This document shows positions 1-64,000 of a stretch of 64,000 bases of DNA, piece after piece. The DNA is taken from the NCBI RefSeq assembly GCF_022899355.1, contig NZ_JALJCK010000007.1, positions 186,001 through 250,000 of the forward strand, read 5' to 3'. The first letter of the stretch is position 1; the number at the start of each line of letters is the position of its first letter. The notes under the pieces were generated by a model. The model saw only the letters and a program-made list of their open reading frames with translations, had not been told where the DNA came from and did not search any database. This stretch comes from Shinella yambaruensis. GTDB lineage: Bacteria > Pseudomonadota > Alphaproteobacteria > Rhizobiales > Rhizobiaceae. The position numbers and the translations under genes are program-made.

Positions 1-13
1 AAGGGAGATTGCA

Positions 14-778
14 ATGATACCTCGACGTGGAGAAAACAAGACAGCGCTCGTCACCGGAGCGTCCCGTGGTATCGGACGGGCGATCGCCGAGCGGTTGGCT
101 GCCGAAGGATACAGGGTCTTCGCGAACGACCTGAAGGCGCGCGAGGCCGACCTTTCGGACCTTGCTGCCGAAGTGCGGAATGCCGGCGGACTCTGCGAAG
201 TCATCTATTGTGACGTCAGCGATCCGGTCTCGGTCGAGACGATGGCGCGGGACCTTCTGGCAGCAGGCGGTCGTCTCGATCTCTTGGTCAACAATGCCGG
301 TGTACGTTCCGTCCACCAGACGGGCGAAATCGAGCCCGACGAATGGGACCGGATGTTCGCCGTCAACACCAAGGGCACGTTCCTCGTGACCAAGGCCTTC
401 CTTCCGCATTTTCGGGCAAAGGGATCTGGCCGCATCGTCAACATCGCATCCATCGGCGGAAAGCGCGGCGGACCGGGCGAGTCCCACTACTGCGCGTCCA
501 AGGCCGCGGTAATCAACTTCACGCAGGCTCTCGCTGTCGAGGTCGCCAAGGAGGGGATCACTGTCAACGCCGTATGCCCCGGTGTCATCGATACCGATAT
601 GGGCCGGTCCCATCTCCAAGATCCGGAAACCTTGAGAAAGGTTCTCGAGAAAACCGCGATGGGCCGCGTGGGCTATCCGCAGGATGTCGTCGGATCGGTC
701 GCATTTTTCGGGTCCGACGATGCTGCCTTCATCACCGGCCAGTCGCTGAACGTCGACGGCGGAATCATCTTCCATTGA
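14..778 (+). CDS. SDR family NAD(P)-dependent oxidoreductase
   Basis: Classical short-chain dehydrogenase of 254 aa, the usual family length. The nucleotide-binding motif TGASRGIG lies at residues 14-21, an NNAG motif follows near residue 94, and the catalytic Tyr-Lys pair is in SHYCASKAA (Y159, K163). The C-terminal LNVDGG is also typical. It should oxidise or reduce a sugar, polyol or keto-acid; the substrate cannot be read from sequence. The start is fixed by AGGGAG 6-7 nt upstream of the ATG. It is followed after 58 nt by a sugar-type ABC ATPase, and a second SDR and D-psicose epimerase follow in the same direction, so it probably belongs to a ketose or polyol catabolic operon that begins left of the window. 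Confidence 0.9.
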
Positions 779-836
779 GCCGCCGCCCGGACAATGCGCG
801 GCCGCCTTGTCGCCGCACACAAGAGGAGGAACTATC

Positions 837-1955
837 ATGGGCGAAATAGCGCTCCAGAATATCGTCAAGCGCTTCGGCGAACTCGATGTCATCCGCAACA
901 TCAGCCTTACGGTGAAGGATGGCGAGTTCGTCGTGTTCGTCGGCCCGTCCGGTTGCGGCAAATCCTCCCTGCTGCGGCTGATCACCGGCCTGGAGGACGT
1001 GTCGGACGGTCAGGTTCTCATTGACGGCCGCGACGTGACGAAGCTGGCACCGTCCGAACGGCAGCTTGCCATGGTGTTCCAGTCCTATGCACTGTTCCCG
1101 CACCTGACGGTGGCCGACAATATCGGATTTGGCCTGCGTGTATCCGGCCGGCCGAAGAAGGAGATCCGCGAACGGGTTTTGACGGCAGCGCGTGCGCTGG
1201 AGCTCGAACCCTATCTCGACCGGTTTCCGCGCCAGTTGTCCGGCGGCCAGCGCCAGCGCGTCGCCATCGGCCGGGCGATCGTGCGCGCGCCCTCCGCATT
1301 CCTGTTCGACGAGCCTTTGTCGAACCTCGATGCCGCGCTGCGCGTCCAGATGCGTCTGGAGCTGATCCGCCTTCATGACGAACTGAAGACGACGATGATC
1401 TACGTGACGCATGACCAGGTGGAGGCCATGACCATGGCCGACCGTATCGTCGTCCTCAACGCAGGCCGCGTCGAGCAGTTCGACACTCCGATCGCGCTCT
1501 ATGATGCGCCCGCCAACCGCTTCGTCGCCGGTTTCATCGGCTCGCCGAAGATGAACTTCATCGATGCAACCGCGGCCGGTCCCAATCGCATCGAGACGTC
1601 GGCCGGCGGCCTCGATATCGCCAACCTCAAGGAGCCGCTTCCTGACGGCAGGCTCACATTCGGCATCCGTCCCGAGCACCTGCGCTACGACCGTCATGTC
1701 GGCGTATGGAGCGGCACGATCCTCGTGGAGGAGCAGCTCGGCAGCGATGCGTATTTCACGGTCGATGTGAAATCACTCGGTACGCTGACCGTGCGCGCGG
1801 TCGGTGAACGCGGCTACCGTCGCGGCGACACCATTTTCCTGACACCCGATCCGGATCGCTCGCATGTCTTCGATGCGCAGGGCAGGGCGCTGACGCGGCC
1901 AACGACTATGGCTTCCGGCTCGACGGCAGCGCGGGTGCAGACGGGCACCGCCTGA
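837..1955 (+). CDS. ABC transporter ATP-binding protein, MalK/UgpC (CUT1) type
   Basis: ATPase of 372 aa energising a sugar or polyol importer at the inner membrane face. Walker [10 protein letters not shown] is at residues 36-44, the signature is LSGGQRQRV, Walker B is [11 protein letters not shown], and the switch is [11 protein letters not shown]-terminal TOBE/MalK regulatory region of about 130 residues follows. An upstream TTG at 807 is in frame, but the AGAGGAGG-like Shine-Dalgarno just before 837 decides the ATG. No permease or binding protein lies beside it, so they are either left of the window or the ATPase serves a remote importer. Its place between two SDR genes and a ketose epimerase suggests a rare sugar or polyol cargo (inference). 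Confidence 0.93.
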
Positions 1956-1983
1956 TTAACTTCACGTTCCAAGAGGAATGACC

Positions 1984-2754
1984 ATGTATATGGAAAAACT
2001 GAGACTTGATGGAAAGCTTGCCGTCGTGACCGGCGGCAGCCGAGGGATCGGCCTTGCCATTGCAGAGGCGCTGGCCGAGGCGGGCGCGCGCGTCATCCTG
2101 CTTGATCGCGATACGGCATCCCTTGAAGAGGGCCGGGCTGCCCTGCTGGCGAAGGGCTTCGATGCCGGAACGTATACCGCCGATGTCACCGACTCCGCCG
2201 CCGTGCAACGCGCCGCGGATGAGATCGCCGCAAAGCACGGCGTCGCCGACATCCTCGTCGCCAATGCCGGAATCGGACGGCCGCCGGTCGCCGCAGAGGA
2301 TGTTGAAGATGCCGACTGGCTCGCTGTCAACGATGTCAACCTGAACGGCGTTTTCTGGTGCAACCGCGCCTTCGGCCGCCACATGCTCGTCAGGGGCCGT
2401 GGCGCGATCGTCAACATCGGGTCGATGTCCGGCCTGATCGTCAACCGCCCGCAGGGGCAGTCGCACTACAACGCCTCCAAGGCGGCCGTGCATCACCTGA
2501 CCCATTCGCTCGCCGCCGAATGGGCGGGGCGCGGGGTGCGCGTCAACGCGGTCGCTCCGACCTATATCGAAACCCCGCTCATCGCCCACGCCGAAGCAAG
2601 CGGCCTTGCGGCCGCCTGGCGCGCCGATACGCCGATGGGCCGTTTCGGCCAGGCGCACGAGGTGGCGAGCGTCGTGCATTTCCTCGCTTCCGACGCCGCA
2701 AGCCTGATGACGGGGGCAGTCGTCCCGGTCGACGGCGGGTTCACCTGCTGGTGA
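1984..2754 (+). CDS. SDR family oxidoreductase
   Basis: Second short-chain dehydrogenase of the module, 256 aa from this start. It has TGGSRGIG at residues 16-23, NAGIG, and the catalytic Tyr-Lys in SHYNASKAAV (about Y162, K166). The C-terminal VPVDGGFTCW is typical of polyol/sugar SDRs. An ATG at 1978 touches the AAGAGGA ribosome-binding site, so the ATG at 1984, 7 nt beyond AGAGG, is the better start. It is 28 nt downstream of the ABC ATPase and shares its strand, consistent with one operon. It most likely interconverts a polyol and a ketose that feeds the epimerase downstream; that role is inferred from context only. Confidence 0.9.
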   Translation: MYMEKLRLDGKLAVVTGGSRGIGLAIAEALAEAGARVILLDRDTASLEEGRAALLAKGFDAGTYTADVTDSAAVQRAADEIAAKHGVADILVANAGIGRPPVAAEDVEDADWLAVNDVNLNGVFWCNRAFGRHMLVRGRGAIVNIGSMSGLIVNRPQGQSHYNASKAAVHHLTHSLAAEWAGRGVRVNAVAPTYIETPLIAHAEASGLAAAWRADTPMGRFGQAHEVASVVHFLASDAASLMTGAVVPVDGGFTCW

Positions 2755-2873
2755 TCGCAGCGCGCGCCCACGCTCGAAGCCGATACCGAAATTTCATTCG
2801 CTGATCGCGTCCCCCGGTTGCCCGCCGAGTGGCCGGTACGAACACACACAACCAAGATCGTAGAGAGGCTCCA

Positions 2874-3743
2874 ATGAAGCATGGAATTTACTACTCTTAC
2901 TGGGAAAAAGAATGGAGCGCCAAGTTCGGCCCTTATGTCGAGAAGGTTGCGAGACTTGGTTTCGATATTATCGAGGTCGCTGCGCACCACATCAACGAGT
3001 ACAGCGATGCGGATCTCGCCATCATCAGGCAGACCGCAAAGGATAACAATATCATCCTCACGGCCGGGATCGGCCCTTCCAAGACGAGGAACCTGTCGTC
3101 ACCTGACAGTGCGGTGCGCCAGGCGGGCAGGGCATTCTTCGAGCAAACGCTCACAAACGTCGCCAAGCTCGATATCAAGACGATCGGTGGCGCGCTGCAT
3201 TCCTACTGGCCTGTCGACTATTCCAAGCCGGTCGACAAGGAGGGTGACCGTGCGCGTGGTGTCGAGGGGATCCATGACATTGCGGACTTCGCCAGCGATC
3301 TGGGCATCAACCTCTGCATCGAGGTGCTCAACCGCTTCGAGAACCACGTTGTCAACACCGCCGCTGAAGGGGTCGCCTTCGTGAAGGATGTCGGGAAGCC
3401 GAATGTCAAAGTCATGCTCGATACGTTCCACATGAACATCGAGGAAGATAGCTTTGGCGAGGCGATCCGTACCGCCGGCCCGCTGCTCGGTCATTTCCAC
3501 ACGGGGGAAAGCAATCGCCGTGTACCCGGTAAAGGCAGGATTCCCTGGCACGAGGTCGGTCTCGCCCTCCGCGATATCAAATACACCGGTGCTGTCGTCA
3601 TGGAGCCGTTCGTAAAGACCGGCGGAACCATCGGATCCGACATCAGGGTTTGGCGCGATCTCAGCGAAGGCGCAGACGAAGCGAAAATGGACGAGGACGC
3701 GAAAAACGCACTCGCATTCTCTCGCTTCGTGCTGGGAGGTTGA
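2874..3743 (+). CDS. D-psicose (D-allulose) 3-epimerase
   Basis: Sugar epimerase of the xylose-isomerase-like TIM-barrel family, 289 aa. It aligns by memory without gaps to the characterised Agrobacterium tumefaciens D-psicose 3-epimerase, sharing the start MKHGIYYSYW and the end ALAFSRFVLGG. The four metal/catalytic residues are in place: Glu in CIEVLNRFE (about 150), Asp in VMLDTFHMN (183), His in GHFHTGE (209) and Glu in VVMEPF (244). It should interconvert D-fructose and D-psicose, or D-tagatose and D-sorbose, at C3. The start follows AGAGAGG; an upstream in-frame start at 2829 lacks one. It sits between an SDR and a P-loop kinase in a likely rare-ketose catabolic operon. Confidence 0.93.
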   Translation: MKHGIYYSYWEKEWSAKFGPYVEKVARLGFDIIEVAAHHINEYSDADLAIIRQTAKDNNIILTAGIGPSKTRNLSSPDSAVRQAGRAFFEQTLTNVAKLDIKTIGGALHSYWPVDYSKPVDKEGDRARGVEGIHDIADFASDLGINLCIEVLNRFENHVVNTAAEGVAFVKDVGKPNVKVMLDTFHMNIEEDSFGEAIRTAGPLLGHFHTGESNRRVPGKGRIPWHEVGLALRDIKYTGAVVMEPFVKTGGTIGSDIRVWRDLSEGADEAKMDEDAKNALAFSRFVLGG

Positions 3744-3862
3744 CTGCCGACGGAATTGTAGGTGCGGGCACAGGCATAGCTTGATCCGCTCGCGCCGACC
3801 GTCAATTCAGCCGCGGCGTTGCGGCCGCCGCGGCCCGTCCGCAATACCTGAGGGAAACTTCC

Positions 3863-4531
3863 ATGAGCAGCATAGAAGACAACGCACGCCGGATCGCAGA
3901 CATTGCCTTGCAGCGGTTTATCGATGTCGGAAACCGGCGAGTTCTAATCGCCGTCGCGGGGGCGCCCGGTTCTGGAAAATCGACCTTGGCGGAACGCGCC
4001 GTCGACCTCATCAATGAACAGCGCTCCGTCAAGGCCGCGCTCTTCCCCATGGATGGATATCACTATGATGACGCGGTGCTGGAGGCCATGGGGCGCCGTG
4101 CGTTCAAAGGTGCGATCGATACCTTCGATGCTCACGGCCTGCGGCACATGTTGCAACGCCTGAAGGCGAACGAGGATGACGTCGTCGCCATCCCGGTTTT
4201 CGACCGCTCGATCGAGATTGCCCGCGCCGGCGGCAGGCTCATCCCGCAATCCACCGACATCATCGTCTGCGAAGGGAACTATCTGCTTGCTCGACAGGCG
4301 CCCTGGGATCGTCTCAAGCCGATTTTCGACTTCACCATCTTTGTCGATGTCGATGAGGGGGAACTGCGGCGGCGCCTCCAGCAACGGTGGTGCGGCTACG
4401 GCCTGGACGAAGCGGAGGTCAACAGGAAGGTCGAAGAGAACGACCTCCCTAACGGTCTGTCCATTGTGTCTACGAGCGTCGAACCGGACCTTCGCCTGGA
4501 GAACGCAGAGAAAGGCGAGCCGGCGCTCTGA
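3863..4531 (+). CDS. P-loop kinase of the uridine/pantothenate kinase-like family (FrcK-like)
   Basis: Protein of 222 aa with Walker A GAPGSGKST at residues 33-41, a substrate-loop FPMDGYHYDD typical of the phosphoribulokinase/uridine kinase fold, and IIVCEGNYLL as the Walker B strand. The later RRRLQQRW basic segment resembles the lid. Close relatives in rhizobia are annotated as FrcK-like sugar kinases or nucleoside kinase family proteins; the phosphate acceptor is not deducible. The start is preceded by GAGGGAAA. It is 119 nt behind the D-psicose epimerase on the same strand, which suggests phosphorylation of the ketose made by the epimerase (inference). It is the last intact gene of the left-hand sugar module. 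Confidence 0.8.
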   Translation: MSSIEDNARRIADIALQRFIDVGNRRVLIAVAGAPGSGKSTLAERAVDLINEQRSVKAALFPMDGYHYDDAVLEAMGRRAFKGAIDTFDAHGLRHMLQRLKANEDDVVAIPVFDRSIEIARAGGRLIPQSTDIIVCEGNYLLARQAPWDRLKPIFDFTIFVDVDEGELRRRLQQRWCGYGLDEAEVNRKVEENDLPNGLSIVSTSVEPDLRLENAEKGEPAL

Positions 4532-4565
4532 CCGGCCGCCGTCTTTTTCACCACTCTCCCCAAGG

Positions 4566-4675
4566 TCAGCGAGCACCTGTTGTTCCGAGTGCCGCGAGCC
4601 GGTAGAGGCGCTGGTTGTGCGCCTTGATGATCTGGCGGACAGCTTCCGCCTCGCCCGCTACGGCGCGGCCTCAGA
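4566..4675 (-). pseudogene. Possible remnant of an ECF sigma factor N-terminus
   Basis: Immediately after the yciI stop, and in the same minus-strand frame, about 36 codons read GEAEAVRQIIKAHNQRLYRL and then degrade to a stop at 4566-4568. This resembles the first helix of region 2 of RpoE-like ECF sigma factors. There is no start codon or downstream sigma domain. ECF sigma genes are often paired with yciI-like genes, which makes a truncated relic plausible, but the segment is short and the match could be chance. Confidence 0.3.
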
Positions 4676-5008
4676 TCAGGGCGCCTCTTCCAGTGGCCAG
4701 ACTTCAACGACACCATGCGCCACCGCGCAAGGGACGGCTGACACCTTCTCGATGGCTTCGGCCAGATTGGCAGCCTCGATGACGGCGAACCCGGCGACCG
4801 GCAAGGTGGACGACATGAACGGTCCGTCACGCGTGTCTATTCCGCTGCCCTCTGGATTGCGGACCTGTACCGGGGTTCCCGCGATCCCCATCAGCGCGCC
4901 TTCGGACCGAAGCTTTGCGTCCTGGGCATGAGCGGCGTCTCTGACTGCCTTGGGCGTGCGATCGTAGTCGGCCGGATCGCCATATCCAATCGTGATAAAC
5001 TTGGGCAT
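4676..5008 (-). CDS. YciI family protein (YCII-related domain)
   Basis: Small alpha/beta-barrel protein of 110 aa starting MPKFITIGYGD. It shows the family arrangement: an N-terminal strand, an AAHAQDAKLRSEGALMGIAG helix-turn, the DGPF segment, and a C-terminal strand AHGVVEVWPL. YCII proteins are dimeric; their biochemical role is mostly unknown. The start is set by an AGGAGA ribosome-binding site (minus strand). It lies only 4 nt behind gluconokinase, so the two are probably cotranscribed. A possible ECF sigma remnant follows its stop codon in the same frame. Confidence 0.85.
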   Translation of the reverse strand: MPKFITIGYGDPADYDRTPKAVRDAAHAQDAKLRSEGALMGIAGTPVQVRNPEGSGIDTRDGPFMSSTLPVAGFAVIEAANLAEAIEKVSAVPCAVAHGVVEVWPLEEAP

Positions 5009-5012
5009 CGCT

Positions 5013-5567
5013 TTATCTCCTGTCAGCGGTTTCGAGCCGCGTTGCACCGGATGGCGTGGCGAGCAGTTCGACGGTTGTCCGCACGAGGGCGTCGAGCGGC
5101 TGGTCGATATCGACGCGGATGGCATTCTCGTCGTCCTGCGGTTCCTCCAGCGCCGCGAACTGGCTGTCCAGCAGGCTTGTCGGCATGAAATGACCGCTCC
5201 TTGCGCTCATCCGCGCGGCGATGACCTGCCGGGTGCCGGCCAGATAGATGAAGGTCACGGGATGGCGGGCTTCGGCGACGATGGTTTCCCGATAGGCTCG
5301 CTTGAGCGCCGAGCAGCCGATGATCATCCGGTCGCCGGCCGCATCCAGCCTGCGGCCGATGTCGCGCAGCCAAGGCATCCGGTCGGTGTCCGTCAAGGGG
5401 ACGCCCCGGCTCATCTTGTCGATGTTGCCCGGTGGATGCAAGGCGTCGCCATCGAGATAGGTCGCGCCGAGGCAGGTGGCGAAAGCCTCCCCCACGCTCG
5501 ACTTGCCCGATCCCGCAACCCCCATCACGATCATGCGCCGCGGCATGTCGCCGCCCTGTGTCGTCAT
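5013..5567 (-). CDS. gntK: Gluconokinase (GntK family)
   Basis: Cytoplasmic kinase of 184 aa that should phosphorylate D-gluconate to 6-phosphogluconate for the Entner-Doudoroff or pentose phosphate pathway. It has Walker A GVAGSGKSSV near residue 16 and the gluconokinase signature DGDALHPPGNIDKM followed by PLTDTDRMPWL. The later segments GCSALKRAYRE and SGHFMPTSLLDSQ are also family hallmarks. The ATG overlaps the stop of the upstream LacI-type regulator gene in ATGA, with AGGAGG before it. The gene looks intact although the regulator upstream is broken. Confidence 0.93.
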   Translation of the reverse strand: MTTQGGDMPRRMIVMGVAGSGKSSVGEAFATCLGATYLDGDALHPPGNIDKMSRGVPLTDTDRMPWLRDIGRRLDAAGDRMIIGCSALKRAYRETIVAEARHPVTFIYLAGTRQVIAARMSARSGHFMPTSLLDSQFAALEEPQDDENAIRVDIDQPLDALVRTTVELLATPSGATRLETADRR

Positions 5568-6094
5568 GGTAGAACCTCCTGTGCATGGCCGGCACGCCGC
5601 GTGCTGTCGCGCTTGACCAGTTCGAAACCGATATCGATCCTGCTGTCCGGCACGGTTTCGCCGTTTATCCGCGCCAGCAGCATTTCGACCGCCCGTTGGA
5701 CCCATCTCCTCGCGAAAGGTGCGGACGCTGGTGATGGCGGGAAAGGCGACGCCTGTAGGCTCCAGATCGTTGAAGCCGCAGATGCCGAACTGGTGGGGAA
5801 CGGCGATCCGCCGCCGCTGGCACTCGAACAGGGCGCCCAGCGCCAGGTCGTCGTTGTTGCAGAAGACGGCGTCGGCATCGGGCGCCTCTGCCAGGAGCGC
5901 GCTGAGCAACTCGCATCCGAGCCCAACGGTGGACGCCTGCGGCGTGGTGACGAGGAGGCGTTCCTCCAGCAGGCCGGCGGCCCGCGTCGCGTCGCGAAAC
6001 CCTTCCAGGCGCCGCTGCGTGCGCGGATCCATGCGCGCGCCGAGAAAGCCGATGCGCCGGTAGCCGCTCTCGATCAGATGGACGGTGGCCGCGC
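5564..6094 (-). pseudogene. Truncated, frameshifted LacI-family (GntR-like gluconate) regulator
   Basis: Only the sugar-binding C-terminal half remains. It begins with TVHLIESGYRRIGFLGARMD, has the LacI-family segment FCNNDDLALGALFECQRR, and ends EVLP at the ATGA overlap with gntK. The N-terminal DNA-binding domain and roughly the first 150 residues are missing. Near 5710 the frame shifts by one base between VRTFREEMG and QRAVEMLLARINGETVP. A TGA stands directly upstream of the remaining reading frame at about 6095. The order regulator-gntK is usual for gluconate utilisation. The protein cannot bind DNA in this form. Confidence 0.85.
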
Positions 6095-6927
6095 CTCAGC
6101 GACGGCAAGATGAAGGTGCGCGGGTTCGGCGACGCATCGCTCGGCCCGGACGTGCAGATGCAGAACGCGCTCGTCGGCGGTGCCCAGGAAATGATGGTCG
6201 GCTCCACCGCGACACTGGTCGGCACCGTCAAGGAATTTGCCCTGTGGGATGCGCCCTTCCTCTTCGCAAGCGCGCAGGAGGCTGACGCCGTGCTTGACGG
6301 GCCGGTCGGGCAAAAGCTGATCGACAGCTTGCAGGCGCAAGGTCTCGTCGGTCTGGTCTACTGGGAAACGGTTTCCGCAACCTCACGAACAGCCGCCTTC
6401 CCATCGAGAAGGCCGACGACCTGAAGGGCGTCAAGCTGCGCGTCATGCAGAACCCCGTCTATCTCCAGATGTTCAACGACGCCGGCGCCAACGCCGTGCC
6501 GCTGCCCTTCTCGGAACTCTTCACGGCCATGGAAACGGGCGCCGTCGACGGGCAGGAGAATCCCTACACCACGATCCTGTCGTCGAAATTCTACGAGGTG
6601 CAGAAGTACCTGACCGTCTCCAACCACGTCTACAGCCCCTGGATCCTGCTGGTGAGCAAGAAGTGGTGGGACGGTCTTTCGGCCGACGAGCAGAAGATCA
6701 TGACCGACGCGGCCATCGCTTCCCGTGATTTCGAGCGCAAGGACACGCGCGAGCAGTCGCAGAAGGCGCTCAAGGCGAAGGGCATGACGGTCAGCGAGCT
6801 TCCCGAGGCCGAACTCGCCAAGTTGCGCGAGATCGCCGCGCCCGCCACCAAAGCTGTGATCGACAGCATCGGCCAGCCCCTCTGGGACGAAGCCCAGGCC
6901 GAACTCGCCAAGCTGCGCGGTAAGTAA
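6095..6927 (+). pseudogene. Truncated, frameshifted TRAP transporter substrate-binding protein (DctP family)
   Basis: The reading begins without a start at LSDGKMKVRGFGDASLG, a segment that normally lies well inside a DctP mature protein, so the signal peptide and first domain strand are gone. It continues through QMQNALVGGAQEMMVGSTAT to GLVYWE, then changes frame near 6365-6370, where GAAAC probably lost one A. The second frame contains VMQNPVYLQMFNDAGANAVP, PLPFSELFTAMETGAVDGQE and the end LRGK. Two lesions make it non-functional. No dctQ or dctM follows. The broken 5' end abuts the equally broken LacI-type regulator gene on the other strand. Confidence 0.88.
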
Positions 6928-6933
6928 AGGAAA

Positions 6934-6965
6934 CGGCCGCATTCGCGAGAGCGCGAATGCGGCCG
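6934..6965 (+). terminator. Strong hairpin after the dctP remnant
   Basis: A perfect 13-bp inverted repeat (CGGCCGCATTCGC at 6934-6946 and its complement at 6953-6965) with a 6-nt loop starts 7 nt after the dctP stop. No T-run follows, so it may be a weak or Rho-assisted terminator, or simply mRNA 3' protection. Confidence 0.55.
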
Positions 6966-7249
6966 GGCCGTGGCGAACGCGTCGAATTTCCTGCGGTGGT
7001 CGGGGACGTCGCTCTCGCCCCCAGTCGATCCACCTTCCTGGTGGTCTTCGTTGAACCAAGGCAGCCGGGAATGCCTGGCGAGACGAAGGCATGGCTGGCG
7101 GATTGTCGTAGCCGGCTCGGTATTCTCGGTCATTCGGTTTGGAGGAGGAGCCGCAGCCGTCGCGCACCGCTTTGCTGGCAAGGTCCATGTGATAGATTTC
7201 GTGCACGGGCCTGTGCCGCATGGGCACCGCTTCGCCCGGGAAAAGACGC
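6966..7249. other. Gene-free stretch between dctP remnant and moeA
   Basis: About 280 nt with no convincing gene on either strand and no recognisable TRAP permease remnant. Open frames cross it but have no family motifs. The moeA promoter should lie here. I saw no ModE-box-like palindrome in it. Confidence 0.5.
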
Positions 7250-8461
7250 ATGGAAAAAAGAACGCCGAAATCGCTCCGGGACGCCCTGGCGTTCATCGAG
7301 GCCTATATCGAAACCTCCATCCCGCCGGTTCGGATGGCCCTGTCTGCAGCGTTCGGCCATGTGCTGGCGGAAGATATCGTCGCGCCGGTCCCCCTGCCGC
7401 GCTTCGACAATGCCGCGATGGATGGCTTTGCCGTTTGTTCCGGCGACATCCGGCCGGACGGAACGGCAAACCTCAGGATCGGGCAGACGATCACGGCCGG
7501 CGAAAGGATCGTGCATGCGCTGCATCCGGGCGAGGCGGCGCGCATCATGACCGGCGCGCTTGTACCGCCCGGCGCCGACCGGGTTGTCGTGCAGGAGGCG
7601 ACGCAGGTGGAGGGCGATGCCGTTCACCTGCGGGCACAGGCCGGGGGAAAACCGCATATCCGCCGCGTCGGCGAAGACGTCTCGATGGGTGATGTCCTGC
7701 TGAAGGCCGGGACACGCATCGGCCCGGGCCAGCTTGCGCTCCTGACGGCGCTCGGCCTTGGCTCCGTGCTGGTCGTGCCGCGGCCGAAGGTGGCGCTGCT
7801 TTCCACCGGCAACGAGCTTGTCGCCAGCCCCGGATTTCTGGAGAACGGCCAGATATACGATACGAACCGGCCGATGCTGTCCCGGATGCTCCAGGCGGCC
7901 GGCGCGGAGGTCACGGATCTCGGCATTGCCGGGGACGATCCCGAAGCGATCCTCGCGCGGCTCGTCGAGGCCGCGAGCGGTCACGATCTCCTCATCTCGT
8001 CCGGCGGCGCCTCCGTCGGCTCCGCCGATCATCTGACGCAGATCGTTTCCCGTCGCGGCTTCCTCGAATTCTGGAAGCTCGACCTGCGGCCGGGCAAGCC
8101 GATCGGGTTTGGCGATATCGACGATTGCCCGATCCTGCTTCTTCCGGGAAGCCCGTTTGCCGCCGCTGTCGGATGCAACCTTATCGGCCGCGCGATTATC
8201 GCCTGCCTGGAAGGAAAGGCACCCGGGAGGAACACCTGGCGGCTTCCCGTCAGCCGGCCGGTCTCCAGATCGGGCAGCGGGACGCAGGTTCTTCCGGGGC
8301 GGCTTTGCCATGAGCCGGGCCATGCAACGGCGGTCGAACCGCTGCCGTATGAGGGCTCGGCCAGCCTTCGTGCTCTCGCGTTCGCGGATGTCATGCTTGT
8401 CCTTTCCCCAGAGCAAGGGAATATCGCGGCCGGCGAGCTTGTCGACGTCCTGCCGGTTTGA
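7250..8461 (+). CDS. moeA: Molybdopterin molybdenumtransferase (MoeA family)
   Basis: Protein of 403 aa, close to E. coli MoeA (411). It inserts molybdate into adenylylated molybdopterin in Moco synthesis. Family landmarks are PLPRFDNAAMDGFAV (residues about 48-62), GDVLLKAGTRI, VALLSTGNELV, QIYDTNRPML, SSGGASVGSADHL near residue 250 and LRPGKPIGFG followed by LLPGSPFAAAV. The last motif is more often LPGNPVS, so this may be a divergent paralogue or a tungsten-related MoeA. An in-frame upstream start at 7220 lacks a ribosome-binding site. It lies 103 nt upstream of the first binding-protein gene of a Mo/W-type transport locus and is on the same strand. Confidence 0.9.
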   Translation: MEKRTPKSLRDALAFIEAYIETSIPPVRMALSAAFGHVLAEDIVAPVPLPRFDNAAMDGFAVCSGDIRPDGTANLRIGQTITAGERIVHALHPGEAARIMTGALVPPGADRVVVQEATQVEGDAVHLRAQAGGKPHIRRVGEDVSMGDVLLKAGTRIGPGQLALLTALGLGSVLVVPRPKVALLSTGNELVASPGFLENGQIYDTNRPMLSRMLQAAGAEVTDLGIAGDDPEAILARLVEAASGHDLLISSGGASVGSADHLTQIVSRRGFLEFWKLDLRPGKPIGFGDIDDCPILLLPGSPFAAAVGCNLIGRAIIACLEGKAPGRNTWRLPVSRPVSRSGSGTQVLPGRLCHEPGHATAVEPLPYEGSASLRALAFADVMLVLSPEQGNIAAGELVDVLPV

Positions 8462-8528
8462 CGCCGGCATCCTTCCATAGCAGCGGACACGGGAATGGCG
8501 CGAATGTTGCCATGCCGTCGCAAACCAG

Positions 8529-8552
8529 CGATATGTTTGCTACAATATATCG
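8529..8552 (+). promoter_or_regulatory. Candidate ModE box (Mo-box) upstream of the first binding-protein gene
   Basis: A 24-bp imperfect palindrome with CGATATGT (8529-8536) and ATATATCG (8545-8552) around an 8-bp centre. Length and half-sites resemble ModE operators of E. coli and Rhodobacter (CG-N-TAT ... ATA-N-CG). It ends 12 bp before the ATG at 8565 and overlaps a possible -10 element TACAAT, so binding would repress. A related 24-bp palindrome stands at 11019. Confidence 0.65.
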
Positions 8553-8564
8553 TGGGAGAGAAAC

Positions 8565-9596
8565 ATGCCGGTTTTTCGTTGTGTTCTGGTCATCATTGCC
8601 CTGCTGGCGTCGTTCCTCCCCGCTATGGCGCGGACGATCACGGATGCCGCCGGGCGCATGGTCGAGATTCCGGACAAGGTGGAGCGGGTGCTCGCTGCCG
8701 GGCCGCCGGCCTCTGTTCTCGTCTATGTGCTGGCGCCGGACAAGCTTGCCGGCTGGGTGCGCGAGCCGAAGCCGGAGGAAAAGGCTTTCCTGCTGCCGTC
8801 CGTCCGCGACCTGCCGGTCTTCGGCCAGCTGACCGGCAAGGGCGGCACGGCCAATATCGAGGCGGTGCTGGCCGCAAAGCCCGACATCATCATCGATGTC
8901 GGCACGGTAAATCCCACCTATGCCTCGCTGGCCGACAAGGTGCAGGCACAGACCGGCATTCCCTATGTGCTCGTCGATGGTGCCTTTGCCAGGAGCGGCG
9001 CGATGCTGCGTGAAACCGGCGCCATGCTCGGCGTCGAGGCGCGGGCCGAAACGCTTGCCGCCTATGCTGACGAGAAATTCGCTGCGTTGGAAAAAGGCCT
9101 TGCCAATATTCCCACGGAAAAGCGGCCCTCGGTTTATTATGGCCGCGGCGGAGAAGGTTTGGAAACGGGCCTTGCCGGCTCGATCAACATGGAGCTGCTC
9201 GAAGCGGTCGGCGCGCGGAACGTCGCGGCCGCGGCGGGCAAGGGCGGCCTGACGCAGGTCTCGCTCGAACAGATCCTGTCCTGGAAGCCGGATACCATCC
9301 TTGCCGCCTCGCCGAAATTCGCCGAGGCGGTGAAGGATGATCCGCTCTGGGCGCAACTCGATGCCGTCAAGGCAGGCCGCGTCCATGTCACGCCGAGCCT
9401 GCCGTTCGGCTGGATCGATTCTCCGCCCGGCATCAACCGCCTGGTCGGCGTTTCCTGGCTGGAGCACACGCTCTATCCGGAAACGGTGCCGACTGCGCTC
9501 GATGAAGAGGTCCGGACTTTCTTCAAGCTGTTCTACCAGGTCGAGCTCAGCGACGCGCAGCTTGCAACCCTGCTCGGCAAGGGCGCGGCGAAGTAG
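8565..9596 (+). CDS. B12/siderophore-type ABC substrate-binding protein, probable molybdate/tungstate uptake (MolA-like, first copy)
   Basis: Periplasmic binding protein of 343 aa in the BtuF/FhuD/MolA fold group. A signal peptide of about 22 residues ends at PAMA, followed by the family start RTITDAAGRMVEIPDKVERV. Two lobes follow, with LEQILSWKPDTILAASP and DAVKAGRVHVTPSLPFGWID in the second. GGGAGAG precedes the ATG. The next gene, a permease, starts directly after its stop. The substrate assignment rests on neighbours (moeA, mop, ModA-like protein) and on an upstream ModE-box-like palindrome; sequence alone would also allow an iron chelate. Confidence 0.85.
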   Translation: MPVFRCVLVIIALLASFLPAMARTITDAAGRMVEIPDKVERVLAAGPPASVLVYVLAPDKLAGWVREPKPEEKAFLLPSVRDLPVFGQLTGKGGTANIEAVLAAKPDIIIDVGTVNPTYASLADKVQAQTGIPYVLVDGAFARSGAMLRETGAMLGVEARAETLAAYADEKFAALEKGLANIPTEKRPSVYYGRGGEGLETGLAGSINMELLEAVGARNVAAAAGKGGLTQVSLEQILSWKPDTILAASPKFAEAVKDDPLWAQLDAVKAGRVHVTPSLPFGWIDSPPGINRLVGVSWLEHTLYPETVPTALDEEVRTFFKLFYQVELSDAQLATLLGKGAAK

Positions 9597-10613
9597 ATGC
9601 GGCCATCCGCCGCCCTGACCGGTCGGCTCGCCGCAGTCGGCCTTCTGGGGCTTGGCATGCTGGCCCTCGCCTCCATGATGGTCGGCAAATATGGCGGCGG
9701 GTTGCAGCCGCTGCTGATCGCCCTGCGGCAGCTGGTGACGGGTGAGACGACGGACCCGCTGCTCGCCACCGTGCTATGGAACGTGCGCCTGCCGCGCGTC
9801 CTCGCCGCCATCGTCGTCGGGGCAGGGCTTGCGGCGGCGGGGGCGACCTACCAGGGCTTGTTCCGCAATCCGCTCGTCTCGCCCGACCTGCTCGGCGTGT
9901 CGGTCGGCGCCAGCCTCGGGGCGGTGCTCGGCATCTTTCTTTCGCTGCCGGTGTTCGCCATCCAGCTCGCCGCCTTTGCCGGCGGGCTTCTCGCGGTGCT
10001 GGTCGTCACGATCATCGGCGCGCTGGTGCGCGAGCGCGATCCCGTGTTGACGCTGGTGCTTGCCGGCATCGCCATCCAGGCGCTGATTGGCGCGGGCATC
10101 TCGCTGATCAAGGTGCTTGCCGATCCCTATGATCAGCTGCCCGCCATCACCTACTGGCTGCTCGGCAGCATGACGGCGATCACCCGCTTCGACGTGCTCT
10201 CCATCCTGCCGGCCGTCATACTCGGTCTCGTGCCGCTTGTGCTTCTGCGCTGGCGCATGAACATCCTGACGCTTGGTGACGAGGAGGCGAAGACGCTGGG
10301 CGTCGATACGCTGAAGACTCGCATCGTGCTGATCGCCGGCGCGACGCTGGTGACGGCGGCGACCGTTTCCGTGACGGGTATCGTCGGCTGGATCGGCCTT
10401 GTCATTCCCCATATCGCTCGGATGCTCGTCGGCCCGGATTTCCGCCGCCTGCTGCCCGCCGCCATGATGCTGGGCGCGGCCTATCTCATCGTCGTCGACA
10501 TGCTGGCGCGCTCCATCGCCGACATCGAAGTGCCGCTCGGCATCCTCACCGCCACGGTCGGCGCGCCCTTCTTCCTGTGGCTGCTGATCGCCGGAAAGCG
10601 AGGCTGGTCGTGA
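9597..10613 (+). CDS. FecCD/BtuC-type ABC permease (MolB-like, first copy)
   Basis: Inner-membrane permease of 338 aa with many hydrophobic helices, as expected for the roughly ten-helix FecCD family. It contains VRLPRVLAAIVVGAGLAAAG, FRNPLVSPDLLGVSVGASLG and the ATPase-contact region GIVGWIGLVIPHIARMLVGP. Its ATG follows the stop of the binding-protein gene with no gap, so translation is probably coupled. No ATPase gene follows it; the only one in the locus is at 13177. It resembles the second permease at 12153 throughout, so the two SBP-permease pairs probably arose by duplication or parallel recruitment. Confidence 0.88.
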   Translation: MRPSAALTGRLAAVGLLGLGMLALASMMVGKYGGGLQPLLIALRQLVTGETTDPLLATVLWNVRLPRVLAAIVVGAGLAAAGATYQGLFRNPLVSPDLLGVSVGASLGAVLGIFLSLPVFAIQLAAFAGGLLAVLVVTIIGALVRERDPVLTLVLAGIAIQALIGAGISLIKVLADPYDQLPAITYWLLGSMTAITRFDVLSILPAVILGLVPLVLLRWRMNILTLGDEEAKTLGVDTLKTRIVLIAGATLVTAATVSVTGIVGWIGLVIPHIARMLVGPDFRRLLPAAMMLGAAYLIVVDMLARSIADIEVPLGILTATVGAPFFLWLLIAGKRGWS

Positions 10614-10666
10614 CGCGACCCTTCCCGCGCTCCATGTCGCGGCAAGCGGGATCCAAGGGATGGGTC

Positions 10667-10876
10667 TCAGTCGACCGCGACCATCACGTCGGATGCCTTG
10701 ACGACTGCATAGGCTTCGCCGCCGACGGCAAGGCCCAGTTCGTCCACGGATTCATTTGTGATCGATGCGGTGACGATGGCGCCGCCGGCGACTTCGATGC
10801 GGACATGCGCGGTGGTCGCGCCCTTGGTCACTTCGACGATCTTGCCCTTGAGACGATTGCGCGCGCTGATCTTCAT
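10667..10876 (-). CDS. mop: Molbindin, Mop domain molybdate/tungstate-binding protein
   Basis: Single-domain TOBE/Mop protein of 69 aa starting MKISARNRLKGKIVEVTKGA and containing the family core ITNESVDELGL and YAVVKASDVM. Such molbindins form hexamers that bind several molybdate or tungstate ions in the cytoplasm and act as stores. The start follows GGGAGAG on the minus strand; an upstream frame extension is not needed. It is transcribed away from the second binding-protein gene at 11098, with a ModE-box-like palindrome between them that could control both. This small gene is the strongest single indication that the surrounding B12-type transporters handle molybdate or tungstate. Confidence 0.93.
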   Translation of the reverse strand: MKISARNRLKGKIVEVTKGATTAHVRIEVAGGAIVTASITNESVDELGLAVGGEAYAVVKASDVMVAVD

Positions 10877-11018
10877 GGAACTCTCCCGTATTGGCCTATG
10901 CAAAGGCACCGCCATAGCACATCAGCCCGCCTGGCGACTACCGTTCGAACCGGGAGAACAGTTCCGGCTTCGAAGGCATGTTCGGCAAGCCCGAGCAGCC
11001 TATCATCGCGCCATATGG

Positions 11019-11042
11019 CGTAATATTCTTTTAAATATAACG
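11019..11042 (+). promoter_or_regulatory. Candidate ModE box (Mo-box) between mop and the second binding-protein gene
   Basis: A 24-bp imperfect palindrome with CGTAATAT (11019-11026) and ATATAACG (11035-11042) around an 8-bp centre. It has the same length and outer CG pairs as the palindrome at 8529. It is 56 bp upstream of the ATG at 11098 and 143 bp upstream of mop on the other strand. Confidence 0.68.
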
Positions 11043-11097
11043 TTGTTGCCAGCCGGGGATACCTGCTATCCCTGAACCGTAAAGGGAGAACCCATCC

Positions 11098-12156
11098 ATG
11101 CTCGCACGCCTTGCCTCCGCCTCGAAGACCGCGCTCGCCATAGCCGGCCTGCTGCTCGCCACGCCCGCCTGGGCGGACCGGACGATAACCGACCAGATCG
11201 GCCGCGAGGTCCATGTGCCCGACCAGGTGAACCGCGTCGTCATCCTGCAGCATCAGACGCTCAACATCGCCGTGCAGCTCGATGCCATGGACAAGGTGGT
11301 CGGCGTGCTCGACGAATGGAAGAAGCAGCTCGGCGCGAAATATGTGCGACTGGCCCCGAAGCTCCCGGAACTCGCCATGCCCGGCGGCCTGACCAGGGTG
11401 AACATCGAGGAGCTGTTGACGCTGAAGCCGGACGTGGTGTTCGTCACCAACTATGCGCCGGCCGACATGGTCAAGCAGATCGAGGATGCCGGGCTTGCGG
11501 TCGTCGCCATCTCGCTGCTCGACGTGCCGCCGGAAGAGGCCGTCAAGATGAATCCGGCCGTCAAGGATGAGCCGGCGGCGATCGATGCCGGATTTGCGGC
11601 CGGCGTGCGGCTGATCGCCGACATCCTCGATCGCAAGGATCAGGGGGAAGCGATGATCGCTGTCACCAAGAAGAGCCGCGCACTCGTTGCCGAGCGCCTT
11701 GCCGACATTCCCGAGGACAAGCGCGTTCCCGTCTACATGGCCAATCCTGATCTCTCGACCTATGGCCGCGGCAAATATACCGGCTTGATGATGGAGCGTG
11801 CCGGTGCCCGCAACGTCGCCAACGAGATCGCCGGCTTCAAGCAGGTGACGATGGAGGACGTCCTCAAATGGAACCCCTCCATCATCTTCGTGCAGGAGCG
11901 TTATCCGGCCGTGGTCGACGAGATCAGGACGACGGCATCCTGGCAGACGATCGATGCCGTGAGGAACGGCCGCATCTCCCTGATGCCGGAATATGCCAAG
12001 GCCTGGGGCTATCCGATGCCGGAAGCCATGGCGCTCGGCGAACTCTGGATGGCGAAGGAGCTTTATCCCGAGCGTTTTGCGGATATCGACATGCAGAAGG
12101 AGGCGGATTCCTACTACAAGGAATTCTACCGCACCGACTACCGCGCCGGGCAATGA
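11098..12156 (+). CDS. B12/siderophore-type ABC substrate-binding protein, probable molybdate/tungstate uptake (MolA-like, second copy)
   Basis: Binding protein of 352 aa. A signal peptide of about 26 residues ends at TPAWA, then DRTITDQIGREVHVPDQVNRV. It shares the fold and the RTITD opening with the protein at 8565, but the two differ widely inside, so they may bind different ligands or different forms. The second lobe has VTMEDVLKWNPSIIFVQERY and the C-terminus an unusually acidic helix. AAAGGGAGAA precedes the ATG. The next permease gene starts inside its stop codon (ATGA). The ModE-box-like palindrome lies upstream. Confidence 0.86.
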   Translation: MLARLASASKTALAIAGLLLATPAWADRTITDQIGREVHVPDQVNRVVILQHQTLNIAVQLDAMDKVVGVLDEWKKQLGAKYVRLAPKLPELAMPGGLTRVNIEELLTLKPDVVFVTNYAPADMVKQIEDAGLAVVAISLLDVPPEEAVKMNPAVKDEPAAIDAGFAAGVRLIADILDRKDQGEAMIAVTKKSRALVAERLADIPEDKRVPVYMANPDLSTYGRGKYTGLMMERAGARNVANEIAGFKQVTMEDVLKWNPSIIFVQERYPAVVDEIRTTASWQTIDAVRNGRISLMPEYAKAWGYPMPEAMALGELWMAKELYPERFADIDMQKEADSYYKEFYRTDYRAGQ

Positions 12157-13187
12157 GCGGTGAGGATGCCGCGCAGCGGCCGGCCCGGGCGACGGTGGCC
12201 CTCCTCACGATCGCGCTGGCGGTTACCGCCATCGCCGCGCTCGGTATCGGCCGCTACGACATTCCTTTTGCGCGTGTGATCGCCATTCTGCTGGCGCCCG
12301 TCAGTCCGCCGGAGATTGCGGTCACGCCGATGGAGGCGAATGTCGTCTTCACGGTGCGGCTGCCGCGCATTCTTCTGGCCGTGCTGGCGGGGGCAGGGCT
12401 CGCCCTGTCCGGGGCGGCGCTGCAGGGTGTGTTCCGCAATCCGCTGGTCGGGCCGCAGGTGGTCGGCGTCTCCTCGGGTGCGGCCTTCGGCGGCACGCTC
12501 GCCATCCTGCTCAGCCTTCCGCGCTATGGGCTTCTTGCGTCCGCCTTCGCGTTCGGATTGTCGGCCCTCGTGCTTGTCTATGCCCTGAACGGCATCGTCG
12601 CACGCCGCAACATACTTGCGCTGGTCCTCGCCGGGGTCGTCGTCACCGGCTTCTTCGGGGCGCTGGTGAGCCTCCTGCAATATCTCGCCGACACCGAAGA
12701 CAAGCTTCCCGCCATGGTGTTCTGGCTGCTCGGCAGCTTCGCCACCGGGAACTGGGACAAGTTCGTTCTCGTCGCCGCGCCGGTGCTTGCCGGCAGCCTG
12801 CTGCTCATTGGCCTGCGCTGGCGCATCAACCTTCTGTCGATGGGCGACGAAGACGCCCGGACTCTCGGCGTTCGTGTCGAGCCGCTACGCTGGCTGGTGC
12901 TCGTGCTCGTTTCGTGCATCGTCGCCGCGCAAGTCGCGGTCAGCGGGATCGTCGGCTGGGTCGGGCTCGTCGTGCCGCATATGGCGCGTCTGCTGGTCGG
13001 GCCGGATCATCGCGTGATGATGCCGGCCTCGCTGATCATCGGCGCGCTCTACCTGCTGGTCATCGACACGGTCGCCCGCACGGCGACGTCAACGGAGATA
13101 CCGCTCGGCATTCTCACGGCGCTGATCGGCACACCGGTCTTCGCGTTGGTCTTGCGGCAGACCCAGCGAGGCACGAATGGCTTCTGA
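12153..13187 (+). CDS. FecCD/BtuC-type ABC permease (MolB-like, second copy)
   Basis: Permease of 344 aa with about ten predicted membrane helices. The conserved VRLPRILLAVLAGAGLALSG, FRNPLVGPQVVGVSSGAAFG and GIVGWVGLVVPHMARLLVGP match the first-copy permease segment by segment. It begins at an ATGA overlap with the binding protein and ends 11 nt inside the ATPase gene, so the three genes are tightly coupled. It should form the membrane dimer that docks the ATPase at 13177. Confidence 0.9.
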   Translation: MSGEDAAQRPARATVALLTIALAVTAIAALGIGRYDIPFARVIAILLAPVSPPEIAVTPMEANVVFTVRLPRILLAVLAGAGLALSGAALQGVFRNPLVGPQVVGVSSGAAFGGTLAILLSLPRYGLLASAFAFGLSALVLVYALNGIVARRNILALVLAGVVVTGFFGALVSLLQYLADTEDKLPAMVFWLLGSFATGNWDKFVLVAAPVLAGSLLLIGLRWRINLLSMGDEDARTLGVRVEPLRWLVLVLVSCIVAAQVAVSGIVGWVGLVVPHMARLLVGPDHRVMMPASLIIGALYLLVIDTVARTATSTEIPLGILTALIGTPVFALVLRQTQRGTNGF

Positions 13188-13968
13188 TCGCATCAGGCTC
13201 CGCCTTAGCAAGGCGGGCCATTCCTATGACGGCGAACGCTGGCAGTTCCGCGCGCTCGATCTCGATCTCGGCGCCGGCGAGATCACCGCCATCCTCGGCC
13301 CGAACGGCCGCGGCAAATCCACCCTGCTGCGCGTGCTCGCCGGTCTGTTGAAGCCGGCCTCCGGTGTCGTCGAAAGCAATCCGCGAACCGGTTTCGTGCC
13401 GCAGGAATTTTCCGGCTCCTTTCCCTATTCCGTGCTGGATATCGTGCTGATGGGCCGGGCACGGCACATCGCGCTGTTCGGCACGCCGGGCGTGATCGAC
13501 GTCGAGAAGGCGATGGCGGCGCTGGAGGCCACCGGCATGGCCGACTATGCCGCACGCAGCATCGGCTCTCTCTCCGGCGGCGAGCGCCAGCTGGTGCTGA
13601 TCGCCCGGGCGCTTGCCGGCGAGAACGACGTCTTGCTGCTGGACGAGCCGGCTTCCGCGCTCGACCTGAAGAACCAGGACATCGTGCTCTCCCTGCTCGG
13701 CAGGCTGGCCGACAGCCAGAAACTGGCGATCGCCTTCACCACGCACCAGCCGAACCATGCCTCGGCGATTGCGGACAAGGTTCTCCTGATGCTTCCCGAT
13801 ACGCAGACCTTGTTCGGCCCGACGGGGGCCGTGATGATGGAATCGAGCCTTGAAGCGCTCTATGGCGTTCCGGTTCGCGCTGTGCGTCTGGATGGCGCCG
13901 CCGGACAGGAGAGCGCCTTCGTGCCGCTGTTCCGCCGACGGATGCGCGAGGGAGATCCCCATGCGTGA
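13177..13968 (+). CDS. ABC transporter ATPase, MolC-like
   Basis: ATPase of 263 aa. Walker A GPNGRGKST is at residues 41-49, the Q-loop lies in FVPQEFSGSFPYSV, the signature is SLSGGERQ near 131, and Walker B is VLLLDEPAS followed by ALDLKNQDIVLSLL. The segments MGRARHI, SALDLKNQDIVLSLL and FTTHQPN resemble, from memory, Haemophilus influenzae MolC (HI1470) more than FecE or BtuD. That is the ATPase of a B12-type molybdate/tungstate importer. It is the only ATPase for two permease genes in the locus, so it may serve both. Its last 8 nt overlap the ModA-like gene. Confidence 0.88.
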   Translation: MASDRIRLRLSKAGHSYDGERWQFRALDLDLGAGEITAILGPNGRGKSTLLRVLAGLLKPASGVVESNPRTGFVPQEFSGSFPYSVLDIVLMGRARHIALFGTPGVIDVEKAMAALEATGMADYAARSIGSLSGGERQLVLIARALAGENDVLLLDEPASALDLKNQDIVLSLLGRLADSQKLAIAFTTHQPNHASAIADKVLLMLPDTQTLFGPTGAVMMESSLEALYGVPVRAVRLDGAAGQESAFVPLFRRRMREGDPHA

Positions 13969-14737
13969 TAGGGTCCGTGTCCTCGCCGCCGGCAGCCTGC
14001 GGCACGCCTTGCCCGAAATCGCTGCCGCCTTCGAGAAAGCCGGCGGGGCCGCGGTTTCCATCTCGCTTGGCCCGGCCGGGCTGCTGCGCGAGCGGATCGA
14101 GGCCGGTGAGCCGTTCGATCTTTTCGCCTCCGCCAACATGGCCCATCCGCAGCGCCTCGTTTCGATCGGATTGGCGAAGGACGCCCTCTGCTTTGCCCGA
14201 AACAGCCTCGCCATCATCGCGCGCGCCGATCTCGGGCTGACGACGGAGAATGTCGCCGACGTGCTGTCGAACCCTTCGATCCGCATCGGCACCTCGACGC
14301 CGGGCGACGATCCGTCCGGAGACTATGCGTTTGAGATGTTCGATCGCCTGGAGGCCGATCGCCCCGGGCTCGGCAACGCCCTGAAATCCCGCGCCCTGCA
14401 ACTGGTCGGCGGGCGCAATTCTCAACCCGGGCTTAGCGCGAGCGGCCTGATCGCAGATGGCGTCGTCGATCTTTTCCTGAGCTACGCCTCCAATGCGCGC
14501 CTGCACGCGAAAGACCCGGCGCTCACCGTTGTGCAACTGCCGGCCCGCCTTTCCCCGAGCATTTCATATGGCGTCGCGGTCCGGACCGCTGCCGGGCAGA
14601 GCGCCACGCTGCTCAAGGACTTTCTGCTGACGGAGCGTGCGGCGTCAATCCTGGTCGCCAACGGCTTTCTTCCAGAAAGCGGCGACCCGCTTGCCATCGG
14701 CAATGATGGCGCCCATCATCAGCCCATGCGCTCGTAG
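13961..14737 (+). CDS. ModA-like substrate-binding protein without a signal peptide
   Basis: Protein of 258 aa whose start MRDRVRVLAAGSLRHALPEI corresponds to the first strand of mature ModA-type molybdate-binding proteins. LRERIEAGEPFDLFASANM and a later hinge region follow the same fold. The ATG has GGGAG 7 nt upstream and overlaps the MolC-like gene by 8 nt. No export signal precedes the first strand, so it should be cytoplasmic. An in-frame TTG at 13850 would add a poor, arginine-interrupted hydrophobic stretch read out of frame from molC codons; I consider that unlikely. Possible roles are an intracellular Mo/W buffer or sensor (inference). The oxyanion-contact serine after AAG is retained. 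Confidence 0.8.
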   Translation: MRDRVRVLAAGSLRHALPEIAAAFEKAGGAAVSISLGPAGLLRERIEAGEPFDLFASANMAHPQRLVSIGLAKDALCFARNSLAIIARADLGLTTENVADVLSNPSIRIGTSTPGDDPSGDYAFEMFDRLEADRPGLGNALKSRALQLVGGRNSQPGLSASGLIADGVVDLFLSYASNARLHAKDPALTVVQLPARLSPSISYGVAVRTAAGQSATLLKDFLLTERAASILVANGFLPESGDPLAIGNDGAHHQPMRS

Positions 14738-14889
14738 GCACCGACGTCAGCCGTACCTCCGCGTCCGGCTTGTTTTCCGTCACCCGGATCCAAAGTGCCG
14801 CATGGACCTTTGCGGCCTCGGCGGCAGCTTGGCCGAGCGTCTTCAAGAAATGGCTCCAGGCGAAAACCGTGCGTCTCCTTGAGCGGGCG

Positions 14890-15351
14890 TCAGATGTTCA
14901 GCATCGTGCCGGTCTTGACCTCGCCCATCGAGACCATGGTGCGGAACTTCCTGACATTGGCACCTTCGAAGAACATGCGGCGCGTGAAATCCTCGTAGGC
15001 CGACATGCTGGCGACGATGACCACCAGGATGAAATCCGCCTCGCCCGTGACATAGTGGCATTGCTGGACTTCCGGAGCGTCGCGGAAGCGCTGCTTGGCG
15101 GCATCGATCGCATCGGGCGTTTCGCTGACCAGCTCGACCTGGACGATGATCGTCAGCGGCAGGCCGACGGCCTCCGGGGCGATCTGAGCGACCTGCGCCC
15201 GGATGACGCCATCCGCCTCCATGCGCCGGATGCGGCGCTGGACCGAGGGGGCGGACAGGTTCACCGCCTCGCCGATCTCGCGCTGCGGCGTCCGGTTGTC
15301 CTTCTGCAGGATGCGCAGGATGGCGAGGTCGAAGCTGTCGAGGGGCGCCAT
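14890..15351 (-). CDS. Lrp/AsnC family transcriptional regulator
   Basis: Regulator of 153 aa. The N-terminal winged helix-turn-helix covers residues about 5-60 (FDLAILRILQKDNRTPQREI, then SAPSVQRRIRRME), and an RAM ligand-binding domain with HYVTGEADFILVVIV follows. These proteins form octamers that respond to amino acids. It is transcribed away from dpaL, with an inverted repeat in the gap. It most probably controls the dpaL-M20-dtd operon and itself. The ligand may be 2,3-diaminopropionate, serine or a D-amino acid (inference from the target genes). Confidence 0.92.
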   Translation of the reverse strand: MAPLDSFDLAILRILQKDNRTPQREIGEAVNLSAPSVQRRIRRMEADGVIRAQVAQIAPEAVGLPLTIIVQVELVSETPDAIDAAKQRFRDAPEVQQCHYVTGEADFILVVIVASMSAYEDFTRRMFFEGANVRKFRTMVSMGEVKTGTMLNI

Positions 15352-15371
15352 GGCCTGTTTACCGGTGCGAG

Positions 15372-15419
15372 ATGAAAGATACTTGCATAACGAGGCCGAA
15401 AATACAGCCGAACTTTCAT
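15372..15419 (+). promoter_or_regulatory. Inverted repeat in the lrp-dpaL divergent promoter region
   Basis: ATGAAAG at 15372-15378 and its exact complement CTTTCAT at 15413-15419 are 41 bp apart centre to centre, about four helical turns. This is a plausible pair of half-sites for the adjacent Lrp-type regulator, which wraps DNA. The gap also holds AT-rich promoter-like DNA. Confidence 0.4.
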
Positions 15420-15466
15420 GTCTTTTGCACTAGCTTTGCGTGAATGCCAATCTGGAGCGTAACGCG

Positions 15467-16675
15467 ATGACCAACCCTTATCTCCCGAACACGCTTGAAA
15501 CGCACGGCCAGCCTCTCACCTCGCAGGATGCCGGGACGCTTTCTCCCGAGGCCGCCGACCGCGTCGCGAAGGTCCTGGCGCTGCGCGAAAACAGCGCGGC
15601 GACGCCGCTGCGCGCGCTGCCGGGGCTCGCCGGCGAACTGGGACTGACGTCGCTTCACCTCAAGGATGAAGGGTTCCGGCTCGGGCTCGGCAGCTTCAAG
15701 GCGCTTGGTGGCGCCTATGCCCTGATGATCCTCGTGCAGGAGGAGGCGAGCCGCCGCCTGGGCCGCGCCGTCAAGGTGGAGGAGCTGTTGTCTGCCGAGG
15801 TGCGCGCGGTCGCCGAAAGCATGACCTTCGCCTGTGCCACCGACGGCAACCACGGCCGCTCCGTGGCGCAGGGCGCGCAACTGATGGGCGCGCGCGCCGT
15901 CATCTTCGTCCATGCCGGCGTCAGCGAGGGGCGGATAGAGGCGATCGCACGGTTTGGCGCGGAGATGGTCCGCGTCACCGGAAACTATGACGATTCCGTC
16001 GCCGAGGCCGCGCGTGTTTCCACCGAGCGCGGCTGGACGGTTCTTTCCGATACGTCCTGGCCCGGCTACGAGCATATTCCGGGCCTCGTGGCACAGGGCT
16101 ACACCGCCATGGTCCGCGAGATCCTCGCCGTACTGGAAGAACCGCCGACCCACGTCTTCCTCCAGGCCGGCGTCGGTGGCTTCGCCGCCGCGGTCGCAGG
16201 CCACCTGGCGATGGTGCTGGGCGACCGGCGGCCGCATGTGACGGTGGTTGAGCCTGCCCGCGCAGCCTGCCTCTATGAAAGCGCCAAGCAGGGCAGGCCC
16301 GTGAAGGTCGATGAATCGCAATCGACGGTCATGGCCATGCTCGAATGCTACGAGCCGTCGCTGGTGGCCTTCCGCATCCTCGAACGCGTGGCAGACGGCT
16401 TCATGACGGTGGACGAGGATATCGCCGTTGAGGTCATGCGCCGGCTTGCCAATCCCCTGGCTGGCGATCCCGCGGTGGTCGCGGGCGAAAGCGGCGGCGC
16501 CGGTCTCGCCGGCCTCCTTACCGTCCTGAAGGACCCTGGTGCGGCCGCCGCTATCGGGCTTGGCCCCGAGGCACGAGCCCTGGTGATCAACACCGAAGGC
16601 GCGACGGACCCTGCGCTTTACCGGGAGATCGTCGGCAAGGACCCGGAGACGGTGCTGAAGGAGAACGCGGCATGA
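15467..16675 (+). CDS. dpaL: Diaminopropionate ammonia-lyase
   Basis: PLP enzyme of fold type II, 402 aa. The Schiff-base lysine is K78 in LGSFKALGGAYA, matching Lys77 of the E. coli enzyme. TDGNHGRSVA carries an active-site Asp near 125, and AGVGGFAAAVAGH is the phosphate/glycine loop. It converts D- or L-2,3-diaminopropionate to pyruvate and two ammonia, and relatives also act on D-serine. The ATG at 15467 follows GGAGCG; the earlier in-frame start at 15440 lacks a site. The next gene, an M20 hydrolase, overlaps by ATGA, and dtd follows the same way, forming a compact operon opposite an Lrp regulator. Confidence 0.93.
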   Translation: MTNPYLPNTLETHGQPLTSQDAGTLSPEAADRVAKVLALRENSAATPLRALPGLAGELGLTSLHLKDEGFRLGLGSFKALGGAYALMILVQEEASRRLGRAVKVEELLSAEVRAVAESMTFACATDGNHGRSVAQGAQLMGARAVIFVHAGVSEGRIEAIARFGAEMVRVTGNYDDSVAEAARVSTERGWTVLSDTSWPGYEHIPGLVAQGYTAMVREILAVLEEPPTHVFLQAGVGGFAAAVAGHLAMVLGDRRPHVTVVEPARAACLYESAKQGRPVKVDESQSTVMAMLECYEPSLVAFRILERVADGFMTVDEDIAVEVMRRLANPLAGDPAVVAGESGGAGLAGLLTVLKDPGAAAAIGLGPEARALVINTEGATDPALYREIVGKDPETVLKENAA

Positions 16676-17859
16676 CCATGGCAATCGATGCTGCCCACAT
16701 GCACGATCTCACCCGGCGCATGGTGGCGCTTCGCCATGACCTGCATCGTCATCCCGAGCTCGGTTTCCAGGAGCACCGCACGAAGGCAACGGTCGCCGCG
16801 TTCCTGCGCGATCTCGGCATTGAGGTTCACGAGGGCGCCGGTGTGGTCGGCGTGCTGAAAGCTGGAACCGGCGGCCGGGTGATCGGCCTGCGCGCCGACA
16901 TGGACGCGCTTCCGATCCAGGAAACCGGCAGCCACGACCACCTGTCGACGACTGTCGGCGTCATGCATGCCTGCGGCCATGACGGCCACACCACCATGTT
17001 GTTGGCCGCGGCCGAGATCCTTGCCCGCAACCCCGATTTCGTCGGCACGGTCGTCTTCCTCTTCCAGCCGAATGAAGAGCATGGCCTCGGTGCGCAGGCG
17101 ATGATCGACGAGGGCGTGCTGTCGCGTTTTTCGATCGAGGAGGTCTACGGTATCCACAATCTTCCCGGCGCTCCGGTCGGTCAGCTTTCCACGCGTATCG
17201 GGCAGATCTGCACGAGCGAGACCCTGTTCGAAATCAAAATCGATGGCCAGGGCGGTCACGCGTCGATGCCGCATGTCGGCGTCGATACCATTACGGTTGG
17301 CTCGGAAATGGTGCTTGCCCTGCAAACCATCGTGGCGCGAAAGCTTCCGCCCGGAGCCGGCGTTGTTGTTTCTGTCACGGAGTTCCTGACAGACGGTCAG
17401 CGAAACGTGCTTCCCGGTCATGCGACGTTGAAAGGGGACATGCGGGCGCGTACGCCCGAGGACAGGCAGGCCGCGGTCGGCTTCATGCAGCAGATCGTCG
17501 ATGGCGTCGCCGCCACGCACAAGGTCTCGGCATCCTTGACATGCAAGACGGAATTCATCGAGACGATCAATGCGCCGGAGCCCGTCGAAGCTGTCGTCCG
17601 CGCCGGCAGGGCGGTTGGACTGGAGGTCGTCCCCGATCGGCCGCCGATGAGTTTCTCGGAGGACTTCGCCCACTTTTGCGCGGCCGTACCCGGTTGCTTT
17701 CTTCTTCTCGGAAATGGAGAAACGGGTGCGCACGGCCGGCCGCTTCATGCGTCCGACTACGATTTCAACGATGCTCTCCTATCTCTCGGTGCGCGGTTTT
17801 GGGTAGAGCTTGTCCGCGACCGTCTCGGAGCCGATAAGAGCAGGAAACCATTCCCATGA
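16672..17859 (+). CDS. M20 family amidohydrolase / aminoacylase
   Basis: Zinc-dependent hydrolase of 395 aa in the hippurate hydrolase/N-acyl amino acid amidohydrolase group. Metal-ligand motifs are [11 protein letters not shown] (from residue 99), [11 protein letters not shown], and the dimerisation-domain insert beginning [12 protein letters not shown]. It should release an amino acid from an N-acyl derivative. It overlaps dpaL at ATGA and ends in ATGA with dtd. An N-acylated diaminopropionate or serine is a likely substrate from context. A second ATG at 16678 is a possible start. A different M20 protein is encoded at 46518. Confidence 0.9.
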
Positions 17860-18299
17860 GAGCACTCATCCAGCGGGTTTCGTCCGCCCGTGTCATCGTC
17901 GACGGTACGATAGCGGGGGAAATCGGCAATGGCCTGCTGGTCTTCGTGTGCGCGATGAAGGGCGACACGGAGAAGGAAAGCGAATGGCTGGCGCGCAAGA
18001 TCGTCAACCTTCGCATCTTCAGGGACGATGCGGATCGCATGAACCGTTCGGTTGTCGATGTGGGCGGTTCCGCTCTCATCGTCAGCCAGTTCACGCTCGC
18101 CGCCGAGACGAAAGGCAACCGGCCCGGCTTTTCCACGGCCGCGCCGCCGGACGAGGGAAAACGTCTCTATGAGGACTTCTCCGCCAAGGTTGCGGCCCTT
18201 GGTGTTGCCGTTGCGAATGGCGTCTTCGGCGCGGACATGCGGGTTGAGCTGGCCAATGACGGTCCCGTGACGATCTGGCTGGACATGGCGTCCGGATGA
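17856..18299 (+). CDS. dtd: D-aminoacyl-tRNA deacylase
   Basis: Protein of 147 aa, the standard DTD length, starting [13 protein letters not shown]. The two active-site motifs are present: [14 protein letters not shown] and [10 protein letters not shown] (the Gly-cisPro motif). It hydrolyses D-amino acids mischarged on tRNA and acts as a dimer. It usually stands alone or with tRNA genes; here it is the third gene of an operon with an enzyme that degrades 2,3-diaminopropionate and possibly D-serine. This hints at handling of D-amino acids. Confidence 0.95.
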
Positions 18300-18547
18300 T
18301 GGATGTGCGGATCATCGATCATCCGGAGGGGCGCGACGAATTTCAGCATATGGCGTTTTCACCCGGCGCCGGGAATGGCCGGTCTTGCGACTGGTTCCGC
18401 GCCGGACCGGAATTGATTGCCTTCAAAAAACATTGAGCGCCCGAGAGTCCCAAATCGACAAACCCGATCGTCAAAGCCAATGAGCGGGTGTGTTCCGCTC
18501 CTGTGATGGACTGCGGCGCCTTGAACGCCGTATGGATTGGGGGTTTC

Positions 18548-20968
18548 ATGAATATGAGTTTTTCCGTCAGGGCGATGCTCTCGGCCGGGGCTGCCGCGCT
18601 CGTGCTCGGCGCGCCGGCGCCGGCAAATGCGCAGGCACCGGCGCAATCGCACTCCGCAGCGCGATCCATCAGCGTGCCGGCGGGCCTGCTCACGCCGGCG
18701 CTGAACAGCCTTGCCGCGCAGACCGGCCTCCAGATTTTCTACGACGCATCCCTGGCAAACGGAAAATCGACGGGCGGGGCGCGCGGCAACCTGACGCCGG
18801 AGCAGGCGCTGACCGCGATGCTGGCCGGCACGGGGTTGGACGCCCGGTTTGCCGGAAGCAACCAGGTGACGCTGAGCTTGGACCCGGCGGGAACCGACGT
18901 CACGACGGGTGCGGTGGAGGAGGGCGCGACGCTTCTGGAAGCAATCACGCTTTACGGCGCGCGCGAGGCAACGGCGCTCAACGACACGACCGCAAGCGTC
19001 GGCATCGTCAATGCCGAGGCAATCCGGGATGGCCAGATCCGGCACACGCAGGATGTCTATCGCCGCCTTGCCAACGTGCTGGACAGCGCAACGGTCAATT
19101 CCGGCTTCGTCATCCGCGGCATGAGCTCGGAAGGCTTCGTTCCAGGCGGCGCGCCTGTCGGCTCGCTTTACGTGGATGGCATTCTCCAGACCCGCTACAA
19201 TGCGCGCTTCGGCGCAAGAAACCTCTGGGACGTCGAGCAGGTCGAGGTGTATCGCGGCCCGCAGTCAACGCTTTCCGGCCGCGCCGCCATGTCGGGAGCG
19301 GTCTATATCAAGTCGAAGGACCCGACTTTCGACAAGGAAGTGGAGCTTTCCAGCACGGTCGGCAGCAACGATCTCGTTGGGGGCGCCTTCGTCATGAACA
19401 CGCCGCTGGTGGAGGATCAGATTGCGTTGCGCATCGCCGGTGCGTTCGAACGCTCGCGGTCCGATGTCAGCTATTCGAATTTCAAGCACTATGCCGGCTA
19501 TGACGATCTGACCACGGATATCAGCGGCACCATACGGGCCAAGGTGCTCATCACGCCGTCCGAGATGCCGGAGACCCGTGCGGTCGTGACCTATTCCTAC
19601 TCGAAGGATCGCCCGAACGATCGCCTGGTTGGCCTCTACAATGGGCGCGGCGACTTCAACAACAATCCCGATACTTATACGGAATATCGCTGGACCGAGG
19701 TCCACAATCTCGGCCTTGAAGTGACGCACGACTTTTCCGATGCGCTTCGTTTCACCTCGCAGACCGGCTACCAGTACGGCATCAACAACCGGCGCTCTGT
19801 GGACGGCGACACGCCCGGTTATGTAACCGGCATCTGGGGCACGGATAACGATTGGATCGCCACCCAGGAATTCCGCCTGAACTACGAGGAGGGCCGCTGG
19901 AAATGGGTTGCCGGCGTCTTCGGGAGCCATCAGGTCTTCGACGGCTCGTCGCGCTTCATCGCCGAGCCTTATCCCGATTTCATGCCGGGCACGATTTATC
20001 AGGTCGATGACGATCAGCGGCGTACCACCACGAACCTCGCGGTGTTTGGCGAAGCGACCTATGAGTTCGCACCCACATGGTTTGCGACTGCCGGCGGACG
20101 CCTGGATTACCTCAGGGAAAAGAACACGGAGCTGAACTCGATGGTCCTCTACGGCATGGACCCGGTGTGGTCGCCGCCGAATGGCACGTCGTCCTTCACC
20201 GAAATCAATTTCGTGCCGAAACTCGGCCTGGTGAAAGAGTTCGGCGACAATCACAAGGTTGGCGTCACCTATTCGCAGGGCTTCCGCTCGGGCGGTTCCT
20301 ATGTCAACCGCAGCCAGGCCCCGGTCTACACGATCGATACCTACGATCCGGAATATTCGCAGAGCTATGAGCTGTCCTACAAGGGGATGCTGCTGGATGA
20401 CCGGCTCACGCTGAATGCCAACCTCTTCTACACGAAGTACACGGATCAGCAGGTTGAAATCCGGCCGCGGTCGGACGTGCCCGGCTACCGCGTGACGGAA
20501 AACGCCGCATCCTCCCGCGCCTGGGGTTTCGAGATCGAGCCGAGCTATCAGGTCACCGACCAGTTCTCGGCCTTCGCGTCGATCGGCTATCTCAACACCA
20601 AGTTCCTGGAATGGAACCACGCCGGTGTCGGGGATCAGGCTGGAAAGGCCTTCCCCGAAGCGCCGGAATGGACCGTGGGTTTCGGTGGCCGATATGAGTT
20701 CGAGAACGGCGTCTATGTCGGAGCGGATGCCAAATACACCACGGACTACAATTCCCGGTTCGGCACGAAAGGCATGTACAAGATCGATTCTCGTTTCCTC
20801 GTGAACGCGCAGGCCGGGTTCAAGAAGGACAACTGGGAGATCACCGCCTTTGCGGAAAACCTCACCGACGAGAAATACTTCACCATCGTCGATCCGGATG
20901 CCGCTTTGGCCTTTGGCCAGGCCGGCGCGCGCCGGTCGTTCGGGCTGAATCTCCGCGCCAAGTTCTGA
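18548..20968 (+). CDS. TonB-dependent receptor with N-terminal STN signalling domain
   Basis: Outer-membrane receptor of 806 aa. A signal peptide ends near PANAQ, and an STN (secretin/TonB N-terminal) domain covers about residues 38-110 (ISVPAGLLTPALNSLAAQTG ... LAGTGLDARF). A TonB-box-like EAITLYGA is near 136. The plug domain has VEQVEVYRGPQSTLSGRAAM, and the protein ends in a terminal aromatic-type strand, RRSFGLNLRAKF. The STN domain means it can signal to the FecR-like protein encoded at 25646. A full B12/siderophore-type ABC importer follows, so a ferric siderophore is the likeliest cargo. The start at 18548 follows TGGGGG; 18554 is an alternative. Confidence 0.93.
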   Translation: MNMSFSVRAMLSAGAAALVLGAPAPANAQAPAQSHSAARSISVPAGLLTPALNSLAAQTGLQIFYDASLANGKSTGGARGNLTPEQALTAMLAGTGLDARFAGSNQVTLSLDPAGTDVTTGAVEEGATLLEAITLYGAREATALNDTTASVGIVNAEAIRDGQIRHTQDVYRRLANVLDSATVNSGFVIRGMSSEGFVPGGAPVGSLYVDGILQTRYNARFGARNLWDVEQVEVYRGPQSTLSGRAAMSGAVYIKSKDPTFDKEVELSSTVGSNDLVGGAFVMNTPLVEDQIALRIAGAFERSRSDVSYSNFKHYAGYDDLTTDISGTIRAKVLITPSEMPETRAVVTYSYSKDRPNDRLVGLYNGRGDFNNNPDTYTEYRWTEVHNLGLEVTHDFSDALRFTSQTGYQYGINNRRSVDGDTPGYVTGIWGTDNDWIATQEFRLNYEEGRWKWVAGVFGSHQVFDGSSRFIAEPYPDFMPGTIYQVDDDQRRTTTNLAVFGEATYEFAPTWFATAGGRLDYLREKNTELNSMVLYGMDPVWSPPNGTSSFTEINFVPKLGLVKEFGDNHKVGVTYSQGFRSGGSYVNRSQAPVYTIDTYDPEYSQSYELSYKGMLLDDRLTLNANLFYTKYTDQQVEIRPRSDVPGYRVTENAASSRAWGFEIEPSYQVTDQFSAFASIGYLNTKFLEWNHAGVGDQAGKAFPEAPEWTVGFGGRYEFENGVYVGADAKYTTDYNSRFGTKGMYKIDSRFLVNAQAGFKKDNWEITAFAENLTDEKYFTIVDPDAALAFGQAGARRSFGLNLRAKF

Positions 20969-21021
20969 AATCCGGTTGCGGGGCGTAAGCCCCGCGATCT
21001 CACCGCCCGCATTCGTCTGAA

Positions 21022-21957
21022 ATGGTGTTCGTCTTGCGCTTCTGCCTGACCGTCATGTTTCTTCTCGCCTCCCTCTCTCTGGCAAGCGCCGCCTGCCAGG
21101 GAAGGGAAATAACGGAAGGCGTCTACAATCCGCCGCTCTGTGTTCCGCTGGAAGCAAAGCGGATCGTGACGCTCGATCCGCTGCTGACGCTCGGCCTTCT
21201 CATCGAGCTCAAGGCGCCCGTTGTCGCCACCCCTTACATGGCCATCCAGGACGAGCAGGTGCTGGATGTCGTCAAGCAGGCAAACATGGTGGACCTGGGC
21301 AATCCGCGCGAGCCCAGCCTAGAGCGTGTCGCGGCCCTCAAACCCGACCTCATCATCGGCAGCACGGAGGGGCATGCCGCGATTTACGGGACGGTGTCGA
21401 AGATCGCGCCGACGGTGCTCCTCGATCATACGGACTGGAAGCAATATCGCCAGCGCGTCGCGGAAATCACCGGCCGCGAAAGGATGGCTGACGAGGCGCT
21501 TGCGGGCTATGAAAAGCGGGTTGCCGCGATCCGCGAGCGCATGAAGGACAGGGATATCACCGTGTCCGCCGTCCGCTTCGCGCCGGGCCGGTTTGTCGTT
21601 TTCCTCGATGGTCCTGCCGCCTACGCGCCCTTCGCGGTCCTGCACGAGGCAGGCGTGAAGCGGACGGCCTATGAAACGGTGACGGACGGGACGATCGTCA
21701 AGCGGCCGGATTGGGAGGAACTCGCCAATCTCGACGGCGACGTTCTTCTCTATGTATCCGCCAGCGGCTTTGAAAGCGGTCCGGACGATGCGCTCGAGAA
21801 GGAGGTGACCGGCAACCCGCTCTGGCAGCTCCTGCCCGCTGTGCGGAACGGCCGGGCCCACCGGGTCGACCGGGCAGCCTGGCAGAGCTTTCATGGCATC
21901 GCCTCCGCACACCGCATTCTTGACGACGTCGAGCGCTACATCCTGGCGGATCGATGA
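21022..21957 (+). CDS. Siderophore-type ABC substrate-binding protein (FecB/FhuD-like)
   Basis: Periplasmic protein of 311 aa with a signal peptide of about 23 residues (hydrophobic core VMFLLASLSLASA). The TroA/FhuD-like fold is indicated by the opening EAKRIVTLDPLLTLGLL, then VAALKPDLIIGSTEGH, and AVRNGRAHRVDRAAWQ near the end. It sits 53 nt behind the TonB receptor and overlaps the first permease gene at ATGA. It should take the ligand from the receptor to the permeases at 21954 and 22997. Confidence 0.9.
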   Translation: MVFVLRFCLTVMFLLASLSLASAACQGREITEGVYNPPLCVPLEAKRIVTLDPLLTLGLLIELKAPVVATPYMAIQDEQVLDVVKQANMVDLGNPREPSLERVAALKPDLIIGSTEGHAAIYGTVSKIAPTVLLDHTDWKQYRQRVAEITGRERMADEALAGYEKRVAAIRERMKDRDITVSAVRFAPGRFVVFLDGPAAYAPFAVLHEAGVKRTAYETVTDGTIVKRPDWEELANLDGDVLLYVSASGFESGPDDALEKEVTGNPLWQLLPAVRNGRAHRVDRAAWQSFHGIASAHRILDDVERYILADR

Positions 21958-23000
21958 ATCGCCGCGCCGGCATGGATATCGCTCGGCATCGTGGTCGCGT
22001 GGCGCATGACGGAAGCAGGCTTCTGGGCCTGTTCCTGCTTCTCTGTCTGCTTGTCGCGGCTGCATCGTGGTCGGTCGCGATGGGCGCGACACGCATCCCG
22101 CTCCCGACGATATGGGCAGCGGTTGTCGACCTCGATGGATCGCGCGAACACCTGCTGGTCATGACGATCCGTCTGCCGCGCGTGCTTGCGGCCGTGCTCG
22201 CGGGCAGCGCGCTTGCCGTCTCCGGGGCCATCATGCAGGCGGTGACGAACAATCCTCTCGCCTCGCCGGGATTGCTCGGCATCAATGCCGGCGCGGCCTT
22301 TGCCGTCGTGCTGGTCATGACGCTCTTTGGAGCAGGCGTCGGGGACATCTACATGTGGTTCGCCTTCGCCGGTGCCGGCGCGGCCGCGCTGCTCGTCTAT
22401 GCAATGGGGTCCTTCGGGCCGGCAGGTCATTCGACAATTGGGCTCGTCATCGCCGGCGCCGTCGTCGCAACCTTCCTGACGGCACTCACGAGTGCCGTGC
22501 TCATCTTCGACCAGAACACGCTGGACGCCGTTCGCCTTTGGACAGCAGGGTCCGTCTCCGGCCGCACGATGGCGCAAAACGCCGGAGTAGCGCCCTATAT
22601 TGTGGCGGGGCTTGCCGTCGGTCTTCTCCTCGGGCGGCATCTTGTCACCTTGAGCCTGGGGGCGGAGGCGGCGCGCTCGCTGGGGCAGAACCCGGCGGTC
22701 TGGCGGGCGATCTCCATCGGCGTCGTCATCCTGCTGGCCGGCAGCGCCGTGTCTCTCGCCGGTCCCATCGGTTTTGTCGGGCTGGTCGTTCCCCATATCG
22801 CGCGGCTGACGATCGGCGTCGATTATCGCTGGATCGTGCCCTTCAGCGCGGTCGGGGGCGCCCTGCTTGTCGTCGTCGCCGATCTCGCCGGGCGCATGAT
22901 CTTCGGCAGCCAGGATTTTCCCGTGGGCGTGACGACCGCCTTGATCGGCGCACCGTTCTTCCTCTGGCTGGCGCGCAGCCGGGCAGGGAGCGCGACATGA
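21954..23000 (+). CDS. FecCD-type iron(III)-siderophore ABC permease, subunit 1
   Basis: Permease of 348 aa with about ten membrane helices. Landmarks are IRLPRVLAAVLAGSALAVSG, NNPLASPGLLGINAGAAFAV and GPIGFVGLVVPHIARLTIGV. It overlaps the binding-protein gene upstream and the second permease downstream, each by ATGA. Two distinct permeases plus one ATPase indicate a heterodimeric channel, as in FecC-FecD. Confidence 0.92.
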   Translation: MNRRAGMDIARHRGRVAHDGSRLLGLFLLLCLLVAAASWSVAMGATRIPLPTIWAAVVDLDGSREHLLVMTIRLPRVLAAVLAGSALAVSGAIMQAVTNNPLASPGLLGINAGAAFAVVLVMTLFGAGVGDIYMWFAFAGAGAAALLVYAMGSFGPAGHSTIGLVIAGAVVATFLTALTSAVLIFDQNTLDAVRLWTAGSVSGRTMAQNAGVAPYIVAGLAVGLLLGRHLVTLSLGAEAARSLGQNPAVWRAISIGVVILLAGSAVSLAGPIGFVGLVVPHIARLTIGVDYRWIVPFSAVGGALLVVVADLAGRMIFGSQDFPVGVTTALIGAPFFLWLARSRAGSAT

Positions 23001-23983
23001 CGCGCTGGCTCGTTCTTCTCGCCATCCTCCTCGTCGGGATGGTGATGGCCAGCCTTGCCTTGGGGGACATCGCCCTGTCATGGCGGGATCTTTGGGAAAC
23101 GCTCGTCGGATCACAGGACGTGAGCCCGCAGAACGCCGTGATCGTCTTCGATCTGCGCCTGCCGCGCGTTCTGCTTGCCGTTCTCGTCGGTGCGGCGCTG
23201 GCGACGGCCGGAACGATCACGCTCGCCGTCATGCGCAACCCTCTCGCCGAACCGGGTGTTCTGGGCATCAACAGTGGCGCTGCGGCCGCGGTGGTCGCCG
23301 TCATCGTGCTCATGCGGGATCCACCGGTCCTCCTGCTCCCCGCCGCCGGTTTCCTGGGCGCTTCGGCGATGGCGGCGGCCGTCTTCCTCCTGTCGTGGCG
23401 CGCCGGGACCTCGTCGCTGCGCATCATCCTGATCGGGATCGGCCTTGGTTCGCTGGCCAGCGCCGCGACGACCTTCCTTTCGGCTTTCGGCGAGATCGGC
23501 AATGTCCAGCGCGCGATGATCTGGCTGGCAGGCAGCGTCTATGACGCCGACATCTCCAAGGTGCGCTTCCTGTTCCTCTGGCTGATCATTCCACTGGCCC
23601 TGGCCTGGATGGCGTCCCGGGAGCTGGATTTGATCCGTTTCGGAGACGATGCGGCGAGAAGCTTCGGTCAGCCGGTGGATCGGATCCGCGGCCTGATGAT
23701 CGTGCTCTGCACGCTCATCTGCGGAGCCGCCGTCGCCGCAGCGGGGCTGATCGGCTTCGTTGGACTGGTCGCTCCCCATGTCGCAAGCCGCCTGGTTGGC
23801 CCGTCCCATGCAAGGATCCTTCCCGTTGCCGTCCTGTGCGGGGCGATCCTCGTGGTGGCCGCCGACCTCGTCGGCCGCCTGATCATTGCGCCGATCCAGC
23901 TTCCGGCCGGGATTGTGACGGGGCTGATCGGGGCCCCCTTCTTCGCCTCTCTTTTATGGAAGCGCCGCCATGTCCGGGGATGA
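22997..23983 (+). CDS. FecCD-type iron(III)-siderophore ABC permease, subunit 2
   Basis: Permease of 328 aa beginning MTRWLVLLAILLVGMVMASL. It carries LRLPRVLLAVLVGAALATAG, MRNPLAEPGVLGINSGAAAA and GLIGFVGLVAPHVASRLVGP. The start lies in the ATGA overlap with permease 1; the open frame extends further left but is antisense-like shadow there. It ends 14 nt inside the ATPase gene. Confidence 0.92.
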   Translation: MTRWLVLLAILLVGMVMASLALGDIALSWRDLWETLVGSQDVSPQNAVIVFDLRLPRVLLAVLVGAALATAGTITLAVMRNPLAEPGVLGINSGAAAAVVAVIVLMRDPPVLLLPAAGFLGASAMAAAVFLLSWRAGTSSLRIILIGIGLGSLASAATTFLSAFGEIGNVQRAMIWLAGSVYDADISKVRFLFLWLIIPLALAWMASRELDLIRFGDDAARSFGQPVDRIRGLMIVLCTLICGAAVAAAGLIGFVGLVAPHVASRLVGPSHARILPVAVLCGAILVVAADLVGRLIIAPIQLPAGIVTGLIGAPFFASLLWKRRHVRG

Positions 23984-24767
23984 AAGCCACATGTCCGCGA
24001 AACTTGCCGGGCAGGACGTCTCCATCGCCTATGGTGACCGCCGGATCGTCGAGAACCTTGATCTTCTTGTGCCGGAGCGCCGCTTCACGGCGCTCGTCGG
24101 GCCAAACGGCAGCGGCAAATCCACCATCCTGCGCACCTTTGCCGGGCTCATGGCGCCCTCTTGCGGCTCGATCTTTCTGGATGGCAGGAGTATCGCGACG
24201 CTCGGCACGCGGGAGATGGCAAGACGCGTCGGCGTGCTTCTTCAGGGGCCGGTGGCGCCGGAGGGGTTGACGGTGCGCGATCTCGTCCAGCAGGGCCGCT
24301 ATCCGCATCGCTCTCTCTTCGGGCGCTGGTCCGAGGCCGATCAGGCGGCCTGTGACGAAGCCCTGATGCTGACCGGCATGACGACTTTGGCCGACACCCC
24401 TCTCGATACGCTCTCCGGTGGCCAGCGGCAGCGGGCGTGGATTGCGATGACATTGGCACAGCAAGGCGAAGTCTTGCTGCTTGACGAGCCAACGACCTAT
24501 CTCGACCTCGCGCATCAAGTCGAGCTGATGGACCTGATCACCGTTCTCGTGCGCGATCACCGCAAGACCGTCGTTGCCGTCCTGCACGACCTCAATCAGG
24601 CGGCGCGCTATGCCGAACACATCGTTCTGCTTAAAGGTGGAACGATCAGTGCGGCGGGCCGTCCATCGGATGTGATTTCGCAAGAGGCGATCGCCGATGT
24701 GTTCGGAGTGCGGTCTATAGTCATTCGCGATCCCGTCGCTGGAACGCCCCTTTGCATCCCGTTATAG
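23970..24767 (+). CDS. Iron(III)-siderophore ABC transporter ATPase (FecE-like)
   Basis: ATPase of 265 aa. Walker A is GPNGSGKSTILR near residue 46, the family motif GRYPHRSLFGRWSEAD follows, the signature is [17 protein letters not shown], Walker B is VLLLDEPTTYLDLAHQ, and the switch is VLHDLNQAARYA. All are hallmarks of FecE/FepC/FhuC ATPases. An alternative ATG at 23991 (MSAKLAGQ) has a comparable ribosome-binding site. It closes the importer operon; a 268-nt gap then precedes the sigma factor gene. Confidence 0.93.
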   Translation: MSGDESHMSAKLAGQDVSIAYGDRRIVENLDLLVPERRFTALVGPNGSGKSTILRTFAGLMAPSCGSIFLDGRSIATLGTREMARRVGVLLQGPVAPEGLTVRDLVQQGRYPHRSLFGRWSEADQAACDEALMLTGMTTLADTPLDTLSGGQRQRAWIAMTLAQQGEVLLLDEPTTYLDLAHQVELMDLITVLVRDHRKTVVAVLHDLNQAARYAEHIVLLKGGTISAAGRPSDVISQEAIADVFGVRSIVIRDPVAGTPLCIPL

Positions 24768-25035
24768 GCTTGGAGGTGTTGCGGGAATGTCACGGTGCTC
24801 GGTTTTCCGGGCAGGCGCCGAAAGCCGGCGGTTCGACGGGCAAAAGGATTCTGGTAACGAAATCAGGGATAAAGATGAGTTTTTTTGTCTTGATTTAACC
24901 GGATAGCTTTCCGAATTCTAACCTATTGCACTTGCAGGCATTTTACGGAATCGGTAGCCCTTCTCTCTGAAGGTCCGGAATGTGCTTTGCGTGGCCGACG
25001 CAGGCTTTCGTCATGCGACTGGGAACAGGGTGCTG

Positions 25036-25584
25036 ATGTCTAACTCCTCCTCTCCGCTCGGTTGGGATGCCCTCAATAGCAACGATTTGCTCAATCGTGC
25101 CATGGAGGCTCACTATGCCGACATGACGAGGGCCGTGCGGCGCAAGGGGCATCCGCTTTCCACCGCCAGGGATGTCGTCCACGACCTTTATATCAAGCTG
25201 GCGGCCCAGCCCGATGTCCTGCGCAAAAAGCGCTCCATCAAGGCCTTCCTTTGCCGCTCCGCCATCAATCTGGGTATCGACCGGTTGCGGCGTGAAAACA
25301 GGGAAGCGCACCTTTTCTCCGGCACGGAAAAGGAAGCGCTGGCCGTTGCCAGCGCTGGGCCCGCACCCGATCTGGCGCTTGAGATCGAGGCGCGCATCGC
25401 CATTCTCCGCGAGGCCATTGCGGAACTGCCGGAGCGGCGCCGGATGGTATTCATCCTTCACCGGCTGAACCATCTTTCGCCGGACGAAATTTCCATAAAA
25501 CTCAAGATTTCCCGCAACATGGTCGACCGACACCTGCGCCGGGCGTTCGCGCATTGCCTCGACCGTCTTCTTCGGATCGAGTAA
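25036..25584 (+). CDS. FecI-like ECF sigma factor
   Basis: Sigma-70 family protein of 182 aa. Region 2 includes ARDVVHDLYIKLA and KKRSIKAFLCRSAINLGIDR, and region 4 reads LPERRRMVFILHRLNHLSPD ... KISRNMVDRHLRRAFAHCLD, typical of FecI. With the FecR-like gene behind it and an STN-type TonB receptor upstream, it should be activated by ligand binding at the outer membrane and transcribe the receptor operon. The start at 25036 has GGGAACAGGG upstream; 24982 is an alternative. Confidence 0.88.
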   Translation: MSNSSSPLGWDALNSNDLLNRAMEAHYADMTRAVRRKGHPLSTARDVVHDLYIKLAAQPDVLRKKRSIKAFLCRSAINLGIDRLRRENREAHLFSGTEKEALAVASAGPAPDLALEIEARIAILREAIAELPERRRMVFILHRLNHLSPDEISIKLKISRNMVDRHLRRAFAHCLDRLLRIE

Positions 25585-25645
25585 GAGTCCCGAACGGGCG
25601 ATGCCAATCGTCTACAAGGCAGGACCGAGGCTCCGGGAGAAGTCG

Positions 25646-26596
25646 ATGCGGGGCAACCGTGCCAATCAAATCCAGCGAAAGCGCAACAGGGAAGCGACGG
25701 ACTGGCTTCTGCGCAACCGTGATCCTGCGCAAACTGCGGAAGAGAAGGCGCATTTCGAAGATTGGTTGAGCGATCCGGAAAACTGTAGAACGTACCGGAT
25801 CGCCGAGACGCTGATGGGTGACGCCCGTTCGGCCATCCAATCCGATCCGGTGCTGCGCAACATCAGGACCGAGCCACGCAGTCGCGCCAAGCCGGTTCTG
25901 TCTGCCATTGTGCTTCTGGCCTGCGCCACGGCGACGTTTCTCGCCCTCGACGGCCCCATGCGCCTCAAGGCCGATGCCCTCTCGGGCGTAGGCGAAATGC
26001 CGGTTCTCACACTGGAAGACGGTTCCGTCGTGCAGATGAATGCGTCGTCTGCGATCGCCGTCGATTTCGATGAAGAGCGCCGCACGATCCGCCTGCTGCG
26101 CGGACAGGCCTTCTTCCGGGTTGCCTCCGTCCCCGAACGGCCCTTCACCGTCGAGGCCGGGGACACGCGGGTGACGGCGCTCGGCACCGCATTCGATGTT
26201 CGTTATGGCGCTCTCGACACGGAGGTAACGGTCACCGAGCACACCGTTCTGCTCGAGCCGGGGGGCGCAGGTTCGTCGTCCATGCGCGTCTCGCAGGGCG
26301 AGCAGGCGAGCTATGACCGGGCCAGCGGAAAGACGGATGTCCAGCCAGTCGACGGCATCGTGGCGCTTGCCTGGCAGCGCGGCCAGCTCGCCGTGGAAAA
26401 CGCGCCGCTGTCCTATGTCATCGAGGAGGTCGGCCGTCATTTCTCCGGCCGGATCGTTCTTGCCGGCAGCGGGCTCGCCAATCGCCGGGTGAGCGGCACC
26501 ATCACCGTTTCGGACACCACTGCCGCTCTTTCCTTCATCCGTCAGGCGCTCGGTGTGAAGGTGACACGGATCGGCCCGCTGATCGTCATCCGCTAA
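25646..26596 (+). CDS. FecR-like sigma regulator with C-terminal STN-like domain
   Basis: Protein of 316 aa. The N-terminal cytoplasmic DUF4880-type segment has ATDWLLRNRDPAQTAEEKAHF and WLSDPENCRTY. One membrane helix lies at about 81-102 (VLSAIVLLACATATFLAL). The periplasmic FecR domain has LEDGSVVQMNASSAIAVDF, LLRGQAFFRV and VTALGTAFDVRYG. The end, RRVSGTITVSDTTAALSFIR then VTRIGPLIVIR, looks like an STN fold. It should relay the receptor signal to the FecI-like factor. GGGAGAAG supports the ATG at 25646; 25601 is an alternative. Confidence 0.88.
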   Translation: MRGNRANQIQRKRNREATDWLLRNRDPAQTAEEKAHFEDWLSDPENCRTYRIAETLMGDARSAIQSDPVLRNIRTEPRSRAKPVLSAIVLLACATATFLALDGPMRLKADALSGVGEMPVLTLEDGSVVQMNASSAIAVDFDEERRTIRLLRGQAFFRVASVPERPFTVEAGDTRVTALGTAFDVRYGALDTEVTVTEHTVLLEPGGAGSSSMRVSQGEQASYDRASGKTDVQPVDGIVALAWQRGQLAVENAPLSYVIEEVGRHFSGRIVLAGSGLANRRVSGTITVSDTTAALSFIRQALGVKVTRIGPLIVIR

Positions 26597-26655
26597 TGCC
26601 GATCAAGGCAGCAGGCCTTTGCGAGGGCGCAGCAACCAATGACAGGAGCAATCGC

Positions 26656-26940
26656 ATGATCGAAACGACCGCGTTGGTGAAGACCGAATTCGCGGCCAAG
26701 TATCTGGTCCAGATGTGCAAGCACTTCGCCCACAAGGTGGACGTCGAATATACGGATACCCATGGCGAATGCCGTTTTGACGGTGGTATCGCCACCTTTG
26801 ACGCAAATGCGGAGGGCCTGCGTCTGGTCGTGAAGGCTCAGACCGAGGAGGCCGTCGCATGGGCCCAGGCAGCCATCGAAAGCCATCTGGTGCGCTTCGC
26901 CTTCCGAGAAAATCTCGAAGGCCTTGTCTGGCAGCGCTGA
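26656..26940 (+). CDS. DUF2218 domain-containing protein
   Basis: Small soluble protein of 94 aa starting MIETTALVKTEFAAKYLVQM. It matches the DUF2218 pattern: CKHFAHKVDVEY, GECRFDGGIATF, and a C-terminal helix ending in FRENLEGLVWQR. No biochemical role is established. Members commonly sit beside siderophore uptake genes in rhizobia and here follow fecR after 59 nt, so a role in iron uptake is plausible. AGGAG upstream fixes the start. Confidence 0.85.
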   Translation: MIETTALVKTEFAAKYLVQMCKHFAHKVDVEYTDTHGECRFDGGIATFDANAEGLRLVVKAQTEEAVAWAQAAIESHLVRFAFRENLEGLVWQR

Positions 26941-27100
26941 GGCATTCGTCACGGAAGCGGCGGAACCATGAGGTTCCAGGAGCAAGATACCTGGTGGAGG
27001 CTGTGAATTCGAGGGCCTGACTTCACAGGATATTGCAACGAATTTTCAGTTTTTCTTATATATTTGATTCTTACCATTGGCGGATCAGGGGAGTCCGACA

Positions 27101-28948
27101 ATGAGCAAGGTATTCCGATCTTCCATCGCCTATCAGTATGCGGCGATGACTTTCGCCTTCATTTTCCTCAGCGCTGCCGTCATCGTTGGCGTCATGTACT
27201 ATAATCTGGGGCGCTATGTGCTTGGGGATGCGGCGAACGACGCCCGGGATGCCACCCGCACCATGGCCGTGCTTTATGATGCCGCCATCGAGAACGCCAC
27301 GATGGAGCTGAAGGATGGCGCCCTTGCCGCGGTGCGTGGCGAAACGATGCCGGAGCTGGCGAGCCACGATCTCGTCGATCGCACGGCCAGCTCGATTGCC
27401 GGCGTGGCGACGATCTTTGCCAAACAGGGCCCTGAATACGTTCGCATCTCCACCAATGTAAAGAAAGAGGATGGAACACGCGCTGTCGGCACGAAACTCG
27501 CCGCCGATCATCCCGCGCAGGCCGTGCTTGCCAGAGGCGAGCCCTATTTCGGCCCGGCCAAGCTCTTCGGCCGCGATTTCATGACCGGTTATTTCCCGGT
27601 GAAGAATACGGCCGGCGCCAATATCGGACTGCTGTTCATCGGGATTCCGATGGAGGTCTACTTCCAGAAGATCCACGACCTGCAGTTCCACGCCATCGTT
27701 GCCGGTGTCGTTTCCATGCTGCTCTTCGGCTGTCTTGCCTATTTCGCCGTACGTCGGGCGACGAAGCCGCTGCGTTCCCTGATCGGCGCCGTCGGCGCCA
27801 TCGCGGAAGGGCGTTTGGACACGGACATCCCCTGCCGGGCGAAGGCCAACGAATTCGGCCAGATCGCCCGCGCGCTGGAGGTCTTCCGCGAGAATGCGCA
27901 GCGGAGAATCGAGATGGAGGGGATTGCGCAACGCCAGAACGAGGAGGCTGCGGCCGAGCGCGAGCTGACGGACGCGGAGAAGCGTGAAACCGACCGGCAG
28001 ATCGAACTTGCCGTCAACCAGCTTGCGGCCGGCCTCGGCCGCCTTGCACAGGGCAATCTCTCCCAAGCCATCGACGTACCGTTCTCCGGTCGCCTCGAAC
28101 AGCTTCGCCAGGACTTCAACGCATCCTTGTCGCGGTTGCGAGATACGCTGGGCAGCATCCGGGCGAATGCGACGGCGATCCAGTCGAGCGGCGCCGACAT
28201 GCGCCGTTCCGCCGACGACCTGTCGCGGCGGACGGAATCGCAGGCCGCCTCCCTCGAGGAAACGGCGGCCGCGGTCGATGAGATCACCGTCACCGTCCGC
28301 TCCTCGGCCGAGCGCGCCCAGGAGGCCAACAACCGGGTCGCCGAGACCAAGGCAAGCGCCGACAATTCCAGTGCTGTCGTCACCAGCGCCATCGAGGCGA
28401 TGGAGCGGATCGAGGACGCGTCGCGCAAGATCGAGCAGATCATCGAGGTGATCGACGACATCGCTTTCCAGACCAACCTGCTCGCGCTCAACGCCGGTAT
28501 CGAGGCCGCACGGGCCGGAGACGCCGGCAAGGGCTTTGCGGTCGTCGCGCAGGAGGTGCGCGAACTGGCCCAACGTTCGGCGGATGCCGCCAAGGAGATC
28601 AAGGGGTTGATCGACAAGTCGACGCAGGAGGTCAGCACGGGGGCACGTCTCGTGCAGGAAACCGGGGCGGTTCTCGCTTCGATCAGCCGGCAGATCGTCG
28701 GGATCAGCGATCATGTCGCGCTGATCGCGACCGCGAGCCGCGATCAGTCGGCGGCGCTGCAGGAGGTCAACAGTTCCGTCAATCAGATGGACCAGATGAC
28801 CCAGCAGAATGCCTCCATGGTGGAACTGACGACGAGCGCCAGCCGGCATCTTGCAGGCCAGGCCGACGAGCTCATGGCGCTCATCGCCCAGTTCCGCTTC
28901 CAGGCGGAGGAACGTGGCTCCGTGGCCCGCGCATCGCGCGCCGCTTGA
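27101..28948 (+). CDS. Methyl-accepting chemotaxis protein
   Basis: Chemoreceptor of 615 aa. It has a first membrane helix at about 12-33, a periplasmic Cache-type sensor at about 40-190 (VRISTNVKKEDGTRAVGT, YFPVKNTAGANIGLLFIGIP), a second helix at about 197-219, HAMP at about 216-275, a linker coiled coil, and the signalling hairpin [20 protein letters not shown] near 460. No CheR-binding pentapeptide is seen at the C-terminus (RASRAA). The sensor resembles Cache domains that bind small organic acids, but the ligand is unknown. The start is set by GGGGAG. It is monocistronic. Confidence 0.93.
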   Translation: MSKVFRSSIAYQYAAMTFAFIFLSAAVIVGVMYYNLGRYVLGDAANDARDATRTMAVLYDAAIENATMELKDGALAAVRGETMPELASHDLVDRTASSIAGVATIFAKQGPEYVRISTNVKKEDGTRAVGTKLAADHPAQAVLARGEPYFGPAKLFGRDFMTGYFPVKNTAGANIGLLFIGIPMEVYFQKIHDLQFHAIVAGVVSMLLFGCLAYFAVRRATKPLRSLIGAVGAIAEGRLDTDIPCRAKANEFGQIARALEVFRENAQRRIEMEGIAQRQNEEAAAERELTDAEKRETDRQIELAVNQLAAGLGRLAQGNLSQAIDVPFSGRLEQLRQDFNASLSRLRDTLGSIRANATAIQSSGADMRRSADDLSRRTESQAASLEETAAAVDEITVTVRSSAERAQEANNRVAETKASADNSSAVVTSAIEAMERIEDASRKIEQIIEVIDDIAFQTNLLALNAGIEAARAGDAGKGFAVVAQEVRELAQRSADAAKEIKGLIDKSTQEVSTGARLVQETGAVLASISRQIVGISDHVALIATASRDQSAALQEVNSSVNQMDQMTQQNASMVELTTSASRHLAGQADELMALIAQFRFQAEERGSVARASRAA

Positions 28949-29060
28949 GCCGGTTCAAGGGTTCGGCTGCGGCTGCGTCCACTGGCAGGCAAGCGTGAGG
29001 TCGTGCAGGGACGGCAATGGACGTGACGATGGGGAATGAACGACAGAAACGCTGTCGTGA

Positions 29061-30074
29061 TTACCGGCTTTTCGCCATCGTCTCCCGGCGAAAGGCCGCC
29101 GGGCTCTTCGCCGTCCATTTCCGGAAGGCGCGGTGGAACGCGCTGGGTTCTGAAAAGCCGAGGCGCGTGGCGATCTCGCCGACACCCAGCGTCGTCGTCT
29201 GCAGCATCTCGATGGCGAGGTCGCGGCGGATTTCGTCGCGGATGGTCGCGTAGTTCTGGCCTTCCGCATGCAGGCGATGCCTCAGGGTGGAGGGCGACAT
29301 GCGCATCTGCGCGGCGAGGTCGTCGAAGGCGCTCCACGAGGCGGGGGGAACCTGCCGCAGGCGCTTGCGGACGCTGGCGGCAAGGCCGGCATCATAACGG
29401 TAGCGCACGAGGATGTTGGCGGGTGCGTTGCGCAGGAATTGCTTGAGCGCCTGCTCGCTGCGCGCGACGGGCAGTTTCAGCACCGAAGCATCGAAGGCGA
29501 GGCGGCTGACCGGCTGCAGGAAGCGCACGGGCGCGCCGAAGAAATGCCTGTAGTCTGCGCCGTGGTCCGGCTCGGCGCAGCGGAAATCGACCATGCGCAG
29601 CGGAATGCGCCGCCCGACGAGCCAGCAGGTGATGCCGTGCAGGAGGATCCAGTAGGTCCGGTAGGCGAAGGCGGAGCGGGCCTCCGCCAGGTCCTTGAGC
29701 ACGATCTTGGCCAGCCCGTCGGAAATTTCGAGATGCCCTTGCGGGTCCCCCAGCATGACGTTGAGGAAGCGCAACGCGCGCCGCAGCGCCTGGTCGAGGG
29801 TCCTGGCATGCAGGATGCAATGGCAGAGCAGCGTGAAGCTGCCGCTGTGCATCGGCCTGCCGCCCATGCCGAAGAACTCGTCGTCCATCTCGGCCGCGAT
29901 CGCCAGCCACAGGGCGCCGTAGCTTTCGGCGGAGATCGGCGCGTCGATCCGGCCGGGCAGGCCGACGGCCGCCAACACTGGCCCGGGCGCTTTTCCCTGT
30001 CGTATCAGGCAGTCTATCGCCTCTTCCACGAAGAAGGGTGATATCATCCGCCGTCCGGTTTCCGTCATCGTCAT
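29061..30074 (-). CDS. AraC-family regulator with arabinose-binding-domain-like N-terminus
   Basis: Regulator of 337 aa from this start. The N-terminal ligand domain (PF12625-type; FVEEAIDCLIRQGKAPGPVL, RPMHSGSFTLLCHCILHART) is followed by a C-terminal double helix-turn-helix, including MSPSTLRHRLHAEGQNYATI and GVGEIATRLGFSEPSAFHRA, FRKWTAKSPAAFR. The gene is transcribed away from the branched-chain amino acid operon and is the obvious candidate activator. The start is uncertain: an in-frame ATG at 30125 and one at 30043 have equally weak ribosome-binding sites. Confidence 0.9.
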   Translation of the reverse strand: MTMTETGRRMISPFFVEEAIDCLIRQGKAPGPVLAAVGLPGRIDAPISAESYGALWLAIAAEMDDEFFGMGGRPMHSGSFTLLCHCILHARTLDQALRRALRFLNVMLGDPQGHLEISDGLAKIVLKDLAEARSAFAYRTYWILLHGITCWLVGRRIPLRMVDFRCAEPDHGADYRHFFGAPVRFLQPVSRLAFDASVLKLPVARSEQALKQFLRNAPANILVRYRYDAGLAASVRKRLRQVPPASWSAFDDLAAQMRMSPSTLRHRLHAEGQNYATIRDEIRRDLAIEMLQTTTLGVGEIATRLGFSEPSAFHRAFRKWTAKSPAAFRRETMAKSR

Positions 30075-30230
30075 GCCCTGCGGGATGTGGTAAAACTGGC
30101 CGAAAGTTCGAGACGCTTTGGTCATCGCATGCAATACCGCGCCATCGTAGAGTGAGGCAAGACAGTCCCTGGCGGGGAATGCGCTTGGCGCCGGCCTTAC
30201 GGAAATCGAATGCGCTGGAGGAGAGCAGCC

Positions 30231-30998
30231 ATGTTGATCAGCGGAAAGACCTTTGTCGTCACCGGTGGCGGTTCGGGTCTTGGCGCGGCCGTGGCGCGCA
30301 TGCTGGCGGGCGAGGGCGCGCATGTCGTGATCGCTGACGTCAATGCCGAGGCCGGTGCTGCTATCGCCCACGAACTTGGAACCGCCGCAGCCTCCATCCG
30401 GACGGACGTGACGCAGGAGAAGGACGGTCAGGCCGCCATAGATCTCGCGCTGGAGCGTTTCGGCCATCTGCACGGGCTGGTCAATTGCGCGGGCGTCGCG
30501 CCCGGCGAGAAGGTGATCGGCCGCGACGGGCCGCACCGGCTCGACAGCTTTGCCCGCACCGTCGGCATCAATCTCATCGGCACGTTCAACATGATCCGGC
30601 TCGCCGCCGCCGCCATCGCGCGACAGGAGCCGGAGGCGGACGGCGAGCGCGGCGTCATCGTCAACACGGCCTCGGTCGCCGCCTTCGACGGGCAGGTCGG
30701 GCAGGCGGCCTATGCGGCCTCCAAGGGCGGCGTTGCGGCCATGACCTTGCCGATCGCCCGGGAGCTTGCCCGCTCCGGCATTCGGGTGGTCTCCGTCGCG
30801 CCGGGCATCTTCGAGACGCCGATGATGGCCGGCATGCCGCAGGAGGTGCAGGATTCGCTGGGGCGCAGCGTGCCCTTTCCGCCGCGCCTCGGCAAGCCGG
30901 TGGAATTTGCGGCCTTGGTGCGCCACATCTTGGAGAACGTCATGCTGAATGGCGAGGTCGTCCGCCTCGACGGCGCGCTGCGCATGGCGCCGCGCTGA
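30231..30998 (+). CDS. 3-hydroxyacyl-CoA dehydrogenase type II-like SDR (HSD10-like)
   Basis: SDR of 255 aa with TGGGSGLG near residue 12, [20 protein letters not shown], an active-site serine in [13 protein letters not shown], and the Tyr-Lys in [13 protein letters not shown]. The sequence tracks human HSD17B10-like enzymes, which oxidise 2-methyl-3-hydroxybutyryl-CoA in isoleucine breakdown and other 3-hydroxyacyl-CoAs. GGAGGAGAG precedes the ATG. It is the first gene of the operon, 22 nt before thiolase, which would cleave its product. Confidence 0.88.
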
Positions 30999-31020
30999 AG
31001 TTCGTTTCGGGAGGTTTATG

Positions 31021-32205
31021 ATGTTGCAGGATCCCATCGTCATCGTCGGCTCGGCCCGTACCCCGATGGGCGGCTTCCAGGGCGATCTCAAGGATGCCAC
31101 CGCGCCGCAACTCGGCGCGGCCGCGATCCGTGCGGCGCTCGAGCGCAGTGGTGTCAGCCCCGAGGCCGTCGAGGAGACGGTGTTCGGCTGCGTGCTGCCG
31201 GCCGGCCAGGGGCAGGCGCCCGCCCGGCAGGCGGCTATCGGCGCGGGCCTGCCGTTTGCCGCCGGGGCCACCACCGTCAACAAGATGTGCGGCTCGGGCA
31301 TGAAGGCCGTCATGCTGGCGCACGACCTCATCGCCGCCGGCAGCGCCTCGGTCGCCGTCGCCGGCGGCATGGAGAGCATGACCAATGCGCCTTACCTGCT
31401 CGACCGGGCGCGCGGCGGCTACCGGCTCGGCCATGGCCGGGTCATCGACCACATGTTCCTCGACGGGCTGGAAGACGCCTATGACAAGGGCCGCCTGATG
31501 GGCACCTTTGCCGAGGATTGCGCCGAGGCCTACCAGTTCACCCGCCCCGCCCAGGACGATTACGCCGTCACCTCGCTCACCCGCGCCCGAAATGCCATCG
31601 AGAGCGGCGCCTTCGACGCCGAGATCGTTCCGGTGACCGTGAAGGCAGGACGGTCGGAAACGGTCGTCGGCCGCGACGAGCAGCCCGGCAAGGCGAAACT
31701 TGAAAAGATACCGACGCTGAAGCCGGCTTTCCGCGAGGGCGGTACGGTGACGGCGGCGAATGCTTCCTCCATCTCGGACGGCGCGGCGGCGCTGGTGCTG
31801 ATGCGGCGCTCGCAGGCGGAACGCGAGGGCATCCAGCCGCTCGCCACCATCGTCGGCCATGCCACGCATGCGCAGGCGCCCAATCTCTTCGCGACCGCGC
31901 CGATCGGCGCACTTCGGAAACTCGGCGAACGCACCGGCTGGAAGCTCGGCGATGTCGATCTGTTCGAGGTCAACGAGGCCTTCGCCGTCGTCGCCATGGC
32001 GGCGATGCACGACCTCGACCTGCCGCACGACAAGGTGAATGTCCACGGCGGCGCCTGCGCGCTCGGCCACCCCATCGGCGCTTCCGGCGCGCGCGTGCTC
32101 GTCACATTGCTTTCCGCGCTGGAGCGCTACGGCATGCGGCGCGGCATGGCGACGCTCTGCATCGGCGGCGGCGAGGCGACGGCGGTGGCCATCGAGCGGC
32201 ACTGA
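31021..32205 (+). CDS. Acetyl-CoA C-acyltransferase (thiolase)
   Basis: Thiolase of 394 aa. The nucleophilic Cys is in [12 protein letters not shown] near residue 89. The second motif [12 protein letters not shown] is followed by [20 protein letters not shown] and the final catalytic Cys in [11 protein letters not shown]. It should cleave 2-methylacetoacetyl-CoA to acetyl-CoA and propionyl-CoA in isoleucine catabolism, judging by its neighbours; acetoacetyl-CoA or 3-ketoacyl-CoA is also possible. The ATG at 31018 is only 3 nt from GGGAGG, so 31021 is preferred. Confidence 0.92.
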
Positions 32206-32228
32206 CGGTTTCGGGGAGGAGACCGGAC

Positions 32229-33356
32229 ATGATCCTGACGGAACAGCAGACCCAGATCCGCGACATGGCGCGCGATTTTGCCCGCGAGCGGCTGGCGCCG
32301 GGCGCGGCCGAGCGGGACAAGGAAAGCCGTTTTCCCCGCGAGGAACTGAAGGAAATGGGCGAACTCGGCTTCCTCGGCATGCTGGTGCCGGAAGCCTATG
32401 GCGGCTCGGAGACGGGCGCGGTCGCCTATGCCGTGGCGCTCGAAGAAATCGCCGCGGGTGACGGCCCCTGCTCGACCATCATGAGCGTGCACAGCTCCGT
32501 CGGCTGCGTGCCCATCCTGAAATACGGCACGGAGGAGCAGAAAGAACGCTTCCTGCCGAAATTGGCTTCCGGCGAATGGATCGGCGGCTTTGCCCTGACC
32601 GAGCCGCAGGCCGGCTCCGACGCCTCGAACCTGAAATCCCGCGCCCGCCGCGACGGCGATCACTACGTCATCGACGGTGCCAAGCAGTTCATCACCTCGG
32701 GCAAGAACGGCAACCTCATCATCGTTTTCGCCGTCACCGATCCCGATGCCGGCAAGAAGGGCATTTCCGCCTTCCTCGTGCCGACCGATACGCCCGGCTA
32801 CGAGGTCGTGCGCGTCGAGGAGAAGCTGGGCCTGCATTCCTCCGACACCTGCCAGATCGCCTTTTCCGCCATGCGCATCCCGGTGGAGAACAGGCTCGGC
32901 GGAGAGGGCGAGGGCTACCGCATCGCGCTCTCCAACCTCGAAGGCGGGCGCATCGGCATTGCATCGCAGTCCGTCGGCATGGCGCGGGCGGCTTTCGAGG
33001 CGGCGCGCGACTATGCCCGCGAACGCACGGCCTTCGGCGCGCCGATCATCGAGCATCAGGCCGTCGCCTTCCGCCTCGCCGACATGGCGACGCGGATCGA
33101 GGTGGCGCGCCAGATGGTGCTGCACGCCGCTGAGTTGAAGGAGGAGGGCCTGCCCTGCCTCACGGAAGCCTCGATGGCAAAGCTGTTCGCGTCGGAAATG
33201 GCGGAGAAGGTCTGTTCCGACGCGATCCAGATCCATGGCGGCTACGGCTACATGGCGGATTACCCGGTCGAGCGCATCTACCGCGATGTCCGCATCTGCC
33301 AGATCTACGAGGGAACGAGCGACGTCCAGCGCATCGTCATTGCGCGCAATCTATAG
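32229..33356 (+). CDS. Acyl-CoA dehydrogenase (short/branched-chain type)
   Basis: FAD enzyme of 375 aa. FAD and substrate motifs are [20 protein letters not shown] and [15 protein letters not shown], and the C-terminal part has [20 protein letters not shown] followed by [20 protein letters not shown]. The Glu of YEGTSD is the catalytic base position in medium/short-chain enzymes, as in isobutyryl-CoA dehydrogenase. In this operon it most likely oxidises isobutyryl-CoA and 2-methylbutyryl-CoA. GGGGAGGAG lies before the ATG, 23 nt behind thiolase. Confidence 0.93.
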
Positions 33357-33414
33357 TGTTTGGGCTATGCCCGTCGCGGGGAGAGCGGTGGGCGTGGCCG
33401 ATAGGGAGGTATGA

Positions 33415-34653
<1,239 letters not shown>

Positions 34654-34654
34654 C

Positions 34655-35668
34655 ATGGCAAGAATGACGATGATCGAGGCCGTGCGCAGCGCCATGGACG
34701 TCTCGATGGGGCGCGACGAGGATGTGGTCGTGTTCGGCGAGGATGTCGGCTATTTCGGCGGCGTTTTCCGCGCGACGCAAGGGTTGCAGGCGAAATACGG
34801 CAAGACGCGCTGCTTCGACGCGCCGATCAACGAATCCGGCATTCTCGGCACCGCCATCGGCATGGCGGCCCATGGCCTGAAGCCCTGTGTCGAGATCCAG
34901 TTCGCCGATTACATGTATCCCGCCTACGACCAGATCACCCAGGAGGCGGCGCGCATCCGCTATCGCTCCAACGGCGATTTCACCTGCCCCATCGTCGTGC
35001 GCATGCCGACCGGCGGCGGCATTTTCGGCGGGCAGACGCACAGCCAGAGCCCGGAGGCGCTGTTCACCCATGTCTGCGGGCTGAAGGTGGTGGTCCCTTC
35101 CAATCCCTATGACGCCAAGGGCCTCCTGATCGCCGCCATCGAGGACCCGGACCCGGTGATGTTCCTCGAACCGAAGCGCCTCTACAACGGCCCCTTCGAC
35201 GGCCATCACGAAAAGCCTGTCACGCCCTGGTCGAGGCACGACCTCGGCGAGGTGCCCGAGGGGCATTACACCATCCCCATCGGCAAGGCCGAGATCCGCC
35301 GGTCGGGCGGCGCCGTCACTGTCGTCGCCTATGGCACGATGGTGCATGTGGCGCTCGCCGCGGCCGAGGAGACGGGGATCGACGCCGAGGTGATCGACCT
35401 GCGCAGCCTCCTGCCGCTCGATCTCGACACCATCGTGCAATCGGTGAAGAAGACCGGCCGCTGTGTCGTCGTGCACGAGGCGACGCTGACCTCCGGCTTC
35501 GGCGCGGAGGTCGTGTCGCTGGTTCAGGAGCACTGCTTCTACAGCCTGGAGGCGCCGGTGGTGCGCGTCACGGGCTGGGACACGCCCTATCCGCACGCGC
35601 AGGAATGGGACTATTTCCCGGGACCGGCCCGCGTCGGCAGGGCACTGAAAGAAGTGATGGAGGGCTGA
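34655..35668 (+). CDS. bkdA2: 2-oxoisovalerate dehydrogenase E1 subunit beta
   Basis: Subunit of 337 aa. Landmarks are VFGEDVGYFGGVFRATQGL, FDAPINESGILGTAIGMAAH, EIQFADYMYPAYDQI and GGGIFGGQTHSQSPEALFTH, with the C-terminal domain ending ALKEVMEG. It binds the pyrimidine side of thiamine diphosphate and forms the alpha2-beta2 E1. The ATG is 1 nt after the E1 alpha stop, and the E2 gene starts 3 nt after its own stop, so all are translationally coupled. Confidence 0.95.
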   Translation: MARMTMIEAVRSAMDVSMGRDEDVVVFGEDVGYFGGVFRATQGLQAKYGKTRCFDAPINESGILGTAIGMAAHGLKPCVEIQFADYMYPAYDQITQEAARIRYRSNGDFTCPIVVRMPTGGGIFGGQTHSQSPEALFTHVCGLKVVVPSNPYDAKGLLIAAIEDPDPVMFLEPKRLYNGPFDGHHEKPVTPWSRHDLGEVPEGHYTIPIGKAEIRRSGGAVTVVAYGTMVHVALAAAEETGIDAEVIDLRSLLPLDLDTIVQSVKKTGRCVVVHEATLTSGFGAEVVSLVQEHCFYSLEAPVVRVTGWDTPYPHAQEWDYFPGPARVGRALKEVMEG

Positions 35669-35671
35669 GGG

Positions 35672-37003
35672 ATGGGCGAGTTCGTCATCAAGATGCCCGA
35701 TGTGGGCGAGGGGGTGGCCGAGGCCGAGCTGGTCGAATGGCATGTCAAGCCGGGCGATCCGGTGCGCGAGGACATGGTCCTCGCCGCCGTGATGACCGAC
35801 AAGGCGACGGTGGAAATCCCCTCGCCGGTCAACGGCACCGTGCTCTGGCTCGGCGCCGAGATCGGCGACACGGTGGCTGTGAAAGCGCCATTGCTGCGCA
35901 TCGCCGTCGACGGGGAGGGCGAAAGTGAGAGCGTGGCGGAAAGCGTGAAGGAGGAGGAGCGGCAGCCTCTCCCTTCTCCCCACCGGGGAGAAGGTGCCCG
36001 AAGGGCGGATGAGGGGGTGTCTCTACCCTCTCCGAATGAGCCGTCTGCACCGAAGGAGCCATCCCCCTCATCCGACCCTTCGGGCCACCTTCTCCCCGCT
36101 GGGGAGAAGGGGAAAGCCTCGACGGCAGAGACAAGACCGCTCGCTTCGCCCGCCGTGCGGCTGCGTGCGCAGGAGGCCGGCGTCGACCTCAGGCAGGTGT
36201 CGGGCACCGGCCCCGCCGGCCGCATCACCCATGACGATCTCGACCAGTTTGTCGCGCGCGGCGCGCAGCCCGTCGCCGTTGCGGCCGGCCTTGCTCGCAA
36301 GACCGGCACGCAGGAGATCAAGGTCACGGGCCTGCGCCGCCGGATCGCGGAGAAGATGCGTCTCGCCAGCGCCCGCATCCCCCACATCACCTATGTCGAG
36401 GAGGTGGACGTCACCGACCTCGAAGACCTGCGCGCGACGATGAACGCCGGCCGCAAGCCCGACCAGCCGAAGCTGACCATCCTGCCCTTCCTGATGCGGG
36501 CGCTGGTCAAGACGCTGGGCGAGCAGCCCGGCGTCAACGCCACCTTCGACGACGATGCCGGTATCATCACCCGCCACAGCGCCGTCCATATCGGCATCGC
36601 CACGCAGACGCCGGCCGGCCTGACGGTGCCGGTCGTGCGCCACGCCGAGGCGCGGTCGATCTGGGACAGCGCCGCCGAGCTGACGCGCCTTGCCGACGCC
36701 GCCCGCAACGGCACCGCCGCGCGCGAGGAGCTTTCCGGCTCCACCATCACCATCACCTCGCTCGGCGCGCTCGGCGGCATCGTCACGACGCCGATCATCA
36801 ATCATCCGGAAGTGGCGATCGTCGGCGTCAACAAGATCGTGACGCGGCCGGTCTGGGACGGCAGCCAGTTCATCCCGCGCAAGATGATGAACCTGTCGTC
36901 GAGCTTCGACCACCGGATCGTCGACGGCTGGGATGCGGCGGTTTTCGTCCAGCGCATCAAGGCTTTGCTCGAAACCCCCGCCCTGATCTTCATCGAAGGC
37001 TGA
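35672..37003 (+). CDS. bkdB: Branched-chain 2-oxoacid dehydrogenase E2 (dihydrolipoyl acyltransferase)
   Basis: E2 core protein of 443 aa. The lipoyl domain has its lipoyl-lysine at K44 in [12 protein letters not shown] linker of unusual composition runs from about 80 to 155. The peripheral subunit-binding domain is [20 protein letters not shown] with [11 protein letters not shown], and the catalytic domain ends with [17 protein letters not shown] (His near 414). Residues about 99-149 of the linker are translated from a RIME-like inverted pair of palindromic repeats inserted in frame. The insert contains no stop and leaves both domains intact. It joins E1 and E3 in the complex. Confidence 0.95.
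35966..36116. repeat. RIME-like palindromic repeat, two inverted copies inside bkdB
   Basis: Two copies of an approximately 50-bp element face each other. The left copy spans about 35966-36019, with CTTCTCCCCACCGGGGAGAA and GGCGGATGAGGGGG. The right copy spans about 36061-36116 in reverse orientation, with CCCCCTCATCCGACCC and CTTCTCCCCGCTGGGGAGAA. Each contains its own hairpin, and together they form a larger imperfect palindrome with a 41-nt middle. The sequence resembles the rhizobial intergenic mosaic element RIME1, which is normally intergenic. Confidence 0.85.
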
Positions 37004-37007
37004 TGAC

Positions 37008-38396
37008 ATGAAAGAGATCGTCTGCAAGCTCCTCGTCATCGGCGCCGGCCCGGGCGGGTACATATGCGCCATCCGCGCCGGCCAACTCGGCGTCGATACG
37101 GTGATCGTCGAGAAGGCGAAGGCCGGCGGCACCTGCCTCAATGTCGGCTGCATTCCCTCCAAGGCGCTGATCCATGCGGCGGAGGAGTTCGACACGGTGC
37201 GCCACATGACAGGTCCCAACACGCTCGGCATCACGGTCGAGGCGCCGAAGCTGGACCTTGCCCAGACCGTGCGTTGGAAGGATGGCATCGTCGGCCGGCT
37301 GAACAGCGGCGTGCTCGGCCTCTTGCGCAAGGCCAAGGTGAAGATCGTGCACGGCGAGGCGCGGTTCCGCGACGGCAAGACCGTCGAGGTGGAGACCGAG
37401 ACGGGTACCCAGCTCATCCGAGCTGAGACGGTGGTGATCGCCACCGGCTCGGAGCCGGTAGAGCTGCCGGCGCTGCCCTTCGGCGGCGCGATCCTCTCCT
37501 CCACCGAGGCGCTGTCGCTGCAAAGCGTGCCGCAGAGGCTCGCCGTGGTGGGCGGCGGCTATATCGGCCTCGAACTCGGCACCGCCTTCGCCAAGCTGGG
37601 CGCGGAGGTGATCGTGGTCGAGGCGATGCCGCAAATCCTGCCACAATACGATGCCGAACTGGTAAAACCGGTGGCAAAGCGCCTCGCCGACCTCGGCGTC
37701 AGCGTGCTGACCGGCGTCAAGGCGAAGGGCTATTCCGGCGAGGCGCTGACGGTCGAGACCGCGTCCGGCGCGGAAAAGCGCATTGCTGCGGACAAGGTGC
37801 TCGTCACCGTCGGCCGCAGGCCGCGCACCGAGGGCTGGGGCCTCGAAGACCTCGATCTCGACCGCGCCGGCCGCTTCATCCGCATCGACGAGCGCTGCCG
37901 CACCTCCATGCGCGGCGTCTACGCCATCGGCGACGTCACCGGCGAGCCGATGCTGGCGCACCGCGCCATGGCGCAGGGCGAGATGGTGGCGGAGATCGTC
38001 GCCGGCCGCAAGCGCGCCTGGGACAAGCGCGCCATCCCCGCCGTCTGCTTCACCGATCCCGAGATCGTCACCGCCGGGCTCTCGCCCGACGAGGCCCGCG
38101 CCCAGGGCTACGAGATCCGCGTCGGCCTCTTCCCCTTCAACGCCAACGGCCGCGCCATGACCACCCAGTCCGAGGACGGTTTCGTGCGCGCCGTGGCGCG
38201 GGCGGATACCAACCTCGTGCTCGGCCTTCAGGCGGTCGGTGCCGGCGTCTCGGAGCTTTCCAGCGCCTTCTCGCTGGCGCTCGAAATGGGCGCGCGGCTG
38301 GAGGACATCGCCGGCACCATCCACGCCCACCCGACCCGCAGCGAAGGCTTGCAGGAAGCCGCCTTGAAAGCTCTTGGCCATGCCCTCCACATCTGA
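37008..38396 (+). CDS. lpdV: Dihydrolipoyl dehydrogenase (E3) of the branched-chain complex
   Basis: Flavoprotein disulfide reductase of 462 aa. The FAD motif GAGPGGY is at residues 12-18, the redox-active disulfide is C43-C48 in [13 protein letters not shown], the NAD motif is [12 protein letters not shown], and the C-terminal FAD contact [16 protein letters not shown] precedes the catalytic [14 protein letters not shown]. It reoxidises the E2 lipoyl group. Its position directly after bkdB marks it as the complex-specific E3 rather than a housekeeping one. The next gene overlaps its end by 17 nt. Confidence 0.95.
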
Positions 38397-39462
38397 TCCG
38401 CAAACCCTGATCGAACGCACCGGCACGCTCGGCCGCATCCGGCTCAACCGGCCGAAGGCGCTCAACAGCCTGACCCTTCCGATGGTCCGCGACATTGAAA
38501 GGGCGCTGGACGCCTTCGAGGCCGATCCCGGGATCGGTGCCGTGCTCATCACCGGCGAGGGCGAGCGTGGGCTGTGCGCGGGCGGCGACATCCGCATGAT
38601 CTACGACGGCGGCAGAGCAGGCTCGCAGGAGCCCGTCGATTTCTGGCGCGAGGAATATCACCTGAACGCGCACCTGAACCGGCTGGAAAAACCCTTCGTC
38701 GCCTTCATGGACGGCATCGTCATGGGCGGCGGCGGCGGCGTTTCCGTCTATGCCAGCCACCGCATCGTCACCGAGCGGACGCGCTTCGCCATGCCCGAGA
38801 CGGGCATCGGTTTCTTCCCGGATGTCGGCGCGTCGTGGTTCCTGACGCGCCGTCGGGACGAACTCGGCACCTATGCCGGGCTGACCGGCGAACCGCTTGC
38901 GGCCGCCGACACCATCGCCTTCGGCCTTGCGGACAGCTATGTCCCTTCGGATCGGCTGCCCGACTTGGCGGAAAATCTGTCCCGCCTGCCGGCTTCTGCC
39001 ACGCGGGCGGCGGTCTCGGCGACAGTTTCCGCCTCTGCCGATGCGCCACCACCGGCACAGGTGGCGCGACAGCACGCATCGATCGACCGTCTCTTCGCCT
39101 TCGACACTATCGAGGAAATTCTGGACGCGCTTGCAAAGGATGGGTCGGATTTTGCCGAAAGAACGCTCAGTGTTCTACAAACGAAATCGCCGCTCAGCCT
39201 GAAGGTGACCTTGCGCCTGCTGCGCCTCGGGCGGCAGGAAACGTCGCTTGAAGCGTGCCTGGAACGGGAGTTCGCCGCCACGGCGGCCGTGCTTCGCAGC
39301 CATGATTTCTACGAGGGCGTGCGGGCCGCGGTCGTCGACAAGGACCGCAATCCGCAATGGCGTCCGGCGCGACTGGGCGACGTCACCCCCGCGGATGTCG
39401 CCGCCTTCTTCGCGCCTTCGGAAGAGCCGCTCTTTGCCGGGGTAGAGGGAAAGGAGACATGA
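38380..39462 (+). CDS. 3-hydroxyisobutyryl-CoA hydrolase / enoyl-CoA hydratase family protein
   Basis: Crotonase-fold protein of 360 aa, longer than true hydratases and matching 3-hydroxyisobutyryl-CoA hydrolase. [20 protein letters not shown] opens the domain, [18 protein letters not shown] forms one oxyanion strand, and [20 protein letters not shown] with [20 protein letters not shown] carries the catalytic Glu. It should release 3-hydroxyisobutyrate in valine catabolism, the substrate of the next enzyme. The ATG at 38380 overlaps lpdV by 17 nt; a TTG at 38374 is also in frame. Confidence 0.9.
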
Positions 39463-39463
39463 G

Positions 39464-40354
39464 ATGAGTACCATCGCCTTCGTCGGCCTCGGCCATATGG
39501 GCGGCCCCATGGCCGCAAACCTCGTGAAGGCCGGTTATGCGGTCCGCGGTTTCGACCTGTCGGCCGACTCGCTCGATCTTGCAGGAAACAATGGCGTGAC
39601 GACGGTTGCCTCGATCGATGAGGCAGTCTCCGGCGCCGACCTCGTCATCACCATGCTGCCGGCCGGCAAGCATGTGCTTGCGGTCTGGCAGGAACTGGTG
39701 TCCGTCGTGCCCCCCGGCACGCTGCTCATCGACTGCTCCACCATCGACATGGACAGCGCCCGCAAGGCCCATGCGCTGGCCGAGGCGCATGGCAGTCCCG
39801 CGCTCGATGCGCCCGTCTCCGGCGGTACGGGCGGGGCGGCGGCCGGCACGCTCACCTTCATGGTGGGCGGCGATGCCGCGGTCTTTGCCGGCGCGAAGGC
39901 GGTGTTCGAGGCGATGGGCAAGCGGATCATCCATTGCGGCGACGCCTCCGCCGGCCAGGCGGCGAAGATCTGCAACAACATGATCCTCGGCATCAGTATG
40001 ATCGCCGTGGGCGAGGCCTTCGTGCTCGGCGAACGGCTCGGCCTCACGCATCAGGCGCTGTTCGACGTCGCCTCCGTCTCCTCCGGCCAATGCTGGTCGC
40101 TGACCACCTATTGCCCGGTGCCGGGGCCTGTCCCGACCTCGCCGGCCAATCGAGAGTATGAGCCCGGCTTCGCCGCGGCGCTGATGCTGAAGGACCTGAT
40201 GCTCTCGCAGGCGGCAGCGAAGGATACCGGCGCGGCGACGCCGCTCGGCGCAAAGGCCGCGGCGCTCTACCAGCGCTTCGCGGACGAGGGTTTTGGCGAC
40301 AAGGACTTTTCCGCCATCATCACCATGTTGCGGGACAAGGCAGGCGCCGAATAG
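39464..40354 (+). CDS. mmsB: 3-hydroxyisobutyrate dehydrogenase
   Basis: NAD-dependent beta-hydroxyacid dehydrogenase of 296 aa. The dinucleotide motif [13 protein letters not shown] is at residues 8-20, the substrate loop is [20 protein letters not shown], and the catalytic lysine is in [16 protein letters not shown]. It oxidises 3-hydroxyisobutyrate to methylmalonate semialdehyde. Its start is 1 nt behind the hydrolase stop, so the two valine steps are coupled. No methylmalonate-semialdehyde dehydrogenase gene is present in the window. Confidence 0.95.
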
Positions 40355-40374
40355 CCGGCGAGGGAGGAACTGCG

Positions 40375-41145
40375 ATGGAACACCCGATCATCGTCGAGCG
40401 GCAGGGCCGCGTCGTCATCGTCACGCTGAACCGGCCGGCGGCGCGCAACGCGCTGAATTCCGAGGTTATGCTCGCCCTGGCCGATGATCTCGCCCCACTT
40501 GATCGCGACCCCGGCGTCGGCTGCTTCATCATCCGCGGCTCGGAAAAGGCCTTCGCGGCCGGCGCGGACATCAAGGAGATGGCGGACAAGACCTTTGCCG
40601 AGATGTATGGCGAAGACTTCTTCGCCGCGTGGGAGCGTTTCGCCGCGTTGCGCACGCCGAAAATCGCCGCGGTTTCCGGCTATGCGCTCGGCGGTGGCTG
40701 CGAGCTTGCCATGATGTGCGACATGATCTTTGCCGCCGACACGGCCATGTTCGGCCAGCCCGAGATCAAGCTCGGCGTGATCCCCGGCATGGGCGGCACC
40801 CAGCGGCTGACCAGGCTCGTCGGCAAGACCAAGGCGATGGACCTCATCCTCACCGGCCGGATGATGGACGCTGCGGAAGCGGAACGCTGCGGCCTCGTTT
40901 CCCGCGTGATCGCGGCCGACAGGCTGATGGAGGAGACGCTTGCCGCCGCCGAAACGATCGCCGGCTACGGAAAGACGGCCGCGATGGCCGCCCGCGAGGC
41001 CGTGGACCGCGCGCTCGAACTGGGCCTACGCGAAGGCATTGTCTTCGAGCGGCGTCTGTTCCACGCCCTGTTCGCAACGGCGGACCAGAAGGAAGGCATG
41101 GCCGCCTTCATCGAGAAACGGAAGCCGGACTTCACCGGGCAATAA
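40375..41145 (+). CDS. Enoyl-CoA hydratase
   Basis: Crotonase of 256 aa, standard hydratase length. It has [17 protein letters not shown], the first catalytic Glu region [20 protein letters not shown] and the second in [20 protein letters not shown]. It should hydrate methacrylyl-CoA and tiglyl-CoA in valine and isoleucine breakdown. GGGAGGAA precedes the start, 20 nt behind mmsB. It is the last gene of the operon that begins at 30231. Confidence 0.94.
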
Positions 41146-41300
41146 GTGGATCGACGCCGGCCTCGGCACATGCCCGGGTCGCCATGTCTTCTTCTGTCTC
41201 GAATGGCGGGTGGAGCGCGTCATGTCGCGCCCCGCTTCGTCCACATGCCGCGGCGGGGCGCCCTGTGCGGGAAAACCAACTGCGCCGCGCAGTTGCGTCC

Positions 41301-42401
41301 TTATTTCCAGCTTCGATAGTCTGCAGCCGTGCATCCAAAGGGCGCCGGGCCGTCGGCGAAGCGCTTTTGCAGCTGGTCGCAGCCCCATCGGTTGAGGGCC
41401 TCGGGCATCAGGTCGTTGATGTCCATTCCCGGGGAATTGAACTGCGAGGATGCGCTGGTCACGTACCAGAGCCAATAGCCGAAAATGCCGGCGGCGATGA
41501 GCAGGACGACAAGGAGGAACAGACCCAGCCTTCGCGCCAGCGACAGCCCCGTCTTCACCGGAACAGAAGACGACGCCGCTGCCGGCCGGCCGGCTGGCGT
41601 TGCCGCATAGAGCGGCGCAAGGGCGTCCTCCCGCTCCCGATCCGACATCTCGATCCGCTCCAGCCGGTCATCCAGCAGAACGGGCAGGGACGTATTGCCG
41701 TGCCAGACGGCCAGCGCGACCGCATTGCTGCCGGCATCCCCGATGATGATCGGCTCCTGTCCGGCTTCGAAACGGGTGAAGGCAACGCGCTTGGTCTTCC
41801 GTTCGCTCAGCCTGTCCGCATAGGTGACCGCGAGGCGATTGCGTTTCTTGTCCATGCCGGTGATCTCGACCGGGACGGGGGTGAGGGGCGCGGGATGCCG
41901 CAACCGGCCGCGAACGCGAAGGATGCGCAAGGCAAGGAAGATCATCGCCAGGGACCCGCCGCCGAGCAGAAGGGCAAATGCGGCCAGCGTGATGATCCTG
42001 TTCCACAGCATGTCGAGCCCGAGGGTGATCGTGGCGAGATCCGGTCGATCCGCCGAAATCACAAGGCCTGTCTCGTAGCTTCCGGTGTGCATGTCGACGA
42101 ACATGACCTCGACGTCCTTGTCGTAACGCTGGCCGCCATGTTCGTAGGAGAGATCGACCTCGCAGGTGGTGAAGATGGCTTTGCGCGTCGTGCAGCTGCC
42201 TCTGATATCGCCGTTTTCGATGACGAGCGGATTCTGACTGATCTTATAGTCGCGCAGAATGCCCGGCGCCTCCGTCGCCACCATGAAGACGGCGATCGCC
42301 AGCAGGATCGGCGTGGCGAAATAGTAGGCGATCGGCGTCGAAATCACCCCGCGCTTCAAGGTGAGGGGACGGGCGGGAAGCTTGATTGTAGGAAATGTCA
42401 T
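41301..42401 (-). CDS. Membrane protein of unknown function (DUF3592-like)
   Basis: Protein of 366 aa with three hydrophobic segments: about 22-42 (YYFATPILLAIAVFMVAT), about 130-155 (IITLAAFALLLGGGSLAMIF) and about 305-325 (LGLFLLVVLLIAAGIFGYWL). The region between the first two carries an SCTTRKAIFTTCEVDLSYEH segment with paired cysteines, consistent with an extracytoplasmic loop and resembling DUF3592 proteins. The C-terminal part has QLQKRFADGPAPFGC. I do not recognise a function. It is convergent with the branched-chain amino acid operon and has no obvious partner. The start at 42401 has a weak ribosome-binding site. Confidence 0.75.
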   Translation of the reverse strand: MTFPTIKLPARPLTLKRGVISTPIAYYFATPILLAIAVFMVATEAPGILRDYKISQNPLVIENGDIRGSCTTRKAIFTTCEVDLSYEHGGQRYDKDVEVMFVDMHTGSYETGLVISADRPDLATITLGLDMLWNRIITLAAFALLLGGGSLAMIFLALRILRVRGRLRHPAPLTPVPVEITGMDKKRNRLAVTYADRLSERKTKRVAFTRFEAGQEPIIIGDAGSNAVALAVWHGNTSLPVLLDDRLERIEMSDREREDALAPLYAATPAGRPAAASSSVPVKTGLSLARRLGLFLLVVLLIAAGIFGYWLWYVTSASSQFNSPGMDINDLMPEALNRWGCDQLQKRFADGPAPFGCTAADYRSWK

Positions 42402-43100
42402 AATCTGCCTGAAATCACTGCATTTTTTGAGGGGACGAAGAAAGAACGGCACAGGGTGGCCATAAATTCGGTGGGGAGTTGTGCGCAACCTCGCGCCCCG
42501 GTGCGGATTCGTGACGCAGATTCAGGATTCTCGCGCACCGCCCCCATTTCCCGCCCGCGTCTTAGGCGGCCAGTTCTTCGACCCTTTTGTCTGCCGTGCG
42601 GCGGAAGGGCGGCAGGATCGGCGGCGCAGAGGAAGGTCGCATGATGCTGCGCGAGCGTCGCCCAGCTTGTGTGGGTCAGGATGTCGCGGCTTGCGGCGGG
42701 CACAGACTGGGAAAAGCGCATGCCGGCCCTTCGCCATTCCCATCCGGTATCGGTGGCTGCAGCAGGCGCATTCACTGGGGCGGGTGGCAGGCCTCGGCGC
42801 ATCGCTGATCGCGTCGGGATCGGGCCTTGTCCATCCTGTCCGTCGGTTTCTGTATCGCCGGCCTCAGCGCGCTTCTTTTTTCGGAGCTTGCGGCACGGGG
42901 CGAGGCACTGCCGATCGAGGCGCGCCGGTAGGTCCGGATGAGGACGGCCTCGGCACCACGGAGCTGACCTTCGAATGACCGTGAGGGGCGATCGTCCGCC
43001 GCGGGGCGCTTGCCAGCCTTGGCCGAGGATGCCGCGCCCCATGCCGCCGATGGGCTTTGCCGCCCGGCTCGTGATTTACCGAACCGGGTGGCCGTATCTA
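42402..43100. other. Gene-poor stretch with possible decayed fragments
   Basis: About 700 nt without a convincing gene. Long open frames exist on both strands but have low-complexity, arginine-rich composition and no family motifs. On the plus strand 42833-42931 encodes ILSVGFCIAGLSALLFSELA and then a stop, which looks like a terminal membrane helix of a lost transporter. On the minus strand a frame ending at 42562 reads PFRRTADKRVEELAA after a possible frameshift. Both are weak signs of decayed genes. Confidence 0.4.
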
Positions 43101-44162
43101 TCAGGCTGCGGTGAGCTTCTTCTCGCAGCGCAGCAGCATGCCATAGAGGTCGCGCGGCTCGTCGGGATCGGCGAGCAGGTCGAGTTCCGTGAACATCTGA
43201 TGCTCGGCAATCTTCTCCCGCACGTAGCGCAGCGCGGAGAAGTCCTCGATGGCGAAGCCGACGCTGTCGAACAGGGTGATCTGGTCGGCGCTCCTGCGGC
43301 CCTCGGTCTCGCCGGTCATGACCTGCCAGAGTTCGATGACGGGATGCTCGGCCGGCAGCTGCTGGATTTCGCCCTCGATGCGCGTCTGCGGCGGATATTC
43401 GACGAAGATGTCGGAGCGCAGCAGGATATCCTTGCTGAGCTCGGTCTTGCCGGGGCAGTCGCCGCCGACGGCATTGATATGGGCGCCGGGGCCGACGTGG
43501 TTGTCCGAAAGGATCGTCGCATATTGCTTGTCGGCGGTGACGGTGGTGATGATGTCTGCACCCTCGACGGCCTCCTCGATCGAGCGGCATTCCTCGATCA
43601 CGAAGCCGAGGCCGGCAAGGTTCTGGGCGCATTTGCGTGTCGCCGACGCGTCGATATCGAAGAGGCGGAGCCTGTCGATCCCGAGAAGCGACTTGAAGGC
43701 GCGCGCCTGGAATTCGCTCTGCGCGCCGTTGCCGATGATGGCCATGGTGCGGGAATTCGGCCGTGCCAGGTATTTGGCCGCCACCGCCGAGGTCGCCGCG
43801 GTGCGCAGCGCGGTCAGGATTGTCATCTCGGTGAGCAGCATCGGATAGCCGTTGCCGACATCCGACAGCACGCCGAAGGCCGTCACGGTCTGCCGGCCAT
43901 CGCGGGTGTTCTTCGGGTGGCCGTTGACATATTTGAAGCCGTAGAGCGTCCCGTCGCTGGTCGGCATCAGTTCGATGACGCCTTCCTTGGAATGGGACGC
44001 GACACGCGGGGTCTTGTCGAAGACCGGCCAGCGCCGGAAGTCTTCCTCGATCGTCGCCGCCAGTTCCGTCAGGAACCGGTCGATGCCGACCTTCAGGACC
44101 AGCTTCATCATGTGGTCCACGCTGACGAACGGAACCACGTTCAATTTCGGATCAGTGTTCAT
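43101..44162 (-). CDS. ocd: Ornithine cyclodeaminase
   Basis: NAD-dependent enzyme of 353 aa (mu-crystallin family) converting L-ornithine to L-proline and ammonia. It has FKYVNGHPKNT for substrate binding, LTEMTILTALRTAATSAVAA, the Rossmann motif IIGNGAQSEFQARAF and the catalytic Asp in AVGGDCPGKTELSKDIL. GGAGGGAAA lies before the ATG. It is 26 nt behind arginase on the same strand, completing a two-step route from arginine to proline. The ectoine genes nearby can include an ocd paralogue (EutC), but this one has the features of a true ornithine enzyme. Confidence 0.94.
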   Translation of the reverse strand: MNTDPKLNVVPFVSVDHMMKLVLKVGIDRFLTELAATIEEDFRRWPVFDKTPRVASHSKEGVIELMPTSDGTLYGFKYVNGHPKNTRDGRQTVTAFGVLSDVGNGYPMLLTEMTILTALRTAATSAVAAKYLARPNSRTMAIIGNGAQSEFQARAFKSLLGIDRLRLFDIDASATRKCAQNLAGLGFVIEECRSIEEAVEGADIITTVTADKQYATILSDNHVGPGAHINAVGGDCPGKTELSKDILLRSDIFVEYPPQTRIEGEIQQLPAEHPVIELWQVMTGETEGRRSADQITLFDSVGFAIEDFSALRYVREKIAEHQMFTELDLLADPDEPRDLYGMLLRCEKKLTAA

Positions 44163-44188
44163 TTTCCCTCCAACCAGGAACAGCCGGT

Positions 44189-45109
44189 TCAGCCTGCAAG
44201 CGTCGGGCGATCCATCACCCGCTTGCCCATCAGGCTGGCAACAAGATCGACGAGCAGCTTTGCGGTCTTGCCGCGTTCGTCGAGGAACGGATTGAGCTCG
44301 ACGATGTCGAGGCTCGTCACCAGGTCGCTGTCATGCAGCATTTCCATGATCAGGTGCGCCTCGCGGAACGTCGCGCCGCCCGGCACGGTGGTACCGACGG
44401 CCGGCGCGATATCCGGCTCCAGGAAATCGACGTCGAAGCTGACATGCAGGAGGCCGTTTGCGGCCCGGACCCGCTCGATGAAGGTGCGCACGAGGACGCC
44501 GACGCCGTGCTCGTCGATCACGCGCATGTCGTGGACCGTTATGCCGGTCTTCCGGATGGCGGCCTGTTCGGCGGGATCGACGCTGCGGATGCCGATCATG
44601 CAGACATTTTCCGTGGGCACGGCATGGGCGAGCGCCGGGAAGTAGCCGTCGAAGCCGGCCTGGCCGGTATAGTAGGCGACGGGGGTGCCGTGCAGGTTGC
44701 CGCTGGCGGTCGTTTCAAGGCTATGGAAATCCGTATGGGCGTCCAGCCAGAGCACGAAGAGCGGCCGGCCGCGTTCGGCGGCCCGGCGCGCAAGGCCCGG
44801 AACGGTGCCGGCGGATATCGCATGGTCACCGCCGAGGAAGATCGGCATGCCGGCCTCGCCGTGCTCGTAGGCCGCGGCCGACAGCGCCTCCACCCAGGCC
44901 ACCGTCTCGCCGAGATGGTGCACGGCGGCGTTCGGATGCGGCATCTCGTCGAAGGCGCGGGGCGTGAGGTTGCCGATATCCTTCACCGTGTGGCCCAGTT
45001 CCTCCAGCGCCGTGCGAAGGCCGGCGATGCGAAGGGCGCTCGGCCCCATCTCGCAGCCAAGCTGCCCTGCACCGATTTGCAAGGGCGCGCCGATCAGCGT
45101 GCACTCCAT
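44189..45109 (-). CDS. Arginase
   Basis: Mn-dependent ureohydrolase of 306 aa. Metal-binding motifs are FLGGDHAIS, LWLDAHTDFHS and the pair SFDVDFLEPDIAPAVGT with SLDIVELNPFLDERG. It hydrolyses arginine to ornithine and urea. It is divergent from an Lrp-type regulator at 45230 with a perfect inverted repeat between them, and cotranscribed with ocd. The product ornithine is the ocd substrate. The gene corresponds to the arcA/arcB-type arginase-cyclodeaminase pair of Agrobacterium. Confidence 0.95.
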   Translation of the reverse strand: MECTLIGAPLQIGAGQLGCEMGPSALRIAGLRTALEELGHTVKDIGNLTPRAFDEMPHPNAAVHHLGETVAWVEALSAAAYEHGEAGMPIFLGGDHAISAGTVPGLARRAAERGRPLFVLWLDAHTDFHSLETTASGNLHGTPVAYYTGQAGFDGYFPALAHAVPTENVCMIGIRSVDPAEQAAIRKTGITVHDMRVIDEHGVGVLVRTFIERVRAANGLLHVSFDVDFLEPDIAPAVGTTVPGGATFREAHLIMEMLHDSDLVTSLDIVELNPFLDERGKTAKLLVDLVASLMGKRVMDRPTLAG

Positions 45110-45174
45110 GACTTAACTCCTCATTGTTTTTCCAGATTCTAGAAGCCCCGAACGGCAGATTGAATATTGAATTT

Positions 45175-45192
45175 TGGCATCTCGGAATGCCA
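45175..45192 (+). promoter_or_regulatory. Perfect inverted repeat in the arginase-lrp divergent region
   Basis: TGGCAT (45175-45180) and ATGCCA (45187-45192) flank a 6-nt spacer, in AT-rich DNA between the two divergent starts at 45109 and 45230. It is a likely operator for the adjacent Lrp/AsnC regulator. Confidence 0.5.
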
Positions 45193-45229
45193 TATTGATC
45201 ATAATGAGAAGCCAGGAAACCAGATTGGC

Positions 45230-45667
45230 ATGGACGAGCTCGACCAGAAGATCGTGACGCTGCTGCGCGGCAACGGGCGCAGGAGCGTTTCGGACCTCGC
45301 TTTGGAAACCGGAGCGTCGCGGGCGACCGTGCGTTCCCGCATCGAGCGGATGGAGCAGGACGGCACCATTCTCGGCTACACGGTGATGCTGCGTGCCGAT
45401 GCCCTCGAAGATGTCGTTCGCGGCGTCATGACGATCGAGATCGAAGGCCATGTGACCGATCGCGTGATCCGTACACTCGGCGGGTTCGCCGAGATTTCAC
45501 AAATCCACACGACGAACGGCCGGTGGGACCTGCTGGTGGAGCTCAGTGCCTCGAGCCTTGCAGAGTTCGACGCCGTCCTGCGCAAGATCCGCCTCGTGCC
45601 GGGCATCACGGGCAGTGAAACGAGCATCCTCCTCTCCACGCCGCGCTCGACAAGGGCGAAACTGTAG
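45230..45667 (+). CDS. Lrp/AsnC family transcriptional regulator
   Basis: Regulator of 145 aa. The helix-turn-helix spans about 5-55 (LDQKIVTLLRGNGRRSVSDL, RATVRSRIERMEQDG), and the RAM domain includes IHTTNGRWDLLVELSA. It is divergent from arginase-ocd and should control arginine and ornithine catabolism. An in-frame start at 45167 would run through the probable operator, so 45230 is preferred. Confidence 0.9.
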   Translation: MDELDQKIVTLLRGNGRRSVSDLALETGASRATVRSRIERMEQDGTILGYTVMLRADALEDVVRGVMTIEIEGHVTDRVIRTLGGFAEISQIHTTNGRWDLLVELSASSLAEFDAVLRKIRLVPGITGSETSILLSTPRSTRAKL

Positions 45668-45726
45668 CGGCCGGAATCCGCAGGATGGCCGACATGTCAC
45701 GCTTGCCCGAAATCGACCGACTTCGA

Positions 45727-46377
45727 TCAGTCGGAGGAAACGGCGGCAAACACCGCCCGTTGCGCGTCGAAGGCCCGCTTGTAGGCGGGGCGGTCCTTGC
45801 CGCGGGCGATATAGGCGGAAAGGACCGGATAGTCGTCCAATATGCCCGATCCCTCCAGCCTGCGCAGAACGGTGACCATGAGAAGGTCGCCGGCACTGAA
45901 GGCGCCGTCGAGCCATTCGGCACCGCCGAGCCGGCGGGAGAGCTCGTCCAGCCGCGGGCGGATACGGCCTTCCAGGATCGGCAGGCGCTCCGCATACCAG
46001 GGTTTGTCGCGTTCCGTATAGCCCGGTATTTCGCGGTCGAGGATCGGCGGCTCCACCGTGCTGAGCGCGGCGAACATCCAGGTGATCGCCCGCGCCCGCG
46101 CATTGGCATCGTCCGGCAGCAGGCCTGCATGGCGCTCCGCGATGTGGAACACGATACTCCCCGATTCGAACAGGACGAGAGCGCCGTCCTCATAGGTCGG
46201 GATCTGCCCGAAGGGATGAAGCGCAAGATGCGCGGGCTCTTTCATGTCCTTGAACGTGAGAAGACGAACCGCGTAAGGCTGGCCCACCTCCTCAAGCGCC
46301 CAGCGAACGCGCATGTCACGCGCCAGGCCCCGGCCGCGATCGGGCGATTGGGCAAAGGCGGTTATGGTGATCGTCAT
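45727..46377 (-). CDS. Glutathione S-transferase family protein
   Basis: GST of 216 aa. The thioredoxin-fold N-terminus has RVRWALEEVGQPYAVRLL, HPFGQIPTYEDGALVLFESG (the glutathione-contact Pro and Glu-Ser) and SIVFHIAERH. The all-helical C-terminal domain carries LGGAEWLDGAFSAGDLLMVT. GGAGG before the ATG at 46377 is better placed than for the in-frame ATG at 46389. It is on the same strand as the ectoine-catabolism genes, 140 nt downstream, and may be only a neighbour. Substrate unknown. Confidence 0.9.
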   Translation of the reverse strand: MTITITAFAQSPDRGRGLARDMRVRWALEEVGQPYAVRLLTFKDMKEPAHLALHPFGQIPTYEDGALVLFESGSIVFHIAERHAGLLPDDANARARAITWMFAALSTVEPPILDREIPGYTERDKPWYAERLPILEGRIRPRLDELSRRLGGAEWLDGAFSAGDLLMVTVLRRLEGSGILDDYPVLSAYIARGKDRPAYKRAFDAQRAVFAAVSSD

Positions 46378-46517
46378 GCTGTCCTCCATAGCGTATCTGC
46401 TTGAAGACGACCGGCTGGACGGGATTCCGACACATCTGCCCGAGATGTTTTTCGCCGTTCCGGCCAAGAGGCCTGCTGGCGCGGCAAGGCCGGCTGCGCG
46501 CCGGCCCCGCGTCTTCC

Positions 46518-47714
46518 TTACTCCATCGTCTTCAGGAAGGTTTCGGCCGTGGCGCAAAGCACCGCGGCACCCTGCGGCAGGGCGGCCTCGTCGATGCGGA
46601 ATTGCGGATGGTGCAGGGGATGGATCGCGCCGGCCGCCTCGTTGCGGATGCCCAGGCGGAAATAGACCGATGGACATTTTTCGCTATAGAAGGCGAAGTC
46701 GTCGGCAGCGGTCCAGCCGGGCGCCGACAGCACGTTGTCCGGCCCGACGATCGCCCTGCCGGCCTGCCGGACGATCTCGACCATTTCCGGTGCATTGACG
46801 ACGGGCGGCTCGCCCCGTTGCAGGTCGACCGCGACCGTCGCGCCATGCGTCGCCGCCACCCCTTCCAGGATCTGCCGCAGCCGGCGCCACGCCTTTTGGC
46901 GGGTCTCCTCGTGGCCGCTGCGGATGGTGCCCTTCAGCCGGGCCTCGGCGGCGATCACGTTGTAGGCGCCGCCGCCCTCGATGCCCGTGACGGAAATCAC
47001 CAGGGGATCGTAGGGATCGATCTCGCGCGCGACGATCTTCTGCAGTTCCGTCACCATCGAGCAGGCGACGGCGATGGCGTCGATGCCGTCGGAAGGCCGG
47101 GCGGCATGCGCGGAATTTCCGGTCACGACGACGTCGAAGATATCGCAGGCCAGCGTATAGGGGCCGGCGCCGACCGCGATCCTGCCTGTCGGGGTATAGG
47201 GATCGACATGGATGCCGATCGCCGCGTCGACGTCGTCGAGAAGGCCTTCCGCGACGACCCGCCGTCCGCCGAGCGGTTCCGCCTCCTCGGCGGGCTGGAA
47301 GATCAGCCGCACGGTGCCGCTGAAGGATTGCCTGCGCCTGTCCAGCAGGATGGCGGCGGCGTAGCCCATCGCCGCATGCGCGTCATGGCCGCAGGCATGC
47401 ATCACGCCCGGCTTCTCTGAGGTGAAGGGCTCGCCCGACATCTCGATGATCGGCAGCGCGTCGATATCGGCGCGGATGACGACCTTGCGGTTGGAGGGGC
47501 CGGCCGTGCCGACGATATCGACGGCAAGGCCGAAGCCGGCGACCGGCCGGACCGGGCCGAGCCCCGCCTCCTCCAGCGCCTGCTTCAGATAGGCCTGCGT
47601 CTCGCGCTCCGCATTGGAAAGTTCCGGATTGCGGTGGAGGTGGCGGCGGATCTCGATCATCCGGCGCGCGAGGGCCGCGTCCACTGCCGCCGTGTCGGGC
47701 TCAGGCCTTGACAT
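46518..47714 (-). CDS. M20 family deacetylase, probable N-acetyl-2,4-diaminobutyrate deacetylase (DoeB2-like)
   Basis: Zinc hydrolase of 398 aa with HACGHDAHAAMGYAAAILLD, FQPAEEAEPLGGRRVVAEGL, and the insert domain with TGNSAHAARPSDGIDA. It overlaps the ectoine hydrolase gene by 14 nt. Ectoine hydrolysis yields N-acetyl-L-2,4-diaminobutyrate, and M20-type DoeB2 proteins take the place of the AstE-type DoeB in some organisms. The assignment depends on this context; by sequence alone it is a hippurate hydrolase-type amidohydrolase. Confidence 0.82.
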   Translation of the reverse strand: MSRPEPDTAAVDAALARRMIEIRRHLHRNPELSNAERETQAYLKQALEEAGLGPVRPVAGFGLAVDIVGTAGPSNRKVVIRADIDALPIIEMSGEPFTSEKPGVMHACGHDAHAAMGYAAAILLDRRRQSFSGTVRLIFQPAEEAEPLGGRRVVAEGLLDDVDAAIGIHVDPYTPTGRIAVGAGPYTLACDIFDVVVTGNSAHAARPSDGIDAIAVACSMVTELQKIVAREIDPYDPLVISVTGIEGGGAYNVIAAEARLKGTIRSGHEETRQKAWRRLRQILEGVAATHGATVAVDLQRGEPPVVNAPEMVEIVRQAGRAIVGPDNVLSAPGWTAADDFAFYSEKCPSVYFRLGIRNEAAGAIHPLHHPQFRIDEAALPQGAAVLCATAETFLKTME

Positions 47715-48879
47715 GGATGTCCCGGGGGAAGTCGGTCAGCGTCTCGCAGCCGGTTTCGGTGACGAGGATCGTCTCGCTCACCTCGATGCCCCAGCCGTCC
47801 ATCCACATGCCGAGGATGGAGTGCAGCACGTTGCCGGGCTTCAGGATGGTCGTGTCGCCGGGGCGCAGGCTGATCGTGTGCTCGCCCCAATCCGGCGGAT
47901 AGGCGACACCGATCGAGTAGCCGATGCGCGATTCCTTCTTGAGGCCATGGCGTTCGATGACCCGCCGCCAGCTCGCTTCCACTGCCTCGGCCGTCACGCC
48001 CGGCCTGATGCTGGCGAGGACGGCCTCCATGCCCTCGAGGACGGCCTTGCTCGTGTCGCTCACCTTGGTCGGCATCCTGCCGAGCTGGAGGGTTCGCGCA
48101 AGGCCGGCCGTGTAGCGGCGGACGACGCCGGCAAGCTCGAGCGCGACGGTCTCGTTCTCGCCGAAGCGGCGGTCGCTCCACATGACATGCGGCGCGGAGG
48201 CATTCTCGCCGGCGAGGATGGTCGGGGGCAGGGCGGTAATGTCGCCGGCAAAGTCCGGCGCGCCGGCAACCTGGGCGGCCTGGATCCGGGCGATCGCGTC
48301 GCATTCGCGCACGCCCGGCGCGATGGCGTCATAGGCTGCGCGCACCGCGGCCTCGGCAAGGCGCGAGGCCTTGCGCAAATAATCGACCTCGGCCGGCGAC
48401 TTGACGCTGCGGATCCAGTTCACCAGTAGGTCGGCGTCGTGGAAGGTGGCGTTCGGCAGGCCCGCGGTCAGGCGGGCATGGGCCTTCGGCGAATAATAAT
48501 AGGCTTCCAGCTCGATGCCGATATTGCCGCGGCCCCAGCCCTTCCGGCTGATCCAGGCGGCAATCCAGTCCATCGGGTGGCGGTCGGCTCGCTGGACGTG
48601 GTCCTCCGGGAAGCCGACGACGTTTTCCGGCTTCATCCAGGCCGTCAGCAGGCCGCCGGCGGCGTCCATGGCGCGGCCGATCCAGACCGGCTCCTCGTCG
48701 ACGAGCGGCACCAGCACGACCTGGGGCGTATAGAAGGACCAGCCGTCATAGCCGGTGATGTAATGCTGGTTGGCGACATCGTTGACGACGAGGAGATCGA
48801 GGTTGCGTCGCGCCATCTCCGCTCGGATGGCCTGGAGCCGGGCTCTGTACTCGGAAAGGGCGAAGGGTAGTTCGATCAT
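47701..48879 (-). CDS. doeA: Ectoine hydrolase (DoeA/EutD), M24 family
   Basis: Pita-bread fold hydrolase of 392 aa related to Xaa-Pro peptidases. It has the DoeA signatures ITGYDGWSFYTPQVV, the ADRHPMDWI segment, LLVNWIRSVKSPAEVDYLRK and ASAPHVMWSDRRF. It opens the ectoine ring to N-acetyl-L-2,4-diaminobutyrate. Several metal ligands of true aminopeptidases are replaced, as in characterised ectoine hydrolases. The gene is 33 nt behind eutA and overlaps the deacetylase gene. An EnuR regulator gene lies upstream on the same strand. Confidence 0.92.
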   Translation of the reverse strand: MIELPFALSEYRARLQAIRAEMARRNLDLLVVNDVANQHYITGYDGWSFYTPQVVLVPLVDEEPVWIGRAMDAAGGLLTAWMKPENVVGFPEDHVQRADRHPMDWIAAWISRKGWGRGNIGIELEAYYYSPKAHARLTAGLPNATFHDADLLVNWIRSVKSPAEVDYLRKASRLAEAAVRAAYDAIAPGVRECDAIARIQAAQVAGAPDFAGDITALPPTILAGENASAPHVMWSDRRFGENETVALELAGVVRRYTAGLARTLQLGRMPTKVSDTSKAVLEGMEAVLASIRPGVTAEAVEASWRRVIERHGLKKESRIGYSIGVAYPPDWGEHTISLRPGDTTILKPGNVLHSILGMWMDGWGIEVSETILVTETGCETLTDFPRDIHVKA

Positions 48880-48912
48880 GAGAAAGGCATCCTGATTGAC
48901 GAAACGGGAATG

Positions 48913-49665
48913 TCAGGCGGTTGCGAGCAGGCGGCACGCGGCCTTCGGATCGGGCGCGATGCCGCACTGCCGCAGGCTGGCCCAGGCGGCCGCCAGATTG
49001 CTGGTGACGACCGGCAGGCCGGTCTGCCGTTCGATCTCGGATGCGCATTGCGCCGCGCGCAGCGCCGTGCAGGCGATGAACAGGGCTTCGGTGCCGGCAG
49101 CGGCGATGCCCGCCGCGAGCCGGACGATCTCCGCGTGCGGCAGGCGCGCCATGTCACGATCGTCTTCCATGCCGAGGCAGAGGAGGCGATCGACGGCAAA
49201 GCCGTTCGCCTCGAAATAGGCCTGCATGGGTTCGGCCGTCTGGCGGATATAGGGTGTCAGGATGCTGATGCGCCGCGCCTTCAGCGCACGCAGCGCCAGG
49301 ACGGCCGCGCCGGCCGGCGTGATGACGGCGGCGCCAGGCTTGCCCTCGCGAATGGCGGCGGCGACAGCCTCTTCGCCGATGACGACCGAGGCCGAGGTGC
49401 AGCCATAGACGACGGCGTCGAGCGCCTCGCCCGGCAAAAGCAGGGCCGCGGCCGCGGCAAGATGGGGATGCATCGCACGGAGATTGTCCGGCGTCGTGGG
49501 GTTCGCATAGCCGACGCGTGTCACATGCACGGCGATGTCATCGCTGGCGACAAGCCTGCGGAAATCCGCCTCCACCGTATGGTCCGTGGCGAGCGCGATC
49601 AGGCCGATGCGCCGGGCCGCGGCGCGGGCCTCCAGGGCCGATTGATGCTGGATTTCCTCGATCAT
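48913..49665 (-). CDS. eutA: EutA-like Asp/Glu racemase superfamily protein of ectoine catabolism
   Basis: Protein of 250 aa in the arylmalonate decarboxylase/maleate isomerase group. The two active-site cysteines are in VVYGCTSASVVIGEE and ALFIACTALRAAQ, and PAGAAVLALRALKARRISIL is the linker strand. In ectoine-degrading rhizobia and Roseobacters EutA is the first gene of the eutABCDE cluster; its exact reaction is unsettled. GGAG fixes the ATG at 49665. Two 9-bp direct repeats upstream may be EnuR sites. The usual eutB and eutC do not follow. Confidence 0.85.
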   Translation of the reverse strand: MIEEIQHQSALEARAAARRIGLIALATDHTVEADFRRLVASDDIAVHVTRVGYANPTTPDNLRAMHPHLAAAAALLLPGEALDAVVYGCTSASVVIGEEAVAAAIREGKPGAAVITPAGAAVLALRALKARRISILTPYIRQTAEPMQAYFEANGFAVDRLLCLGMEDDRDMARLPHAEIVRLAAGIAAAGTEALFIACTALRAAQCASEIERQTGLPVVTSNLAAAWASLRQCGIAPDPKAACRLLATA

Positions 49666-49710
49666 GCGCGCTCCGCCGCTATGGGTGGCGCCATTCAGCC
49701 GCGCGGAGAA

Positions 49711-49745
49711 ATGCATGTCAATCTGGGAAAAAGACACATGTCAAT
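49711..49745 (-). promoter_or_regulatory. Direct repeats upstream of eutA, candidate EnuR operator
   Basis: CATGTCAAT occurs at 49714-49722 and again at 49737-49745, on the plus strand, 23 bp apart, 49 to 80 bp upstream of the eutA start. The left copy lies in ATGCATGTCAATCT, and a near copy, ATGCATGGCAATTT, lies at 51240-51253 next to enuR. Confidence 0.45.
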
Positions 49746-49839
49746 TTCCGACGCGTGTCGTGCAAAGCGCCAGACGATCTTGCGACGACGAATTTCTTGA
49801 AGCAAGGGTGCGAAGCGCAAGGAGAGGGATCGCGGCGCT

Positions 49840-51222
49840 TCAGGGTGCCAGGACGCTCCGGTCGGGCGCGGCGCGTAGCAGAGAGGCGAGGATGTCGAGG
49901 CCGGCGCGCAGTTCGTCGGCCTCGGTCGCGCCGAGCGATACCCGGACGGCGCCCGCCGGCGCGCCGGACAGGGAGAAGGGCGTGCTTGGCGCGACCGCCA
50001 CGCCGCGGGCGCGCGCCTGGGAAACGAAGGCGGGCTCATCGTGCTCCGGCGGAAGCGGCAGCCAGAGATGAAGCCCCTCGGGATGTGCGCGGTAGGCGGC
50101 GCCCTCGAGCACCGCGGAGACGATCCGATGCCGCTGGCCGAGGGCTTCGCGCTGCCAGTCCACCAGCGCCTGTATTGTGCCGTCAGAGAGCCACAGCGTG
50201 GCGATCTCTGCCATGACGGGCGTCGCCATCCAGTTCGCCATCAGGTGCCGGTTGGCGATCGTGGCGGCAAGATGATCCGGCGCGGCGACATAGCCGATCC
50301 GCAGGCCGGGAAGGGCGACCTTGCTGAAACCGGTGATATAGACCGTCCGTTCGGGCGCCAACGCCGCGATGGCGCGCGGCCGGCGGGAGAGAAGCGGGCC
50401 GAACACGTCGTTTTCGATGATCGTCACGTCATGTCGGCGCGCCGTCTCGGCGATGGCGCGGCGCCGGCCTTCCGACATCAGCGAAGCGGTCGGGTTGGCA
50501 AGATTGGGCTGGAGGGCGACCACGCGCACCTCCTCCCTGCGGCAAGCCTCCTCCAGCGCTTCGGGGACCATGCCGTCCGCGTCCGCGACGATCGGGCGGA
50601 CCCGGATGCCGAGATAATCCGCGAGCGGCCGGATGACATGGTAGCAGACCTCCTCGGCGGCAAGGATCGCGCCGGGGCCTGCCGCGGAGAGGAGGGCGAC
50701 AGTAAAGGCCGAGGAGGCTCCGTTCGTCACGAGCAGGTTGCGCGGCGCGGTTTCGACACCGAGCGTGGAGAGCCACGTGGCGGCGGCCTCATTGTGCCGC
50801 GGAAAGATGGTGTTGGGGCGGAAGGACAGGGCCGCGGCAGACGGAAGGCCATCGCCGAGCCGGTGCAGGGCGTCCTTCATCCTTTCCAGGTGAGAGGGCG
50901 TACAGACGGGCGTGACGATCGAAAGGTCGATCTCGTTCGCCAGCCGCTCCGCGATATAGGGCGACTGCGGTGCGGAGCCGCCTGCCTTGACATAGGTGCC
51001 CCGGCCGACCTCGCCCGAAACCAGCCCGCGGCGGGCAAGCACGTCATAGGCCTTGCTCACCGTCTGGATCGAGATCTTCAGGTCATAGGCAAGATCACGA
51101 TGCGGCGGCAGCTTGTCATTCTCGGCAAGCCGGCCGCTCTTGATCGCCGCCGTGAACTGGTCCGCGAGGGAGATATAGACGGGCCGCCGCAACTGGCCGG
51201 GATCGGGGTGCCATTTTGTCAT
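49840..51222 (-). CDS. enuR: EnuR-type MocR/GntR regulator with aminotransferase domain
   Basis: Regulator of 460 aa. The N-terminal GntR winged helix covers about 10-80 (LADQFTAAIKSGRLAENDKL, KISIQTVSKAYDVLARRG). The C-terminal class I aminotransferase-like domain has NGASSAFTVALLSAAGPG and the PLP lysine at K301 in TGFSKVALPGLRIGYV, matching Lys302 of Ruegeria EnuR. EnuR binds ectoine breakdown products through PLP and controls uptake and catabolism. It lies upstream of eutA-doeA on the same strand. No ectoine importer is present in the window. Confidence 0.9.
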   Translation of the reverse strand: MTKWHPDPGQLRRPVYISLADQFTAAIKSGRLAENDKLPPHRDLAYDLKISIQTVSKAYDVLARRGLVSGEVGRGTYVKAGGSAPQSPYIAERLANEIDLSIVTPVCTPSHLERMKDALHRLGDGLPSAAALSFRPNTIFPRHNEAAATWLSTLGVETAPRNLLVTNGASSAFTVALLSAAGPGAILAAEEVCYHVIRPLADYLGIRVRPIVADADGMVPEALEEACRREEVRVVALQPNLANPTASLMSEGRRRAIAETARRHDVTIIENDVFGPLLSRRPRAIAALAPERTVYITGFSKVALPGLRIGYVAAPDHLAATIANRHLMANWMATPVMAEIATLWLSDGTIQALVDWQREALGQRHRIVSAVLEGAAYRAHPEGLHLWLPLPPEHDEPAFVSQARARGVAVAPSTPFSLSGAPAGAVRVSLGATEADELRAGLDILASLLRAAPDRSVLAP

Positions 51223-51239
51223 GCATTCTTGTCGGCCAA

Positions 51240-51253
51240 ATGCATGGCAATTT
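51240..51253 (+). promoter_or_regulatory. Candidate EnuR half-site near the enuR start
   Basis: ATGCATGGCAATTT matches 12 of 14 positions of ATGCATGTCAATCT at 49711-49724, upstream of eutA. It lies 18 bp before the enuR start, where autoregulation would be expected. The sharing of a motif between the two promoters is the evidence. Confidence 0.4.
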
Positions 51254-51380
51254 CAATCGGCAACGACATTCCTGGCCTTACGGCTGGAAGCGGACGCCCT
51301 TCCATGTCGCGGCGCTGAATTGTCACGTCGCGCGCCGCGTTAAAGTGGTATATCATTTGCCACATTAAAAGGAGAGGCCC

Positions 51381-51530
51381 ATGAACAAGGAAGAAACCCG
51401 CAAGCCCCTGGTGTTTTCCGGCGAGCACGTCAGCGGCCGGGACGTCAATGGCAGCAGCCTGATGCCGATGCTCGTCGTCGGGCTGATTCTGATTGCGGTC
51501 GGCTATGCGGGCGTGATGGTCTTCGTCTAA
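51381..51530 (+). CDS. Small single-pass membrane protein (49 aa)
   Basis: A 49-codon gene with an excellent ribosome-binding site (AAGGAGAGG, 5-6 nt before the ATG). The polar N-terminal half starts MNKEETRKPLVFSGEHVSGR; the C-terminal half is one membrane helix, LMPMLVVGLILIAVGYAGVM, ending VFV. It stands alone, divergent from enuR by about 160 nt and convergent with a chemoreceptor gene. A palindromic TGGTATATCATTTGCCA lies about 30 bp upstream (51346-51362). I do not recognise the family. Confidence 0.7.
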   Translation: MNKEETRKPLVFSGEHVSGRDVNGSSLMPMLVVGLILIAVGYAGVMVFV

Positions 51531-51714
51531 TCGGGACAAAGGGCGGCACGACGGCCGCGCCCACATTCACGGCCATAGCGGCTGCTTCCGTCACGGTTGC
51601 TTTCATCTGTGCTGCGCCGGATCTTGCCCGTGTCACCCTGTTCAGGGGTACGGGGCCAGTGGTGTGCCGGCCGTGCATGGCGATAGGCGCCGTGGCGGAT
51701 TCTTTTGAAGGCAA

Positions 51715-51747
51715 GAAAAAAGCCCCCTGCAGCAGCTGCAGGGGGCT
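51715..51747 (-). terminator. Rho-independent terminator of the chemoreceptor gene
   Basis: A 12-bp stem (AGCCCCCTGCAG at 51721-51732, complement at 51736-51747) with a 3-nt loop, next to an A-run at 51715-51721. On the minus strand this reads hairpin then T-run, 25 nt beyond the stop at 51772. Confidence 0.9.
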
Positions 51748-51771
51748 GGGAGCGCGGGTCGGCGTGGTCCG

Positions 51772-53892
51772 TCAGGCGGCGTAGGCTTGGCGTGCAGCCT
51801 GCGGCGCGTTCCTTGCTCTGTCGAGGCGGAACTGGGCGAGCAGGGCGTTGAGGGCGCCCGCCTCGGCGGCAAGGCCATGGCTGGCCGCCGTCTGTTCCTC
51901 CACCATGGCGGCGTTCTGCTGCGTGCCCTGGTCCATCGTGTTGACGGCGGTGTTGATCTCCTGCAGGCCCGTCGACTGCTCGCGGGCGGCTAGGACGATG
52001 GCGTTCACATGGCCGTTGATCTCCTGCACCTCGCGCACGATGGCCTCCAGCGCGGCGCCCGTCTCGTCGACGAGGGCGACGCCGGAGCGGACCTGCTCGC
52101 CCGACGCGGTGATCAACGCCTTGATCTCCTTGGCGGCATTGGCCGAGCGCTGGGCAAGCTCGCGCACTTCCTGCGCAACGACGGCAAAGCCCTTGCCGGC
52201 CTCGCCCGCGCGGGCCGCTTCCACGCCGGCATTGAGCGCAAGGAGGTTGGTCTGGAAGGCGATGTCGTCGATGACGCCGATGATGTTGGAGATCTCGTGC
52301 GAGGACTTCTCGATGCCCTGCATGGCCGAGACGGCGCGGCGCACCACCTCGCCGGACTTCTCCGCACCCTGGCGGGTGCGCGAGACGAGCGAACCGACCT
52401 CCTCGGCGCGGCGGGTGGAGTCCTTCACGGTCGTGGTGATCTCCTCCAGCGCGGCGGCGGTTTCTTCCACGGAAGCCGCCTGCTGCTCCGTGCGGCGGGC
52501 GAGCGCATCGGCGGAGCCTCGGATCTCGTTCGCGCCGCCGTCGATCGCCAGCGCCTTCTCGCCGACCGTCGACATGGCCTGGTGCAGGCGGGTGACGGAG
52601 TTGTTGAAGTCGATGCGCAGGCGGTCGAGATCGCCGGCAAAGGGGGTGTCGATGCGCGAGACGAGGTCGCCGTCGGCAAGGCGGCCCAGCGCATCGGCGA
52701 CCGTCTGGACGGCCAGCGCGACGGTCTCGGCCTCCTGCGCCTTGATCGCGTCGCGCTCGCGGCGCTCCTGTTCGCTCAGGGCCTGGTTTTCTTCCGCCGC
52801 ACGGGCGAGGCGCGCGCGCTCGATGATGTTTTCGCGGAAGACGGTGACGGCAGCCGCCATCTGGCCGATTTCGTCGCTGCGGCCAGCATCCGGGATCTCC
52901 TCGGAAACGTCGCCGCGCGCCAGCTTGCTCATCATGCCGGTCATGCGCACCACCGGCCGCACGACGAGGCTGGACAGAAGCAGGGCAAGAACGCCGATCA
53001 TGGCGAGAACGCCGACGACGGTGGCGATGGTGGCGGCGATGCGGAATTCGGAAATGCCGGCATAGGCCATGTCGCGGTCGACGATCAGGCAGAGATACCA
53101 GCTGTCGATCACCGGCAGGCCCGTGACCTGCACGAAGCGCACGAGGACGCGCTTGCCGTCGAGCTCGGTTTCCGCCAGCCCGGTCGCTTCGATCGACGGG
53201 GTCTCCTGCGGGAAGACCTCGGTCAGGGGCTTGGCGACCAGATCGCCGTTGGGATGGACGAGAACCGTGCCGGACTTGTTGACGAGGAAGGCGGAGCCCA
53301 TGCCGCCGAGATCGACCTCGCCGATCATGCCGAGCAGGCCCTGCAGGGGGAAGTCGGTGCCGGCGATGCCGAGCAGCTTGCCGTCACGCTTGACCGGGGC
53401 GGTGGCGCTGATCACCAGCTTCTGCGAGGCGGAATCGACATAGGGATCGGTCAGCACCGGCGCGTCGAGCCTCACGGTGTCCTTGTACCAGCCGCGCTTG
53501 CGCGGGTCGTAGCCCTTCGGCATCGTCGCGGCGGGAATGCGGGTCATGGTGCCGTCCTCGCCGCCGAAATAGACGAGGGCGAATTCGCGGCCGAGCAGCG
53601 CGTTGTCGAAACCCTTGAGGATCTCCTCGGCATTCTCCGCCCGGGCGACACCGGCGCCGGCGAGCTCGGTCAGCATGACGCGGGCATTCAGCCAGTTGGC
53701 AATGCCGGTGGCCGCCAGCTCGCCGGCGGATTCGATCTCGGAGGCCGCTTCCCTGGAGAGCGTGTTTCGCTGAAGGCTGTCGATATAGACCGAAAAGCCG
53801 CAGAAGGCCGCAATGACGGCGAGCGAGGCGGCCAGAAGAATTTTGGTCATGAGATTGAAACGTACGCTCAAGGAAACCCCCCAGTATTCCAT
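51772..53892 (-). CDS. Methyl-accepting chemotaxis protein with dCache sensor
   Basis: Chemoreceptor of 706 aa. It has a first helix near 17-37 ([20 protein letters not shown]), a periplasmic double Cache sensor, a second helix near 285-310, HAMP, and a signalling hairpin with [20 protein letters not shown]. The sensor contains [20 protein letters not shown], then DPYVD, and later GTDFPL. The Arg-x-Trp-Tyr ... Tyr ... Asp pattern resembles the amino-acid-binding motif of dCache_1 receptors. The start is uncertain: ATG 53892 has a weak site, while TTG at 53871 follows TGGGGGG. A terminator follows at 51747. Confidence 0.93.
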
Positions 53893-54103
53893 TGCCGACC
53901 GCACGCGTCTTGCGGGCACGGGCTCGGCACAGCAGATGTCAGGAAAAACGCGCCTTCATGGCAGCCGGCGCGAGAACCGCGCGCTTGCGATCGGTAAAAT
54001 TGAACAGAGTTCGTTAAGACGAACCTAAGGCGGAGACATTTGCCTGGCCTGACGGCGAAATAAGGATGAGCCGACGTGCCTGTCCTGTGCTAGGCCCCCG
54101 CGC

Positions 54104-54733
54104 TCAGTCCGGCTTGTAGCCGTGCCGGGCAAAGAAGCGGTCGAGTTCCCGTTTCCGGGGAATCTCTCCGGTATAGATCGCGATATAGTCGGGGATGCGC
54201 TTCATGCGCAGCGCGATGTCTTCCGTGGATTGCATCGAGATATACCCGATCTGGACGAGATAGGTCGTTCGCGCGCGAACGTCCGCCGCGCCCTCGTCAT
54301 AGCCGAACCGCACGAACATGCGGCCGAGCGCCTCTATTCTCGCCTGGTCGGCCGCCTGCACCTCCGCCAGGATGTCCGGCGATTGCAGCGCCCAGCTGCG
54401 CACGGCGAACTCGAACTGGGAATCGAACAGGTCCTTGTCCAGCCAGCAGTCGAAGACGTTGAGCATCGCTTCGGCAAGCGTTTCCGCATAGGCCTCGGAC
54501 TGCTTCACGAGATTGCCCGTGTTCTTCTCCCGCCAGCGCGCGATGAGGGCGCCCAGCAGTTCCTCCCGGTCCTTGAAGAACCAGTAGAAGCTGGTGCGGG
54601 ACAGATTGAGCCGCTTGGCGAGCGGCAGGATCTTCACCGATTCCACGCCGGATTCGAGCAGGCAGTCGTAGGCGGCCTCCAGCCACCCTTCCGGGGAGCC
54701 GCGCCAGCCGCTGTCACTCGTCGCCTGTTCCAT
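54104..54733 (-). CDS. TetR family transcriptional regulator
   Basis: Regulator of 209 aa. The N-terminal DNA-binding domain has AAYDCLLESGVESVKILPLA and LNLSRTSFYWFFKDREELLG with the TetR recognition helix, and the C-terminal domain is all helical (FDSQFEFAVRSWALQSPDIL). It is divergent from the trimethylamine-dehydrogenase-like gene at 54881 and probably represses it. Ligand unknown. Confidence 0.92.
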   Translation of the reverse strand: MEQATSDSGWRGSPEGWLEAAYDCLLESGVESVKILPLAKRLNLSRTSFYWFFKDREELLGALIARWREKNTGNLVKQSEAYAETLAEAMLNVFDCWLDKDLFDSQFEFAVRSWALQSPDILAEVQAADQARIEALGRMFVRFGYDEGAADVRARTTYLVQIGYISMQSTEDIALRMKRIPDYIAIYTGEIPRKRELDRFFARHGYKPD

Positions 54734-54773
54734 GGTGCCCTCCTAACAAATCCGGTATGTCGCGGCAAGTGGA

Positions 54774-54833
54774 ATGTACAGTCATGTCGATATTATTGAC
54801 TATGGTGTTTTGGACGTTGACACATGTGTACAT
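54774..54833 (+). promoter_or_regulatory. Inverted repeats in the tetR-flavoprotein divergent promoter region
   Basis: ATGTACA at 54774-54780 and its complement TGTACAT at 54827-54833 are 53 bp apart. The right copy overlaps the palindrome ACACATGTGT (54820-54829) and a -35-like TTGACA (54817-54822). A -10-like TACCGT follows at 54841. A TetR dimer bound here would block transcription of the gene at 54881. Confidence 0.45.
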
Positions 54834-54880
54834 TTCCCCTTACCGTTCGCGAAAGTCCCCCCAAGTCCGGAGCCCGTCGC

Positions 54881-56917
54881 ATGTCGAACGATCCCCTGCT
54901 TCAGCCCTATCAGTTGAAGCATCTGACCCTGCGCAACCGCATCATCGTCACCTCGCATGAGCCGGCCTATCCCGAGGACGGCATGCCGAAGGGGCGCTAC
55001 CGGGCCTATACGGTGGAGCGGGCGCGCGGCGGCGTGGCGCTGACGATGACGGCCGGGTCCGCCGCTGTCTCGAAGGACAGCCCGCCGGTCTTCAACAACC
55101 TGCTCGCCTACAAGGACGAGATCGTGCCGTGGATCCGGGAAATGACCGACGCCGTGCATGAAGAGGGTGCGGCGATCATGATCCAGCTCACCCATCTCGG
55201 CCGCCGCACGCGCTGGGACAAGGGCGACTGGCTGCCCGTCCTTGCGCCTTCCCATCATCGCGAGGCGGCGCACCGCGCCTTTCCCAAGAAGCTGGAAGAC
55301 TGGGACATCGCGCGCATCATCAAGGATTTCGCCGATGCCGCCGAGCGCATGAAGGCGGGCGGCATGGACGGGGTCGAGCTGGAGGCCTATGGCCACCTCA
55401 TCGACCAGTTCACCTCGCCGCTGACCAACGAGCTCGACGGTCCCTATGGCGGCTCGCTCGACAACCGCCTGCGCTTCTGTCTCGACGTGTTCAGGGCGAT
55501 GCGCGAAAGGGTTGGCGAGGATTTCATCCTCGGCGTGCGCTACACGGCTGACGAATGTCTTCCCGGCGGGACCGGAAAGGCCGAGGGCCTGGAAATCTCC
55601 CGTCGTCTCAAGGAAAGCGGTCTCATCGACTACCTGAATGTCATCCGCGGCCATATCGATACGGATCCGGGCCTGACGGACGTCATCCCGATCCAGGGCA
55701 TGGCAAGCGCGCCGCATCTGGATTTCGCCGGCGACATCCGCGCCGCCACCAGGTTCCCGACCTTCCATGCGGCGAAGATCCAGGATGTCGCGACGGCGCG
55801 CCATGCGATCGCCACCGGCAAGGTCGACATGATCGGCATGACCCGCGCCCACATGACCGACCCGCATATCGTGCGCAAGATCATCGAAAAGCGCGAGGAC
55901 GATATCCGTCCCTGCGTCGGCGCGAATTACTGTCTCGACCGCATCTACCAGGGCGGCCTTGCCTTCTGCATCCACAATGCGGCGACCGGCCGCGAGGAGA
56001 CGATGCCGCATGCGATCCCGAAGGCGGCGGTGCGCAGGAAGGTGGTGATCATCGGTGCCGGCCCGGCCGGCCTCGAAGCGGCGCGGGTCTCCGCCGAACG
56101 CGGCCACGAGGTGGTGGTGTTCGAGGCGGCGAGCGATCCGGGCGGCCAGATCCGGCTGACGGCGCAGAGCGAGCGGCGGCGCGAGATGATCGGCATCATC
56201 GACTGGCGCATGAGCCAGTGCGAGAAGCACGGCGTGACCTTCCACTTCAACAGCTGGGCCGAGGCGGACACGATCCTTGCGGAAAACCCCGATGTCGTGA
56301 TCGTCGCGACGGGCGGCTTGCCGCACACCGAGGTTCTTTCGAAGGGCAACGAGCTGGTGGTCTCCTCCTGGGACATCATTTCCGGCGACGTGAAGCCGGG
56401 CACCAACGTGCTCGTCTATGACGATGCCGGCGACCATGCCGGCCTGCAGGCGGCCGAAATGATCGCCAGGGCGGGCGGCAAGGTGGAGATCATGACGCCG
56501 GACCGCGCCTTCGCGCCGGAGGTCATGGCGATGAACCTCGTTCCCTACATGCGCGCGCTGCAGAAACTCGACACGACCTTCACCGTCACCTACCGACTGG
56601 AGGCGGCGGAAAGGAGCGGCAACCAGCTCATCGCCCATGTCGGCAGCGATTACGGCGGCGTCGCCAAGGAGCGCGTGGTTGATCAGATCGTCGTCAACCA
56701 CGGCACTATCCCGCTGGACGATCTCTATTTCGAATTGAAGCCGGGCTCGAAGAACCTCGGCGAGGTCTCCTACGACGACCTGCTTGCCGGCGTGCCACAG
56801 ACCATCGCGCGCAATCCCGACGGCGCCTACCAGCTCTTCCGGATCGGCGATGCGGTCGCCGCCCGCAACACGCATGCGGCCATCTATGATGCGCTGCGCC
56901 TTGCCAAGGATATCTGA
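54881..56917 (+). CDS. Trimethylamine dehydrogenase-like NADH:flavin oxidoreductase
   Basis: Flavoprotein of 678 aa. The N-terminal FMN TIM barrel (about 1-350) includes TAGSAAVSKDSP and EAYGHLIDQFTSPLTNELDG. An Fe-S region follows at 345-363. The C-terminal NAD/FAD part starts VVIIGAGPAGLEAARVSAER near 388. In trimethylamine dehydrogenase the cluster ligands are CxxCxxC plus a later Cys; here the order is C345, A348, C351 and C363, so one ligand is replaced. Close relatives include enzymes for N-methylproline or dimethylglycine demethylation; the substrate is not deducible. The ATG at 54881 follows CCGGAG. Confidence 0.88.
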   Translation: MSNDPLLQPYQLKHLTLRNRIIVTSHEPAYPEDGMPKGRYRAYTVERARGGVALTMTAGSAAVSKDSPPVFNNLLAYKDEIVPWIREMTDAVHEEGAAIMIQLTHLGRRTRWDKGDWLPVLAPSHHREAAHRAFPKKLEDWDIARIIKDFADAAERMKAGGMDGVELEAYGHLIDQFTSPLTNELDGPYGGSLDNRLRFCLDVFRAMRERVGEDFILGVRYTADECLPGGTGKAEGLEISRRLKESGLIDYLNVIRGHIDTDPGLTDVIPIQGMASAPHLDFAGDIRAATRFPTFHAAKIQDVATARHAIATGKVDMIGMTRAHMTDPHIVRKIIEKREDDIRPCVGANYCLDRIYQGGLAFCIHNAATGREETMPHAIPKAAVRRKVVIIGAGPAGLEAARVSAERGHEVVVFEAASDPGGQIRLTAQSERRREMIGIIDWRMSQCEKHGVTFHFNSWAEADTILAENPDVVIVATGGLPHTEVLSKGNELVVSSWDIISGDVKPGTNVLVYDDAGDHAGLQAAEMIARAGGKVEIMTPDRAFAPEVMAMNLVPYMRALQKLDTTFTVTYRLEAAERSGNQLIAHVGSDYGGVAKERVVDQIVVNHGTIPLDDLYFELKPGSKNLGEVSYDDLLAGVPQTIARNPDGAYQLFRIGDAVAARNTHAAIYDALRLAKDI

Positions 56918-57368
56918 GACTATCCCCGCGCGCCGGTGCCCTGCAGAGGCGTCCGGCGCGCCGCTTCGGCGGAAGATCGCCAGGCATTCCGGTTTGGCAT
57001 GGACAAACCGATTGACATTGCGCTTTGCCGGTGTCTTCTTCCTGCGGGCATCGTCATCGCCTGCATTCCCTGGAGGAATGGGCGCAGCAGAAGAATTCGG
57101 AACCGTTGTATGCCGGCAATCATCATCAACCGTATGATGGAATTCTTTTCCAGCCTGGCCCTCGGCTAGGACGTCGGCTGTTCTACATCCCTTGAAGGGA
57201 TGAATACATGAAAAGCCGGAATCTGTTCATGGCGATGGCGCCGGTGTCGTCGCCTATAGCATTGGCATGCCCGCCAAATTTCCGACCTTTTTGCCGGTGT
57301 CCTCGTCCGGTGCTCCGTCGCCGCTGCGAGGCCGCCTGAACACTCCATCTGAAATCAAAGGAGGGGAC
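56918..57368. other. Intergenic stretch after the flavoprotein gene
   Basis: About 450 nt with no gene I can support. Near its left end a 9-bp stem (GCGCGCCGG at 56928-56936, complement at 56953-56961) with a 16-nt loop may act as a weak terminator. The rest has ordinary GC and no repeat. The promoter of the small gene at 57369 should lie at its right end. Confidence 0.5.
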
Positions 57369-57536
57369 ATGAAACGCATCGATCTCCTGGCTCGCCTCAA
57401 GGCGGCCGAAGGCAATGATCTCTACAGGGGCAAGCGCATCGGCTCCCTCAGCGCCTATATGAGCGATGAGCAGCTTGAGAAGCACATTCGCGATATCGAG
57501 GATCGGATGCATGCGAACCGGCCGCGGCCGGAGTGA
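57369..57536 (+). CDS. Small hypothetical protein (55 aa)
   Basis: A 55-codon gene starting MKRIDLLARLKAAEGNDLYR, with a strong GGAGGGGAC ribosome-binding site. It is charged and mostly helical (SDEQLEKHIRDIEDRMHAN), with no membrane segment or cysteines. It could be a small soluble dimeric or DNA/protein-binding peptide. No family is recognised. It is flanked by long intergenic stretches on the left and about 190 nt on the right, so it is likely monocistronic. Confidence 0.65.
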   Translation: MKRIDLLARLKAAEGNDLYRGKRIGSLSAYMSDEQLEKHIRDIEDRMHANRPRPE

Positions 57537-57728
57537 GGACGCGTGCCGCGCGGCCTTGAGAAACACGCGCGAGATCGGGCGGCGTGATGTCGCCCGATAG
57601 CCTCAGTTCCAAGGCCCCTTCGCCGGCATTTCTGCCCGGTGGCGAATCATATAACAGGGGAATTCCAGTCAACTTTATGCGGTAACGGCAGCGTTTCGCG
57701 TCGTCCCCTTCGGCTGCCCGGAGAAAGC

Positions 57729-58607
57729 ATGTCCCAGTCATCGCCCGTCACGCTCGCCGGCGCGACATTCACCGATATGACGCTCGGCACGGGCGACCAG
57801 CCGCACCGGATCTTCCTCTATCGCCCGCCAAGGCCCGCGCCGCCCCAAGGTTGGCCCGTTCTCTACATGACGGACGGCAATGCCTGCTTTGCGACGGCTG
57901 TCGATGCGTGCAAGGTGCAGATGTCCTATCCGAGCGGCACGAACATCTGCGATGGCGTGATCGTGGCGATCGGCTACCCCTCCGATGAGGCCTATGATCC
58001 CTTCCGCCGTTCCTGGGATCTCAGCCCGCCGCCCGGCCGGATCTATCCGCCGTTCTTTCCCGATACGCCTGATGTCAAGACCGGTGGCGGTGACGGTTTT
58101 CTTTCTGCGATCGAGGACGAGGTGAAGCCCTGGGTCGAACGACAGGTGCCGATCGACCGGTCTCGCCAGGCGCTTTTCGGCCACTCCTTCGGGGGGCTGC
58201 TCGTGCTCCACGCGCTGTTTACCAGGCCCCATGCCTATCGGCGCTGGATCGCGGCAAGCCCGGCGATCTACTGGGAGGATGCGGCCATTCTGTCGACGGA
58301 GCAGGCGTTTCTGGAACGTTCCGACGTGCCTGCGGGCATCGAACTGCACCTTTCGGCGGGGCAATACGAAAGCAAGGCGCGCATAGCGCCCTTCCACAAG
58401 GGCCGGCCCGACGAGGCGCAAAGACAGGCCCGCGCCCTCGAAACCCGAACGGTGGAGCTTGCCCGGGCGATGGCGGAACGTTGGGAGGCGTCCCCGGGCC
58501 TCGCGGGTGTTGCCCGTTTCGAGGAATATGCCGGCGAGAACCATATGTCCGTTCTGCCCGTTGCACTCAACCGCGCCGTCCAGATCGCCTTCCGGCAGGA
58601 GAAATAG
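57729..58607 (+). CDS. Alpha/beta hydrolase, siderophore-esterase-like (IroE/Fes family)
   Basis: Hydrolase of 292 aa with the esterase D/enterochelin-esterase core. PVLYMTDGNACFATAVDACK is followed by the nucleophile elbow GHSFGGLLVLHALFT and a final histidine in EEYAGENHMSVLP. The oxyanion and nucleophile arrangement matches IroE-type esterases that cut siderophore esters. There is no signal peptide, so it should act in the cytoplasm. It is not beside an iron uptake gene; the nearest system is 33 kb away in this window. CGGAGAAA precedes the ATG; earlier in-frame starts lack a site. Confidence 0.85.
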   Translation: MSQSSPVTLAGATFTDMTLGTGDQPHRIFLYRPPRPAPPQGWPVLYMTDGNACFATAVDACKVQMSYPSGTNICDGVIVAIGYPSDEAYDPFRRSWDLSPPPGRIYPPFFPDTPDVKTGGGDGFLSAIEDEVKPWVERQVPIDRSRQALFGHSFGGLLVLHALFTRPHAYRRWIAASPAIYWEDAAILSTEQAFLERSDVPAGIELHLSAGQYESKARIAPFHKGRPDEAQRQARALETRTVELARAMAERWEASPGLAGVARFEEYAGENHMSVLPVALNRAVQIAFRQEK

Positions 58608-58665
58608 GTCCGACCGGGAGAATACCCGTCGGCCGTGATGCGCAATCGGCGACCGGGATGGAAGA

Positions 58666-58687
58666 CCCGCGCGCCGGAGCGCGCGGG
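58666..58687. terminator. Hairpin between convergent genes
   Basis: A perfect 9-bp stem CCCGCGCGC/GCGCGCGGG with a 4-nt loop lies in the gap between the esterase and the ABC binding-protein gene, which converge here. It has no T-run on either side but is well placed as a shared transcription stop. Confidence 0.5.
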
Positions 58688-58694
58688 GCAGGGA

Positions 58695-59834
58695 TCAACG
58701 GGAGTGCTGAAGCCAGAAATCCTGCCAGTCCTGCAGCTTGGCGAAATCGTCCTGGCTCGTTTCGGAGTGGTTGACGTAGAGCTTGTCGACATGGTTCGCG
58801 ATGCCGGAGACCTCGCTCTCGGGCATCTTGGCCTCCGTGTTGGTCGAGATCTTGCCGTCGCCGAGCTGCGGGGCCATGCCTTCCTCGGTCATCATGAAGC
58901 GGGCGAAGAGCTTTGCGGTGTTCGGGCTCTTCGTGCCGGCGGCGATGACGGCGACGCGCGGCGTCAGCTGGCCGATCCACGGCTTCATCTCCTTGCAGAT
59001 GCCCATGCCGTAGCCGTCCTTCTTGGCGTCGCGGAAGATGGCGGCGGAAAGGAAGCCGATCGGCGGCTTTTCCTCCTTCGCGCCGACGATGGGGCCGACA
59101 TCAGTGTCGCTGCGCGTGACCTTCGACTGGTTCTTGGCAAGACGCTTGACCCATTCGGCCGTCGCGCTCGCCTCGTCGGTCGTCAGCTCTTCGCCGAACT
59201 GAGCCTTGTAGGCCTCGCGCATCGCGGCGTCCTCGTGCGTGGCGAGCTGGTTGAACCAGAACATCGTCTCGTTGCGCAGCAGCGGATCGGGAATGGCGAC
59301 GCGGCCCTTCCATTCCTCGGTGGTCAGCGCCCAGAGATTGTCGACCGGGCAGGTCTCGCCGTTGACGTCGGTGTTGTAGGCGAAGACCCAAGGGTTGTTG
59401 CTGGTGATCGCCGGGCTCTGGTAGGCGGCCGGAATCTTGTCCTTGAGGTCGGGCGCGAGCCAGGAGATGCCGAAACCCTGCGGCAGGATCTGGCTGGTCA
59501 CCGAGGGCAGGTTGCTCATGTTGAAGACGTCGGTGCGCACATTGCCGGCGGCCGCTTCCCGGGCGATGACCTGTTCCTGGTCCTGGCCGCTCATCTTCAC
59601 GCCGGTCGCCTTCAGCCCGTATTTCGCCGAGAAGTTCTCGGCCATAGTGACGATCTTGCCGGTCGCGTCGATGACCGTGATCGGTTCTTCCTTCCTGGCT
59701 GCCTCGATCAGCGCCTCCAGCGAATAGTCGCTGTCGGGAATGCCGATCTCCTTGGCCTCCTGAGCTATGGCGCCTGTCAGGCCCATGGCCAGGACGGATG
59801 CGGTCGTGAACAGGCAGATCAATGTCTTAGGCAT
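58695..59834 (-). CDS. ABC transporter substrate-binding protein (ferric/phosphonate-type, family 1)
   Basis: Periplasmic protein of 379 aa. A signal peptide of about 24 residues ends TGAIAQ. The mature part has YSLEALIEAARKEEPITVID and ATAEWVKRLAKNQSKVTRSD, then a GAGAKEE-like ligand loop and SPNTAKLFARFMMTEEG. It belongs with AfuA/FbpA and 2-aminoethylphosphonate-type binding proteins. AAGGAGG is best spaced for the ATG at 59834, not 59837. It is downstream of the ATPase and the fused permease on the same strand, 34 nt behind the ATPase. The ligand is unknown. Confidence 0.87.
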   Translation of the reverse strand: MPKTLICLFTTASVLAMGLTGAIAQEAKEIGIPDSDYSLEALIEAARKEEPITVIDATGKIVTMAENFSAKYGLKATGVKMSGQDQEQVIAREAAAGNVRTDVFNMSNLPSVTSQILPQGFGISWLAPDLKDKIPAAYQSPAITSNNPWVFAYNTDVNGETCPVDNLWALTTEEWKGRVAIPDPLLRNETMFWFNQLATHEDAAMREAYKAQFGEELTTDEASATAEWVKRLAKNQSKVTRSDTDVGPIVGAKEEKPPIGFLSAAIFRDAKKDGYGMGICKEMKPWIGQLTPRVAVIAAGTKSPNTAKLFARFMMTEEGMAPQLGDGKISTNTEAKMPESEVSGIANHVDKLYVNHSETSQDDFAKLQDWQDFWLQHSR

Positions 59835-59868
59835 CATTTCCTCCTTTGCCTCGATGGCGCATGCCCCG

Positions 59869-60969
59869 TCACAGGGCGATGCGATTCCTGTCCCGGTCGA
59901 AAAGGTGCAGATGCTGCCTTTCGACCCAGAAATGGGTAGTCTCGCCCGCGGCCTTGCGCGGGTTTTCGGTCGCGATCGCGAAGAAGCGGCTGCCGTCGAC
60001 GTCGAGCTCGACGATCCAGCTGCCGCCGGTGGGCACGATGTCGACGATGGTTCCCCGGCCGGCGGCGCAGCGCGCGGCCGCCGCCTCGTCGAGATCGGCA
60101 AGGCGCACGGCCTCCGGCCGGATGCCGGCCGAGGCGACTTGTGTGCCGTCGATCGCGAAATGTGCGAGAAGGCGATCGACCCAGCCATGCAGCGGGCCGG
60201 ATTGCGCTTCGCCCCGCTCGACGATGTTGATCGGCAGGCTGCCGACGAATTCCGCGACGAAGCGGTTGGCGGGGCGCTCGTAGATGTCGTCGGGCGTGCC
60301 GACCTGCTGCAATTCGCCCTCGCTCATCACGGCGATGGTCGTCGCCAGCGTCATCGCTTCCCATTGGTCGTGGGTGACGAAGACGATGGTGGAGCCGGCT
60401 TCCGCATGGATGCGCTTCAGTTCCGCGCGCATTTCCAGCCGCAGCTTGGCGTCGAGGTTGGAAAGCGGCTCGTCGAGCAGGATGACGGACGGGTTCAGCG
60501 CCAGCATGCGGGCAAGCGCCACGCGTTGCTGCTGGCCGCCGGAAAGTTCCGCCGGGTAGCGGGCGGCATAGCGGGCGATGCCGAGTTTGGTCATCACCCG
60601 CTCGACGGTGGCGTCGCGCTCGGCGGCGGGCGTCTTGCGCAGCTTCAGGCCGAAGGCGACGTTCTCGCGGATCGTCATGTGCGGCCAGAGGGCGTAGTTC
60701 TGGAAGACGAGGCCCATATTGCGCTTTTCCGGCACGGTGAAGACGCCGTCGGCGACGGAGACGATCGGCTCGCCGTCGACGAGGATGCGCCCGCCGGTCG
60801 GATGTTCGAGGCCGGCGATCATGCGCAGCGTCGTCGTCTTGCCGCAGCCGGAAGGGCCGAGCAGGCAGAGGAATTCCGACTTGCCGATTGCCATGCTGAG
60901 ATCGCCGATGGCGGCAGGGCCGCCGCGGCCATAGGTCTTGCGGATGTTTTCCAAGGTGATGCTGGACAT
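59869..60969 (-). CDS. ABC transporter ATP-binding protein (FbpC/PhnT-like)
   Basis: ATPase of 366 aa with Walker A GPSGCGKTTTLR near residue 37, signature LSGGQQQRVALARML, Walker [14 protein letters not shown], switch VTHDQWEAM, and a C-terminal TOBE regulatory region from about 240 on. The start codon overlaps the permease stop (TAATG), showing tight coupling. It drives the importer made of the permease at 60969 and the binding protein at 58695. Such ATPases are shared by Fe(III), polyamine and phosphonate importers. Confidence 0.93.
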   Translation of the reverse strand: MSSITLENIRKTYGRGGPAAIGDLSMAIGKSEFLCLLGPSGCGKTTTLRMIAGLEHPTGGRILVDGEPIVSVADGVFTVPEKRNMGLVFQNYALWPHMTIRENVAFGLKLRKTPAAERDATVERVMTKLGIARYAARYPAELSGGQQQRVALARMLALNPSVILLDEPLSNLDAKLRLEMRAELKRIHAEAGSTIVFVTHDQWEAMTLATTIAVMSEGELQQVGTPDDIYERPANRFVAEFVGSLPINIVERGEAQSGPLHGWVDRLLAHFAIDGTQVASAGIRPEAVRLADLDEAAAARCAAGRGTIVDIVPTGGSWIVELDVDGSRFFAIATENPRKAAGETTHFWVERQHLHLFDRDRNRIAL

Positions 60970-62813
60970 TACTTGCTTCCCATGCCGTCTGAGAGGTTGG
61001 CCCGGCCGATCTTCTGGACGAGCATCGTGCCGGTGAAGGCGACGACGCAGAGCATCAGGACGACCGCATTGGCAGCCTGGCTGTAGCCGTAGTCGACGAG
61101 GCGGATTGCGTAGGTGGTGAGCAGGTCCGTGCCGGGAACGGCAAGGACGACGACGAGGCTGAGCCCCTTGATGCCGGAAATGAAGGGCAAGAGGATCGCC
61201 GAGACGAGGGCGCCGCGCTGGATCGGCAGCACGATGGAGCGCATGCGGCGCAGCCAGCCGGCGCCGACGATCTGGCCGGCCTCTTCCGGCTCGCGGCCGA
61301 GCTGCATCATCGAGGCGATGCCGGCGCGCGAGGCGAAGGGCATCTGGTCCGCGAGGATCGCGAGCACGAGGATGACCGGCGTGCCGTAGAGCGCGGGCAG
61401 TGGCGGACGGGGAACGGCGAACATCGAGAGATAGGCGGCCGCAAAGGCGATGCCCGGCACCAGATAGGGCAGGAAGGTGACCTGCCGCAGCGCGACGGAG
61501 ACGAAGCGGACGGGCGAGCGCACGACGGCATAGCCGACAAGCAGGCCGAGCACGCCGGCGCCGAGGGCGGCAAGGCCCACCATCCACACCGTGTTCCACA
61601 GCGCCAGCCAGAATTCGCCGGTCAGGAGAATGCCCTGGCGCAGCGCGGTCGTGCCGAGCTCTGTGCCGATCCAGTAATTGAGCGTGAAATTGTCGAGGCT
61701 GAAGGCGCCTGGGACCCGCATGACCGTGGTCAGCGCCAGCGCGACGAGCGGAATGCCGGCGCTGAAGGTGAAGACGGCAAGCGCCCAGAGAAAGGCGGGC
61801 GTCTGCCACTTGCCGAGCGACGTGGCGCGCACCATCGCGCCCTTTGAACCGATGGTGACGAAGCGTTTTGCTTCCTTCAGGAGGCGCATGTCGATGAGGA
61901 TGGAGAAGGTGCCGAGCAGCACGATCACGCCGGCAAGCACGGCGGAGGCGCCGGTCTGGCTGGTCGAGATTGCCCGGAACAGCGAGGTCGCCAGCACGTC
62001 GAAGCCCACCGGCACGCCGAGCACATAGGCGACGCCGAAATCGCCGAGGCACTTGGCGAAGATCAGCGTGGCGGCCGAAATGAGCGAGGGCAGCATCAGC
62101 GGCAGGATGATCTTGTGCGCCACGTCGAGCGGGCTGGCGCCGAGGCTGCGGGCGGAATCCTCCAGCTGCGTGTCGAACTGCTTCAGCGCATTGCCGAAGA
62201 GGAGGATGACGAAGGGCGCATAGTGCAGGGCGAGGATGAGCGCGATCGGCAGGGCGCCATAGGCGAGCCAGTCCGGCGGGGTGACGCCGAAGGTCTCCAT
62301 CCAGCCGGGAAGCCCGCCCGTCGTGCGGTTCTTGAAGAGGGTCAGCCAGGCGAGCGCGAAGGTCCAGGACGGCAGCATGTAGGGGACAAGCAGGGCCGTC
62401 GAGAGCCACTTCTTGCCGATGAGATCCGTGCGGGCGAGCAGCCAGCCGATCGGACCGCCGACGAGGAAGGCGATGGCGATTGCGCCGGCGGAGATGATCG
62501 CCGTATTGGCGAGCGGCCACCAGAAGAGGTCCCGTGCGATGGGCGAGAGGAGGACGCGGTTGAGGTAGTAGAGCGTGAACGCGCCGAGCTCCTGCCTGGT
62601 GCGCGCGGTATCGGCGAAATGCACGGTGACGGCGTCCGCGAGCAGAAGCAGGACGGGCGCGAGGATGAGATAGGCGAAGACGGCGAGCAGGGCGAGGCCG
62701 AGCAGCAGCGTCGGATCCGCGCTGTTGACGCGCATCAGGTAGGAGACGCGTCTCCAGGGTGAGGCCGGCTCGGGACGCGAACGGTCCTCCGGCAAAGGGA
62801 TTTGCAGGGTCAT
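60969..62813 (-). CDS. Fused two-domain ABC permease (FbpB/PhnUV-like)
   Basis: Permease of 614 aa with about 12 membrane helices in two halves. Each half has an EAA-type loop: EDSARSLGASPLDVAHKIIL in the first and EEAGQIVGAGWLRRMRSIVL in the second. Such internal fusion is typical of ferric and 2-aminoethylphosphonate importers. The N-terminal cytoplasmic tail is proline-rich. It starts 41 nt behind the PhnD-like gene and overlaps the ATPase by one base. Confidence 0.93.
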   Translation of the reverse strand: MTLQIPLPEDRSRPEPASPWRRVSYLMRVNSADPTLLLGLALLAVFAYLILAPVLLLLADAVTVHFADTARTRQELGAFTLYYLNRVLLSPIARDLFWWPLANTAIISAGAIAIAFLVGGPIGWLLARTDLIGKKWLSTALLVPYMLPSWTFALAWLTLFKNRTTGGLPGWMETFGVTPPDWLAYGALPIALILALHYAPFVILLFGNALKQFDTQLEDSARSLGASPLDVAHKIILPLMLPSLISAATLIFAKCLGDFGVAYVLGVPVGFDVLATSLFRAISTSQTGASAVLAGVIVLLGTFSILIDMRLLKEAKRFVTIGSKGAMVRATSLGKWQTPAFLWALAVFTFSAGIPLVALALTTVMRVPGAFSLDNFTLNYWIGTELGTTALRQGILLTGEFWLALWNTVWMVGLAALGAGVLGLLVGYAVVRSPVRFVSVALRQVTFLPYLVPGIAFAAAYLSMFAVPRPPLPALYGTPVILVLAILADQMPFASRAGIASMMQLGREPEEAGQIVGAGWLRRMRSIVLPIQRGALVSAILLPFISGIKGLSLVVVLAVPGTDLLTTYAIRLVDYGYSQAANAVVLMLCVVAFTGTMLVQKIGRANLSDGMGSK

Positions 62814-62854
62814 GGGCTCACTCTTGCGTGCGGGACGAAAGGGGTTCGGGCGTG

Positions 62855-63817
62855 TCAGTCCGGTAAGGCGCCAACCGCGGCGACGACGTCGCGGACCGCC
62901 TGCCAGGCCGTGTCGTAGCGGAGCGGCAGGAACTGTTCGTCGCCATTGAAGGCCGCCGTCATCTCCGGCGGAAAGCGGAAGGCGAAGAAACAGGCCGTCA
63001 GCTTCTTCGTCAGCGCGGGATCGAGGTCGTGGGCATGGGCGAAGGACGATGTCGGGAACAGCGGGCTCTGATAGAGGATCCGCAGGGCATTACGCTCCAC
63101 CGCGCCGCGTTCCACCAGCCGCTCGAGCACGTCGGAGGCGACGGCCGCCATGTCGTAGTCGCCGGAAAGCACGCCCATTACCGACTTGTCGTGCGCGCCG
63201 GAGAGGATCGGCCTGTAGTCCGTATCGGGAACCAGGCCTTCGACGGGAAAGAGCGCCCGGGGCGCGAGATTGCCGGAATTCGACGCCGCGGAGACATGGG
63301 CAACGCGCTTGCCCTTGAGGTCCGCAAGTGTCTGGTAGGGCGAATCCGCGCGCACGATGGCGACCAGATGATAGCCGCGCAACGCGCCGTTCTCGCCCTT
63401 GCCGGCAAAGGGCACCGCCCCCGCCTTGTTGACGGCTTCAACCGTCGGGCCGGTGGAGAAGCCGGCGAAATGCAGGCGCCCGGCGCGCATCGCGCTGATT
63501 TCCGCCGCGCTCGACTGCACAGGATAATAGACGATCTGGCGGTCGAGGCACTGTGACAGGTGCTGCGTGAACGGCCGGAACAATTGCGCATAGACCGCCG
63601 GATCCTCGATAGGGGCGAAGGCCCAGACGAGCGTATCGGGATTGCGCCACTTGGCCGGGTCCGACGGCAGGTCCGCCACGAGGTCACCGTCGGCGTCGCA
63701 GTAAGCTTCGTCCAGGCCTGTTCCCGGCCGGCAAGGATCGGCGCGGGCCGCGACGCTGCCGGCCGACAGGAAGCCGACCAGCATCATGCAGGCTGCAATG
63801 GCGCTGTAGCGTTTCAT
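62855..63817 (-). CDS. PhnD-like phosphate/phosphite/phosphonate-type binding protein
   Basis: Exported protein of 320 aa. A signal peptide of about 26 residues ends ARADPCRPG, and PDTLVWAFAPIEDPAVYAQL opens the mature domain. GRLHFAGFSTGPTVEAVNKA and LKGKRVAHVSAASNSGNLAP carry the anion-loop features of PhnD/transferrin-like proteins. GGGAGGAT precedes the ATG. It is the first gene of the importer operon, and a response-regulator gene starts 100 nt away on the other strand. It could be the sensor-linked binding protein for that two-component system (inference). Confidence 0.85.
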   Translation of the reverse strand: MKRYSAIAACMMLVGFLSAGSVAARADPCRPGTGLDEAYCDADGDLVADLPSDPAKWRNPDTLVWAFAPIEDPAVYAQLFRPFTQHLSQCLDRQIVYYPVQSSAAEISAMRAGRLHFAGFSTGPTVEAVNKAGAVPFAGKGENGALRGYHLVAIVRADSPYQTLADLKGKRVAHVSAASNSGNLAPRALFPVEGLVPDTDYRPILSGAHDKSVMGVLSGDYDMAAVASDVLERLVERGAVERNALRILYQSPLFPTSSFAHAHDLDPALTKKLTACFFAFRFPPEMTAAFNGDEQFLPLRYDTAWQAVRDVVAAVGALPD

Positions 63818-63916
63818 TTTATCCTCCCGAAGGGTATTACCGTCTCGCGTTCGGCAAAGCCCTTGCTATAGGATGAGGGAATACTTCAAAGTTCCTGTCA
63901 GAGTCCTGTCAGCATC

Positions 63917-64000
63917 ATGCGCATCCTGGTCATCGAAGATTCCATCGACATCGCCGAGGCGATCGACGCGAAGCTCTCGCGGGCCGGCCATCATGTCACG
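63917..64000 (+). CDS. Response regulator, 5' part only (cut by window edge)
   Basis: The first 28 codons read MRILVIEDSIDIAEAIDAKL SRAGHHVT, the beta1-alpha1 segment of an OmpR/TctD-like receiver domain with its acidic pocket (E7, D8). No good ribosome-binding site precedes the ATG, which may mean a leaderless or weakly initiated message. It is divergent from the PhnD-like importer operon, so it probably controls it. TCCTGTCAG is repeated at 63893 and 63904, 11 bp apart. Confidence 0.85.
   Translation, partial: MRILVIEDSIDIAEAIDAKLSRAGHHVT

Follow-up and report, generated by a model that had tools for sequence, protein, structure and literature searches.

A candidate molybdenum-scavenging island of Shinella yambaruensis pairs MolABC with a second binding protein–permease family behind predicted ModE boxes

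Introduction

Does a 7.5-kb plasmid-borne locus of Shinella yambaruensis form a dedicated route for molybdenum or tungsten, or are some of its transporters iron or cobalamin importers that lie there by chance? The original prediction, made for the 64-kb window (the whole stretch of DNA analysed, 64,000 nucleotides), proposed a Mo/W acquisition-and-use island distinct from the common ModABC operon, built from two BtuF/BtuC-type binding protein–permease pairs. The precedent is MolABC of Haemophilus influenzae, whose MolA binds molybdate and tungstate alike, and whose molB is repressed by molybdate through a factor that the authors call unknown (PMC4031551). We favour, at a probability of about 0.77, a plasmid-borne island for scavenging molybdenum, possibly also tungsten, in which MolABC and a second pair, BP1–perm1, running on MolC, are ModE-controlled, with Mop, a ModA-like protein and MoeA acting downstream.

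Results

A MolABC importer among genes of molybdenum use

Profile searches in the window revealed open frames for all named genes across 7220-14737, including two Peripla_BP_2 binding proteins, two FecCD permeases and one ABC ATPase, so that the claimed content (moeA, two binding protein–permease pairs, a MolC-like ATPase, mop and a leaderless ModA-like protein) is indeed present:

7220..8461 (start may be 7250), + strand: moeA/glp, PF03453/PF00994/PF03454
8529..8552, unstranded: predicted ModE-type box directly 5′ of BP1, 13/16 to CGNTATATA-N6-TATATANCG
8565..9596, + strand: BP1, binding protein with a leader-like N-terminus (by eye), nearest solved structure 4pag, of a family apart from MolA
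9597..10613, + strand: perm1, FecCD-type permease and partner of BP1, without a cognate ATPase gene
10667..10915 (likely 10667-10876), − strand: mop, molbindin, Mop/TOBE, TIGR00638
11019..11042, unstranded: predicted ModE-type box 5′ of molA, 13/16
11098..12156, + strand: molA, binding protein, HI1472 ortholog
12153..13187, + strand: molB, permease, best PDB match HI1471
13177..13968, + strand: molC, ATPase, best PDB match HI1470, probably serving both permeases
13961..14737, + strand: leaderless ModA-like protein, presumably cytoplasmic, NF002918

The second binding protein matched HI1472 over residues 27-349 at E 5e-128, the next PDB sequence reaching 3e-30, and is by this match a true MolA, orthologous to the molybdate/tungstate-binding protein. 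The molB and molC products likewise had HI1471 (1e-104) and HI1470 (1e-62) as their best PDB matches, the latter bearing out the predicted MolC-like ATPase. Since its proteins match HI1472, HI1471 and HI1470 best, 11098-13968 is, to judge from sequence, a genuine MolABC. It shares these three proteins with the H. influenzae system and differs from it by the leaderless ModA-like gene on its 3′ side, the additional binding protein–permease pair and the predicted ModE box on its 5′ side; such a box also precedes molA in Rhizobium leguminosarum pRLG202 and in loci L127-L129.

The accompanying proteins were assigned by curated models. Mop scored 86.1 bits against TIGR00638 (cut-off 55); the likely start of its gene is 10876, giving 69 aa, in agreement with the annotation of a near-identical plasmid. 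The ModA-like protein scored 296 bits against NF002918 (cut-off 288) and 76.3 against TIGR01256 (cut-off 62.5). Reading its frame upstream by eye from 13961, we found no signal peptide before the conserved ‘AAGSL’ start, in line with the leaderless protein proposed originally; also by eye, the relatives in L121-L123, L127 and L128 are equally leaderless, the upstream frames are too short in L065 and L129-L131 as well, and leader-like N-termini occur in L060-L063, L066 and L069-L071. Besides the window MoeA, the genome has two further MoeA_N proteins (one of them, the C11 copy, counted by its MoeA_N match only), and no ModE box was found upstream of the window gene.

The search for the same gene set that the original prediction suggested retrieved it from the Shinella loci L121-L123, with moeA absent from L121, and two Shinella plasmid records match the island at 98.3% identity; because of this recurrence, the set is not a chance assembly. 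A Fec-type cluster at 18.5-26.6 kb was rejected as a member, since it comes with a separate permease, ATPase, receptor, sigma factor and FecR, and no ModE-like match in it exceeds 11/16.

Both transporter operons lie behind predicted ModE boxes

Sites were scored out of 16 against the E. coli-type ModE consensus (PMC545781 and PMC2700814). The two best matches in the 64-kb window, both 13/16, precede exactly the BP1 and molA operons, and 100 Markov-1 simulated windows contained no match of 13 or more. With a matrix trained on the genome's own modA and nap sites and on the BP1 sites of seven non-Shinella loci, the two island boxes scored 32.4 and 26.9 bits, whereas simulation gave at most 17.7. 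Both operons thus sit behind predicted ModE switches, and this regulatory signature is the strongest new evidence for the molybdenum reading.

Like boxes precede the genome's own modA, a nap-type operon and a TrmO-like gene adjoining a second mop (TrmO_N matches being split post hoc into short and long by a profile end ≤111 or ≥113). A relaxed pattern hit 13 places in the genome versus 1 in a backward control; five of the 13 are those before modA, molA, BP1, nap and the TrmO-like gene, one (C32:43461) adjoins Nudix and LysR-like frames, and in most of the other seven the site lies within a predicted frame. Exact matches to that pattern numbered four, two of which, falling within predicted frames, look fortuitous. 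A box was found before BP1 in 14/14 loci of L042-L055, at 12 to 14 of 16; within 450 bp before BP1 in an order sample of 35 loci, it was mostly missing, with only L055 reaching 13/16 and L086 12/16.

A candidate regulator is encoded beside modABC elsewhere in the genome (ModE N-domain match of 2.4e-25 at C30:359938, 91 bits, below the curated cut-off of 98.5), where ModB at C30:361335 scored above its cut-off. The locus itself holds no ModB-type permease, both of its permeases being FecCD. The MolABC match, the predicted boxes on both operons and the canonical modABC elsewhere together uphold, at the sequence level, the proposal that the locus is dedicated to Mo/W and differs from ModABC.

The view that tungstate, not molybdate, is the island's substrate and supplies a tungsten enzyme via the local MoeA seems unlikely, though it survives best of the alternatives. 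It draws on tupA lying beside BP1 relatives in 8/35 sampled loci, on the dual binding by H. influenzae MolA (PMC4031551) and on the tungsten-specific MoeA with linked tupABC reported in Methylorubrum (PMC13197769), and it is countered by boxes common to modABC and to nap, a molybdoenzyme operon. The window MoeA carries a PGK motif, not the PGR of the W-type enzyme, but shares with that type what seems to be an Ala at a second position of the pocket; this mixture of residues speaks neither for nor against a tungsten-specific enzyme.

BP1–perm1 belongs to a separate family

Of the two binding proteins, only the second is a MolA: BP1 matched HI1472 at 7.5e-19 versus 8e-46 for 4pag, and BP1–perm1 (8565-10613) is by sequence a separate family, not a MolA duplicate. 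For BP1, the AlphaFold model (mean pLDDT 78.5, 12 sequences) had 4pag, a structure of unknown ligand, as the nearest Foldseek neighbour, followed by MolA amid iron-chelate binders, so the fold does not decide the ligand. Clustering of both binding proteins with iron or cobalamin binders, named originally as the outcome that would speak against the island, does not apply to MolA, and BP1 is ambiguous by fold; its assignment therefore rests on regulation and gene neighbours. A mop, ModA-like or tupA gene lies within 9 kb of BP1 in 21/35 loci of the order sample, some relatives having mop, ModA-like or TupABC genes as neighbours; none of the three was found within that distance in the other 14, of which L068, L087 and L092 sit on contigs shorter than 9 kb. 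A relative is also present in Proteus mirabilis.

Model cut-offs, the search for riboswitches and the predicted boxes led us to discount an iron or B12 role for the whole island: it has domain families in common with FecBCDE and BtuCDF, but lacks a TonB receptor, a sigma/anti-sigma pair and a cobalamin riboswitch, the window giving no Rfam match at the gathering threshold and therefore no such riboswitch, and the curated names nearest to both binding-protein families are iron or B12 ones, every one below cut-off. We consider it improbable, too, that MolABC imports molybdate while BP1–perm1 is an iron(III)-complex or cobalamin importer present by chance and driven by an iron-type ATPase from elsewhere. 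BP1 is publicly annotated as an ‘iron ABC transporter substrate-binding protein’, several of its Foldseek neighbours are iron binders, and the genome encodes many other ABC ATPases, including a FecE-like one in the window. Against these stand the box directly before BP1 in all 14 loci of L042-L055, the molybdenum- and tungsten-related neighbours of part of its relatives, the separate Fec-type set with its own sigma factor, and the model scores (best iron models 39.6 bits for BP1 versus a cut-off of 374 and 42.7 for MolA versus 320; BtuF model 29.2 for BP1 versus 234).

BP1–perm1 probably borrows MolC

The family's own ATPase gene adjoins perm1 in 32/35 order-sample loci and 8/8 named Rhizobiaceae loci. 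Within Shinella, it is absent from the four loci with adjacent MolABC, the window included, and present in the three without. No ortholog of it was found in the window's genome, where matches reached at most 42% identity, MolC among them at 42%. Loss of the ATPase in the four loci may have been a single event (one change, support only 68/44). Neither the wider family around the first pair, nor the missing ATPase, nor the ModE boxes had been foreseen in the original prediction.

Such a loss could have left BP1–perm1 a drifting relic, as the want of a cognate ATPase in the genome and a metagenome-assembled locus (L044) with MolABC reduced to remnants and perm1 frameshifted might suggest, but we hold this to be just as improbable as a chance iron importer. 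BP1, perm1 and the box are retained in four Shinella genomes (the window, L042/L121, L045/L122 and L043/L123), and dN/dS in three comparisons was 0.13-0.19 for perm1 and 0.11-0.14 for BP1, with 0.11-0.12 for molB; perm1 is under purifying selection. BP1–perm1 probably uses MolC as its motor. In the coupling helix, ‘G[DE]EEA’ is followed by Lys/Arg in 4/4 ATPase-less Shinella perm1 proteins versus 1/11 Rhizobiaceae ones with their own ATPase, the other 10 having Gln, and MolB has Arg there; since Arg is common outside Rhizobiaceae, this is only a hint of docking on MolC.

Discussion

In the scavenging island that we favour, low cytoplasmic molybdate would take ModE, encoded beside modABC elsewhere, off the two boxes, and both operons would then be expressed; ModE binding and the direction of regulation are read from the predicted sites. 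MolABC would act as a type II importer of molybdate/tungstate. BP1–perm1 represents another type II family, here deprived of its cognate ATPase, and would most likely dock on MolC, giving one motor for two binding specificities or affinities, with Mo or W as the presumed ligand of BP1. Mop and probably the leaderless ModA-like protein would hold the imported oxyanion, and MoeA would use it.

Several known systems offer parallels. The E. coli ATCC 11775 cluster encodes a binding protein with 36% identity to BP1, a permease with 55% to perm1 and an ATPase with 42% to that of the family, and carries a ModE box of 15/16 upstream; the box pattern with ≤2 mismatches occurs at 8 places in the E. coli genome versus 4 in a backward control, three of the 8 having two mismatches. 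Beyond the Shinella set, this cluster has a SAM methyltransferase, ModD and a TonB receptor. It was matched to the prrA-modD-yc73-fepC type (CFT073, O157:H7 S-loop 83), for which a role in iron uptake was proposed (PMC1890555), through its gene order and its ymgE-ycgR flank rather than through sequence. Azotobacter, too, as its cluster is described, has a non-Mod transporter among molybdenum genes, namely an ABC transporter and a TonB receptor beside modG, modE/G and modABC, ‘potentially for molybdate’ (PMC4465626). MorABC of Rhodobacter capsulatus is a second transporter, Mo-repressed via MopA/MopB, whose deletion reportedly left an in vivo measure unchanged (PMC6925177); because it is described there as similar to ModABC, it is probably type I. 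In literature searches that covered up to the best 20 papers each and few subscription papers, no title or abstract opening named a BP1-type importer under ModE regulation or a TrmO-like protein linked to Mo.

A more far-reaching, and doubtful, possibility is that BP1-type systems constitute a route of their own, often ModE-controlled, for importing Mo/W bound to an organic ligand, with the Shinella importer run on MolC. In E. coli the complex would enter via the operon's TonB receptor, and a SAM-dependent enzyme of the operon, in E. coli the class I methyltransferase and in rhizobia a TrmO-like protein, would free the metal from its ligand. Many transporters now labelled ‘iron’, including one carried by 2093 of 5426 complete E. 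coli genomes, would in that case be misnamed. The findings also tie SAM-dependent enzymes and a TonB receptor to Mo-regulated uptake, a link that would matter for the way chelated molybdenum enters bacteria. The scavenging island itself makes ModE a candidate for the molybdate control of molABC, presents a natural case of two type II importers apparently sharing one ATPase, and, by a testable regulatory signature, shifts toward Mo/W a family that often carries an iron-transporter label.

A molybdenum-linked island on a Shinella plasmid-type replicon

The original prediction was of a molybdenum or tungsten acquisition-and-use island different from ModABC. The island is real, with open frames at 7220-14737 covering every gene named beforehand, and its Mo/W reading is supported at the sequence level. 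The genes are ordered as follows:

7220-14737, whole island
First gene: moeA
8565-10613: BP1 and perm1, the first binding protein/permease pair
Next, on the opposite strand: mop
11098-13968: second binding protein (molA), second permease (molB) and ATPase (molC)
Last gene: ModA-like gene

To this the present analysis adds predicted ModE boxes, a second importer without an ATPase (BP1-perm1), and a wider, partly Mo-linked family labelled iron publicly. The window lies on a 384 kb contig (C32), and 7200-14760 is 98.3% identical to the circular plasmid pcSHIWSC3 (388,751 bp) of Shinella sp. WSC3-e, so the window comes from a plasmid of Shinella or from something very closely related; gene labels on pcSHIWSC3 read Glp, 'iron ABC transporter' and molybdopterin-binding protein. 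Since the genome retains a canonical ModB (222.6 bits, cut-off 182.6), the island supplements ModABC. Three MoeA_N proteins were detected in the genome, the island MoeA among them, and no ModE box was found before the island moeA; on a Rhizobium plasmid, by contrast, a 12/16 box accompanies a Glp gene located close to BP1.

Elsewhere in the window, a D-psicose 3-epimerase family protein is encoded at 2829-3743 (449.5 bits, cut-off 300), and 18488-26596 holds a set of Fec-type uptake genes (for a TonB receptor bearing an STN domain, a binding protein, a permease, a FecE-like ATPase, an ECF sigma factor and FecR) whose top ModE-like match reaches only 11/16. The tRNA-Arg(cct) predicted by ARAGORN at 16863-16959 (minus strand) lies within frame 16672-17859, an amidohydrolase in the near-identical plasmid, and is probably a false call.

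Identity of the two importers

By its matches the second set (11098-13968) is MolABC, with MolA, MolB and MolC each having an H. influenzae protein as the top PDB sequence match (HI1472, E 5e-128; HI1471, 1e-104; HI1470, 1e-62, respectively). The first set differs: BP1 matched HI1472 (MolA) at only 7.5e-19 versus 8e-46 for 4pag, a protein of unknown ligand; perm1 is nearest to HI1471 (6e-62). In the AlphaFold2 model of BP1 the nearest fold is again 4pag, and MolA ranks sixth among proteins that bind iron chelates or whose ligand is unknown, so the ligand is not readable from the fold.

Predicted ModE boxes precede both importers

Scanning with the E. coli ModE consensus, CGNTATATA-N6-TATATANCG, as it stands in passages of PMC545781 and PMC2700814, placed the two top matches of the whole window at 8529-8552 before BP1 and 11019-11042 before molA, and none as good occurred in 100 simulated windows. 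A matrix trained on the sites of the genome's own modA and nap, together with those upstream of BP1 in seven non-Shinella loci, again ranked these two first by a wide margin. Genome-wide, a relaxed pattern hit 13 places versus 1 in the backward control. Four were exact, namely modA, molA and two within predicted frames that look like chance; those with one mismatch include BP1, a nap-type operon and a TrmO-like gene adjoining a second mop. A ModE-domain gene scoring just below the curated cut-off adjoins modABC, whose modA follows a predicted box. In the nap-type operon (C4:159838-164500), the box precedes a ferredoxin gene (by Pfam) followed by NapD- and NapA-like frames (identified by eye), which suggests that periplasmic nitrate reductase is regulated by Mo; a FecB-type-like binding protein frame lies upstream, one gene further (partly by eye).

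Among relatives, a box of 12 to 14 of 16 precedes BP1 in 14/14 loci (L042-L055); in the 35-locus order sample, with 450 bp searched, it was found only in L055 and, weakly, in L086. Before molA, boxes were present in R. leguminosarum pRLG202 (13/16) and in L127, L128 and L129 (12, 12 and 14 of 16), and absent in L130 and L131. L127 and L128 belong to one genome of the same family carrying two copies of MolABC plus a leaderless ModA-like gene, each molA behind its 12/16 box and with no BP1 nearby. In H. influenzae, according to a portion of PMC4031551, molybdate represses molB through a factor its authors call unknown.

The missing ATPase and probable sharing of MolC

BP1 relatives (E up to 1e-30) were detected in 37 of 297 genomes of the order, the Shinella yambaruensis genome counted, and wider flanks were inspected for 35 of the 36 others (G211 left out). 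BP1 has its own permease and ATPase alongside in 32 of these 35 loci, the exceptions being two broken by contig ends (L069, L092) and one without such a permease in view (L067), as well as in 8/8 named Rhizobiaceae loci. Within Shinella, BP1 occurs in 7 of 21 genomes, own genome counted: in the window and three sister loci (L121-L123) MolABC adjoins and the BP1-family ATPase is absent; in L124-L126 that ATPase is present (69-72% identical to the L047 copy) with no adjoining MolABC. Searching the genome with the L124 ATPase gave no match above 42% identity, MolC being among those at 42%.

Despite the absent ATPase, perm1 is under purifying selection (dN/dS 0.13-0.19 versus 0.11-0.12 for molB). 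In a Hyphomicrobiales MAG (L044:8681-13140), only short remnants of MolABC are left and perm1 carries a frameshift, with BP1, moeA and mop retained; this fits a dependence of perm1 on MolC, in a single draft MAG where assembly error is possible. The ATPase may have been lost once or several times, the tree being compatible with either. From the missing ATPase, the selection on perm1 and the L044 pattern, we infer as the best reading that BP1-perm1 shares MolC.

A related operon in E. coli

A plasmid search returned E. coli proteins that share 35-36% identity with BP1 and are encoded in operon-like runs:

L176:4908-10972 and L180:7001-13427: binding protein, permease, ATPase, class I methyltransferase, ModD, TonB receptor

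The permease is 55% identical to perm1, and the binding protein is annotated as iron transport. A five-gene query (binding protein to ModD) was at least 80% covered in 2093 of 5426 complete E. coli genomes, and the TonB receptor was present in both records examined. A 15/16 ModE box stops 24 bp short of the start codon. It is one of five sites with at most one mismatch in the ATCC 11775 genome; allowing two mismatches gave 8 places versus 4 in the backward control. The other four sites lie near moaA, dmsA, ynfE and yghW/hybO, the first three being genes of molybdenum-cofactor synthesis or molybdenum enzymes. The same gene order and flank appear in the prrA-modD-yc73-fepC cluster, proposed for iron uptake in the part of PMC1890555 seen, and an excerpt of PMC4465626 describes an Azotobacter ABC system with a TonB receptor 'potentially for molybdate'.

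Neighbours of the BP1 family

The window, L121-L123, L127 and L128 encode a ModA-like protein without a leader, and L065 and L129-L131 apparently do so too; the N-termini look leader-like in the relatives from L060-L063, L066 and L069-L071 (all by eye). No ModB-type partner was found within the island. For the role of the ModA-like protein, the simplest guess is buffering or delivery in the cytoplasm.

A short TrmO-like protein (PF01980) is linked to molybdenum genes, being noted in L047-L050, L052-L054, L056, L057, L064, L068, L072, L077, L080, L082 and L091. TrmO_N matches lay within 1 kb of mop or BP1 for 20/59 of the short type versus 1/91 of the long type, a division defined after the list was seen. 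The sole TrmO_N protein found in the Shinella genome (C2:230837-231660; L135:2838-3661) is encoded behind a ModE box and next to a mop gene.

Within 9 kb of BP1 in the order sample (n = 35), mop occurred in 19 loci, the ModA-like gene in 9, tupA in 8 and the TrmO-like gene in 9; at least one of mop, ModA-like gene and tupA was present in 21 loci and none in 14. A BP1 relative was present on 43 plasmid records; where a gene name stands at the match, it mostly reads iron transporter. BP1 belongs to a wider, partly Mo-linked family that carries an iron label in public annotation.
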